Assembly: GCA_963678705.1 (NCBI GenBank)
Contig: OY783215.1
Location: 16,535,740 to 16,599,739 of the forward strand
Origin: Panorpa germanica
Lineage: Eukaryota; Arthropoda; Insecta; Mecoptera; Panorpidae
Length of the DNA stretch: 64,000 nt
Reading direction: 5' to 3'
Part shown: positions 1 through 64,000 of the stretch, piece by piece
Layout: the number at the start of each line of letters is the position of its first letter
Numbering within the stretch: the stretch's first letter is position 1
Notes under the pieces: generated by a model
Seen by the model: only the letters and a program-made list of their open reading frames with translations
Told to the model about the DNA's origin: nothing
The model's database searches: none
Made by a program: the position numbers and the translations under genes

Positions 1-3000
1 CTCAGTCAATTTTATATGGAGAATGGTCAAAATAGCGTAAAACGCATTATTTTTTCTCAATTCGTCATTTTAGCACTATTTCAACTTTCTGTGATAAAAA
101 CTGTAAGAGTTATGGGATTTTCATCAAATTTTTTTTGGATTTTTGCTCATAACTCGAATACGCTTCAATAGCAATGTGAACTATAGGCTTAAATCTATAT
201 AAGGAGGCGGTATTCGCACATGTCTAGTACATTGTTTTTTTGTAGCTATAAGATTTCACAAGTAACAGCGATTTTTTTAAAAATATTTTCTGATTCTCAG
301 TCAATTTTATATGGAGAATGTTCAAAATAGCGTAAATCGCATTATTTTTTCTCAATTCGTCGTTTTAGCACTATTTCAACTTTCTGTGATAAAAACTGTA
401 AGAGTTATGGGATTTTCATCAAATTTTTTTTTTGATTTTTGCTCATAACTCGAATACGCTTCAATAGCAATGTGAAGTATAGGCCTAAATCTATGTAAGG
501 AGGCGGTATTCGCACATGTCTAGTACATTGTTTTTTTGTAGCTATAAGATTTCACAAGTAACAGCGATTTTTTTAAAAATATTTTCTGATTCTCAGTCAA
601 TTTTATATGGAGAATGGTCAAAATAGCGTAAAACGCATTATTTTTTCTCAATTTGTCGTTTTAGCACTATTTCAACTTTCTGTGATAAAAACTGTAAGAG
701 TTATGGGATTTTCATCATATTTTTTTTGGATTTTTGCTCATAACTCGAATACGCTTCAATAGCAATGTGAAGTATAGGCCTAAATCTATGTAAGGAGGCG
801 GTATTCGCACATGTCTAGTACATTGTTTTTTTGTAGCTATAAGAATTCACAAGTAACAGCGATTTTTTTAAAAATATTTTCTGATTCTCAGTCAATTTTA
901 TATGGAGAATGTGCAAAATAGCGTAAATCGCATTATTTTTTCTCAATTCGTCGTTTTAGCACTATTTCAACTTTCTGTGATAAAAACTGTAAGAGTTATG
1001 GGATTTTCATCAAATTTTTTTTGGATTTTTGCTCATAACTCGAATACGTTTCAATAGCAATGTGAACTATAGGCCTAAATCTATGTAAGGAGGCGGTATT
1101 CGCACATGTCTAGTACATTGTTTTTTGTAGCTATAAGATTTCACAAGTAACAGCGATTTTTTTAAAAATATTTTCTGATTCTCAGTCAATTTTATATGGA
1201 GAATGGTCAAAATAGCGTAAAGCGCATTATTTTTTCTCAATTCGACGTTTTAGCACTATTTCAACTTTCTGTGATAAAAACTGTAAGAGTTATGGGATTT
1301 TCATCAAATTTTTTTTGGATTTTTGCTCATAACTCGAATACGCTTCAATAGCAATGTGAACTATAGGCTTAAATCTATATAAGGGGGCGATATTCGCACA
1401 TGTCTAGTACATTGTTTTTTTGTAGCTATAAGATTTCACAAGTAACAGCGATTTTGTTAAAAATATTTTCTGATTCTCAGTCAATTTTATATGGAGAATG
1501 TTCAAAATAGCGTAAATCGCATTATTTTTTCTCAATTCGTCGTTTTAGCACGATTTCAACTTTCCGTGATAAAAACAGTAAGAGTTATGGGATTTTCATC
1601 AAATTTTTTTGGATTTTTGCTCATAACTCGAATACGCTTCAATAGCAATGTAAACTATAGGCCTAAATCTATGAAAGGAGGCGGTATTCGCACATGTCTA
1701 GTACATTGTTTTTTTGTAGCTATAAGATTTCACAAGTAACAGCGATTTCTTTAAAAATATTTTCTGATTCTCAGTCAATTTTATATGGAGAATGGTCAAA
1801 ATAGCGTAAAACGCATTATTTTTTCTCAATTCGTCGTTTTAGCACTATTTCAACTTTCTGTGATAAAAACTGTAAGAGTTATGGGATTTTCATCAAATTT
1901 TTTTTTGGATTTTTGCTCATAACTCGAATACGCTTCAATAGCAATGTGAACTATAGGCCTAAATCTATGTAAGGAGGCGGTATTCGCACATGTCTAGTAC
2001 ATTGTTTTTTTGTAGCTATAAGATTTCACAAGTAACAGCGATTTTTTTAAAAATATTTTTTGATTCTCAGTCAATTTTATATGGAGAATGTTCAAAATAG
2101 CGTAAATCGCATTATTTTTTCTTAATTCGTCGTTTTAGCACTATTTCAACTTTCTGTTATAAAAACTGTAAGAGTTATGCGATTTTCATCAATTTTTTTT
2201 TGGATTTTTGCTCATAACTCGAATACGCTTCAATAGCAATGTGAACTATAGGCCTAAATCTATGTAAGGAGGCGGTATTCGCACATGTCAAGTACATTGT
2301 TTTTTTGTAGCTATAAGATTTCACAAGTAACAGCGATATTTTTAAAAATATTTTCTGATTCTCAGTCATTTTTATATGGAGAATGTGCAAAATAGCGTAA
2401 ATCGCATTATCTTTTCTCAATTTGTCGATTTAGCACTATTTCAACTTTCTGTGATAAAAACTGTAAGAGTTATGGGATTTTCATCAAATTTTTTTTGGAT
2501 TTTTGCTCATAACTCGAATACGCTTCAATAGCAATGTGAACTATAGGCCTAAATCTATATAAGGAGGCGGTATTCGCACATGTCTAGTACATTGTTTTTT
2601 TGTAGCTATAAGATTTCACAAGTAACAGCGATTTTTTTAAAAATATTTTCTGATTCTCAGTCAATTTTATATGGAGAATATGCAAAATGGCGTAAATCGC
2701 ATTATTTTTTCTCAATTCGTCGTTTTAGCACTATTTCAACTTTCTGTGATAAAAACTGTAAGAGTTATGGGATTTTCATCAAATTTTTTTTGGATTTTTG
2801 CTCATAACTCGAATACGCTTCAATAGCAATGTGAACTATAGGCCTAAATCTATGGAAGGATGCGGTATTCGCACATGTCTAGTACATTGTTTTTTGTAGC
2901 TATAAGATTTCACAAGTAACAGCGATTTTTTTAAAAATATTTTCTGATTCTCAGTCAATTTTATATGGAGAATGGTCAAAATAGCGTAAAGCGCATTATT

Positions 3001-6000
3001 TTTTCTCAATTCGACGTTTTAGCACTATTTCAACTTTCTGTGATAAAAACTGTAAGAGTTATGGGATTTTCATCAAATTTTTTTTGGATTTTTGCTCATA
3101 ACTCGAATACGCTTCAATAGCAATGTGAACTATAGGCTTAAATCTATATAAGGGGGCGATATTCGCACATGTCTAGTACATTGTTTTTTTGTAGCTATAA
3201 GATTTCACAAGTAACAGCGATTTTGTTAAAAATATTTTCTGATTCTCAGTCAATTTTATATGGAGAATGTTCAAAATAGCGTAAATCGCATTATTTTTTC
3301 TCAATTCGTCGTTTTAGCACGATTTCAACTTTCCGTGATAAAAACAGTAAGAGTTATGGGATTTTCATCAAATTTTTTTGGATTTTTGCTCATAACTCGA
3401 ATACGCTTCAATAGCAATGTGAACTATAGGCCTAAATCTATGTAAGGAGGCGGTATTCGCACATGTCTAGTACATTGTTTTTTTGTAGCTATAAGATTTC
3501 ACAAGTAACAGCGATTTTTTTAAAAATATTTTCTGATTCTCAGTCAATTTTATATGGAGAATGGTCAAAATAGCGTAAAACGCATTATTTTTTCTCAATT
3601 TGTCGTTTTAGCACTATTTCAACTTTCTGTGATAAAAACTGTAAGAGTTATGGGATTTTCATCATATTTTTTTTGGATTTTTGCTCATAACTCGAATACG
3701 CTTCAATAGCAATGTGAAGTATAGGCCTAAATCTATGTAAGGAGGCGGTATTCGCACATGTCTAGTACATTGTTTTTTTGTAGCTATAAGAATCCACAAG
3801 TAACAGCGATTTTTTAAAAATATTTTCTGATTCTCAGTCAATTTTATATGGAGAATGTTCAAAATAGCGTAAATCGCATTATTTTTTCTCAATTCGTCGT
3901 TTTAGCACTATTTCAACTTTCTGTGATAAAAACTGTAAGAGTTATGGGATTTTCATCAAATTTTTTTTGGATTTTTGCTTATAACTCGAATACGCTTCAA
4001 TAGCAATGTGAACTATAGGCCTAAATCTATGTAAGGAGGCGGTATTCGCACATGTCTAGTACATTGTTTTTTTGTAGCTATAAGATTTCACAAGTAACAG
4101 CGATTTTTTTAAAAATATTTTCTGATTCTCAGTCAATTTTATATGGAGAATGGTCAAAATAGCGTAAAACGCATTATTTTTTCTCAATTTGTCGTTTTAG
4201 CACTATTTCAACTTTCTGTGATAAAAACTGTAAGGGTTATGGGATTTTCATCATATTTTTTTTGGCTTTTTGCTCATAACTCGAATACGCTTCAATAGCA
4301 ATGTGAACTATAGGCCTAAATCTATGTAAGGAGGCGGTATTCGCACATGTCTAGTACATTGTTTTTTTGTAGCTATAAGATTTCACAAGTAACAGCGATT
4401 TTTTTAAAAATATTTTCTGTTTCTCAGTCAATTTTATATAGAGAATGTGCAAAATAGCGTAAATCGCATTATTTTTTCTCAATTCGTCGTTTTAGCACTA
4501 TTTCAACATTCTGTGATAAAAACTGTAAGAGTTATGGGATTTTCATCAAATTTTTTTTAGATTTTTGCTCATAACTCGAATACGCTTCAAGAGCAATGTG
4601 AACTATAGGCCTAAATCTATATAAGGAGGCTGTATTCGCACATGTCTAGTACATTGTTTTTTTGTAGCTATAAGATTTCACAAGTAACAGCGATTTTTTT
4701 TAAAATATTTTCTGATTCTCAGTCAATTTTATATGGAGAATGGTCAAAATAGCGTAAAACGCATTATTTTTTTTCAATTCGTCATTTTAGCACTATTTCA
4801 ACTTTCTGTGATAAAAACTGTAAGAGTTATGGGATTTTCATCAAATTTTTTTGGATTTTTGCTCATAACTCGAAAACGCTTCAATAGCAATGTGAACTAT
4901 AGGCTTAAATCTATATAAGGAGGCGGTATTCGCACATGTCTAGTACATTGTTTTTTTGTAGCTATAAGATTTCACAAGTAACAGCGATTTTTTTAAAAAT
5001 ATTTTCTGATTCTCAGTCAATTTTATATGGAGAATGTTCAAAATAGCGTAAATCGCATTATTTTTTCTCAATTCGTCGTTTTAGCACTATTTCAACTTTC
5101 TGTGATAAAAACTGTAAGAGTTATGGGATTTTCATCAAATTTTTTTTGGATTTTTGCTCATAACTCGAATACGCTTCAATAGCAATGTGAAGTATAGGCC
5201 TAAATCTATGTAAGGAGGCGGTATTCGCACATGTCTAGTACATTGTTTTTTTGTAGCTATAAGATTTCACAAGTAACAGCGATTTTTTTAAAAATATTTT
5301 CTGATTCTCAGTCAATTTTATATGGAGAATGGTCAAAATAGCGTAAAACGCATTATTTTTTCTCAATTTGTCGTTTTAGCACTATTTCAACTTTCTGTGA
5401 TAAAAACTGTAAGAGTTATGGGATTTTCATCATATTTTTTTTGGATTTTTGCTCATAACTCGAATACGCTTCAATAGCAATGTGAAGTATAGGCCTAAAT
5501 CTATGTAAGGAGGCGGTATTCGCACATGTCTAGTACATTGTTTTTTTGTAGCTATAAGAATTCACAAGTAACAGCGATTTTTTTAAAAATATTTTCTGAT
5601 TCTCAGTCAATTTTATATGGAGAATGTGCAAAATAGCGTAAATCGCATTATTTTTTCTCAATTCGTCGTTTTAGCACTATTTCAACTTTCTGTGATAAAA
5701 ACTGTAAGAGTTATGGGATTTTCATCAAATTTTTTTTGGATTTTTGCTCATAACTCGAAGACGTTTCAATAGCAATGTGAACTATAGGCCTAAATCTATG
5801 TAAGGAGGCGGTATTCGCACATGTCTAGTACATTGTTTTTTGTAGCTATAAGATTTCACAAGTAACAGCGATTTTTTTAAAAATATTTTCTGATTCTCAG
5901 TCAATTTTATATGGAGAATGGTCAAAATAGCGTAAAGCGCATTATTTTTTCTCAATTCGACGTTTTAGCACTATTTCAACTTTCTGTGATAAAAACTGTA

Positions 6001-9000
6001 AGAGTTATGGGATTTTCATCAAATTTTTTTTTGGATTTTTGCTCATAACTCGAATACGCTTCAATAGCAATGTGAACTATAGGCCTAAATCTATGTAAGG
6101 AGGCGGTATTCGCACATGTCTAGTACATTGTTTTTTTGTAGCTATAAGATTTCACAAGTAACAGCGATTTTTTTAAAAATATTTTTTGATTCTCAGTCAA
6201 TTTTATATGGAGAATGTTCAAAATAGCGTAAATCGCATTATTTTTTCTTAATTCGTCGTTTTAGCACTATTTCAACTTTCTGTTATAAAAACTGTAAGAG
6301 TTATGCGATTTTCATCAATTTTTTTTTGGATTTTTGCTCATAACTCGAATACGCTTCAATAGCAATGTGAACTATAGGCCTAAATCTATATAGGGAGGCG
6401 GTATTCGCACATGTCTAGTACATTGTTTTTTTGTAGCTATAAGATTTCACAAGTAACAGCGATTTTTTTAAAAATATTTTCTGATTCTCAGTCAATTTTA
6501 TATGGAGAATGTTCAAAATAGCGTAAATCACATTATTTTTTCTCAATTCGTCGTTTAAGCACTATTTCAACTTTCTGTGATAAAAACTGTAAGAGTTATG
6601 GGATTTTCATTAAATTTTTTTGGATTTTTGCTCATAACTCGAATACGCTTCAATAGCAATGTGAACTATAGGCCTAAATCTACATAAGGAGGCGGTATTC
6701 GCACATGTCTAGTACATTGTTTTTTTGTAGCTATAAGATTTCACAAGTAACAGCGATTTCTTTAAAAATATTTTCTGATTCTCAGTCAATTTTATAAGGA
6801 GAATGTTCAAAATAGCGTAAATCGCATTATTTTTTCTCAATTCGTCGTTTTAGCACTATTTCAACTTTCTGTGATAATAACTGTAAGAGTTATGGGATAG
6901 GCCTAAATCTATGTAAGGAGGCGGTATTCGCACATGTCTAGTACATTGTTTTTTTTGTAGCTATAAGATTTCACAAGTAACAGCGATTTTTTTAAAAATA
7001 TTTTCTGATTCTCAGTCAATATTATATGGAGAATGGTCACAATAGCGTAAAACGCATTATTTTTTCTCAATTCGTCGTTTTAGCACTATTTCAACTTTCT
7101 GTGATAAAAACTGTAAGAGTTATGTGATTTTCATAAAATTTTTTTTGGATTTTTTCTCATAACTCGAATACGCTTCAATAGCAATGTGAACTATAGGCTT
7201 AAATCTATATAAGGAGGCGGTATTTGCACATGTCTAGTACATTGTTTTTTTGTAGCTATAAGAATTCACAAGTAACAGCGATTTTTTTAAAAATATTTTC
7301 TGATTCTCAGTCAATTTTATATGGAGAATGTTCAAAATAGCGTAAATCGCATTATTTTTTCTCAATTCGTCGTTTTAGCACTATTTCAACTTTCTGTGAT
7401 AAAAACTGTAAGAGTTATGGGATTTTCATCAAATTTTTTTTGGATTTTTGCTTATAACTCGAATACGCTTCAATAGCAATGTGAACTATAGGCCTAAATC
7501 TACATAAGGAGGCGGTATTCGCACATGTCTAGTACATTGTTTTTTTGTAGCTATAAGATTTCACAAGTAACAGCGATTTCTTTAAAAATATTTTCTGATT
7601 CTCAGTCAATTTTATATGGAGAATGTTCAAAATAGCGTAAATCGCCTTATTTTTTCTCAATTCGTCGTTTTAGCACTATTTCAACTTTCTGTGATAAAAA
7701 CTGTAAGAGTTATGGGATTTTCATCAAATTTTTTTTGGATTTTTGCTTATAACTCGAATACGCTTCAATAGCAATGTGAACTATAGGCCTAAATCTATGT
7801 AAGGAGGCGGTATTCGCACATGTCTAGTACATTGTTTTTTTGTAGCTATAAGATTTCACAAGTAACAGCGATTTTTTTAAAAATATTTTCTGATTCTCAG
7901 TCAATTTTATATGAAAAATGGTCAAAATAGCGTAAAACGCATTATTTTTTCTCAATTTGTCTGTCAACTTTCTATATATATTCTAGCTATAAGATTTCAC
8001 AAGTAACAGCGATTTTTTTAAAATATTTTCTGATTCTCAGTCAATTTTATATGGAGAATGGTCAAAATAGCGTAAAACGCATTATTTTTTCTCAATTTGT
8101 CACTATTTCAACTTTCTGTGATAAAAACTGTAAGGGTTATGGGATTTTCATCATATTTTTTTTGGCTTTTTGCTCATAACTCGAATACGCTTCAATAGCA
8201 ATGTGAACTATAGGCCTAAATCTATGTAAGGAGGCGGTATTCGCACATGTCTAGTACATTGTTTTTTTGTAGCTATAAGATTTCACAAGTAACAGCGATT
8301 TTTTTAAAAATATTTTCTGTTTCTCAGTCAATTTTATATAGAGAATGTGCAAAATAGCGTAAATCGCATTATTTTTTCTCAATTCGTCGTTTTAGCACTA
8401 TTTCAACATTCTGTGATAAAAACTGTAAGAGTTATGGGATTTTCATCAAATTTTTTTTAGATTTTTGCTCATAACTCGAATACGCTTCAAGAGCAATGTG
8501 AACTATAGGCCTAAATCTATATAAGGAGGCTGTATTCGCACATGTCTAGTACATTGTTTTTTTGTAGCTATAAGATTTCACAAGTAACAGCGATTTTTTT
8601 AAAAATATTTTCTGATTCTCAGTCAATTTTATATGGAGAATGGTCAAAATAGCGTAAAACGCATTATTTTTTCTCAATTCGTCATTTTAGCACTATTTCA
8701 ACTTTCTGTGATAAAAACTGTAAGAGTTATGGGATTTTCATCAAATTTTTTTTGGATTTTTGCTCATAACTCGAATACGCTTCAATAGCAATGTGAACTA
8801 TAGGCTTAAATCTATATAAGGAGGCGGTATTCGCACATGTCTAGTACATTGTTTTTTTGTAGCTATAAGATTTCACAAGTAACAGCGATTTTTTTAAAAA
8901 TATTTTCTGATTCTCAGTCAATTTTATATGGAGAATGTTCAAAATAGCGTAAATCGCATTATTTTTTCTCAATTCGTCGTTTTAGCACTATTTCAACTTT

Positions 9001-12000
9001 CTGTGATAAAAACTGTAAGAGTTATGGGATTTTCATCAAATTTTTTTTGGATTTTTGCTCATAACTCGAATACGCTTCAATAGCAATGTGAAGTATAGGC
9101 CTAAATCTATGTAAGAAGGCGGTATTCGCACATGTCTAGTTCATTGTTTTTTTGTAGCTATAAGATTTCACAAGTAACAGCGATTTTTTTAAAAATATTT
9201 TCTGATTCTCAGTCAATTTTATATGGAGAATGGTCAAAATAGCGTAAAACGCATTATTTTTTCTCAATTTGTCGTTTTAGCACTATTTCAACTTTCTGTG
9301 ATAAAAACTGTAAGAGTTATGGGATTTTCATCAAATTTTTTTTGGATTTTTGCTCATAACTCGAATACGTTTCAATAGCAATGTGAACTATAGGCCTAAA
9401 TCTATATAAGGAGGCGGTATTCGCACATGTCTTGTACATTGTTTTTTGTAGCTATAAGATTTCACAAGTAACAGCGATTTTTTTAAAAATATTTTCTGAT
9501 TCTCAGTCAATTTTATATGGAGAATGGTCAAAATAGCGTAAAACGCATTATTTTTTCTCAATTCGTCGTTTTAGCACTATTTCAACTTTCAGTGATAAAA
9601 ACTGTAAGAGTGATGGGATTTTCATCAAATTTTTTTTTGGATTTTTGCTCATAACTCGAATACGCTTCAATAGCAATGTGAACTATAGGCCTAAATCTAT
9701 GTAAGGAGGCGGTATTCGCACATGTCTAGTACATTGTTTTTTTGTAGCTATAAGATTTCACAAGTAACAGCGATTTTTTTAAAAATATTTTCTGATTCTC
9801 AGTCAATTTTATATGGAGAATGTGCAAAATAGCGTAAATCGCATTATTTTTTCTTAATTCGTCGTTTTAGCACTATTTCAACTTTCTGTTATAAAAACTG
9901 TAAGAGTTATGCGATTTTCATCAATTTTTTTTTGGATTTTTGCTCATAACTCGAATACGCTTCAATAGCAATGTGAAGTATAGGCCTAAATCTATGTAAG
10001 GAGGCGGTATTCGCACATGTCTAGTACATTGTTTTTTTGTAGCTATAAGAATTCACAAGTAACAGCGATTTTTTTAAAAATATTTTCTGATTCTCAGTCA
10101 ATTTTATATGGAGAATGTGCAAAATAGCGTAAATCGCATTATTTTTTCTCAATTCGTCGTTTTAGCACTATTTCAACTTTCTGTGATAAAAACTGTAAGA
10201 GTTATGGGATTTTCATCAAATTTTTTTTTGATTTTTGCTCATAACTCGAATACGTTTCAATAGCAATGTGAACTATAGGCCTAAATCTATGTAAGGAGGC
10301 GGTATTCGCACATGTCTAGTACATTGTTTTTTTGTAGCTATAAGATTTCACAAGTAACAGCGATATTTTTAAAAATATTTTCTGATTCTCAGTCATTTTT
10401 ATATGGAGAATGTGCAAAATAGCGTAAATCGCATTATCTTTTCTCAATTTGTCGATTTAGCACTATTTCAACTTTCTGTGATAAAAACTGTAAGAGTTAT
10501 GGGATTTTCATCAAATTTTTTTTGGATTTTTGCTCATAACTCGAATACGCTTCAATAGCAATGTGAACTATAGGCCTAAATCTATATAAGGAGGCGGTAT
10601 TCGCACATGTCTAGTACATTGTTTTTTTGTAGCTATAAGATTTCACAAGTAACAGCGATTTTTTTAAAAATATTTTCTGATTCTCAGTCAATTTTATATG
10701 GAGAATATGCAAAATGGCGTAAATCGCATTATTTTTTCTCAATTCGTCGTTTTAGCACTATTTCAACTTTCTGTGATAAAAACTGTAAGAGTTATGGGAT
10801 TTTCATCAAATTTTTTTTGGATTTTTGCTCATAACTCGAATACGCTTCAATAGCAATGTGAACTATAGGCCTAAATCTATGGAAGGAGGCGGTATTCGCA
10901 CATGTCTAGTACATTGTTTTTTGTAGCTATAAGATTTCACAAGTAACAGCGATTTTTTTAAAAATATTTTCTGATTCTCAGTCAATTTTATATGGAGAAT
11001 GGTCAAAATAGCGTAAAGCGCATTATTTTTTCTCAATTCGACGTTTTAGCACTATTTCAACTTTCTGTGATAAAAACTGTAAGAGTTATGGGATTTTCAT
11101 CAAATTTTTTTTGGATTTTTGCTCATAACTCGAATACGCTTCAATAGCAATGTGAACTATAGGCTTAAATCTATATAAGGGGGCGATATTCGCACATGTC
11201 TAGTACATTGTTTTTTTGTAGCTATAAGATTTCACAAGTAACAGCGATTTTGTTAAAAATATTTTCTGATTCTCAGTCAATTTTATATGGAGAATGTTCA
11301 AAATAGCGTAAATCGCATTATTTTTTCTCAATTCGTCGTTTTAGCACGATTTCAACTTTCCGTGATAAAAACAGTAAGAGTTATGGGATTTTCATCAAAT
11401 TTTTTTGGATTTTTGCTCATAACTCGAATACGCTTCAATAGCAATGTGAACTATAGGCCTAAATCTATGTAAGGAGGCAGTATTCGCACATGTCTAGTAC
11501 ATTGTTTTTTTGTAGCTATAAGATTTCACAAGTAACAGCGATTTTTTTAAAAATATTTTCTGATTCTCAGTCAATTTTATATGGAGAATGGTCAAAATAG
11601 CGTAAAACGCATTATTTTTTCTCAATTTGTCGTTTTAGCACTATTTCAACTTTCTGTGATAAAAACTGTAAGAGTTATGGGATTTTCATCATATTTTTTT
11701 TGGATTTTTGCTCATAACTCGAATACGCTTCAATAGCAATGTGAAGTATAGGCCTAAATCTATGTAAGGAGGCGGTATTCGCACATGTCTAGTACATTGT
11801 TTTTTTGTAGCTATAAGAATTCACAAGTAACAGCGATTTTTTTAAAAATATTTTCTGATTCTCAGTCAATTTTATATGGAGAATGTGCAAAATAGCGTAA
11901 ATCGCATTATTTTTTCTCAATTCGTCGTTTTAGCACTATTTCAACTTTCTGTGATAAAAACTGTAAGAGTTATGGGATTTTCATCAAATTTTTTTTTGAT

Positions 12001-15000
12001 TTTTGCTCATAACTCGAATACGTTTCAATAGCAATGTGAACTATAGGCCTAAATCTATGTAAGGAGGCGGTATTCGCACATGTCTAGTACATTGTTTTTT
12101 TGTAGCTATAAGATTTCACAAGTAACAGCGATTTTTTTAAAAATATTTTCTGATTCTCAGTCAATTTTATATGGAGAATGTTCAAAATAGCGTAAATCAC
12201 ATTATTTTTTCTCAATTCGTCGTTTTAGCACTATTTCAACTTTCTGTGATAAAAACTGTAAGAGTTATGTGATTTTCATCATATTTTTTTTGGATTTTTG
12301 CTCATAACTCGAATACGCTTCAATAGCAATGTGAACTATAGGCCTAAATCTATGGAAGGAGGCGGTATTCGCACATGTCTAGTACATTGTTTTTTGTAGC
12401 TATAAGATTTCACAAGTAACAGCGATTTTTTTAAAAATATTTTCTGATTCTCAGTCAATTTTATATGGAGAATGGTCAAAATAGCGTAAAGCGCATTATT
12501 TTTTCTCAATTCGACGTTTTAGCACTATTTCAACTTTCTGTGATAAAAACTGTAAGAGTTATGGGATTTTCATCAAATTTTTTTTGGATTTTTGCTCATA
12601 ACTCGAATACGCTTCAATAGCAATGTGAACTATAGGCTTAAATCTATATAAGGGGGCGATATTCGCACATGTCTAGTACATTGTTTTTTTGTAGCTATAA
12701 GATTTCACAAGTAACAGCGATTTTGTTAAAAATATTTTCTGATTCTCAGTCAATTTTATATGGAGAATGTTCAAAATAGCGTAAATCGCATTATTTTTTC
12801 TCAATTCGTCGTTTTAGCACGATTTCAACTTTCCGTGATAAAAACAGTAAGAGTTATGGGATTTTCATCAAATTTTTTTGGATTTTTGCTCATAACTCGA
12901 ATACGCTTCAATAGCAATGTGAACTATAGGCCTAAATCTATGTAAGGAGGCGGTATTCGCACATGTCTAGTACATTGTTTTTTTGTAGCTATAAGATTTC
13001 ACAAGTAACAGCGATTTCTTTAAAAATATTTTCTGATTCTCAGTCAATTTTATATGGAGAATGGTCAAAATAGCGTAAAACGCATTATTTTTTCTCAATT
13101 CGTCGTTTTAGCACTATTTCAACTTTCTGTGATAAAAACTGTAAGAGTTATGGGATTTTCATCAAATTTTTTTTTGGATTTTTGCTCATAACTCGAATAC
13201 GTTTCAATAGCAATGTGAACTACAGGCCTAAATCTATGTAAGGAGGCGGTATTCGCACATGTCTAGTACATTGTTTTTTTGTAGCTATAAGATTTCACAA
13301 GTAACAGCGATTTTTTTAAAAATATTTTTTGATTCTCAGTCAATTTTATATGGAGAATGTTCAAAATAGCGTAAATCGCATTATTTTTTCTTAATTCGTC
13401 GTTTTAGCACTATTTCAACTTTCTGTTATAAAAACTGTAAGAGTTATGCGATTTTCATCAATTTTTTTTTGGATTTTTGCTCATAACTCGAGTACGCTTC
13501 AATAGCAATGTGAACTATAGGCCTAAATCTATGTAAGGAGGCGGTATTCGCACATGTCAAGTACATTGTTTTTTTGTAGCTATAAGATTTCACAAGTAAC
13601 AGCGATATTTTTAAAAATATTTTCTGATTCTCAGTCATTTTTATATGGAGAATGTGCAAAATAGCGTAAATCGCATTATCTTTTCTCAATTTGTCGATTT
13701 AGCACTATTTCAACTTTCTGTGATAAAAACTGTAAGAGTTATGGGATTTTCATCAAATTTTTTTTGGATTTTTGCTCATAACTCGAATACGCTTCAATAG
13801 CAATGTGAACTATAGGCCTAAATCTATATAAGGAGGCGGTATTCGCACATGTCTAGTACATTGTTTTTTTGTAGCTATAAGATTTCACAAGTAACAGCGA
13901 TTTTTTTAAAAATATTTTCTGATTCTCAGTCAATTTTATATGGAGAATATGCAAAATGGCGTAAATCGCATTATTTTTTCTCAATTCGTCGTTTTAGCAC
14001 TATTTCAACTTTCTGTGATAAAAACTGTAAGAGTTATGGGATTTTCATCAAATTTTTTTTGGATTTTTGCTCATAACTCGAATACGCTTCAATAGCAATG
14101 TGAACTATAGGCCTAAATCTATGGAAGGAGGCGGTATTCGCACATGTCTAGTACATTGTTTTTTGTAGCTATAAGATTTCACAAGTAACAGCGATTTTTT
14201 TAAAAATATTTTCTGATTCTCAGTCAATTTTATATGGAGAATGGTCAAAATAGCGTAAAGCGCATTATTTTTTCTCAATTCGACGTTTTAGCACTATTTC
14301 AACTTTCTGTGATAAAAACTGTAAGAGTTATGGGATTTTCATCAAATTTTTTTTGGATTTTTGCTCATAACTCGAATACGCTTCAATAGCAATGTGAACT
14401 ATAGGCTTAAATCTATATAAGGGGGCGATATTCGCACATGTCTAGTACATTGTTTTTTTGTAGCTATAAGATTTCACAAGTAACAGCGATTTTGTTAAAA
14501 ATATTTTCTGATTCTCAGTCAATTTTATATGGAGAATGTTCAAAATAGCGTAAATCGCATTATTTTTTCTCAATTCGTCGTTTTAGCACGATTTCAACTT
14601 TCCGTGATAAAAACAGTAAGAGTTATGGGATTTTCATCAAATTTTTTTGGATTTTTGCTCATAACTCGAATACGCTTCAATAGCAATGTGAACTATAGGC
14701 CTAAATCTATGTAAGGAGGCAGTATTCGCACATGTCTAGTACATTGTTTTTTTGTAGCTATAAGATTTCACAAGTAACAGCGATTTCTTTAAAAATATTT
14801 TCTGATTCTCAGTCAATTTTATATGGAGAATGGTCAAAATAGCGTAAAACGCATTATTTTTTCTCAATTCGTCGTTTTAGCACTATTTCAACTTTCTGTG
14901 ATAAAAACTGTAAGAGTTATGGGATTTTCATCAAATTTTTTTTTGGATTTTTGCTCATAACTCGAATACGCTTCAATAGCAATGTGAACTATAGGCCTAA

Positions 15001-18000
15001 ATCTATGTAAGGAGGCGGTATTCGCACATGTCTAGTACATTGTTTTTTTGTAGCTATAAGATTTCACAAGTAACAGCGATTTTTTTAAAAATATTTTTTG
15101 ATTCTCAGTCAATTTTATATGGAGAATGTTCAAAATAGCGTAAATCGCATTATTTTTTCTTAATTCGTCGTTTTAGCACTATTTCAACTTTCTGTTATGA
15201 AAACTGTAAGAGTTATGCGATTTTCATCAATTTTTTTTTGGATTTTTGCTCATAACTCGAATACGCTTCAATAGCAATGTGAACAATAGCCCTAAATCTA
15301 TGTAAGGAGGCGGTATTCGCACATGTCAAGTACATTGTTTTTTTGTAGCTATAAGATTTCACAAGTAACAGCGATATTTTTAAAAATATTTTCTGATTCT
15401 CAGTCAATTTTATATGGAGAATGCGCAAAATAGCGTAAATCGCATTATCTTTTCTCAATTTGTCGATTTAGCACTATTTCAACTTTCTGTGATAAAAACT
15501 GTAAGAGTTATGGGATTTTCATCAAATTTTTTTTGGATTTTTGCTCATAACTCGAATACGCTTCAATAGCAATGTGAACTATAGGCCTAAATCTATATAA
15601 GGAGGCGGTATTCGCACATGTCTAGTACATTGTTTTTTTGTAGCTATAAGATTTCACAAGTAACAGCGATTTTTTTAAAAATATTTTCTGATTCTCAGTC
15701 AATTTTATATGGAGAATATGCAAAATGGCGTAAATCGCATTATTTTTTCTCAATTCGTCGTTTTAGCACTATTTCAACTTTCTGTGATAAAAACTGTAAG
15801 AGTTATGGGATTTTCATCAAATTTTTTTTGGATTTTTGCTCATAACTCGAATACGCTTCAATAGCAATGTGAACTATAGGCCTAAATCTATGTAAGGAGG
15901 CGGTATTCGCACATGTCTAGTACATTGTTTTTTTGTAGCTATAAGATTTCACAAGTAACAGCGATTTTTTTAAAAATATTTTCTGATTCTCAGTCAATTT
16001 TATATGGAGAATGGTCAAAATAGCGTAAAACGCATTATTTTTTCTCAATTTGTCGTTTTAGCACTATTTCAACTTTCTGTGATAAAAACTGTAAGAGTTA
16101 TGGGATTTTCATCATATTTTTTTTGGATTTTTGCTCATAACTCGAATACGCTTCAATAGCAATGTGAAGTATAGGCCTAAATCTATGTAAGGAGGCAGTA
16201 TTCGCACATGTCTAGTACATTGTTTTTTTGTAGCTATAAGAATTCACAAGTAACAGCGATTTTTTTAAAAATATTTTCTGATTCTCAGTCAATTTTATAT
16301 GGAGAATGTGCAAAATAGCGTAAATCGCATTATTTTTTCTCAATTCGTCGTTTTAGCACTATTTCAACTTTCTGTGATAAAAACTGTAAGAGTTATGGGA
16401 TTTTCATCAAATTTTTTTTGGATTTTTGCTCATAACTCGAATACGTTTCAATAGCAATGTGAACTATAGGCCTAAATCTATGTAAGGAGGCGGTATTCGC
16501 ACATGTCTAGTACATTGTTTTTTTGTTGCTATAAGATTTCACAAGTAACAGCGATTTTTTTAAAAATATTTTCTGATTCTCAGTCAATTTTATATGGAGA
16601 ATGTTCAAAATAGCGTAAATCACATTATTTTTTCTCAATTCGTCGTTTTAGCACTATTTCAACTTTCTGTGATAAAAACTGTAAGAGTTATGTGATTTTC
16701 ATCATATTTTTTTTGGATTTTTGCTCATAACTCGAATACGCTTCAATAGCAATGTGAACTATAGGCCTAAATCTATGGAAGGAGGCGGTATTCGCACATG
16801 TCTAGTACATTGTTTTTTGTAGCTATAAGATTTCACAAGTAACAGCGATTTTTTTAAAAATATTTTCTGATTCTCAGTCAATTTTATATGGAGAATGGTC
16901 AAAATAGCGTAAAGCGCATTATTTTTTCTCAATTCGACGTTTTAGCACTATTTCAACTTTCTGTGATAAAAACTGTAAGAGTTATGGGATTTTCATCAAA
17001 TTTTTTTTGAATTTTTGCTCATAACTCGAATACGCTTCAATAGCAATGTGAACTATAGGCTTAAATCTATATAAGGGGGCGATATTCGCACAAGTCTAGT
17101 ACATTGTTTTTTTGTAGCTATAAGATTTCACAAGTAACAGCGATTTTGTTAAAAATATTTTCTGATTCTCAGTCAATTTTATATGGAGAATGTTCAAAAT
17201 AGCGTAAATCGCATTATTTTTTCTCAATTCGTCGTTTTAGCACGATTTCAACTTTCCGTGATAAAAACAGTAAGAGTTATGGGATTTTCATCAAATTTTT
17301 TTGGATTTTTGCTCATAACTCGAATACGCTTCAATAGCAATGTGAACTATAGGCCTAAATCTATGTAAGGAGGCGGTATTCGCACATGTCTAGTACATTG
17401 TTTTTTTGTAGCTATAAGATTTCAGAAGTAACAGCGATTTCTTTAAAAATATTTTCTGATTCTCAGTCAATTTTATATGGAGAATGGTCAAAATAGCGTA
17501 AAACGCATTATTTTTTCTCAATTCGTCGTTTTAGCACTATTTCAACTTTCTGTGATAAAAACTGTAAGAGTTATGGGATTTTCATCAAATTTTTTTTTGG
17601 ATTTTTGCTCATAACTCGAATACGCTTCAATAGCAATGTGAACTATAGGCCTAAATCTATGTAAGGAGGCGGTATTCGCACATGTCTAGTACATTGTTTT
17701 TTTGTAGCTATAAGATTTCACAAGTAACAGCGATTTTTTTAAAAATATTTTTTGATTCTCAGTCAATTTTATATGGAGAATGTTCAAAATAGCGTAAATC
17801 GCATTATTTTTTCTTAATTCGTCGTTTTAGCACTATTTCAACTTTCTGTTATAAAAACTGTAAGAGTTATGCGATTTTCATCAATTTTTTTTTGGATTTT
17901 TGCTCATAACTCGAATACGCTTCAATAGCAATGTGAACTATAGGCCTAAATCTATGTAAGGAGGCGGTATTCGCACATGTCAAGTACATTGTTTTTTTGT

Positions 18001-20316
18001 AGCTATAAGATTTCACAAGTAACAGCGATATTTTTTAAAATATTTTCTGATTCTCAGTCATTTTTATATGGAGAATGTGCAAAATAGCGTAAATTGCATT
18101 ATCTTTTCTCAATTTGTCGATTTAGCACTATTTCAACTTTCTGTGATAAAAACTGTAAGAGTTATGGGATTTTCATCAAATTTTTTTTTGGATTTTTGCT
18201 CATAACTCGAATACGCTTCAATAGCAATGTGAACTATAGGCCTAAATCTATGTAAGGAGGCGGTATTCGCACATGTCTAGTACATTGTTTTTTTGTAGCT
18301 ATAAGATTTCACAAGTAACAGCGATTTTTTTAAAAATATTTTTTGATTCTCAGTCAATTTTATATGGAGAATGTTCAAAATAGCGTAAATCGCATTATTT
18401 TTTCTTAATTCGTCGTTTTAGCACTATTTCAACTTTCTGTTATGAAAACTGTAAGAGTTATGCGATTTTCATCAATTTTTTTTTGGATTTTTGCTCATAA
18501 CTCGAATACGCTTCAATAGCAATGTGAACAATAGCCCTAAATCTATGTAAGGAGGCGGTATTCGCACATGTCAAGTACATTGTTTTTTTGTAGCTATAAG
18601 ATTTCACAAGTAACAGCGATATTTTTAAAAATATTTTCTGATTCTCAGTCAATTTTATATGGAGAATGCGCAAAATAGCGTAAATCGCATTATCTTTCCT
18701 CAATTTGTCGATTTAGCACTATTTCAACTTTCTGTGATAAAAACTGTAAGAGTTATGGGATTTTCATCAAATTTTTTTTGGATTTTTGCTCATAACTCGA
18801 ATACGCTTCAATAGCAATGTGAACTATAGGCCTAAATCTATATAAGGAGGCGGTATTCGCACATGTCTAGTACATTGTTTTTTTGTAGCTATAAGATTTC
18901 ACAAGTAACAGCGATTTTTTTAAAAATATTTTCTGATTCTCAGTCAATTTTATATGGAGAATATGCAAAATGGCGTAAATCGCATTATTTTTTCTCAATT
19001 CGTCGTTTTAGCACTATTTCAACTTTCTGTGATAAAAACTGTAAGAGTTATGGGATTTTCATCAAATTTTTTTTGGATTTTTGCTCATAACTCGAATACG
19101 CTTCAATAGCAATGTGAACTATAGGCCTAAATCTATGTAAGGAGGCGGTATTCGCACATGTCTAGTACATTGTTTTTTTGTAGCTATAAGATTTCACAAG
19201 TAACAGCGATTTTTTTAAAAATATTTTCTGATTCTCAGTCAATTTTATATGGAGAATGGTCAAAATAGCGTAAAACGCATTATTTTTTCTCAATTTGTCG
19301 TTTTAGCACTATTTCAACTTTCTGTGATAAAAACTGTAAGAGTTATGGGATTTTCATCATATTTTTTTTGGATTTTTGCTCATAACTCGAATACGCTTCA
19401 ATAGCAATGTGAAGTATAGGCCTAAATCTATGTAAGGAGGCAGTATTCGCACATGTCTAGTACATTGTTTTTTTGTAGCTATAAGAATTCACAAGTAACA
19501 GCGATTTTTTTAAAAATATTTTCTGATTCTCAGTCAATTTTATATGGAGAATGTGCAAAATAGCGTAAATCGCATTATTTTTTCTCAATTCGTCGTTTTA
19601 GCACTATTTCAACTTTCTGTGATAAAAACTGTAAGAGTTATGGGATTTTCATCAAATTTTTTTTGGATTTTTGCTCATAACTCGAATACGTTTCAATAGC
19701 AATGTGAACTATAGGCCTAAATCTATGTAAGGAGGCGGTATTCGCACATGTCTAGTACATTGTTTTTTTGTAGCTATAAGATTTCACAAGTAACAGCGAT
19801 TTTTTTAAAAATATTTTTTGATTCTCAGTCAATTTTATATGGAGAATGTTCAAAATAGCGTAAATCGCATTATTTTTTCTTAATTCGTCGTTTTAGCACT
19901 ATTTCAACTTTCTGTTATGAAAACTGTAAGAGTTATGCGATTTTCATCAATTTTTTTTTGGATTTTTGCTCATAACTCGAATACGCTTCAATAGCAATGT
20001 GAACAATAGCCCTAAATCTATGTAAGGAGGCGGTATTCGCACATGTCAAGTACATTGTTTTTTTGTAGCTATAAGATTTCACAAGTAACAGCGATATTTT
20101 TAAAAATATTTTCTGATTCTCAGTCAATTTTATATGGAGAATGCGCAAAATAGCGTAAATCGCATTATCTTTTCTCAATTTGTCGATTTAGCACTATTTC
20201 AACTTTCTGTGATAAAAACTGTAAGAGTTATGGGATTTTCATCAAATTTTTTTTGGATTTTTGCTCATAACTCGAATACGCTTCAATAGCAATGTGAACT
20301 ATAGGCCTAAATCTAT
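1..20316. repeat. ~295-bp satellite array, about 69 head-to-tail monomers
   Basis: The landmark TGATTCTCAGTCAATTTTAT recurs every 294-296 bp from base 1 to the gap, all in one orientation. Monomers differ by scattered substitutions and by length changes in T-runs. Variants are reused in blocks. For example, the variant at 2580 recurs at 10607, 13849, 15618 and 18863, and the one at 1491 recurs at 3260, 11287, 12760, 14529 and 17183. The recurring spacings of 1769 (six monomers), about 3243 (eleven) and 8027 bp indicate irregular higher-order repeats made by segmental duplication or unequal exchange. Short open frames of 60-82 codons inside monomers are by-products of the repeat. Centromeric, subtelomeric or heterochromatic location is possible but not shown. 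The array starts before base 1. Confidence 0.97.
6880..8105. repeat. Satellite sub-region with truncated monomers
   Basis: Three monomers depart from full length. Near 6896-6900 about 66 bp are missing between TTATGGGA and TAGGCCTAAATC. Near 7961-7983 most of a monomer is missing and replaced by a short AT-rich patch (TTTCTATATATATTC) before normal sequence resumes at AGCTATAAGATTTC. At 8100 the 8 bp CGTTTTAG are missing. The sequence after 8100 carries the same rare variants as 4199-4700 (GGGTTATGGG, GGCTTTTTGC, CTGTTTCTCAG), so this is a duplication boundary as well as a deletion site. Confidence 0.85.
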
Positions 20317-20516
20317 NNNNNNNNNNNNNNNNNNNNNNNNNNNNNNNNNNNNNNNNNNNNNNNNNNNNNNNNNNNNNNNNNNNNNNNNNNNNNNNNNNNN
20401 NNNNNNNNNNNNNNNNNNNNNNNNNNNNNNNNNNNNNNNNNNNNNNNNNNNNNNNNNNNNNNNNNNNNNNNNNNNNNNNNNNNNNNNNNNNNNNNNNNNN
20501 NNNNNNNNNNNNNNNN
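20317..20516. other. Assembly gap (200 N)
   Basis: A run of exactly 200 N sits between the last satellite monomer, cut at ATCTAT, and unique gene sequence. A round 200 suggests a placeholder of unknown true length, so the satellite may be longer and the adjacency of gene and array is not proven. Confidence 0.99.
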
Positions 20517-20557
20517 TAATTAGTCAACAACATTTAAAATAAATATGTTATTTTTAG

Positions 20558-21609
20558 TGGCGTTATCTTCTCAACAAAATGTAAACGGAACATCCCATGT
20601 ATACGATCAACTGTCCTCAGGTATTCATGCTTTACAAAAACCTCTGGTTGCGAGTGGATCTCATTATCTTCAAACAACTACAGGGAAGCAAATATTACTA
20701 AATACAGTTCATAGCTCGTCCACTTTTAATTCCAGAAATCCATTCCATTAAGTAAATTGGAAAAGTATTTGCGCCTCCTCATTTATTGACCCGTTTATTC
20801 TTTTCCTGGTATTTATTTTTAATTTGCTTCAGGTCCATCATCAAGCCAACAAAAAGACAATAATAAAGCTAATGTTATCAATGAAGGAGGTAATTTCAGA
20901 TCAATTAGACTGTCTTCTGAAAATCAGGTAAAGATATTTTATTTATTAATATGAAATAAATTTACTTATTAAAAATATATATTTAGTATGCAGGAGATCC
21001 ATTCTTAGGAATTTTATTCTATCTAGTCACAGAATGTATATGACGTTGATTTAAAGTTATGCTAAACCTTTATCGATAATATATATTTTTTTTATATAGG
21101 GTTGTAGTACAATAACAAACGACGTCGCTTCTTCTGAATCACTATTTTCTCAAGAGGGACAATCATGTGTTAAGTTAAATCCACAAATTGTGACTCAAAT
21201 TGTGCAGCAATATACTTCCAATAGACCATCCATAACTCAAGCGCAACAGGAACAGATGCATATACAGTCCAAATTTTATAGTGTAAGAGATAATATATTT
21301 AGATTTGCTGGTTAAAAAATATATGGTTCAGCAAGTTGTTTCTAGAATATAATCACCAGTATATTTATTTGGTATATATATCCTACTTTAGGCACATAGA
21401 GAATTAATAAGGAGAAATCGACGAAGACATAAACTAGCATTATTAAATAAATTAAATCAGAGAAGATGTCAAGCAACCCCAATATTTGGTAATGATGGGT
21501 ATGCTAACTGTATGATGACTATGACTAATGAGAACCGTTTAACTACTTTGCGACCATTCTTACGCACGATAGATGAGCGAGCAAATGATATTAAAGAATA
21601 TTCAAGCAG
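20558..21609 (+). CDS. Four exons of a larger gene; possible Domino/p400/SRCAP-like chromatin remodeller, C-terminal part
   Basis: Exons 20558-20620, 20833-20927, 21100-21282 and 21392-21609 have good acceptors (TTTTTAG, GCTTCAG, TATATAG, CTTTAG) and donors (GTATTC, GTAAAG, GTAAGA, GTATGG) and keep one frame across all three introns. The product is Ser/Gln/Asn-rich, then has a basic stretch (HRELIRRNRRRHKLALLN) followed by RCQATPIFGNDGY and a helix-like segment (LTTLRPFLRTIDERAND). Basic helix, then RC..tPiyG.D, then a segment of this kind, is how I remember part of the large SWR1-type ATPases; that is inference from memory. Exon 1 stays open to a TAA at 20749-20751, directly before GTAAAT, so an alternative isoform ending there is possible. 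No ATPase motifs are present. The gene continues beyond both ends, into the gap and past the GTATGG donor. Confidence 0.5.
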
Positions 21610-23260
21610 GTATGGTTTTTATTTGTTAGTTTACCGTAAGAGCTGGAACACACTACGATTTTTAATCGTCCGTTTATATGCAACTCAGTTTATATGCAGT
21701 ACTATATCTATATCTATACTGTTGTATTTCGATATCTGTTGTATTATAACGATACAAATAATACCTATTCAAAGAAATGCACCGTCAAAACATAATATCA
21801 ACAATACTGTGTTCTTGCGGCACAAAGAGATGTGCCGCAAGAAATCTGTAGCTGCGACAAAAGTCGCTCAGATTTACGCTATTAATTATAACACGATAAC
21901 GCGAAGGAAAATAACAATGTAGTAGAAATGGTGGCCTGCTTCATATTTTGTGATTACGTTTACATAGAGGCATATAAATACCTACAGGGTGTCCTATTAG
22001 AAACAACCTTGCAAATTTTCTTCCTGAGATATAAGAATTCAATGCTAATAACTTTAATAATACTTCGATTAATTGACAATGCATATCAATTACAAATTGA
22101 ATTCAACACCATTGAAGCTACACAAACGTCAGTGGCTATATTATTTTGTTTTATTGTTTGAACTAATTTGCTTTGTGTAGTATAATTAAAATAACAATTT
22201 GATGTTTTTCTAATTAATTTAGTCTTTCAATTTAAAACAAAAGTTTTTTGTAAAACATTTATTTAACGTAATTCATTCAATAGAATGTTTTGCTTCTTTT
22301 ATTTTTTTTTTGTGTAATTCGGATTTAACAGTGTTATATCAATAGTTTACCTCTCTCTCACCCCACAGGCGTCCCTCTGTCTCCTACTCACTAACTAACA
22401 CCCCTTCCAATCTAAATACCGTGGACTAGTGCAGCAGGTGTATTATACATACAATAAAATTACTGTAGATTCAAACACAGTAATAATTATTACACAATAT
22501 AATTGAATGATCACAATGAAGAGCGCTGCGATCCGTTGCACAGCTAGGTAGAGAAGAAATTTGACCACTAACTATTAGACATGTTTATTTAAAAAAGTGT
22601 AAAAAAGGTTGTAGTCAGATATCCGAGTCAAACTTTCTTGTAAGTTGAAAACCAGCCTTCGTAATTTTATCATTATCGTAGAAAGATGAGAATACAGTAG
22701 CAGAAGTAAATAATAAGGCCCTTCTTTACATATTGTAATTAAAATTTCAAGTTTTTTCCATCGAAGAACATACAAGACGTCCGACATTAAGAAAAAAACG
22801 GTTTCCTTGCAATATCTTCTTATCATAGGGCCCTATGGTACTCAATTTCCTATAATTTTTGTATATAACATTATTTTATATATCTAATAAATATTAAGCT
22901 GCAGAGCACTTCACTGAAAATTATTAAAAATTCAAAACAACGGATGACAATTTTGCAGGCATTTGTAAAACCTATTATGATATATAAATATCATAATCAT
23001 TTAAAAGGATGATTAACTTTTATTTAAATATTTTACAAATCTTCAAATTTACGTGTAAAAAAAAGCAGAAAATTTCAACCAGTATTTACGTGTCTAACAT
23101 ATATCTAAAGGTCAATTCAACAAGAGTATTTTAAAGAAAATCTGCGCTGCTGGTTTAATAGTCAATAGAAAAGAGTATCCACAGTTCAATACCCACCCAA
23201 CTATGTTATGTATCTCTATCTATCTGTACGAGTACATCCAGTCAGTTTAGCGAACAGAGC
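21610..23260. other. AT-rich intron or intergenic stretch with a hairpin-rich patch
   Basis: After the last recognised exon no convincing exon is seen. 21636-21885 holds several short hairpins: CGATTTTTAATCG, the 13-bp stem at 21812-21843, and GCGACAAAAGTCGC within AAATCTG/CAGATTT arms. This is typical of a decayed MITE. 22351-22400 is C-rich on the plus strand. Open frames of 77-136 codons here show no recognisable motif. Confidence 0.6.
21812..21843. repeat. Perfect 13-bp hairpin
   Basis: TTCTTGCGGCACA, a 6-nt AAGAGA loop, and its exact reverse complement. It is GC-richer than the surroundings and followed 15 bp later by a second hairpin (GCGAC AAAA GTCGC). It probably belongs to a decayed MITE. 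Confidence 0.8.
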
Positions 23261-23332
23261 CAACACCTCCTAAATATACAAAGCCTAACAGCGATTCAGT
23301 CAATGGTATGTGACGTCATCACTTGTAGTCAT
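23261..23332. repeat. Left TIR and sub-terminal inverted repeat, P-like copy 1
   Basis: A 36-bp outer TIR (23261-23296), a 12-bp spacer absent from the other end, and a 24-bp inner block (23309-23332) starting TGTGACGTCATCACTTG. The inner block holds a palindromic TGACGTCA. These are the likely transposase-binding and cleavage sites by analogy with P. Confidence 0.9.
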
Positions 23333-23649
23333 ATGCTGCTGAGTTCTGCTATCGGTATAAGACAGTTTGTTTGAAAATGTTAGTATCATATAGGGTATTG
23401 AACAAAGTTTCTGGTTACAAATTATTAAGGACTATCATTTTTAAATTATTAATTAGTTTGCAATTAATGAATTGTTTGTTTATGAATTGGTTTTTGTAAG
23501 GGTTTTATAATGAGTAATTAAAGAAGTAAAATACATCGAAAATTTAATTTTAAACTAAGTAACATTTCTAAATCGTAACATTTCTACAAAAATTAAAATA
23601 AATAGACTAGTAACACACATATGCAAAAAAGGAAAATGGTATACCTTCC

Positions 23650-23751
<102 letters not shown>

Positions 23752-23864
23752 AAAATAATAATAATAAAAATGTATTATATAAAAATATTAACTTTATTTT
23801 TCATATATTTCTTTTAACAATATACGAGTGTATACAATAACAATACTTATATTTAGAACCATAT

Positions 23865-24191
23865 TTATGTAGTTAGAGTTTGCAATTTTCTTTTCTTATA
23901 CTGTTTATTATGTTGCAAGTCGTCATTTTTACGAGATGATAAATTATTTAACATAATATTAGTTGAAACATGAATTAATAACTTGCATATATAATAGTTG
24001 TTATGACACTCGAGATCAAGAAGGTCTTCTAACAGCATTTCTTTAACTTCTAAAGTTTTGCATGTAACATCTATTATATATTTTCTCTGATTTTGGAGAG
24101 AGAAAAAATCTATATCACGAGACAACTTTTCAACTATTAAATAATTACGTATCATTATAATACTCAATATTATGCAGACGTCCTTTTTCAT
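23865..24191 (-). pseudogene. Detached C-terminal frame of the P-type transposase (copy 1)
   Basis: This 108-codon frame overlaps the end of the main transposase frame by 47 bp in another frame. Its tail (Cys/His-containing, then KNDDLQHNKQYKKRKLQ) resembles the basic C-terminal tail of THAP/P transposases; that is inference. It could be joined by a frameshift near the A5 run in the overlap, or by a very short intron, GTCTGC to TTTAATAG (46 bp). More likely it is what remains after an internal deletion, because the stretch that should hold the last catalytic Glu is absent. Copy 2 has the identical arrangement at 56849-57175. Confidence 0.5.
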
Positions 24192-26029
24192 TCAAACCTT
24201 GAACTACAAATTGGTTGAAAATTTTCAACACTAATTTCACATTTTGGCGCTCAAGATTTGAAGGTGCAATGCTCTTAAATGTTAACCCGTGTGCATAAGA
24301 AATGATTGCAGTATTTTCTATTTCATATAACTTTTTAAGAGCAGAAAATGATGCAGTTCTACAATTATCACCTTTTTCAAAATCTGGAAAAAACATACAC
24401 TGTCCAATATTTTTTTGATTTAACCAGTTATTTCTAATGTTTTTAAGAAGATGAACCGAATCAATTAAATAGAAGAGTGGCCTATTAGCATCCTGGGGAT
24501 GCTGATAAAGAAAAGATGTTTTATTAGGAACAGCGAAACAACTCATAGCTTTTCTATTTATTGCATTGTTATCTGTAACAACACAAATGACTTTGAATCC
24601 CGCCTTTTCTAACCCTAATATAAGCTTTTTTATCAAATTGTATAAAGTTACATAATTTATTGTTTTAATTGGTACAATATGAACAACATCTTTAAATTGT
24701 GATAATAAACTGGAAACCATAAAAACAAAGGCACTTGTAGCCGCAGTATTTGAATCAAACGATGCACCAACAATAGATCCTCCCTTATAGTCAAAAAATG
24801 GTTTAATGTGTATCTCATCAATCATTAGTATAACTGTTTTTTCAAAATCTTGAAGATAGCTTACTCTATTACTAGCGTACATCAAAAAATTTTTATCATT
24901 AGTTTCTAACTGCGGATTTACATGTAAATCATTGCATACTTTCTTCAATGTGTTAGGATGCGGAAATATAAAATATCCACTTTGTCTTAAGAACTTGTAG
25001 GCATGTGGTGAAATTGTATTTAATAAAGAAGCAAATACTAATAACTCAGGGGAATATCTAAAATTATTTGTAGGACATATGCACAATTCTATTTGCCCCC
25101 TTAAGAAATGTAAAATATTTTCATTCTTGTTGGTTACAACGTCCTTTAACAATTCATCGATTAAATGAAATGTAGCACTTCTTTTGCATGTCTTACTGTC
25201 TGCCTTGATTAAAACAATGGTTTCTAAAATATCAGTAATCTCATTGTAGCTAGTTATTTTCTGTGGTAATAATTTTGGGCCTATTTTCTTAATTAATGTA
25301 CTCTTTATAAAGACCGATAATGCCAAATGTTTATCTATTGTAATAGAATATTGAATTAAGGGTTCAGGTTCAACAGTTAAATAAAAAATGCAAATAAGCT
25401 CTTTATCTGGCAAATACTGATGTGACCATCTCTCAGAAACACCGTATTTTCTAATACAATCCAGAAGGTTGTTTATATTATTAATTCTACGATCGGTATT
25501 ATAGGCATTTGCTGAATTTATACTGTTTATGATCGCTGAATTCAATAATCTATTTTCTCTTTCTTCGGCTTTTGAATCGGGAGATACTCTATTTGTTGAA
25601 GGGCCCGGCGAGGTGTTGCTTGAGGAGCAATATGCAACACTTTTGGGGTAATTTGAAAATACAGAAGGAATAGTTCCTTTCTTTAGTCTTTTGACTTTAA
25701 GAGTTGCTGAAACTAGAACACCAGTTTTGTTGTCATACGCTTTCGATTCTGTTTCAATATCGTCACTTTTGAAATGGAGTTCGCAGACCTGTAAATAGTT
25801 TAATATAATAGTCTTGTGATGGTCGGTATGTTTGTCTAATTAATCTTTCACGCATACGTTCTCATTATCTACTTACTTTGGATTTATTCGACGGAACAAA
25901 CGCCTTTCGCTGAATAGCAGAACACCATTTCTTTTTTAAGCATTCGTCTTTAGGGAAGCCAAATACAGATACTTTTGGACCCGTAGGATAGTTGCCCTTA
26001 CAAAGTGGAACGCAGCATCTACTTGGCAT
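24145..26029 (-). CDS. THAP domain / P-element-type transposase, two exons, C-terminally truncated (copy 1)
   Basis: Exon 1 (26029-25877) begins MPSRCCVPLCKGNY, the usual THAP start; an in-frame ATG lies 13 codons upstream, but the Met-Pro start is typical of the fold. A phase-0 intron (donor GTAAGT, acceptor TTTACAG) leads to exon 2 (25788-24145). There the THAP domain finishes with VCELHF and GTIPSVF, completing the C2CH zinc site. The joined protein is 598 aa. The RNase H-like part shows MIDEI (D375), VVTDNNAIN (D457) and IDSVHLLKNIRNNW (D494), the conserved P-family positions. It ends about 100 residues after the last motif. Family members are usually 750-900 aa with a catalytic Glu far downstream (E531 in Drosophila P), so this frame probably cannot cut DNA alone but could still bind the element ends. 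Confidence 0.88.
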
Positions 26030-26463
26030 TTTGTTGTCTAATAATTTACACTTTAAGAAGTCACTCACTCGACAAACTGGTTATTAATTGTGGAATATTA
26101 TAATTAGTTTTATATATTACACAGTTAGCTAAAATTCTACACACGTAATGATCAGTAAAACATTTACAGCACAATTATAGCATACAGTAACAGCATAATT
26201 TTTAGATTAAAACAGTTTAATGTTTAAACCAAATATAAACAAAAAAAAAACACAAACACAGTTACTATAAATACACCCTCTTAAGACTGATTATTTATAT
26301 TTTTAATTAATTATATATTTTATACGATTTTTTTAACCGAAATAACATGGAAGTAAATACAATACGTAATGCACAGAGAGATTCTAAATTGTACTAAATC
26401 AATACCCTTAAAGTACATTTCAAGTATATTTAGGTAGAATTGTGTAAAACATCTGGTGTTCAG

Positions 26464-26524
26464 ATGACTACAAGTGATGACGTCACAAAATCGCAGTTAG
26501 GCCTTGTATATTTAGGAGGTGTTG
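26464..26524. repeat. Right TIR and sub-terminal inverted repeat, P-like copy 1
   Basis: A 24-bp inner block (26464-26487, ending TGACGTCACA), one base, then the 36-bp outer TIR (26489-26524) ending TATATTTAGGAGGTGTTG. The 12-bp difference in spacing from the left end makes the two ends asymmetric. Confidence 0.9.
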
Positions 26525-27358
26525 CACAAGCCCATTGCTGAAGGAGTGACCTTTGATAGAAGCTCACCCAAATCGTCATTTGCTAAAACTTGATCAGTTA
26601 GCTCAGAGTCATTTATCATTTGTTTATTTTTAAACTCTAAAAATTTATTTCTACTAGTCCCTACTCTCTCTCTTTCTTGTAGTAGATGTAGGCTTCTTTA
26701 TGTGACTTCTTCTACGGTTTAGAAAATTACTATGAAAAAGTTTTTCATTTTAAAAATCAATTTACCTCATTAATATATGAAGCAATAATTTGCACCTAAA
26801 ATGTAGAACACTGGAATTGGTTTAGAAAATTGCTATGAAGCACTTGTTGTAAAAATACTGGTTGTGAATAAAAGATGGCTCTGAAAATCACCACATTTTT
26901 CGCAGTTCATACTTAATTTATCTTAAAGCTACAACAAGGAATCATAGATGGCCCCAAGATTCATATATAAAAAATTAATAATGGCGTATAGTTTTGACAG
27001 AAGTTAGCAAATGTAGTGAAAACGTGCTTTAGTTTTTTGTGTTTAATTGTTTAAGGTGTAATAAATATTGTTTAAGATGCATTAAGAGGTTACTATAAGA
27101 TTGTTGCAGATAATTTATAAGTAGAATATTGACTTTTCGTGAATTGCAATTAATTTTTTTTCCATGTTTATGAATATGTTATTTCAAGGTGAATTGATAT
27201 TGATTGATTGGGTGGGTAATCAACTTTATTAAATGTATATAAACAATGTCAATAAAAGTCAATTATCTTAGTCATTATCTCGTTAGGTTGTGCTCCAAAT
27301 AGTTTTATTAGTCAACGAATCATGAGACATATTTTCAATTTTCTTTTCTTTGTTCCAG
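26525..27358. other. No gene recognised
   Basis: AT-rich sequence between the P-like element and the first exon of the putative plus-strand transcript. It has a short CT-rich run near 26665-26680. Nothing else was supported. Confidence 0.6.
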
Positions 27359-29122
27359 GTTTCAAGGAAGATGCTTCGGGTGATTTGTTGGCTGAAGTTT
27401 TATCCATCACCATATTCATCACCTGGTAAGTGACAAGTTATTTTATTAATTTTATCGTAGATTTTACTCGCCAACATTTATTTCTTTTAAATTGATTTTG
27501 AAGTCTTTTTACGTAAATTAGATGAAACAAGACGAAATGTCATTTTATTTGCGTTATAAAAGTGTGTAAAAGAAAAACGTAGCTAACATAAATTGTTCAG
27601 GCTAGTTGTCATTGTCAAGACACTTTCTTATTCCTGTACAATTGATATGTAGATGCAATAAAAGAAAATCTATCGATGTCAAAAAATGTGAATTTACTGA
27701 CACTGATCTAACGAAGCGATAATTTATATTGAAATACCAGACCGGCAAAACTTGGTCGAGTAAAATCTACTGATGTGGTGGCAGGAAAATGAGGCGCCCC
27801 ATTCTGTCGTCTGTTTGAAGATAAGGTCAGAAGATATCAGTGTTTTGTTTATCTTGTATTTTGATGTTGTTATTCTTTTAATCTTGTAAGTGCTTTAAGG
27901 AACACACGCTGTCAAGTCTGGTTCATTAAATCACTTAGGTTAAGGTTGTGTTTTTCTTTGAACTTCTTAATTGTAAGAATTACAATAAAAAGTTTATATA
28001 GTCAAAGTTACGATAGATCGGCGATGACGTATGGCTAGGGAATTCCTGGACTAAGATTTGAGGAACGTATTATACAGCAAAATATATTTTATAACAGCGT
28101 CATCTATGAGAGCTATTGTGAAATAATTTAAAAAATTGTATGTACGAGTGTCTTTAGATATTATTCCATGTGAATTAACTATTTTTTTTATTAAATTACC
28201 TTATTAAAGATTTAGTTGTCACGCATTTTTTATTCATTAATTAATATTTATACATATTGAAATATTTGTAATGCCTGTTACTTTTGTTAATAACAAATAA
28301 CTGAGTTAAAAGTTAATTCTTTATTCATGTTTTTTTTATATATTTGTTTATAATGTAATATGTACAATTAATAATTGAGTGTGATCAGTTTTTTGTTTAT
28401 CTTGAAAAGTATTACTGCAACAAATAATTTTGTAGATATATATTTATATCAATATATATTATCTATAACTTTAATAATTTCTTTTTGTTTTAACTTTTAT
28501 AATAAGAGATATAAGCAAATATAAATCTTAAATTAAGTGATGTAATTAACAGACTGTACCACTGTAATACACATAAGCATTCATAAACACATTTGAGATT
28601 TATTTTTGCTTGTAACATATTTGTAGTACATAAAAGTTACTACAAAAATGTATTAATAAAAGTTTTAGATAATATTATTGTCTATGTTACTATTACTATA
28701 CCTACTATACGAGTATATAATAGGATAGGGCAGGGCTACTGATTGTGTATTCCTTTATTGTTTTAGGGGCTGGAGTTGTTACAACGAGGTGGAGCTTCAT
28801 AGATGTTTGCTAGATAAAGATTTATGCAGAAAACCTTCCTGATGACAAATCAAATTAAAAGGTAAATTTCTTAAATATGAGTAAAAAGTAATGTTTGCTG
28901 TTTGTGTTTATTAATTTTAGTAAAACATTTAAACGATACATTTCTGTTACTAGTTACTAGTTAGTGCCATATACTCGTAGATGATTTCATATGACTTTTA
29001 TTTTCAGGATCTACTCGTTAGCAGAACAACGTCCGCGTGGAAGTCAAACTCTGAGCAGTAGTAGATGAGAACCTGACTGATTGTGTAAGACAGATATATT
29101 TAGTTATAAAATTTATATTTCG

Positions 29123-29234
29123 TCCGCAAAAGAAATGCCTGTAACAACATAAATAATAATGTTATACAAATGTATATACAGATTTATATATATATACATT
29201 TGTATAACATTATTATTTACAAATGTATATACAG

Positions 29235-29307
<73 letters not shown>

Positions 29308-29465
29308 TTGTATAACATTATTATTTACAAATGTATATACAGATTTATATATATATACATTTGTATAACATTATTATTTACAAATGTATATACAGATTTA
29401 TATATATATATATACATTTGTATAACATTATTATTTATATTGTTACAGGCATTTCTTTTGCGGAC
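29123..29465. repeat. TA-rich inverted repeat duplicating the DNAAF10 exon-1 splice donor
   Basis: The plus-strand text from about 29123, GTCCGCAAAAGAAATGCCTG and onward through TAACA, is the reverse complement of 29465-29430 with few differences. That arm spans the end and 5' splice site of the minus-strand DNAAF10 exon. Between the arms lie three copies of an ACAAATGTATATACAGATT / ATACATTTGTATAACATTA unit in head-to-head pairs and a ~70-bp TA run (29236-29305). The whole can fold into a long hairpin. Confidence 0.85.
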
Positions 29466-29685
29466 TTGAAGCACCGAAAGTAGCACACTTGAACGCTTTT
29501 TTTCTCTCAAATTGTTTTAAACATTGTAAATTTCCTCCATTCAGTTCATAAATTTGACAGATACCAGTACCTTTAGGTAGGTTACCCAGTACAACAAATC
29601 TTGCTGAACAAGGTATCCATTTAGTTTCAAATATCGTATAAGGCAAAGATTTTTCTATGTGACCAATTACTTGTGGTTTATCCAT
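29447..29685 (-). CDS. DNAAF10: DNAAF10 (WDR92) dynein axonemal assembly factor, first coding exon
   Basis: The exon starts with ATG at 29685 ([19 protein letters not shown]). It continues with [20 protein letters not shown], an IYELNGG segment and [14 protein letters not shown], matching the N-terminus of WDR92/Monad as I know it: KPQ.I.HI, the KW.PCSA.FV..GN stretch and the CGTFGA stretch. An in-frame ATG 31 codons upstream would add a hydrophobic leader the family lacks, so the inner start is chosen. The donor is GTAACA after TGC CT, where the family continues into the first WD40 blades. WDR92 is a cytoplasmic WD40 protein that works with R2TP/prefoldin-like chaperones in preassembly of ciliary dynein arms. 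Later exons were not found before 26.5 kb, so this is either an exon before a large intron or a stranded fragment. The inverted repeat at the donor is odd. Confidence 0.8.
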
Positions 29686-30590
29686 ATCTTTTATTATATA
29701 AGAAATAAAATCGCAAATAATTCTAAACAATAAACATACAAAAATCGACGCAGTGTTTTGTTCACTCCGTTTGATCAATAAATTTATACTTAGGTGTTAA
29801 GGTTAGTATTCATAATAAACAAGATACAAAAACATAACATGACAAACATAACTTGTTTATAATAATTATGAGTTATATAAATAAATATTTCAATTGAAGT
29901 TGTTATGGAGCTGTCATTCAGATATAACCTTAAAAATTTTAAATGATGTGCAATGAAGTATTTATTTAACAAAACTTATTTGAAGGTTCTTGATATTATA
30001 ATCCAGGTCTAGATATATATCCTAGAGATACCTACATTATTACGGAGGTAAGGAAGCTGTAATAAACTGAAGCTAGAGATATTTAAAAGATACAATTTGC
30101 TTTCATTTTGTATAGGTATTTTAAAACTACTGGATAGAATCATACAGCTGGAGAAGTTGGACATAAAAAGTGGATAACATGTCACAGGTGTTATCTCACA
30201 GGATGATAGAGGATAACAAATTGACCATGATGGCGAGATGTCTGATTACGTAAATATGATTTCCAAGTACGGGCTTCATAAGGTCTAATAATAATAACAG
30301 GTATATTGACAGTATAAATTAATCATTTCTAATGTACTCTTGACGGATAGGTTGAGATAGATCTTAGAAACTAAAGCATTTAGAGATAGGTTATGTTATG
30401 TGTAAAATAGTGCGTGGTAAACCAAGATTTAATTAAAAACATGAGTTCTCTTAACAGTTCATGTTGATTTAATAACATCTATAGTTTTAAGTTAACTAAA
30501 AGATTTTCTTGTTGTATATTTAATACTGCACAGACTATAACCAAATCTCTTAATCTTATGTTCTCATTTTGTTTTATTTTATATTTTCAG
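29686..30590. other. Upstream flank of DNAAF10 exon; no further gene recognised
   Basis: This presumably holds the 5' UTR and promoter of the minus-strand gene, in AT-rich sequence with no motif I can assign. It also lies in the largest intron of the putative plus-strand transcript. A 60-codon minus frame (29790-29972) shows no family features. Confidence 0.5.
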
Positions 30591-30925
30591 AAATGGCAGA
30601 AATGACAATGGGGAATTATTATAGGAGACTTATAGATCGGAAGCTATTTGATAATCGACAGAACGAGGGGGATCTCCAAGAGCAGAATAAAATTACGAAC
30701 TTAGATGAACACCATCAACAGAAGGACTTCTAACGGTGTATCAACATATTTGAGGAAAGCTCAAAGGTAAATACAAAAAATTATATTAATATTTGGTCCT
30801 TGTTACATTGTTAAATATGGGGTGCTCCGTATATGATCAGTCTTATTTATAGTTTTCATTGTTACAGACATTTCTTTTGGGGGCGAAAGGTGATTATGCG
30901 ACATCGTTTGGTTCTTTAAAATGAA

Positions 30926-31300
30926 GATAATATTGTAATTTAATAATAATTTATTGTAATATATAACATAAATATAATATTTAGATTGTAATTATATGTA
31001 AATATATTTATTAAAGGCTTATATCCTATAATTTTTTTTTAATTTAGTAATAGTATATAGTAATAGAATATTTAAAATTATTTGTGTAAAAATAAAACAG
31101 TTCTAGAGTTTACTTTTATTCATCATAGATGGCAGTATAAATTTTTGTTAAAACTCGAAGTCGTTGTATGTCTCGCACTTGATAAACCAAAGTATAGGAG
31201 TAAGGGCGTGGACGAGCAGACGTGGGTGGGGCCACACACAACGTGCTTAAAAAACGTGCTTCTTAAATTTAACAAGCTTGGATACTTTGTATTAGAGATT
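30926..31300. other. AT-rich flank leading to the hairpin array
   Basis: 30926-31085 is strongly AT-rich. 31241-31292 carries a segment (ACGTGCTTCTTAAATTTAAC and onward) that recurs diverged at 31948-32000, on the other side of the hairpin array. Confidence 0.6.
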
Positions 31301-32000
31301 GCATTGGCACCCTGTGGGTGCTCGCCTATGGCGACTATGTAGGATGCCTCTGGCATCCTATAGGTGGCCGCGAAGCGGCCACTATAAACGTTTATGCAAT
31401 CGCAAAGCGATTGCAATGGCACCCTGCGGGTGCCATAGTCGCCTTTGGCGACTATGTAGGATGCCTCTGGCATCCTATAGGTGGCCGCTTAGCGGCCACT
31501 AAAACGTTTATGCAATCGCGAAGCGATTGCATTGGCACCCTACGGGTGCCATAGTCGCCTTCGGCGACTATGTAGGATGCCTCCGGCATCCTATAGGTGG
31601 CCGCGTAGCGGCCACTAAAACGTTTATGCAATCGCAAAGCGATTGCATTGGCACCCTACGGGTGCCATAGTCGCCTTCGGCGACTATATTTAAATTTACG
31701 TTTTTATTTAATCTAAAACGCAAGAAAAACGTGACGCCTACCCCTGCCTTCACTCGAGTAGCTCTAACGCTACACTGAGGATATATTTGTTTTGCAAGGT
31801 ATTATATACTTCAAAATTGTTAAATTTAAAATGATCTTTCTAAACTTGTGGCGCCATCTATTTATTGAAACCTAAACTAAAAGATCTCCATCTATATATT
31901 GGTAACAGTACTAAATTTATCCATCTATATAAGTTGTATACGAAAAAACGAACGTTTAAAAAACGAACTTCTTACATTTAACAAGCTGGATATCTTGTAT
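31241..32000. repeat. Diverged direct repeats flanking the hairpin array
   Basis: 31241-31292 and 31948-32000 share the plan ACGTGCTT/ACGAACTT, CTTAAATTTAACAAGCTTGG / CTTACATTTAACAAGCTGG, then ATACTTTGTAT / ATATCTTGTAT. The array begins eight bases after the first copy. They could be remnants of a duplicated host segment or of element ends. Confidence 0.7.
31301..31687. repeat. Tandem array of 17 GC-rich perfect hairpins, 116-bp unit
   Basis: Five hairpins follow one another with 3-nt loops: TGGCACCC/GGGTGCCA, CATAGTCGCC/GGCGACTATG, TAGGATGCC/GGCATCCTA, GTGGCCGC/GCGGCCAC and TGCAATCGC/GCGATTGCA. The set repeats every 116 bp (the fifth hairpin starts at 31396, 31512 and 31628), giving one partial unit, two full units and a final partial unit. 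Between units the loops differ (TGT/TGC/TAC; TAT/TTT/TTC; TCT/TCC; GAA/TTA/GTA; AAA/GAA). The stems are unchanged except in the degenerate first two hairpins. GC content is far above the surroundings. 116 is not a multiple of 3 and the open frames on both strands are by-products, so a repeated protein is unlikely. Function unknown. Confidence 0.95.
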
Positions 32001-32579
32001 GAGTACATACTTGAATAGGATTAGATATTTTGTAGCAGAGTATAACATACTAGAATAGAATCAGTAAGAACTTGTATCACCCTACCATAGTACGTTTTGT
32101 TAAATAAAAGATATAAAATTTATTTCATTTTATTTATTCTATACATATTTTTTATATTCATTTTTTTTTATATATATTATATACATAGGCATATACAAAC
32201 ATTTATAAACTAAACTTTATTTATTTAGAAACTTGTATATTTCAATGTTCCGAAGAAACAACGAAGATTCCGATGTCAGTCCACTGAAATTAAAAAAAAA
32301 TTCTAATCAACATGTGTTCTATTTCCTATTCGAAGTTTTTGTCAGTAGCTAGTCTTAATATTTTTCATTGAAAAAATATTGACTGACACAAACATATTGA
32401 GTAAATGTTTCATTACTTTTTGACATGCTGATAGTATCTACTATTGAGTGTGGGGTGAATCAAATATATTATATTATAAAATGAACATAGTATGAATCAT
32501 ATATTATAAATGATTCATTATTCTAAAATATCTGTTTCATCTGGCATAAAAGCAATAGAAATAGCTAGTTAGAATAAGG
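32001..32579. other. AT-rich, nothing recognised
   Basis: No open frame, repeat or splice pattern that I can support lies between the second flank repeat and the MITE cluster. Confidence 0.6.
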
Positions 32580-33018
32580 AGGCTCTCACACTGGAACCGT
32601 GTAGTTGAAACCTACAATATTTCAGTAGGTTTATAAGTACATTAATTACGAGCATAAGTACATTAATTACGAGAGGAGTTTCTATTTTAATGTTTATCAA
32701 TACACCACTGAAGTATGAAGTACCGTAGAAATATGTATTTCATTCGTACGTATATCAAAGTACCGCATTACGTTCTACTCGCAGACGAATATATCGGAGC
32801 ATTCTTGAAAACATACAACTTCGTACATAACGTGAGCGGACAACAGTGGATTTGGATTGGACACATTTTTATAAGCTACAGTACAGTGATGTATTGATAA
32901 ACATTTAAGTAAAAGATTCATCTCATAGTAAAGTGTACTAATGCGTAACAACTGAAATACACCTTACTGAAAGAAGAGTCTGCATTGCAAATAGTCGGTT
33001 GCAGTGTGAGAACAGCTT
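32580..33018. mobile_element. MITE A, TIR-bounded, part of a MITE cluster
   Basis: The left end GGCTCTCACACTGGAACCG pairs with the right end GCAGTGTGAGAACAGC (33001-33016). Inside, AATGTTTATCAATACACCAC (from 32689) pairs with TGTATTGATAAACATT (near 32890). No transposase is encoded; the 60-codon frame at 32715-32897 lies inside the element and has no motif. I did not find a clear target duplication. Superfamily unknown. Confidence 0.65.
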
Positions 33019-33021
33019 AAG

Positions 33022-33868
33022 GTCGGTCTCACACTGTAGTCTACTACATGCGACGATGGCTATATTTTGGAGTAGGGCTATTAGAGTTGTTTCGCATTAG
33101 TAAACTGTTTCACGAGATGACCTTTAATATTTACGATAACTGTACATACATAACTGTATATTTGTACTCTAATGTCAGCCCTGTATTGCTTTTACCTCTC
33201 ACAGTTTCGCCCATATCAAATAATAAACGCAATGATGTCATTTACACTGCTCACGTCATTTACGTAGATGCATGATCCAACATTGTTGTGATCTATGCGA
33301 CATGAAGTACATCTCCTCACGGCACTTTGATATCCAGACGTAAGAAATACATACAGTAGTATATTAACAGACATGTTATGCACAGAGGTTTATTATAATA
33401 TTCATTTCACCCCACTTAAGAACACAACAAACTGTTAGACAGAATAAATCACTCAAATATACATTTTACATCTGGCTAAATTATAAGACAGTCTATTGAA
33501 AATACACAGACGTAAGCTAGACAAATTATATAAGGTCTCTCTAACATTTGCTACTATATCAGTAGAGTGTAGATGCATCAGTACTTTAATGTTTATCAAT
33601 ACACCATAAAATGAACTGAAGTTTCTACTTTGTTTATCAATACACCATAAAATGAACTGAAGTTTCTACTTTGTTTATCAATATACCACTGTTGTGAAAT
33701 AATCATCAGTTCTTACGTCTGTGATTATATCACAACAGGAATGTATTGATAAACATTAAAAAATCTTCATCTTATGATAAAGAATGCTAATGCGAACATC
33801 CCAATTACCGTACTGAAAAAGGCGGAGTCACAAGTAATCGATGCCAGTGTAAGAGCAGCGTTAGACTA
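33022..33868. mobile_element. MITE B, related to MITE A and abutting it
   Basis: The left end GGTCTCACACTGTAGTC pairs with the right end CCAGTGTAAGAGCAGCGTTA. The right ~150 bp align with the right part of MITE A: both run through TGTATTGATAAACATT, a CTTAT/CTCAT segment, then TAATGCG. The element holds a 41-bp tandem repeat at 33590-33680. The 75-codon frame 33048-33275 shows nothing recognisable. Confidence 0.55.
33590..33690. repeat. 41-bp tandem repeat, two and a half copies
   Basis: GTTTATCAATACACCATAAA and the following GAACTGAAGTTTCTACTT repeat at 33591, 33632 and (partly) 33673. Each copy begins with the GTTTATCAATA core also used as a sub-terminal repeat in the neighbouring MITEs. 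Confidence 0.9.
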
Positions 33869-34289
33869 TTCATTCAATATTATTTTCACAAATCCAAATA
33901 CATGCAATACATAACAGACTTAAAATACAGCCCGGGGAACGGATAGGCATAGAACAGAAATATATAATAATTAATTTTGCCTGAAGTTATTTTCTTCTAA
34001 AATGCTACAGATACTTTACAATCGTTTAACACGGAAAACAAAAATGGACTATAAATAGAAGGGACATATTAAGGGATAGGGAATCTGTCATCATCTATCT
34101 ATTCACGCAAGATTTTAACTCTATAAATCATGATAAGGTAGTTCAATGTTTCTAATAGCAATTAAAATATTATAACGCTATATGTGAAATAACATTTCTT
34201 AAACACACAAAGAAGACACCAAAGTTATATTTTCTGGGTTTGGTTGTTATCAAATTAAATTGATTATGTACTTATGTAATCGTAAACTT
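33869..34289. other. No gene recognised
   Basis: Intergenic or 3' flank of the minus-strand gene ending at 34497. No supported feature. Confidence 0.5.
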
Positions 34290-34836
34290 AATAAGCAGCG
34301 GAGTTGTTCACAAAGAAGTTCAAATGCAACACACAAAAGGAGTGTTCATCGCGTTTAGATGCAAACAGGGCCAAAATTAAGTGAACAAACAATCAGTACT
34401 AGTAATTACTAACTAAACTAGTAATTAAAAAACTGGGGAAACGCAATAGAAGTGGTAATAGATTGCTAAAAAGGGTAACGACCATAAAAATAAGTATCAT
34501 AATTTGTCACAGACCTTTGGAACAATTCCTGTGAAGAACCTCCGCTTCCAAAGCACCTTTACTGCCTTCTGGAGCAAAGATACAAAAAAAAAACACTTTA
34601 AAATATGCGTCACAAGTATGTATCAGATTAAAAAAATATAACTCTATACAATATTCACAAAATTACTGAATGCTTATTCTTTAAAATACCCGAAAATTAA
34701 AAATAATCACACATAATAACCTTCAAATATCACGAACCAATTGTACAAAAAATCTAATCGTAATCCACAAAAAAATATATTCTATTAATAGATAAACATT
34801 TATATTACATAAATAAACTCGTTAACTCATTATAAA
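34290..34836. repeat. 547-bp segment present again, inverted, at 63454-64000
   Basis: Reading 64000 backwards on the other strand reproduces 34290 onward, with paired coordinates summing to 98290 throughout. So there is no net insertion or deletion, and almost no substitution as far as I compared. The match stops abruptly at 34836/63454; on the other side it runs off the window. The segment contains a probable terminal exon, part of the upstream intron and downstream sequence. Confidence 0.92.
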
Positions 34837-35387
34837 CAATATTTATTACCATCTAAACAATTAAAAATGCGACGAATACAAAACAACAGATTAAACCGCA
34901 GCCATTTTGTTGGAACTACATCAAAAACACATGTCCGAGATAATTTCGTTGCGAATAACATCTAGTGCCATCTATTTTTGTTGACAAGTATTTTTAACAT
35001 AGGTTTAACAACATTTTTTGTTGCCTTTCTACAGATTTCTACTATTATGGTTTGGAACCATTGCTACTTAATGAGGTAATTTCTCATTAAACATTTAAAA
35101 ATCGTTTTATACAAGTGACTGCTTCCTGGTTATATATCTTACACAAAATTACTTCCATTAAACGTTAGCTAAACAATAAATTTGTGAATATGTACTACTA
35201 CATCACCACTAAGATATTTGAAAAAAGATTAAATAGAGTCACAGAGTATAAAAATGTTACCTTCTCTTTCTTGCATATAGTTTCTTCGACAGACATGCAG
35301 TGACCTTTATTATTTTCGCAAGGCTTGGTACCACTACTGAGACTCCTGATGTAGTAAGACCTAGATTTTACCCTTCCAATTCTTAAT
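34497..35387 (-). CDS. Last two exons of a small cysteine-containing protein gene, product unrecognised
   Basis: Exon 35387-35261 has acceptor TTTGTTTTACAG and donor GTAACA. It encodes LRIGRVKSRSYYIRSLSSGT, then PCENNKGHCMSVEETICKKE. The candidate last exon, 34568-34497, has acceptor CTTTGCTCCAG, joins in phase 0 and reads KAVKVLWKRRFFTGIVPKVC then DKL and a stop. The joined part has four cysteines in a basic, polar context, which could be a small secreted disulfide-bonded domain, but no family is recognised. The other frame of the last exon also stops nearby with one Cys, so the phase assignment matters. Upstream exons, including any signal peptide, were not found. The last exon with its flanks is duplicated at 63722-63793. 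Confidence 0.4.
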
Positions 35388-35944
35388 CTGTAAAACAAAT
35401 TGAAAAGAAAATAAATACGATAACTTGAAACAAACTGAACATACGAAGGCAATTGGTTTAGCTCCGTTGTAATTTTTGAGACAAAGTAATTTGTTATGGA
35501 TAGTCTTAATAGATGGCATACTTAATGTTAGCATAGATTCATACTAATTCAGTTGAACTAAGATTTAAACCATAGGATCATAAAGTCATGATGAATATGA
35601 AATGATTATCTAGATTGAACACTTCTGTAACGATCCTCGTTTTTGTACTAATTTCATCTGTTAATGAACATCATTTAAATAATATACATCTTAGTAACTC
35701 TTATTTCTAATTGTTTCTAATATTGGATAAAGTCAGATAAAGTTAAATTATTTTGAGCCTTGGGGAGCACCAAATAACTAACGTTGTCCTGGTCGTCTTG
35801 TCCTTGTCAAATCGAGCATTCATTTGTTATATTATGTTTGATCGATAATCTTATTAATTAAAGCACAAAAACAAAAGACTTAATATTTATTTCGATGTGT
35901 TGTGAAACGTGCATTTATTCTTAATCCTATATTTTTAAATTATA
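35388..35944. other. Intergenic/intronic AT-rich sequence
   Basis: This lies between divergent genes: the minus-strand exon at 35387 and the ATG at 35945. It probably includes the promoter of the plus-strand gene, but no distinct core promoter motif stands out. Confidence 0.5.
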
Positions 35945-36954
35945 ATGGAAGCTGAGTCTAAAAGAGATTCAAAAGAAAATGAGGAAACAGATCATGAAAA
36001 GCCAAAGGAGGAAAAATGTGTGCCGGTGTCTTGTTACGTTGCTCCCCCGGGACCTCCAGTAGACCCTGTAGAACCAGATGAATGCTGGGAAGAAAAATAC
36101 AAAGGAGACAGCCGTAGATGGACTTTACGCGATGGTTCTTGCAAACCTGGAGATCCTAACGTCGCGTCCTGTATGAAGGATTCTTACCTGAATCCTCCGC
36201 CACAATTAAATCCAATTGGTAGGAAAACTCAATTTTATCTAGTCACAATTTCCCCGATTGAATGAGGGTCCCAGATATTTATTTAATTAGATAACTGAAT
36301 AACTGATACGAAAATTATAAATTTTGTTGAACAGGTCGTCGGCGTAAGCTGTTGCAGACATTCTTATGGCAGGAGTTGTTGAAGGAGACCTCTGAAACGA
36401 TGGTGAAACCGCGAGAAATTCCTCCAGATACATATTGTTCTACTTATCATGTTTCATACGATTACATGGGGCTCCCGGAAAATCCTGAAAATAAAGCGAA
36501 AGCGGAAAAATGGAAGCAAAAGATTTTTGGTGATGAACTGCCTGAGGTATGTTCAATTTTCTTAAAAATCTAACAAAAAATTTGATTTGATGCCTTCCAA
36601 CTAATTCAATTATATCTGGTGACATTCTTCGGTTATCCGATTATATTCAATAAACTGAATAAATTTTTAATTGTTATTATCCAATAATATTGTTTATTTA
36701 CTTACTTATTAAAAAACAGTTGAACATTTGAATTTTTCTGATGATGATTCTCATGATTCCTTTTTTTTCAGCTTTTCCTGAAGTATCCATTGTACAATTC
36801 CCATCCTGAAACTGTGTACTATCATTATCGGCGTGAAAAGAACATTCCTGGTGTTTCCGGAAAAACGATTGATCACCCATGGAACAAGAATGCCACCTTC
36901 TCAACTCCAATAGACAAGCTTATGATGAACGATGACCCAAAGGGAATTCACTGA
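35945..36954 (+). CDS. Complete three-exon gene, 222-aa acidic N-terminal protein of unknown function
   Basis: Exons 35945-36218, 36335-36546 and 36772-36954 join in frame (donors GTAGGA, GTATGT; acceptors TGAACAG, TTTTTTTTCAG) and end at TGA 36952-36954. The protein starts with a charged stretch (MEAESKRDSKENEETDHEKP), then a Pro/Cys-rich segment (KCVPVSCYVAPPGPPVDPVE) with CWEEKY and CKPGDPN. A basic GRRRKLLQTFLWQE segment and a Tyr-rich C-terminal half follow (CSTYHVSYDYMG, KYPLYNSHPETVYYHYRREK, NKNATFSTPI). There is no signal peptide or membrane segment. Short Tyr/Pro-rich repeats and a FSTPI-like end recall axonemal microtubule-associated small proteins, but this is a weak resemblance and I do not assign a function. 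Confidence 0.85.
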
Positions 36955-39346
36955 ACTTTATTTCGGTGCTCTTGAGATACAATTTAAGGGGCTCTAATTT
37001 TCAAAATTTCCTATTGTATTTGATTATGCTGTAAATTAAATTTGTATTATTTCTATATTCATCTTTCTTTTATTTATGTTTCTGGATTGCTTTTATGTCA
37101 GCTGCATGTCTGCGGCTTCTTACGTCGAAATTCTTTCATTCTAGCCTGATAGACATTTAACAAGCAATGGATTAAGATTGGAAGAAGGAAATAAGGAACA
37201 GGCAAATGTTTTAGCAATAGATATTTGTACTCTGTGAATAGCTTCGTGAATTTTAACAAAAGTGACATTTTCTGCATTTCTTGAGATGAACTATATTTAT
37301 ATAACAATTATTACATAAGGAGCTTTATGTAAAAAAAAAACAAATAATATTTTACATACTCCTATCATTTATGCAAATAAAACGGAAATTTGACATAAAG
37401 TATATATCCGATAATCTATTACAAACTATTTTTCACCTACTCGTACATATAATATTTTTAAAATTACTATTACAATATTACATTCTCATTCTGGACGACA
37501 TTCTTTATGTTTCGTAATTACAACTGTGTAGCTTTTGCTTTATAATATACAATTTCTGAATTATATTTCATTTTCTATCTGTATTTGTTATATACAAAGT
37601 GCATTTCATTATATTTTTAACATTATGTATGTATAATTTCACTAAAAACAGAATTTTAATTATAATTTCATATTCCCACCAACTTGCACCGCATTTTTAT
37701 AACCGCATCTACATTTATCGATGTATACATCCAGTAAACATGAAGTAACATACATGTAACATTTACAGAGTAGATATGTAAATGTTAAGTATATTTTACA
37801 TTTGTGTTTTCATTAAATAGACGCATGGAATTACTACTGGCATAATAGACTGGATGTATGTTTAGAACTCATGTCCAAATATGATATATCATTAATAATT
37901 GAATCCGCCTAGCTTTAGACACACAATAATCGAAAGAAAGCCAGAAACAATTATAATAAAAAGAAAACATATTTCTTTAAAATCCAAGACGTACTATACG
38001 TACTATAAGTCTGGTTTTAAATGATCAAAGTTTTATTTGAAAAGAATTTGTACTAGTTTTAAAAAAATCTGGAATGAATTGTTGAGAAAATAAAATCACG
38101 AAGTAGGGCAAACGAAACAGCCGGGGACAATGCACAATACAAAACCAGCAGGGAGGTCCTTATTTGAATAAGTGTCGTCTACTGTTGTGTTGGATATACA
38201 ATCATTTCCACGTACATTTTCTATATTGTTGTTAACAATGTAGTGTTAAACCTTCAAATGTTCCTTACAAAGAACTGTATAAATTCTCTAATTTATATAA
38301 TTCTTTATTTTCAATGTATACTCTAAGAAATGGGAACATGAAATAGAATATCTAAGCGAGAAAATATTATTTTACATTTACATACTCGCGTTTGTTGATT
38401 CGTAATTTAGGAATGTGCGTTTCCTGATGACTGAAACAATTAGTGTTCAATTAATTATTCAGAATAATTTTTTACAGCAAAACTTTAAATATAATACATT
38501 CAATATCCTGAGAATCCAAAATGTATAACAAAATTACTATTAAGTACAACAATAATAAAAACTTTATGTTAAAAATTAATGCCGGTACAATCACTGATTA
38601 AAAATATATATATATATATATATACGCATGGTATACTTAAGCTGGCCAGATTATTTTTGCAGATAAACTCAGTGCATTTTTACGGAAAATGATGACTTTA
38701 TTTATGAATCAATCCAAGTGATATTCGCACCCACCCTTTTAAACCAATACCAAATAAACCAGTACGGGTATGTTACAAAAATACACAGCCTCTATATAAA
38801 TTGAATTCCGCTTTTACTAAGTCTATCTAATACAGTGTTACTTCTAAAATGATCAAAGAGATGTTTCAACTAAACAAATCAGAATTCAAATCACAAAATC
38901 AACCAATTCCTGTATCAACTTGTTTGTGTACCATACTTAGTTTGTATTAAACCTAACGTTAACATTAACACCCCTTATTTTCATCCTCGTAGTACGCCTC
39001 CCTCTCTACCCCCATGTTGAGATATTTCGTGTTGACACAGAAATAAACCAAATCTCAACTTAAATTTAATCAATAGGGTGTGTTACATATATCGAAATAA
39101 TGTGGTAAGTGTCTTTAATATTCATTTGTAGAAAGGGTTTTAAAAATATAAAAAGAATAATTCTCAGAAATGAATAATTCTAAAAAGAATTTTAGTTTTA
39201 ATTTAATATTGAATTGTAGATAAGGGTAGTTTTTTAATTATTTTTAATTTTTTATTTACCTTGACTTTTATACGTCATAGCAACCATCTAACATTTTTTA
39301 TACATATTTAATATTTTATAATTTTATTTTACAAATTTCTAAATAT
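36955..39346. other. Intergenic, AT-rich; no gene recognised
   Basis: The 3' flank of the three-exon gene comes first, with an AATAAA near 37375. A short TA run at 38609-38624 and scattered T/A homopolymers are the only repeats noticed. Confidence 0.6.
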
Positions 39347-39580
39347 TTAAATAATTAATTTTGAATCACTTGAACAAAAATTTAGTATTAACTGTATTTC
39401 ACTATTGAATTTTGATCTTTCTAACCTATAATTTATGCATTCAAATATAATATGATCCAAAGTTCCTTCTTCACCACATTGGCATCTATCATCAGATTTA
39501 ATATTAATTTTGTACAGGTCAGCTGGAGTTTTACAATGATTACTTTTGATTCTGAATATAGTTAATACCAATTTGTACAT
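39347..39580 (-). pseudogene. LINE (jockey/R1-like) reverse-transcriptase C-terminal fragment
   Basis: The 77-codon frame contains RIKSNHCKTPADLYKIN, then RCQCGEEGTLDHIIFECINY. This is the C-terminal zinc-knuckle-like pattern (C.C....T..H.ifeC..y) found after the RT domain of jockey/R1-type non-LTR elements. Only this tail remains and no upstream RT motifs are in frame, so it is a truncated, dead copy. Confidence 0.7.
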
Positions 39581-40255
39581 ATATTAACCTATATTTTAAT
39601 TTTTATATTAAAAATTTATTTATTATTTCAAATTTGAATGTGTTTTGTCGTTTGTATCAGTTCTTCATAATACGTCACATGTATATATCTATTACACCGC
39701 TGCCTAATAAGTTTATGATATGAAGAATTAAATTTAGAAAATATAGCACGGTAGTAGTCTGGCGTAAGGCCAATTGTTAAACACGAAAGATAAGCCAGTA
39801 GGACCGATCCTTTAGTTTGAAAACTAATTAATTAATTCCATGACTAAATATGCCACAGAAAATATATTTAAAATATTTTATATACAAATATTCTCAACAC
39901 TATCTTGCATAAGTTTTATTGTATAACTTGTAAAACAAATTTAAGATCTGGCAAGAAATTAATTCAGAGATTAAATTAAATAATTAAATTACTATCTTAG
40001 AAATTATAGTAGTAGAATTATGTTCATTTGTTAATTCGTTTTATACCACAGAGATGTCACACTATTCGTATGCTAATTCAATTTGATACCAACATTATAG
40101 GAAGGTTGAAATATACTTGCAAATTGATTATGGTTTTAGGAGATTCAATTTGGAGATTACATACATTTACATAAATAGTTTGGTGCATTAAAAATTTTAT
40201 AATAATCAGGGATTCTTTCTGATCTAATTAATGTTGTATATTAAAGTTTTATATT
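39581..40255. other. AT-rich, nothing recognised
   Basis: Between the LINE tail and the left end of the long-TIR element. The last three bases, ATT, match the three bases after the right end of copy 2. Confidence 0.5.
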
Positions 40256-40998
40256 TAGACCAGGGTAGAAGCCGTCAAAAATAATTAAAAACATAAAAAA
40301 ATTAAAGTAGAATGAAACCTATTGGAAATGCAAGGGAATACTACTAAAATGAAAGGAAAAATAAATTACGGGCGATCTGAGGTTGGGAAGGGGTAGGGGG
40401 TGAGGTTTTAAGGGTAAAAATCGGTAAATCTCGATTTCCGGCAAAACTACAAGTCCTATCGAAAAAAGTTAAATCGCAAAGTTGTAGATAATAAAAAGAT
40501 CTACAACTTTTGTATCTACACTTTTTCTCCATAACCTCAAAATTCATGTAAAAAATCCAAAAAACCACATTTTTGATTTTTTATTTTTATCTTTTACAAA
40601 AAAATTTTTTTTTTCATGATATTTTGTGAAAACTTACCTCTTTATGTCCCAAACACACTGGAATTTTGAAGATTTAAAATATTAATTTTTTCACCCTATT
40701 TTGACTCGATATCGAAAAAATAACCCTAATTTTCAATCGAAAATTCTCACGTCAAAATATCTGATTTTTCAAAAAAGTCGGTGATCTTTTTGTTCGTTGA
40801 AATCTCTATTTTCTGATGGTGTAAAAAAAAATATACATTACTATGGAAAATTTTTTCAGAAAATGCAACAAAACGAAAAATACTAAAATTCTAAATTTTT
40901 TTTTTAATCTTTATGTACAATTTTGAGGTATTCATTAAAATTTTTACTTTAATTACTCGAAAAACGTTAGGTTCCATGTTAGATTAATAAACAAAAAA
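40256..40998. repeat. Left long terminal inverted repeat, copy 1
   Basis: It matches the reverse complement of 46890-47623 with small indels in the outermost 40 bp and in T-runs. It contains a 12-bp stem hairpin at 40478-40510 (AAAGTTGTAGAT / ATCTACAACTTT). The corresponding place in the right TIR is where copy 1 is broken. Confidence 0.88.
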
Positions 40999-41303
40999 AT
41001 TACAAACCAATTAAACATAAATATCGCAAAAAACATAGTTGTTGTAAATATTAAAAATACGATTTAAAGGGGATTTTATTAAAAAAATGTGACTACTGCT
41101 ATTTTTTTCAGTAATAAAAGTTGATTTATTAAATTTTCATTACATTTATGTATTAGAAAATCTCATTAGATAGAAATATACACGTAAATCGTACTATTGA
41201 GTAGAGATTTTTTTTAATGATTACACTATACATTATATTATTTCTAAAAGCATTAATCTTTGTATTTATCAAAACATAGTATTCAATTCGAATCACTTAT
41301 TCA

Positions 41304-41891
41304 TCAGTTTCTGTCTTTTTGATGGTATTTCTTGATCGTTAGATTCGACAGCCTTTCTGATTCTAGTAGATCTTCGACATCTTCAAGACCATCACCGTCT
41401 TCGTCTCTAACATTATTTTCGGTCTGCATTGGTTCTTCATCCGCAATTTCATCTGAATCATTAACTTCCTCGTAGATTTTTTTCTCCACATTGGCGCATT
41501 GTTCAGAACCATCACAATTTGAGCATAAATTTGTGCATTTTAAACCATGTTTTCGGCCGCCACATTTTAATCTATTACATCCAGTTTCACAGCTGCAGCA
41601 AATAGTTTTCAGCAATTTTTCCGGAATTAATTCCATTTCTGTAAATTTGGGCATAATTCCATGTTGATGTTGCTTACAGCCCCAATCTGTTGCTGTCAAT
41701 TCATTACCCAGCCACGTTTGAAGCTGATAATATGCCCTGTAACAATGTTGTTCTGCTGCACCTTCTGTGGGTGGGAGATTTGCCAATATGAAAGATGATT
41801 TAATTTTTGCCAATTGATATTTTTGAAATCTTAATTGATTCAGTGATATATTATCCTTTTTACATTTATAAATAGATTTAATTAATTTCAA
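41304..41891 (-). CDS. CXC (tesmin/TSO1-like) domain protein, downstream part of a frame-broken fusion, copy 1
   Basis: The 195-codon frame lacks an ATG at its 5' end (first codon TTG at 41891). It continues the nuclease frame after a -1 step at the A8 run, so it is best read as the C-terminal half of one protein. It carries LANLPPTEGAAEQHCYRAYY and the WLGNELTATDWGC stretch, then CCSCETGCNRLKC, GLKCTNLCSNCDG: a CXC-type array of eight or more cysteines expected to bind zinc and DNA. An acidic tail follows (DSDEIADEEP, EDGDGLEDVEDLLE). In widespread arthropod and cnidarian homologues, as I recall them, the LPPT..A..QH..R.YY stretch directly follows the nuclease domain in one chain. Copy 2 is identical in this frame. 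Confidence 0.8.
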   Translation of the reverse strand: MKLIKSIYKCKKDNISLNQLRFQKYQLAKIKSSFILANLPPTEGAAEQHCYRAYYQLQTWLGNELTATDWGCKQHQHGIMPKFTEMELIPEKLLKTICCSCETGCNRLKCGGRKHGLKCTNLCSNCDGSEQCANVEKKIYEEVNDSDEIADEEPMQTENNVRDEDGDGLEDVEDLLESERLSNLTIKKYHQKDRN

Positions 41892-42961
41892 TCCATTTTT
41901 TTTATATCTTCTTTGTTTACTTCTTTTTTAAAAAAAATATTAGCTAAATTTGACAAATTTTGATTGTCTAATAATGAATTTACGATAGTTTTCTTTCCTT
42001 TTCCGGTAAATCCAGATGTTGTGTCGCAACCAGAAAAACAATGCAGAAATGCAACGATGTTTATGACGGATTCACACTTGAAACTATTAGACGTGAAAAA
42101 AAGATCTTTTATATTTCCAGAACTGGGCTTGAGAAAATAAATTTTATGATTATTAGAATTTAATTGATTCAAAAGGACCAAAAGATCAATATCTTGTCCT
42201 ACAACAATGACAGTTTTATTAGTATCTTTGGCAATTTCTATCGAGGTCTTAATAATGTCAGCATCAGCATCTTCTTTAGCTTGTTTACAGGAAAATCCTT
42301 TTGACTGTAATACTTGCATTAACGATTTTATTATTTTGTCTTTGTTTTTCTCATTAGATAAAAATTTTTCTTGCAAAAATGATATTTTTGTATGGTTTTG
42401 ATAATTCAACTCTGGAATATTGCCTGACGTCTTTCTACGACTACGTTCTCCTTTTATAGTTGAATGAACTGCTGGTACTGTTGACACAGTAATTGATTTT
42501 TCAATTTCAGGGTACCCATCAAAAACTATACAGCTGTCTGCTGCGTAATGTTTTTCTACATAGCGTAAATATATATTCATGATCTCTTCCAACGTTTCAT
42601 TTTTCTGCCAAATTACTTTGTGTAGTAAAAATCCACCGTCGACGACATGCACAATGCCGTCAAAATGCGTTGGTCTATTCGTACTCACAAATAATTCGTA
42701 GAGCTGAGATTTAACGTTTTTTCTGAAGCCATTTTCGGTAAAAAGAGATAATGGAAAAGGTGCAAGCTCGTATTGTAAATAAGTTTCCATATCTTTTTTA
42801 CTGTCGATCGTTAGAGATATTCTTTGAAATATCAATAACGGATCAATTGCTATAATATCTCCGTTTACTTTAACAGAAGATTGGACCGTTTTTAGAGACA
42901 AGACTTCACTCAGGTCACTCAGGTATATAGGTATAATTTTAAAATAGCAATAAATAGGCAT
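41888..42961 (-). CDS. XPG/FEN1-like structure-specific nuclease domain protein, copy 1
   Basis: The 357-aa frame starts at ATG 42961, preceded by an in-frame TAG. It shows the XPG/FEN1 acidic centres in order: VVDGGFLLHK (D108), IVFDGYPEIEK with GERSRRK (D148), AKEDADADII (E230-D235), VVGQDIDLLV (D257, D259), and FLHCFSGCDTTSGFTGKGKK (D313) matching the helix-two-turn-helix glycine-rich part. Enzymes of this fold cut flap or bubble DNA with two metal ions; all key acids are present, so activity is possible. Family homologues usually carry several hundred more residues N-terminal to the IDPLLIFQR segment, which are missing here. The frame stops (ATG GAT TGA) just after a slippery A AAA AAA. 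Copy 2 differs by one residue (I169K). Confidence 0.85.
   Translation of the reverse strand: MPIYCYFKIIPIYLSDLSEVLSLKTVQSSVKVNGDIIAIDPLLIFQRISLTIDSKKDMETYLQYELAPFPLSLFTENGFRKNVKSQLYELFVSTNRPTHFDGIVHVVDGGFLLHKVIWQKNETLEEIMNIYLRYVEKHYAADSCIVFDGYPEIEKSITVSTVPAVHSTIKGERSRRKTSGNIPELNYQNHTKISFLQEKFLSNEKNKDKIIKSLMQVLQSKGFSCKQAKEDADADIIKTSIEIAKDTNKTVIVVGQDIDLLVLLNQLNSNNHKIYFLKPSSGNIKDLFFTSNSFKCESVINIVAFLHCFSGCDTTSGFTGKGKKTIVNSLLDNQNLSNLANIFFKKEVNKEDIKKMD
41896..41903 (-). promoter_or_regulatory. A8 run: possible -1 frameshift site between nuclease and CXC frames, copy 1
   Basis: On the minus strand the nuclease frame reads ATA AAA AAA ATG GAT TGA. The heptamer A AAA AAA is in the register used by -1 programmed frameshifting. 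A one-base slip gives AAT GGA TTG AAA and enters the CXC frame exactly. A fixed indel mutation in a homopolymer would look the same. I saw no clear downstream stem-loop. Confidence 0.4.
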
Positions 42962-43578
42962 CTACGCATATAATTTAAAGAAAATTCGACAATTTTCTCA
43001 AAATTTTGTAGATGTCATATTAAATATTAACTTTATTAACTTATTTAGTTGTTAATTATAGTAGTACATTTCGACTTGCAATTTTTTGTTTATTAATCTA
43101 ACATGCTCCCTAACGTTTTTCGAGTAATTAAAGTAAAAATTTTGATGAATACCTCAAAATTGTACATAAAGATTAAACAAAAAAATTTCGAATTTTAGTA
43201 TTTTTCGTTTTCTTGCATTTTCTGAAATTTTTTTCCATAGTAATGTATATTTTTTTTTACACCATCAGAAAATAGAGATTTCAACGAACAGAAAGCCCAC
43301 CGACTTTTTTGAAAAATCAGATATTTTGACGTGAGAATTTTCGATTGAAAATTAGAGTTATTTTTTCGATATCGAGTCAAAATAGGGTGAAAAAATTAAT
43401 ATTTTAAATCTTCAAAATTCCAGTGTGTTTGGGACATAAAGAGGTAAGTTTTCACCAAATATCATGAAAAAAAAAATTTTTTTGTAAAAGATAAAAATAA
43501 AAAATCAAAAATGTGGTTTATTGGATTTTTTACATGAATTTTGAGGTTATGGAGAAAAAGTGTAGATACAAACGTTGT

Positions 43579-44077
43579 GGGGTGGTCTAAAAGGGTAGAT
43601 TTATAAATGGAATGAGTTGGAAACCGGAGTATTACTACAGTGTTACGTAAATACATTTCAAATGGTAGGGAAAAGGCGAGAGGTGAAGGGAGGGCAGTGA
43701 AATTCCAGTTTACAGTGTGGATCCAATCATTCTGCCTGCCGGTAATGTAAAACCCGTAATAATAAAATTTAGAGGTTGACAATTTGTGAATTTCTTTATA
43801 AAGAATTCGTGAAACAGATTGTTACAAAATAATTTGCTGTTTTAAATTTTTACTGAAATATCTGCAATATTTGTAAACATGATACATTCATTAAATATCG
43901 GCAATCGCTTGTTTCTCGGTTTAGAAGAATGTAGCAGCAATATATATATATTACACACACCTACACAAGGTCATTCAATGTCGCTTCATAAAGGAAAGGT
44001 ATAAATAATTTGAATTCCAAATAAGTTTTCATTACTCCAAGAAAGTTTTGAATAGTTCCTAACAAGATATAGGTAGA
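43579..44077. repeat. 499-bp segment between the two nuclease elements, duplicated at 49433-49931
   Basis: It starts GGGGTGGTCTAAAAGGGTAG and ends AAGATATAGGTAGA; every landmark recurs 5854 bp downstream with no length change. The junctions carry short overlaps: GG at the left, and GGTAGA at the right, where the next element copy begins GGTAGAAGCC. It has no terminal inverted repeats, so it is not an obvious transposon. Confidence 0.9.
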
Positions 44078-45111
44078 AGCCGTCAAAAATAATTAAAAAC
44101 ATAAAAAAATTAAAGTAGAATGAAACCTATTGGAAATGCAAGGGAATACTACTAAAATGAAAGGAAAAATAAATTACGGGCGATCTGAGGTTGGGAAGGG
44201 GTAGGGGGTGAGGTTTTAAGGGTAAAAATCGGTAAATCTCGATTTCCGGCAAAACTACAAGTCCTATCGAAAAAAGTTAAATCGCAAAGTTGTAGATAAT
44301 AAAAAGATCTACAACTTTTGTATCTACACTTTTTCTCCATAACCTCAAAATTCATGTAAAAAATCCAAAAAACCACATTTTTGATTTTTTATTTTTATCT
44401 TTTACAAAAAAATTTTTTTTTTCATGATATTTTGTGAAAACTTACCTCTTTATGTCCCAAACACACTGGAATTTTGAAGATTTAAAATATTAATTTTTTC
44501 ACCCTATTTTGACTCGATATCGAAAAAATAACTCTAATTTTCAATCGAAAATTCTCACGTCAAAATATCTGATTTTTCAAAAAAGTCGGTGATCTTTTTG
44601 TTCGTTGAAATCTCTATTTTCTGATGGTGTAAAAAAAAATATACATTACTATGGAAAATTTTTTCAGAAAATGCAACAAAACGAAAAATACTAAAATTCT
44701 AAATTTTTTTTTTAATCTTTATGTACAATTTTGAGGTATTCATTAAAATTTTTACTTTAATTACTCGAAAAACGTTAGGTTCCATGTTAGATTAATAAAC
44801 AAAAAAATTACAAACCAATTAAACATAAATATCGCAAAAAACATAGTTGTTGTAAATATTAAAAATACGATTTAAAGGGGATTTTATTAAAAAAATGTGA
44901 CTACTGCTATTTTTTTCAGTAATAAAAGTTGATTTATTAAATTTTCATTACATTTATGTATTAGAAAATCTCATTAGATAGAAATATACACGTAAATCGT
45001 ACTATTGAGTAGAGATTTTTTTTAATGATTACACTATACATTATATTATTTCTAAAAGCATTAATCTTTGTATTTATCAAAACATAGTATTCAATTCGAA
45101 TCACTTATTCA

Positions 45112-45699
45112 TCAGTTTCTGTCTTTTTGATGGTATTTCTTGATCGTTAGATTCGACAGCCTTTCTGATTCTAGTAGATCTTCGACATCTTCAAGACCAT
45201 CACCGTCTTCGTCTCTAACATTATTTTCGGTCTGCATTGGTTCTTCATCCGCAATTTCATCTGAATCATTAACTTCCTCGTAGATTTTTTTCTCCACATT
45301 GGCGCATTGTTCAGAACCATCACAATTTGAGCATAAATTTGTGCATTTTAAACCATGTTTTCGGCCGCCACATTTTAATCTATTACATCCAGTTTCACAG
45401 CTGCAGCAAATAGTTTTCAGCAATTTTTCCGGAATTAATTCCATTTCTGTAAATTTGGGCATAATTCCATGTTGATGTTGCTTACAGCCCCAATCTGTTG
45501 CTGTCAATTCATTACCCAGCCACGTTTGAAGCTGATAATATGCCCTGTAACAATGTTGTTCTGCTGCACCTTCTGTGGGTGGGAGATTTGCCAATATGAA
45601 AGATGATTTAATTTTTGCCAATTGATATTTTTGAAATCTTAATTGATTCAGTGATATATTATCCTTTTTACATTTATAAATAGATTTAATTAATTTCAA
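45112..45699 (-). CDS. CXC domain protein, downstream half of frame-broken fusion, copy 2
   Basis: Identical in sequence to the copy 1 frame (LPPT..A..QHC..YY segment, eight-plus Cys CXC array, acidic tail). It is entered from the nuclease frame by the same -1 step at the T-run 45704-45711. Identity of both frames including the break shows that the break predates the duplication. Confidence 0.8.
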   Translation of the reverse strand: MKLIKSIYKCKKDNISLNQLRFQKYQLAKIKSSFILANLPPTEGAAEQHCYRAYYQLQTWLGNELTATDWGCKQHQHGIMPKFTEMELIPEKLLKTICCSCETGCNRLKCGGRKHGLKCTNLCSNCDGSEQCANVEKKIYEEVNDSDEIADEEPMQTENNVRDEDGDGLEDVEDLLESERLSNLTIKKYHQKDRN

Positions 45700-46769
45700 T
45701 CCATTTTTTTTATATCTTCTTTGTTTACTTCTTTTTTAAAAAAAATATTAGCTAAATTTGACAAATTTTGATTGTCTAATAATGAATTTACGATAGTTTT
45801 CTTTCCTTTTCCGGTAAATCCAGATGTTGTGTCGCAACCAGAAAAACAATGCAGAAATGCAACGATGTTTATGACGGATTCACACTTGAAACTATTAGAC
45901 GTGAAAAAAAGATCTTTTATATTTCCAGAACTGGGCTTGAGAAAATAAATTTTATGATTATTAGAATTTAATTGATTCAAAAGGACCAAAAGATCAATAT
46001 CTTGCCCTACAACAATGACAGTTTTATTAGTATCTTTGGCAATTTCTATCGAGGTCTTAATAATGTCAGCATCAGCATCTTCTTTAGCTTGTTTACAGGA
46101 AAATCCTTTTGACTGTAATACTTGCATTAACGATTTTATTATTTTGTCTTTGTTTTTCTCATTAGATAAAAATTTTTCTTGCAAAAATGATATTTTTGTA
46201 TGGTTTTGATAATTCAACTCTGGAATATTGCCTGACGTCTTTCTACGACTACGTTCTCCTTTTTTAGTTGAATGAACTGCTGGTACTGTTGACACAGTAA
46301 TTGATTTTTCAATTTCAGGGTACCCATCAAAAACTATACAGCTGTCTGCTGCGTAATGTTTTTCTACATAGCGTAAATATATATTCATGATCTCTTCCAA
46401 CGTTTCATTTTTCTGCCAAATTACTTTGTGTAGTAAAAATCCACCGTCGACGACATGCACAATGCCGTCAAAATGCGTTGGTCTATTCGTACTCACAAAT
46501 AATTCGTAGAGCTGAGATTTAACGTTTTTTCTGAAGCCATTTTCGGTAAAAAGAGATAATGGAAAAGGTGCAAGCTCGTATTGTAAATAAGTTTCCATAT
46601 CTTTTTTACTGTCGATCGTTAGAGATATTCTTTGAAATATCAATAACGGATCAATTGCTATAATATCTCCGTTTACTTTAACAGAAGATTGGACCGTTTT
46701 TAGAGACAAGACTTCACTCAGGTCACTCAGGTATATAGGTATAATTTTAAAATAGCAATAAATAGGCAT
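45696..46769 (-). CDS. XPG/FEN1-like nuclease domain protein, copy 2
   Basis: 357 aa, with all the acidic motifs of copy 1 retained (D108, D148, E230-D235, D257/D259, D313). The single difference is Lys for Ile at residue 169, beside the basic GERSRRK patch, which fits the usual basic character there better. The N-terminal extension expected for the family is missing in this copy too. Confidence 0.85.
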   Translation of the reverse strand: MPIYCYFKIIPIYLSDLSEVLSLKTVQSSVKVNGDIIAIDPLLIFQRISLTIDSKKDMETYLQYELAPFPLSLFTENGFRKNVKSQLYELFVSTNRPTHFDGIVHVVDGGFLLHKVIWQKNETLEEIMNIYLRYVEKHYAADSCIVFDGYPEIEKSITVSTVPAVHSTKKGERSRRKTSGNIPELNYQNHTKISFLQEKFLSNEKNKDKIIKSLMQVLQSKGFSCKQAKEDADADIIKTSIEIAKDTNKTVIVVGQDIDLLVLLNQLNSNNHKIYFLKPSSGNIKDLFFTSNSFKCESVINIVAFLHCFSGCDTTSGFTGKGKKTIVNSLLDNQNLSNLANIFFKKEVNKEDIKKMD

Positions 46770-46889
46770 CTACGCATATAATTTAAAGAAAATTCGACAA
46801 TTTTCTCAAAATTTTGTAGATGTCATATTAAATATTAACTTTATTAACTTATTTAGTTGTTAATTATAGTAGTACATTTCGACTTGCAA

Positions 46890-47623
46890 TTTTTTGTTTA
46901 TTAATCTAACATGCTCCCTAACGTTTTTCGAGTAATTAAAGTAAAAATTTTGATGAATACCTCAAAATTGTACATAAAGATTAAACAAAAAAATTTCGAA
47001 TTTTAGTATTTTTCGTTTTCTTGCATTTTCTGAAATTTTTTTCCATAGTAATGTATATTTTTTTTTACACCATCAGAAAATAGAGATTTCAACGAACAGA
47101 AAGCCCACCGACTTTTTTGAAAAATCAGATATTTTGACGTGAGAATTTTCGATTGAAAATTAGAGTTATTTTTTCGATATCGAGTCAAAATAGGGTGAAA
47201 AAATTAATATTTTAAATCTTCAAAATTCCAGTGTGTTTGGGACATAAAGAGGTAAGTTTTCACCAAATATCATGAAAAAAAAAATTTTTTTGTAAAAGAT
47301 AAAAATAAAAAATCAAAAATGTGGTTTATTGGATTTTTTACATGAATTTTGAGGTTATGGAGAAAAAGTGTAGATACAAACGTTGTAGATCTTTTTATTA
47401 TCTACAACTTTGCGATTTAACTTTTTTCGATAGGACTTGTAGTTTTGCCGGAAATCGAGATTTACCGATTTTTACCCTTAAAACCTCACCCCCTACCCCT
47501 TCCCAACCTCAGATCGCCCGTAATTTATTTTTCCTTTCATTTTAGTAGTATTCCCTTTCATTTCAAATAGGTTTCATTCTACTTTAATTTTTTTATGTTT
47601 CTAAAATTATCTACCCTGGTCTA
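46890..47623. repeat. Right long terminal inverted repeat, copy 2 (complete)
   Basis: The reverse complement of the left TIR from AAACAAAAAA inward to TAGACCAGGG at the tip. The outermost ~25 bp differ from the left end by a short deletion (the left has GAAGCCGTCAAAAATAATTA where the right has a shorter TAATTTT). It includes the AAAGTTGTAGAT-type hairpin in complete form. Confidence 0.88.
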
Positions 47624-47626
47624 ATT

Positions 47627-49432
47627 ATAAAATAAGCTATTTAAAATTTGAATTTCTTTTTATCAATTAATTTCAAACCATATTTTTGACGTCAAGCAGC
47701 TCCTAGTTTTACAGTGTAGAAACTAACCAATATTTCTCACACTCTTAAAGCAACGTTTTAAGAATGGATAAGCTACAAAATTGCACAATCCTTTCTCTAA
47801 AATTCTCTGTAAATTTTCATCAATTTTTATATCCGTGGAACGACTTTTATGATAATTTTCTTGCAGCTGATGTGTTTGTTATTTTAAATCACCATCAAGA
47901 CGAAATTGTTTTCCACCGCCTCTCAACACCTAGATCCTTCACACATCAGACACATAGGGTCCTTCATGTAGGCCGAGGTAGGTAGGAAATGAATATCTAC
48001 GCCTAGGGGACGACGCTGGGTTTAACGGTGGCTTCCCGGGATGCAGGGCTTCGTACACACTTTGCATTATTCACCGAGGAGCAGAGTACAGTATTAGACA
48101 GTTGGGACAAGCCAGCGAAGGTATTCGAGAAGACTTGCGAAGATCTCCCTCGAGTGTCGGTATTTCACAGTTCCAACACCAGCTCTTCTTTGGCTTCGGC
48201 TTTGGTGAACATCTCCTTTTTGGGGATTTCAAGTGAATTCTCTAAAGTCTGCTTTACACCAGGGGTTTTGCATATGGATTTAGTTAATAGATGAGTGTGA
48301 ATTTGAACTAAAATCAATTAGGAGGTGGGGAGAGCGTTTATTTCTTAGTTATATCCATTGAACACTAAAGATTTCGATTTCGGACAGTTTTACTTATAGA
48401 AACTTAATAATTTTTGCATCAGAAGTTTCAATTTTCATATCATTTTTCAACGTCAAAGTTAACGTAACGTCTAACGTCAAGGTTATAAGAGCGGTATAAA
48501 TTTATAATACGATAATGAATTTTGTCTTATTCGTTTCTATATACATTATAGAAAAATAAATGAGTCAGTGCTTTTTAGTTATATCAGCAGTTATTACCCC
48601 AGACCTTGTTTTAAATATGAGTCACCGCCGAACTCTCGTAACTTTAACCATAGTATTGTTTGCTCCACCGCCCAAGAATACGCGTTTGTATGATATAAAA
48701 AATTGTATTAAGAATTTCCTATATGTTTTTATCTTTCAGCTGAAAAGGTTAATCGATGGAGCGGACGACTCAACGAATTAATATTTATAGAGCCTCCCCA
48801 AAGCGTGAATTCATTTTTGTTTTATTTATAACGTGTTTTGGGATGGACATAAAAATAACGTTAAAACGACAAGAGATTCCTCCTTATGGACATAACGTTT
48901 TATAATATTGTAGCTTCATAATTTTATAATCCACAAGTACAATTCTGGTTGGTAATTAGCTAGCTGAACGCGTGTAATTAGAACAGAGTACATAGTGAAA
49001 TAGAAGTTAAAATTAGATCCTAGCACATGCGAGAATTTGTCCTGCTGTAATTGTTGATTGTTGGTGACAAAATTATAGTGGAGGTATAAACTGCAATAGC
49101 TGTCGAATAGTACAGGAAAAAAAATTAATAGAAATTAAATAGAAAGTTACTCTTATGATAAGATGTGTTTATGCGAAACAACGCAGTCACGTGAGGCTTT
49201 TGTTTAGCACGAAAGGAACCTTCTAATAAGCTCTACTTTGTTACCAAACTTCCAGACATTACAGTAACAAATATACTACACGAGATAATTAAAAATATTT
49301 TATTGTTTTCATTTTATATAAAGAGAATGTTAAAATGAGCATTCGGTACAGGTTTTACTAAAATGCCTTTTTCCACATGTAATTCAAAACTAATATCACT
49401 CTGGTGAAATCTCTCAAGGGGTCGACAAAAAA
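47627..49432. other. No recognised gene; two unassigned open frames
   Basis: Frames at 47764-47985 and 48028-48294 sit in a patch of higher GC (about 47930-48130) and may be exon or old transposon remnants, but show no recognisable motif. A frame at 48560-48781 contains a segment (ACCGCCGAACTCTCGTAACT) whose relative recurs near 62010. Confidence 0.4.
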
Positions 49433-49931
49433 GGGGTGGTCTAAAAGGGTAGATTTATAAATGGAATGAGTTGGAAACCGGAGTATTACTACAGTGTTAC
49501 GTAAATACATTTCAAATGGTAGGGAAAAGGCGAGAGGTGAAGGGAGGGCAGTGAAATTCCAGTTTACAGTGTGGATCCAATCATTCTGCCTGCCGGTAAT
49601 GTAAAACCCGTAATAATAAAATTTAGAGGTTGACAATTTGTGAATTTCTTTATAAAGAATTCGTGAAACAGATTGTTACAAAATAATTTGCTGTTTTAAA
49701 TTTTTACTGAAATATCTGCAATATTTGTAAACATGATACATTCATTAAATATCGGCAATCGCTTGTTTCTCGGTTTAGAAGAATGTAGCAGCAATATATA
49801 TATATTACACACACCTACACAAGGTCATTCAATGTCGCTTCATAAAGGAAAGGTATAAATAATTTGAATTCCAAATAAGTTTTCATTACTCCAAGAAAGT
49901 TTTGAATAGTTCCTAACAAGATATAGGTAGA
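49433..49931. repeat. Second copy of the 499-bp segment
   Basis: Probably the original location, because its flanks (GTCGACAAAAAA on the left, TACAATTAAC on the right) are unrelated to the nuclease element. No gene recognised in it; a minus-strand frame of 92 codons runs through it without motifs. Confidence 0.85.
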
Positions 49932-50341
49932 TACAATTAACAGTCCTTTCAAACTGTAAACTTTTAACTCGGCAACAGTAATAGCAACTGCTCTGTGTAG
50001 CTCTGAAACTTATCTCCCCCTTCCCAAACATCCTTCGTCGTCCGCCCACCCTCCCTGCTTCCATACATCAAGGTAGCGGAGAACAATGAGCATTAATTTA
50101 TTATTATTCAGCAGCTACCTCCATTCAAAACAATCAACCATTAATCACAATTGAGATGGATGGTATGTGGTAAAGTTGGGGATGCAAGATGGTCTAGTTC
50201 AGTAATGGCGAACCTTTTGATCTAGTTGGTAACGTGCCTGGGAGGCTTTAATATGAGAAATACAAGAAAAATCTGAGATGACTCTGAAAACAAACCCTGT
50301 TGAACCCGCTGACGCATTCTTCCAGAATGAATCATACGGGG
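49932..50341. other. No gene recognised
   Basis: A purine/pyrimidine-skewed stretch (50008-50060, C-rich) and nothing else supported. A 74-codon minus frame with a basic N-terminus has no family features. Confidence 0.5.
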
Positions 50342-50416
50342 GCAGAGGAGGCAGATCCTGAGCACATTCTGTGGCAATGTAGAAATACAGCAATAGCAAG
50401 AAATGGACAGAAATGA
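50342..50416 (+). pseudogene. Possible LINE C-terminal remnant
   Basis: The frame reads EEADPEHILWQCRN, resembling the T.EH.LW.C pattern near the end of R1/jockey-type ORF2 proteins. Only 24 codons remain before TGA. It lies upstream of a better LINE tail at 50705-50917 and could be part of the same dead insertion. Confidence 0.3.
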
Positions 50417-50704
50417 CGCTTCCTGTTAACACTGCCTTTTTGATTGCGACACCGAAATTTATAACGACAGTGGCCATGAATAGATCAGTCTTGTTGTCGG
50501 GATATACAGTTTAAAAAAAACAGAACATTATTAGGAGCGAGACGAAAAGGTTACGTGCTTAGGAAGCCCGCGAAATCATAAATTAAAAAAGAAAAGCCAA
50601 AGTTCCACAGCTGCGTATCGCCCAGATCGATGTATCCAACCGATCATTCAAGATAATTGACCATTAATGACCACAATTGATCAATTATTAATAACTAATC
50701 CATT

Positions 50705-50917
50705 ATGGATATCCCGTGGTTCATAAGCAACAAATTCATCAACAATGACTTCGGCATTGAAACTGTTAAAGAAGAAATCAACAAATTCAGCCAAAGATAC
50801 CAGCAGCGACTAAACAATCATCCAAACTATCTAGCTGTGAATTTACTAGATAAACATACGTCTGACTTTAAAACTAAAAAGAGACATAGTGTGTTAAAGC
50901 TACCACAACGTTTTTAA
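50705..50917 (+). pseudogene. Jockey-clade LINE ORF2 C-terminal tail
   Basis: The frame carries PWFISNKFINNDFGI, TVKEEINKFSQRYQQRLNNH and NYLAVNLLDKHT, ending KRHSVLKLPQRF. The pattern (W.i.N..I..Dl.i.tV.eEI..fs..Y..rL..H.N.LAvnLLd) is the usual C-terminus of jockey-like ORF2. The RT and endonuclease domains are absent, so this is a 5'-truncated relic. No clear poly-A tail or target duplication was identified. Confidence 0.75.
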
Positions 50918-51072
50918 TTGGTTCATTTTCATTTTTAGTATAGTTACTTATTGTAACAGATTGTAACCTGGCATATAATTTATTAATTAAGAGAAGTGTA
51001 ATACCGGTACTTAAATGTTCCATGAATTCGCCATCCCTGGTCTTAGATTTTAGGGTTGTTTTTGGTGCTTAC

Positions 51073-51223
51073 CTTAGATGATCGCTGCGCATAAACTTCT
51101 TGTTACAGACGGGACACGCAAAATTCTTCTCCCCTGTGTGTGTGCGGGTGTGTCGGGCTAATTCGTCCGACCGGGCGAATCTCTTGCCGCAGCCTGACCA
51201 TGAGCAGGGAAATGGTCGTTCAC
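51073..51223 (-). CDS. Internal exon of a Kruppel-like factor (KLF/Sp-type C2H2 zinc fingers)
   Basis: A 151-bp exon with acceptor TTTTTCTAG and donor GTAAGC. It encodes [20 protein letters not shown], then [20 protein letters not shown] and [11 protein letters not shown]. The first finger is complete (C-x4-C-x12-H-x3-H). The second is cut by the donor after HL(R/S), so its histidines lie in the next exon. The three-finger KLF/Sp array ends with the [12 protein letters not shown] finger, so this is probably fingers two and three. The RSDEL and RSDHL helices contact GC/CACCC boxes. The [12 protein letters not shown] wording is closest, from memory, to KLF10/11-type proteins, but the subfamily is uncertain. 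Neighbouring exons were not found. Confidence 0.88.
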
Positions 51224-52958
51224 CTAGAAAAACAAAAATGCATGAGGTCAGAATATTTGTTGGAAGAATTGTCAAGTGAGAATGATACTTCACTAATTTA
51301 ATGCTATAAGTAAAATATAACATTTGAAACGGTTGTTCGTTTTAACCCGTTCGCTGGCCATTTTGTTAATTAAATTTCATTGAGATAAATGGAAAATCAA
51401 CTGACAGTCTATCTGTCACTTCAAATGCCCGTGTGTCCATTGTACATTCGCCGAAGCGCGTCACGTCACGAGTTTCGCTGTGTCTGTAGTCTGTAGTCTG
51501 TACTAGTATTCGCGGTTGCCTGTTCGACAATTACCCTGACATTTTGACACAATAATTGTCATTTCAGGTCAGCGGTGAATTAAGCTGCTGTCATTTTCAC
51601 GGAGGTTTTATATTTTCAACCCATTTTACTTTCTGTACGTGTAAATAAATTATCACGTTAACTTTCGCTGCACTTATTTATTCATAAGCTTTTTAACGTT
51701 AAATTAAGCGAAAACGTGTAAATAATTATACCTAGTAATATATAACAATATACATATATATCATAAATAAATTTAATCAAATATTTGCAAGAAAACAAAA
51801 AAGTGTTTCAATAAAAAGTTGAGAAAAAGTATTTCAGAAAAGCTTAAATATTTAAATGCATTTCATCCATTTTCCTTTTATTTTCCCGCGAAGTTCTGAT
51901 ATTAAATCTATCATCTACATTTTATACAAAAAAGTATAAGATATATAGAAAGTTTTTTAGAATGACAAACGGTAAAATTCTGATTAAATAAAAAAATAAA
52001 TTTAATAAAAAACAATAGTTTACTTTCATAAAGCTTTGAAAGTGTTTCCAATTTATATTCTGCATAATAAATGAAGGATTGAAAAGCTCAATACATTATT
52101 TGTTAGGTCAATTAAAATATTTATAAAACTAAGACCTTATTTGCGAGTACGATGAATTTAAATGAAATCTTACAGTCAATTTACTTCAGACTGGAATTAT
52201 GAATTGCAATACAAATAAATAAAATATTAAAAAGCTCTCAAGCTTTATTCTCTTGTTAACATTTCTATGAAATGCAAAGCTGCAATTAGTAAAGAAAATA
52301 TATTGTTTGTTGATATTGTAAAGTAGCTTTAGTAAAAATAGTAATGGGTAATAAATTGCTTGAACAATTAGTTTTAAAAAAGTTTCATGAATATTGGAAT
52401 CAAATACAAAAAGTATGTTTGATTACTTTCTTATATATAAGTATATACATAATTATTCCACTTACGTAATACAATACGCGGTAGATTGATCAAGCTGTGA
52501 AATCATTTCTTGGAATACAATTGGAGTGTCTTGTACAAATGAGATTGCATTCAACACAAAATAGCAACCGTATTTCATCTTTTTTGTGAAGGTCTGTATA
52601 ATGTCAGTGGTATCATTATCCGAGCAACTATTTTTATGTAATATATAGATATATAGCGGAGTTATTATTTTGATGGCCTGGCATTATTTCCTTGTCAGAA
52701 GTACACTGCGAAACGCTCATGTTCAACGGACGATATTTATGGACGTGCAGGCAGAGAATGTAGGGCAGTAGTTTTGCAACCGATACCACACCATGTACCT
52801 TGTACTATATTGTCATTAGACTATTCTATAACTATATTTATTCCTTTTTGTATATAGAATTATATTTCAAAATAAAATAGAAAAAATGATATTGGTTATA
52901 CAGTTTTGAAAACAAACACCAGCGGTAGATTATTGAACTAATGTATACATTGCAGATA
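51224..52958. other. Probable intron/upstream sequence of the KLF gene; nothing else recognised
   Basis: AT-rich with a less AT-rich patch at 51430-51560 that contains a short CTGTAGT repeat. No further exon with zinc-finger motifs was seen. Confidence 0.5.
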
Positions 52959-52966
52959 GTAATATG
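52959..52966. repeat. Target-site duplication of the hAT MITE (left)
   Basis: GTAATATG, identical to 53575-53582. Confidence 0.92.
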
Positions 52967-53574
52967 CAGAGATGTGCGTTTTTCAAATACATATACGCAA
53001 AATGCAAATACAAAATAGTAAATACCTATTTTCTATTTTATATTTAAATATCTTTTAAGAGTATAGAATTTTATATTTTATTTGGAAAATACAAAATACT
53101 TTTTTCATTTTTGTTACTTCATAGTGTTAATCAGTAAATATTATTTTTTGAATATAAACTTAAAACCCCACCAACATTAGCACCATCTATGATATAAAAG
53201 TATCTGCACAATTGTCTCAATACCCCCTAGTACCCCCACATGTGACATCCAACATTTATATATTTTCATTCATAAGTTGACATTATTTAGACATGAGTGT
53301 ACTAAATGTGTTGTACTTTTAACGTACAGACTAGTGCGACATAAACATGCGACACTAATAAAACCCTTACTTTTGCTATTTTTAAAAATTGTAGGTAGTA
53401 TTTTTATGAAACAAAAATATTTCAAAACAAAGTCGGTCGTTATCAAAGAGAATTCTCATATTCATATAAAGAGTATTCAATTTTCTCAAAAGTATTTTTA
53501 AAATACGTATTTTGTATTTAAATACTAACATGAAATTTAAAATAGCTTTTGAAAAGCATTTGTGCACATCTTTG
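52967..53574. mobile_element. hAT-type MITE (608 bp) with perfect 8-bp target duplication
   Basis: The ends are CAGAGATGTGC and GCACATCTTTG (one mismatch as inverted repeats), and both flanks read GTAATATG (52959-52966 and 53575-53582), the 8-bp duplication of hAT elements. The interior is rich in AAATAC/GTATTT words in opposite orientations near the two ends. It encodes no transposase; frames of 61-74 codons inside have no motif. It needs an hAT enzyme in trans. Confidence 0.92.
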
Positions 53575-53582
53575 GTAATATG
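53575..53582. repeat. Target-site duplication of the hAT MITE (right)
   Basis: GTAATATG, identical to 52959-52966. Confidence 0.92.
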
Positions 53583-56252
53583 TATGTATTCGCGTTATGT
53601 GCGTGAAGAAGAGGAGCTAGCTGGTAGCGATCCAAGTGGTATATTCATGAACTTTCTGTACGGAACTAAACATTGACATTGAATCACCGTTTATCACTGT
53701 AATATCTGATTCAATACCAAGACAACTTGTAAATATAACTTCCACAATATGAAACAGTCCAGTGGAGTTTTCCCAACAGCGAAAACTATTTCCTCAGTGT
53801 GTACCAGGTCGACTATACTCGTAGTCACATGTTCTATTCACAACGTGGTACAATAGCAGTAAATTGTAAATTCAAAATCCGGGGCGACATTTCATCAATG
53901 GACAGTGGAAGGGGAGGGAGTGTAGGGTAGGAGATGTCGGTGTGGTGGCGTCCAGGTCTATTTCCGGAGTTGACTAATGTCGAGAAGGATAATATAACGA
54001 GAGTCAACAACAACAGGAGCGATTGTGAAATAAAAAAATATATTTAATCAACTGCTAGTATTGAAATATAGTAAACACAATTACTTTAATGGGTATCATA
54101 ACAAAATGAGGACAAGATTACATCATAATCGGTGATTAGTCCAACTGTTGGATAACTAGAAGACATAAGAGGACTGCAGTGACAAGCAATAGGCATTTGT
54201 TCATAAAATACTGTACAATAACTATTACATCATAAACAAGTGCATATATTTTTTAATATAATTTTAATCTTGGTGAAAATATTGCATGTTCACTGCATAT
54301 TGAATATGAAACATGAAATTATGTTTTTTTTTCTAAAATTAAAAACAGGGACAAACAGAATTGTTTGCTGAGAAGGGGTAAGAGGAGTGTGATAGAGGAC
54401 TTTTGAGTTTCAAGAGAGAAATAATGAACCAGCCTTATATACAGACGCTGGATTATAGTATACCCTTATTGCAACAGGATGATTCGAAAGATTTATCCAA
54501 ACATATGGGGTTAATATATACAGGATATTTATATATAGCAACCGCAAAATAAAACATGGACATTACTTTTAAATACACGTAACATTTTACTTAAACGAAA
54601 TATAGTAATAATAAATCTAAAGGTCTGAATTGGACTTACGTCGGAACATTTCTAACGATAATGCTTTTATAATTAAATAAGTACAATAATAGTAATGTTG
54701 GTAATAAGTTCAAGGTACTCATCGCACAGACAAGGGTTGTAATATGCCTGAGGAATATAGGCAGATATTTGAAAGGAAGGAAAGTCTGGAAAACCTTATT
54801 GACTTTATTAACAAAACTAATTAAGCTCTTTATTTTGAGGACCCATACTCGTATCAATAAGTTGTAAATGTTTATAAAAGTTTGTCAGAATAGTTGTGGC
54901 TGAGATAAAGTGGGTCTCTTTTAAAGCACCCTGTACTACAAGAAGGGTTGCTATAAGTGAGGATATAAATTTAGAACATCATATAATGATACTTAGTCAT
55001 GTTCCTCCTTGCCTAGAGATAGAATATCACGGCTTTATTATACGTGAGAAGAGGACGGACACAAATTTGCATATTTTTTACTAGAGAAAGCATTTTTTGA
55101 AAAATTGTACGATGTACTATGAATGGGTATTAAAAAAAAAGAACTTTATCTTATTTAAATATTATAAATAACTAGCTGTAACTAATTATCAGAGACTGAT
55201 TGATCAGTGTGTTAGAATTGATCATTTTATTTTTCAGTAGTCAATCTTCAGTCATAATTGAAGTTTATAACCTAAATAATGAGTTTTCAAATTTAGTTTT
55301 CTTAAAGATCAACCCAAAATGTAACTGAGGTATCTTGCTTGATTAAGCTACAGTTATAGTCAACTTGAAAAAAAATAAGAGCTAAGATATACGAGAACTG
55401 GTTATTGAAAAATCGATCAAAACAGAGAAAAAAATTAATTAGCAATAATTATCTTAGTTTATCCCATAAATGTTATTAACTATATTATACATGTGTACAA
55501 CGCTTATCAGCAGAACGTTGTAATCAAGATGAACCAGCGACGGCAAACTCGACTGCTTTGATGTTGATAAAATAGGTCACACAAATTAGAAACCCCCAAG
55601 AGCGGGCAATTCATAATGTGAAGTGGGGATTCCAGATTTTAATTTGAAGGCACTTTATTTCAATCATGCTAATAAGCACTAGAGTTCTTTTTTGCACTAC
55701 ACATGCTTTTCAAATTATTACCTGCTGTTTTTCAGAAATACTTGTTTTATATAATTAAGTTATATTCACAAATATATAATTAATTTGAATGGAATAATGG
55801 GTTATGAAATGAAGACGTTATTACTACAAAGAAAATTATTAAAGTTTATCATTATCGAGAGAGAACTAATTGCTGCAATCATTTTAACCGGCGAATATTT
55901 TCTGAACTACTGTCATATGGTATTCAACTCTTATGACGACTATAAAGCGGGTTGCACGGTATAAAACACCGTGTGGTAGTGGCAATGGCATCGCCCTCTG
56001 GGTCTACTTTACGTGGTGAATCAATAACCCTCTGGACCGAATAAGCGGACGAGGTTCACGGCGTGCAGGTAAACTGCAGGTAGAGGCACAGATATGTGGG
56101 GTCGCACATCTACCCCTTGTGTGCGTGGGGCTAGAGATACTATACGTACGTATAAGCACATATAATATTGACACACTTAACTTCGATTACAATTGCCAGA
56201 ATTTATCAAACCATCAGATCAAATGGAATGACACGTCAGAAGTGGGATCAGC
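53583..56252. other. No gene recognised
   Basis: A purine-rich patch at 53905-53960 and otherwise AT-rich sequence. Frames of 62-73 codons show no motifs. Ends directly at the second P-like element with GGATCAGC. Confidence 0.5.
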
Positions 56253-56641
56253 CAACACCTCCTAAATATACAAAGCCTAACAGCGATTCAGTCAATGGTA
56301 TGTGACGTCATCACTTGTAGTCATATGCTGCTGAGTTCTGCTATCGGTATAAGACAGTTTGTTTGAAAATGTTAGTATCATATAGGGTATTGAACAAAGT
56401 TTCTGGTTACAAATTATTAAGGACTATCATTTTTAAATTATTAATTAGTTTGCAATTAATGAATTGTTTGTTTATGAATTGGTTTTTGTAAGGGTTTTAT
56501 AATGAGTAATTAAAGAAGTAAAATACATCGAAAATTTAATTTTAAACTAAGTAACATTTCTAAATCGTAACATTTCTACAAAAATTAAAATAAATAGACT
56601 AGTAACACACATATGCAAAAAAGGAAAATGGTATACCTTCC

Positions 56642-56643
<2 letters not shown>

Positions 56644-56730
<87 letters not shown>
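56644..56730. repeat. TA microsatellite inside P-like copy 2
   Basis: About 87 bp of TA, 8 bp shorter than in copy 1. Confidence 0.95.
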
Positions 56731-56735
<5 letters not shown>

Positions 56736-56848
56736 AAAATAATAATAATAAAAATGTATTATATAAAAATATTAACTTTATTTTTCATATATTTCTTTTA
56801 ACAATATACGAGTGTATACAATAACAATACTTATATTTAGAACCATAT

Positions 56849-57175
56849 TTATGTAGTTAGAGTTTGCAATTTTCTTTTCTTATACTGTTTATTATGTTGC
56901 AAGTCGTCATTTTTACGAGATGATAAATTATTTAACATAATATTAGTTGAAACATGAATTAATAACTTGCATATATAATAGTTGTTATGACACTCGAGAT
57001 CAAGAAGGTCTTCTAACAGCATTTCTTTAACTTCTAAAGTTTTGCATGTAACATCTATTATATATTTTCTCTGATTTTGGAGAGAGAAAAAATCTATATC
57101 ACGAGACAACTTTTCAACTATTAAATAATTACGTATCATTATAATACTCAATATTATGCAGACGTCCTTTTTCAT
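56849..57175 (-). pseudogene. Detached C-terminal frame of the P-type transposase (copy 2)
   Basis: Identical to the frame at 23865-24191: a 108-codon tail overlapping the end of the main frame by 47 bp. The break between the two frames is the same in both copies, so it was already present in the source element. Confidence 0.5.
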
Positions 57176-59013
57176 TCAAACCTTGAACTACAAATTGGTT
57201 GAAAATTTTCAACACTAATTTCACATTTTGGCGCTCAAGATTTGAAGGTGCAATGCTCTTAAATGTTAACCCGTGTGCATAAGAAATGATTGCAGTATTT
57301 TCTATTTCATATAACTTTTTAAGAGCAGAAAATGATGCAGTTCTACAATTATCACCTTTTTCAAAATCTGGAAAAAACATACACTGTCCAATATTTTTTT
57401 GATTTAACCAGTTATTTCTAATGTTTTTAAGAAGATGAACCGAATCAATTAAATAGAAGAGTGGCCTATTAGCATCCTGGGGATGCTGATAAAGAAAAGA
57501 TGTTTTATTAGGAACAGCGAAACAACTCATAGCTTTTCTATTTATTGCATTGTTATCTGTAACAACACAAATGACTTTGAATCCCGCCTTTTCTAACCCT
57601 AATATAAGCTTTTTTATCAAATTGTATAAAGTTACATAATTTATTGTTTTAATTGGTACAATATGAACAACATCTTTAAATTGTGATAATAAACTGGAAA
57701 CCATAAAAACAAAGGCACTTGTAGCCGCAGTATTTGAATCAAACGATGCACCAACAATAGATCCTCCCTTATAGTCAAAAAATGGTTTAATGTGTATCTC
57801 ATCAATCATTAGTATAACTGTTTTTTCAAAATCTTGAAGATAGCTTACTCTATTACTAGCGTACATCAAAAAATTTTTATCATTAGTTTCTAACTGCGGA
57901 TTTACATGTAAATCATTGCATACTTTCTTCAATGTGTTAGGATGCGGAAATATAAAATATCCACTTTGTCTTAAGAACTTGTAGGCATGTGGTGAAATTG
58001 TATTTAATAAAGAAGCAAATACTAATAACTCAGGGGAATATCTAAAATTATTTGTAGGACATATGCACAATTCTATTTGCCCCCTTAAGAAATGTAAAAT
58101 ATTTTCATTCTTGTTGGTTACAACGTCCTTTAACAATTCATCGATTAAATGAAATGTAGCACTTCTTTTGCATGTCTTACTGTCTGCCTTGATTAAAACA
58201 ATGGTTTCTAAAATATCAGTAATCTCATTGTAGCTAGTTATTTTCTGTGGTAATAATTTTGGGCCTATTTTCTTAATTAATGTACTCTTTATAAAGACCG
58301 ATAATGCCAAATGTTTATCTATTGTAATAGAATATTGAATTAAGGGTTCAGGTTCAACAGTTAAATAAAAAATGCAAATAAGCTCTTTATCTGGCAAATA
58401 CTGATGTGACCATCTCTCAGAAACACCGTATTTTCTAATACAATCCAGAAGGTTGTTTATATTATTAATTCTACGATCGGTATTATAGGCATTTGCTGAA
58501 TTTATACTGTTTATGATCGCTGAATTCAATAATCTATTTTCTCTTTCTTCGGCTTTTGAATCGGGAGATACTCTATTTGTTGAAGGGCCCGGCGAGGTGT
58601 TGCTTGAGGAGCAATATGCAACACTTTTGGGGTAATTTGAAAATACAGAAGGAATAGTTCCTTTCTTTAGTCTTTTGACTTTAAGAGTTGCTGAAACTAG
58701 AACACCAGTTTTGTTGTCATACGCTTTCGATTCTGTTTCAATATCGTCACTTTTGAAATGGAGTTCGCAGACCTGTAAATAGTTTAATATAATAGTCTTG
58801 TGATGGTCGGTATGTTTGTCTAATTAATCTTTCACGCATACGTTCTCATTATCTACTTACTTTGGATTTATTCGACGGAACAAACGCCTTTCGCTGAATA
58901 GCAGAACACCATTTCTTTTTTAAGCATTCGTCTTTAGGGAAGCCAAATACAGATACTTTTGGACCCGTAGGATAGTTGCCCTTACAAAGTGGAACGCAGC
59001 ATCTACTTGGCAT
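57129..59013 (-). CDS. THAP domain / P-element-type transposase, two exons, C-terminally truncated (copy 2)
   Basis: Exon 1 59013-58861 and exon 2 58772-57129 give the same 598-aa product as copy 1. The THAP zinc ligands are complete across the intron, the P-type RNase H-like motifs MIDEI, VVTDNN and DSVHLLKN are retained, and the C-terminal catalytic part is missing. No disabling change is specific to this copy. Such a protein could act as an end-binding repressor, as truncated P proteins do in Drosophila, but that is inference. Confidence 0.88.
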
Positions 59014-59508
59014 TTTGTTGTCTAATAATTTACACTTTAAGAAGTCACTCACTCGACAAACTGGTTATTAATTGTGGAATATTATAATTAGTTTTATATA
59101 TTACACAGTTAGCTAAAATTCTACACACGTAATGATCAGTAAAACATTTACAGCACAATTATAGCATACAGTAACAGCATAATTTTTAGATTAAAACAGT
59201 TTAATGTTTAAACCAAATATAAACAAAAAAAAAACACAAACACAGTTACTATAAATACACCCTCTTAAGACTGATTATTTATATTTTTAATTAATTATAT
59301 ATTTTATACGATTTTTTTAACCGAAATAACATGGAAGTAAATACAATACGTAATGCACAGAGAGATTCTAAATTGTACTAAATCAATACCCTTAAAGTAC
59401 ATTTCAAGTATATTTAGGTAGAATTGTGTAAAACATCTGGTGTTCAGATGACTACAAGTGATGACGTCACAAAATCGCAGTTAGGCCTTGTATATTTAGG
59501 AGGTGTTG

Positions 59509-62469
59509 GATCAGCACCTATTTGATTATTTTATGCCAATTATTGACCTCGTTTCCCATGAAAGACCTTAACCTTATGCCTTATCCATGTTTTATAGATA
59601 GTTGCAGAATAAAACGATTAAGATTTTAGGTAGATTAGTATATTACTAGATTTCCCAAGGTCCCAAGGTTTCATACTCCCTAATACAATTGCAGTACAAC
59701 GATTTACAGATCACTCATAGAGGGATGAGTGATTTAAATCCATCCCTCTATCACTATCTCACCCTTTGTACACATAAATCACTATTTAAATTGTAATATT
59801 TTCGTCATGATTCCTGAATGATACAATTAGATTTACATATATGAATGTTTGTCATACAAATACAGCGTACGCGATTTACCAGCGACATGACATCTCTTAT
59901 TTGATGTATGAAGTTAAGCCGATTCAATATGTCACACCTGTTCCGCATTTGTAAGATGGGAGATGGAAGAATAGATGAATAGGAATGGGAACAGGAATGG
60001 GATGTTGAAAGGAAGCAGTAGGGGATACAGGATGTAGGATATGACCGTGACATACTGATAATACCGAACAATGCTTATCATACGTATCAGAACGTTTGTG
60101 CTGAATTTGGATTCCCAAGATGCATTGCTGTATTAGGATGACGATTTGAAGCACCGCGCCACTATACACTATACAAATAGGGAAACGTTTCTAGCTATTA
60201 AAGTAAGCGTTTACACGTTGGCTTTAAAATATAAATAACATAATACATTAAATATAAAAATATGACACATTAAAGATATTGGACAAGTAGAAATGTGTGA
60301 TTTTAAGTAGAAACAGAAGAATAAAGAACATCGCCACCAGTAACATATAGTACATTTCAAAAATTAGAGCAACGAATACCGATGTTTCCCCAGCAAACAT
60401 TTTGGAGGTTAATTCTATTACTTTTCATGACTTTTTTGTCATGAACGCGTTTGTTTTCTATTCAGTTGTTCATAGGGAATGTCTCTTTTATGAGCTACTT
60501 ACTGTTGAATAAAAGCGACTCCTGTGACAGGTAGGGATTCAATTTGAACTAAAATTGATTTTCTGTGTGTTGCTCCAACTTGTAAAATGTTAGAATTGAA
60601 ATGTACGAGTGACTTGGACTTTACCATTCTATTTCACCAAATGTTTACTGGGTCCAAAATACTTATCAAAACAATCAGGGTATTCACTTTTCATCTTTCG
60701 GCTCGCAATGCTAAAGCACATGTCAAACCATCTTCAGCTAAGACATGTTGAAGGGGTGAACCGTATTAGTGACGTGAATGAAATCTGGGATATTACACTC
60801 GCGATTACTTCAAGATCTGGATTGAATATAATAATATGATATTAATATATTTACTTATAAGTAAGTATACAGTGTCCAGATTTGAGTCAATTATTTATTA
60901 ATATAGTAGGCATCATTTTATGAAAAGTATACTGTGGTTACGCTAGTGAGGACCGTTACTTTTTCTCCTATAACAGACTTATTTATATTTAAAATAAAAC
61001 CACCAAATACACAAATTAAACTAGCTATTTGTATAAAATGTAATAAAATTTGATTTAAAATTTAACATAATATATTAACACGTTTACAAATTTGGTGAAA
61101 CCTTTAATATGAAGGTCTACTTCCTCCCTACCACCGCCTCACCCTCCGTTCCAGCACCTATGCCTTCTATACTTTCAATGCCGTTAGGGTCGTCTGTATC
61201 AGTAGAGCCTCTATACTGAATTGTATTATATGTATATTTCTTGTTGAATTCCCTCTTATAAGATTGATGACGTTCAAATTGAATCCGCAACTGCGAAACT
61301 GTTTTGAATTCAATTTGGTAACCCCATCTCCTCAACCACCTACTCCCCTCCCCCCATACTCTTCATCGACGCCATAAAGCATACAAACCGGGGCACTATG
61401 TGATGCTTTGGTTATATACGCCTGTATACGTGTAAAGGTCTTATCACACAAGAAGACAGATTACAGAGTAAAAAGTTTGCAAATAGGGTAAAATAGTTTC
61501 ATTCTTGAATTTAAAAGTGAAACCCTTTTGGATTAAATATTACAATGATTTGTTAAGAAACCCCTATTTACGTACACAAAAATGTTGCTATTATAAATAT
61601 CTTATTCATTCTGTATTTAGAACCTGTATGAAAATTTAGTCTTGAAAATATAAAATCCGAATTAGAAGAAATTATAAAATACTATCCAACATATGTCCAT
61701 TATGTAATAATACCTTTATAATAAATATATATACGAATATAACTGAAATAACATATATATGAAAATCCAAATTCAATATAAGAATACATAAATAAGCACA
61801 GAATGAAAGAATATTTATTGTAATGATCAAAAAGCCGCTGATATGACTATATGTATATAATAAATGTATTATGTATACACTGACTCTTATCAATAGATAA
61901 TATATTTAATATTTTCTAGTGTTCATTTAAGTAAAAAGTGTAAATTGATTTTGAGAAATGCACGGTGTTAATACGACAGCACATTTGTAATTTATTTCGT
62001 GTGTGTAACCGCTGAACTCTCGTAATTTGAACTATACCTCAGTTACACTTAATAAATCAAAAGCAAATAGAATTTCTATAAAAAAAACTTCTACATCTTA
62101 AAAATGTTTTTACCTAATATTTGTAAATCTAAATCATATTTTATGTGTCACTTATACTAGCAGTAGATTGACGTCTGTCCTAAATTTATATCCACAAAAT
62201 GTCAATAACAAAGCATGACGCCTGACGTCTGACGTATTGACGTCTGAAATGATTATGTTTACAAAAAGGAAAGGTAAAAAAACAAAAACCGAATTGTAAA
62301 AGAAAATAAATTTAAACGAAAACGTGAGAAAAATAAATATATAATTATATGTATTACACAAGGATTCAAGGATCTCAGTCTATGTCTTCACAGATTTAAG
62401 CTGATAAAGGAAAACTAAAGAGTTTATTAAAGGACTTTATTAAAAATAACGAAAAGTTACTTGATGCTG
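59509..62469. other. No gene recognised; minor repeats
   Basis: An 11-bp stem inverted repeat (ATAGAGGGATG / CATCCCTCTAT) lies at 59718-59752. A segment near 62010 (CCGCTGAACTCTCGTAATTT) is related to one near 48630, and GACGTCTG words repeat near 62225-62250. A minus frame at 61117-61335 lacks an ATG start and is not convincing. Confidence 0.5.
62422..62445 (-). terminator. Candidate polyadenylation signals for the minus-strand exon at 62470-62585
   Basis: Reading the minus strand, AATAAAGTCC and AATAAACTC lie 25-50 bases downstream of the stop codon, a plausible distance for a short 3' UTR. Confidence 0.4.
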
Positions 62470-62585
62470 TCAGTAAAGGGGCTCGTCGTTCAATGAGTGG
62501 GCGACGGGCGGCGGCGTTGGGCGTCGGACAGACTTCTTCGCGGGTTCAGTGACAACGTAATTAGTTTTATTAGAAAAGAACATGC
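62470..62585 (-). CDS. Probable terminal exon of an unrecognised gene
   Basis: Acceptor CATATTTCAG at 62586-62595 (minus strand) opens a frame reading MFFSNKTNYVVTEPAKKSVR, then RPTPPPVAHSLNDEPLY and TGA. It is GC-richer than all surrounding DNA, Pro/Lys/Arg-rich and followed by poly-A signals, all consistent with a real C-terminal exon. A PPP tract and an acidic-aromatic C-terminus could be a cytoplasmic tail, but no family is recognised. Upstream exons would lie at higher coordinates and were not identified before the window end. Confidence 0.5.
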
Positions 62586-63453
62586 CTGAAATATGCTGGA
62601 ATAGAAAAGACACTGAAGCAGTGCTTGATTGTGGCAGAAATTTCTTTATCGTTTAACGCAGGGTCAGGGACAGTTCATTAGATTATCTAAAGGTAAGAGT
62701 CCAAATGTGCACAAGGTTCAGCAGTGGATGTATCGATGTCGCATCACTTAAATATTTAAAGTTTTGATTATATTGTAATTACCAATAATTAAATCTGGTA
62801 TTAAACTAAAAAAAAATATATTTATTTATTTCTGATTTATTTTTTATCTCATTGCCTTAGTTGGCGTTTTATAATTAATTAAATACGATTTATTACTCGT
62901 TAATAAAAAGTAACTTAAATTAAGTAAGACAGAAATAAGGTAATGATTAGTATAAACTAGAACAAATTAACTCTTAATATTTAATAGATAAAATTATTGA
63001 AGATTTTTAAATTGATCATCAATAACTTGAATGTTAGCTAAAAATTTAGCATTTTTTGACGCCAATTTTTTTTTTCATTAGCTACACATTTTCTTTTTAA
63101 ATTTTCCGATTCATTTCATTTTGAATTTTAAATATAATATACTATATATGAAATAGTTGCCGCAATCAAATTCCCTGATATTTCTAGGTGCATTAAATTT
63201 CCTCATAATTCCCGGATTCCCAGGTTTTCCAGGTCAACAAAAAAGTCCCAGTCTCCCTTAAATGTTAATGAGCACTATTTAAAAAAATCTTTGATAAATC
63301 TGCAATAGAATAAAAAGAACTAAAGTAAAATAAAAAAAGTAATTTTACATTTCCATGCAATTTCCTTAATTTTCAATTTATATAAAGTAATTTCATTATC
63401 AACGAATATAAAAAAATAATCAAAACATTTGACTACAATTAAACGAAAAAAAA
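62586..63453. other. AT-rich intron or intergenic; nothing recognised
   Basis: Long A/T homopolymers, no supported exon. Confidence 0.5.
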
Positions 63454-64000
63454 TTTATAATGAGTTAACGAGTTTATTTATGTAATATAAATGTTTATCT
63501 ATTAATAGAATATATTTTTTTGTGGATTACGATTAGATTTTTTGTACAATTGGTTCGTGATATTTGAAGGTTATTATGTGTGATTATTTTTAATTTTCGG
63601 GTATTTTAAAGAATAAGCATTCAGTAATTTTGTGAATATTGTATAGAGTTATATTTTTTTAATCTGATACATACTTGTGACGCATATTTTAAAGTGTTTT
63701 TTTTTTGTATCTTTGCTCCAGAAGGCAGTAAAGGTGCTTTGGAAGCGGAGGTTCTTCACAGGAATTGTTCCAAAGGTCTGTGACAAATTATGATACTTAT
63801 TTTTATGGTCGTTACCCTTTTTAGCAATCTATTACCACTTCTATTGCGTTTCCCCAGTTTTTTAATTACTAGTTTAGTTAGTAATTACTAGTACTGATTG
63901 TTTGTTCACTTAATTTTGGCCCTGTTTGCATCTAAACGCGATGAACACTCCTTTTGTGTGTTGCATTTGAACTTCTTTGTGAACAACTCCGCTGCTTATT
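63454..64000. repeat. Inverted copy of 34290-34836, continuing past the window end
   Basis: The exact reverse complement as far as I compared, starting abruptly at 63454. The match is still perfect at base 64000, so the duplication is longer than 547 bp. Confidence 0.92.
63722..63793 (+). pseudogene. Duplicated terminal exon (copy of 34497-34568)
   Basis: Acceptor TTTGCTCCAG, then the open frame KAVKVLWKRRFFTGIVPKVC DKL and a stop, the same as the minus-strand exon at 34.5 kb. The partner exon with the cysteine-rich segment is not present upstream on this strand within the window, because the duplication starts inside the intron. It may be an orphan exon or belong to an unseen gene copy. Confidence 0.45.

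Follow-up and report, generated by a model that had tools for sequence, protein, structure and literature searches.

The window analysed here, a stretch of 64,000 nucleotides of the Panorpa germanica contig OY783215.1, carries at 31297..31687 a short tandem array with a period of 116 bp, 3.4 copies and 93% matches, as determined by Tandem Repeats Finder; neither the array nor any of its parts is assigned to a strand. The 116-bp unit is made of five abutting hairpins in the order A-B-C-D-E, each consisting of an arm, a 3-nt loop and the reverse complement of the arm. A self-complementarity scan returned 15 hairpins when a stem of at least 7 bp and a 3-nt loop were required, and 17 when the stem was allowed to be as short as 5 bp. 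Both methods bear out the first-pass annotation, which had described hairpins following one another in a 116-bp unit, with loops of 3 nt. Its count of 17 hairpins also stands, with one correction: full stems of 8–10 bp are found in 15 of the 17, and the two leftmost are shortened to 6 and 5 bp.

Specifically, the array opens with the shortened A (31307..31321, 6 bp, loop TGT) and the shortened B (31322..31334, 5 bp, loop TAT, partly a direct reading of the sequence), followed by hairpin C at 31340..31360 (stem TAGGATGCC, loop TCT), D at 31364..31382 (stem GTGGCCGC, loop GAA), E at 31395..31415 (stem TGCAATCGC, loop AAA), A at 31416..31436 (stem TGGCACCC, loop TGC) and B at 31434..31456 (stem ATAGTCGCC, loop TTT). 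Further copies of C map to 31457–31477 and 31573–31593, of D to 31481–31499 and 31597–31615, of E to 31510–31532 and 31626–31648, of A to 31533–31551 and 31649–31667, and one more B to 31550–31572. The last hairpin, at 31667..31687, is a B with the loop TTC. The array alignments confirmed that the differences between units are confined to the loops, as had been noticed at first sight.

Five hairpins per unit are beyond chance, the mean in 2000 dinucleotide shuffles being 0.009 and the maximum 1. The folding z-score of the array is -19.1 against 100 shuffles. Its GC content of 55.5%, compared with 30.1% in the remaining window right of the N gap, makes it GC-rich, but not “very AT-poor” as initially stated. 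The head-to-tail tandem unit is a feature of classical satellites; the present arrays stay short, with about five units at most.

The surrounding DNA is rich in other repeats. A 295-bp satellite (68.7 copies) occupies positions 1–20316, up to a 200-N run (20317–20516). On the minus strand, an open frame of 564 aa (24145–25839) has domains like those of P-element transposases (PF21787, PF12017); it lies within a 3.3-kb stretch (23258–26524) which is duplicated at 56250–59508 with 99.8% identity. A direct 3.3-kb duplication, 99.9% identical, is formed by 40264–43578 and 44072–47386. A further minus-strand frame, at 29443–29796, falls inside the segment common to the array copies and has no Pfam match; we take it to resemble the start of a WDR92-like gene.

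Copies of the array in the assembly

The search of the unit across the 464-Mb assembly, proposed in the first-pass annotation, was carried out with the array as query (40 of 45 candidates scored), and showed that copies exist beyond the window: array-like matches in the assembly comprise at least 55 stretches at no fewer than 40 places. The 40 places retrieved for comparison (L009–L048) lie on contigs of 10–48 Mb; the nearest contig end is no more than 1 Mb away in 24 of them and no more than 150 kb away in 12, a nearness which suggests a subtelomeric placement. The assembly contains 74 instances of the perfect C hairpin and none of the reversed control pattern.

The flanks that other copies have in common with the window copy are long, reaching up to 28377..31932, as would be expected of duplicated segments. 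This interval was regarded as a transposon at a first look only; because at either end the window copy ceases to follow the others, its borders mark the limits of sharing and not proven element ends. Fifteen places on 9 contigs, one of them in the window, carry the 181-bp right flank (31690..31870 in the window) with 100% identity (40 of 46 candidates scored), and its core is kept in diverged copies. An inverted twin (L010) lies about 35 kb away, right of the window (OY783215.1:16602342-16602732, minus strand), and differs from the window copy by one mismatch in 4389 aligned bases, at a loop base. Between copies with near-identical flanks, the number of units ranges from less than one to about five.

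The diverged copies L036, L037, L044–L046 and L048 have different stems and a shared right box; to the left they carry a large palindrome of at least 14 bp with the loop GAA, and to the right a palindrome with the loop GTCA or GTTA. In further diverged copies listed in the assembly the flanks match too. The main copies have long flanks in common and the diverged copies both flanks, and no clean empty site was found among the copies compared.

Several other identities were considered and set aside. Open frames across the array are translated palindromes and were not accepted as genes. With Rfam 15 no match reached the gathering score in the window, and in eight loci the sole match above gathering was a U2 fragment outside the array; weak matches to miRNAs and to a Brucella sRNA in the loci lay on the palindromes, below gathering scores, and were not taken as a structured RNA family. 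The U2 snRNA match (L048:2516-2589, 56.8 bits, gathering score 46) includes a readable 5' fragment of about 38 nt with ACTATACAATT on both sides, and resembles a truncated retro-inserted U2 copy. UUCG RNA tetraloops were set aside on theoretical grounds, as loops of 4 nt would throw the stem out of register. A tRNA-like stretch left of the diverged arrays L036, L044, L046 and L048, with A- and B-box-like motifs by eye, was discarded when ARAGORN returned no tRNA in 12 loci, and a LINE promoter was rejected, the endonuclease frame of L043 having no match in 49 other sequences searched. Neither was a viral or bacterial origin retained: IMG/VR patterns, GTDB contigs, phages and plasmids, sets with few or no animal genomes and possibly lacking near records, gave no match.

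Divergence of loops, stems and flanks

Divergence was compared in five disjoint pairs of near-identical copies, picked for flank differences of no more than about 0.4% (L009/L010, L012/L013, L016/L017, L038/L039 and L019/L020). Differing sites amounted to 13/249 in the loops, 2/1109 in the stems and 24/14,807 in the flanks, that is, a 32-fold excess of loops over flanks (p = 1.3e-14) and no difference between stems and flanks (Fisher p = 0.70). Taken singly, four of the five pairs are significant (p of 0.013 or less) and L012/L013 is not (0.087); for L038/L039, the loops count as 4/33, or as 2/36 under stricter annotation. Twelve of the 13 loop changes are transitions, compared with 9 of the 19 flank changes printed (24 in total), a comparison of small numbers; transversions are common in older comparisons. 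Two more pairs, omitted from the five on account of shared loci, gave 16/49 in loops, 0/195 in stems and 3/3022 in flanks (L009/L018), and 8/36 in loops and 3/3008 in flanks (L009/L027).

Over 57 pairs from two groups, which are not independent, the counts were 549/2076 for loops, 196/1947 for spacers, 71/11,721 for stems and 632/69,514 for flanks. The ten pairs of L009, L018, L027, L032 and L035, again not independent, sum by hand to 0/1815 in stems versus 50/12,350 in flanks. In an alignment of 18 loci, the variable columns were 24/33 in loops, 17/32 in spacers, 22/188 in stems and 39/240 in flanks, the last value being too high because of L030 and L033, which have unrelated right ends.

Pairs from older subfamilies were also scored. 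Loops, stems and flanks differ at 5/21, 1/193 and 18/385 sites in L046/L048, at 12/63, 5/428 and 12/774 in L021/L024, at 3/36, 0/249 and 17/1067 in L036/L040, and at 3/38, 7/261 and 27/1037 in L040/L042. The loop excess is only 2- to 3-fold in L044/L045 (8/27, 15/203 and 26/224) and L036/L048 (5/20, 29/211 and 30/253), and no excess over the flank is seen in L037/L045 (2/33, 3/196 and 27/228).

In conclusion, the loop excess is strong in recent copies and fading or absent in old ones, as saturation or a changed process would give. Because the stems vary about like the flanks or somewhat less, the excess of loop change is the striking fact: loops are unusually fast, more than stems are unusually slow. 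The comparison of stem and loop rates over the copies sustains one part of the initial reasoning: self-complementary stems with changing loops are indeed found, and the result named as refuting it, stem mutations as frequent as loop mutations in other genomic copies, was not obtained. The statement that loop-only variation implies that stems are kept is not supported in that form, the stems evolving at the flank rate or somewhat below it.

Loop types, loop inversion and paired stem changes

Loop types were counted in perfect hairpins with a stem of at least 7 bp from 39 loci (n = 535), which are related by descent, so that the counts are not independent. A C-G pair closes the loop in 527 of them, and all 15 GC-bearing inner stems are likewise C-G closed, the remaining three inner stems being AT-rich. 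By loop, the 535 hairpins divide into 377 GNA/TNC, 113 ANA/TNT and 45 others. At the central position, read on the GNA strand, A is found in 203, T in 73, G in 59 and C in 44. Pooled control hairpins were C-closed in 5/120 and of the GNA/TNC type in 8/120. Those from elsewhere in the window (n = 43) contributed 4 and 2, and those from nine 10-kb loci (n = 77) 1 and 6, the latter set excluding array-like stems by a filter that also lowers C-closed counts.

The very stable C-G-closed d(GNA) triloop of DNA was reportedly first described by Yoshizawa and others in 1997. Since the DNA parameters of ViennaRNA treat all 64 loops alike and show no loop preference, the argument from GNA stability rests on the literature, in which d(GNA) triloops with a C-G closing pair are very stable, d(GCA) melting at 68.9 °C with C-G versus 48.9 °C with G-C closing (PMC5815330).

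The loops of C, D and E were found both as a motif and as its reverse complement (GAA/TTC), with few intermediates. By hand tally, loops of type RNA, of type YNY and others number 67, 31 and 6 in E (n = 104), 77, 19 and 9 in D (n = 105), and 8, 83 and 6 in C (n = 97). B loops keep a single orientation in 119/121, and no inversion was seen in the A or B hairpins of the copies compared. L021, L024, L038–L040 and L042 contain two adjacent D hairpins, the loops of which in several copies are GCA and TGC, mutual reverse complements.

As far as stem changes are concerned, paired cells prevail over broken ones in D (20 versus 11) and E (22 versus 16, with 2 wobble), a result with which a second count, using either arm as probe, agrees. 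Unpaired changes equal or outnumber paired ones in B (9 paired, 13 broken, 6 wobble), C (13, 21 and 4) and A (16, 95 and 36); of the rows counted for A, at least 31 are chimeric. The GAA/TTC inversions in C, D and E fit the idea, put forward in the first-pass annotation, that a copying process templates one arm from the other.

Origin of the loop excess and comparison with known systems

The explanation that we favour, with a little less than even confidence, is that the array is a passenger cassette whose hairpins fold on single-stranded DNA, with templating between the arms and exposed, mutable loops. The cassette would reside within subtelomere-like duplicated DNA and in older dispersed copies. 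Hairpins would form on single-stranded DNA during replication, resection or break-induced copying, and the position near contig ends may provide such DNA through the last of these. In the folded state one arm would template the other, keeping the two complementary, and template switching would sometimes invert the loop; the three loop bases, exposed and without a template, would gather changes some 30-fold faster than the surrounding DNA, and unequal exchange would add or remove units and reshuffle the loop variants. Because template switching equalises arms and inverts spacers, it could account for both the intact stems and the two loop orientations. At short inverted repeats in yeast, it equalises the arms and inverts spacers of 2–5 bp, including gaa/ttc (PMC8604942), and the present arrays show corresponding traces, namely both loop orientations in C, D and E and paired changes in D and E. 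In human tumours, spacers are the most mutable part of short inverted repeats, by about 1.35-fold (PMC5737083). The preponderance of transitions in the loops would fit deamination of exposed bases.

Exchange between arrays is a serious rival to this folding and templating, if a rather unlikely one as the whole explanation. It assumes ordinary loop mutation in old arrays whose units are traded through unequal exchange and gene conversion, with constrained stems and with flanks recently copied or homogenised. The range in unit number beside near-identical flanks is in its favour, and so are the unpaired spacers within the array, which at 196/1947 in the 57 pairs also exceed the flanks, as array turnover would give. 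In addition, the last B loop, which is tied to the flank, is TTC in 28/29 copies versus 29/61 at the other B positions (p = 1.7e-6) with the same stem, an invariance not expected from loop exposure alone. Flanks have diverged to a similar degree in L009/L018 and L016/L017 but loops very differently (16/49 versus 4/66), and the L009/L018 difference is block-like, which suggests block exchange in some arrays. On the other hand, spacers among L009, L018, L027, L032 and L035 differ at 9/272 sites versus 91/319 for the loops (hand sums), so that the array, taken as a whole, is not old; right-anchored alignments of equal-length copies reveal single loop-base changes on an otherwise identical unit, and the closest pairs, L009/L010 and L012/L013, each differ by a single loop base and have no stem differences. 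Exchange and a DNA-level process may act together.

Selection on structure, with stems serving a folded product (an element RNA or a protein-bound hairpin array) and loops left free, appears improbable: free loops should equal the flank rate, not surpass it 30-fold, and the stems are not clearly slower than the flanks. Some paired stem changes, the conserved right-flank box and the 14-bp end hairpins whose GAA loops persist in diverged copies agree with such selection, but the GTCA/GTTA loops of the right end hairpin fit the DNA pattern GNNA rather than the RNA pattern GNRA, and the window holds no Rfam family at gathering score. We consider it more improbable still that the hairpins are subterminal palindromes of part of a rolling-circle, Helentron/HINE-like element. 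Members of that group typically contain palindromes and tandem repeats (PMC4067079), and the hairpin stability rules point to single-stranded DNA; nevertheless, ends, TT insertion sites and Rep/helicase were not found at the array loci studied, the 14 proteins scanned with Pfam include no Rep or helicase, and published members, in the excerpts consulted, carry one or two palindromes and not arrays. That the loop differences are an artefact of sequencing, assembly or consensus is very unlikely, given a last loop constant in 28/29 copies, loop classes that track subfamilies and 12/13 transitions among recent loop changes, even in a repeat-rich region with near-identical duplicates and a 200-N gap 11 kb away.

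The folding of short palindromes into hairpins or cruciforms in animal cells in vivo, and its mutational effect, are hard to measure. Here, 535 perfect hairpins at 39 loci stand beside a flank identical at 15 places, which allows the rates of stems, loops, spacers and flanks to be set against one another in a single molecule. It is possible, though doubtful, that the arrays act as a natural record of hairpin extrusion in germline DNA, combining in vivo folding, loops that mutate tens of times faster than neighbouring DNA, mutually rewritten arms and loops at the d(C-GNA-G) optimum; in that case, the sequence itself would tell when and where a chromosome end turns single-stranded. If the germline rate of loop mutation is indeed about 30-fold higher, the arrays would be a ready reporter; if exchange explains the loop excess, they would sensitively mark recombination that takes place between the ends of chromosomes.

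No report of such an array in nuclear insect DNA was found in the open-licence PMC literature, and by that measure a nuclear, ordered five-hairpin tandem array at contig ends, with loops faster than the adjacent DNA, is apparently new. The known systems discussed here are compared on the basis of excerpts of the cited papers. Helentron/HINE/DINE-1 elements are likewise insect repeats with palindromes and tandem repeats, but are characterised by subterminal inverted repeats, TT insertion and few palindromes (PMC4067079). The palindromic repeats of Volvox share short palindromes with loops of 3–5 nt that multiply in non-coding DNA, nuclear copies included, but have constant loops (TAAA/TTTA) and decayed nuclear stems (PMC2670323), whereas in the present arrays loops vary and most stems are intact. 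Yeast template switching, alike in arm equalisation and spacer inversion, concerns single genic sites, and the excerpts describe neither an array nor an elevated frequency of single-base changes in the loop (PMC8604942). The mutable spacers of human tumours are somatic, and their average of about 1.35-fold contrasts with about 32-fold here (PMC5737083).

The closest known kinds, on the same basis, are the mitochondrial GC-rich hairpin elements of sponges and yeasts, with conserved stems and variable loops. In common with them, the present arrays are multi-copy GC-rich hairpins in AT-rich DNA (55.5% versus 30.1% GC, at least 55 stretches), with conserved stems and substitutions mainly in the loops, L037/L045 being the exception; instead of an organelle location, they sit on contigs of 10–48 Mb. 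In the yeast GC clusters (GC42), changes are more numerous in loops than in stems, and loop diversity exceeds the synonymous rate of most genes; nonallelic recombination is the explanation put forward there (PMC4478555). GC42 is a dispersed, mobile mitochondrial unit of 42 nt, and not a series of abutting hairpins with loops of 3 nt (PMC4478555). The repetitive hairpin-forming elements of sponge mitochondria are GC-rich too, also occur as tandem double or triple hairpins, and have conserved stems, with substitutions only in the loops in some species and complementary stem substitutions between types (PMC2800124). They are mitochondrial and scattered, and the excerpts do not set their loop rate against flanks (PMC2800124), whereas the present array is an ordered five-hairpin tandem unit on nuclear contigs, near contig ends.
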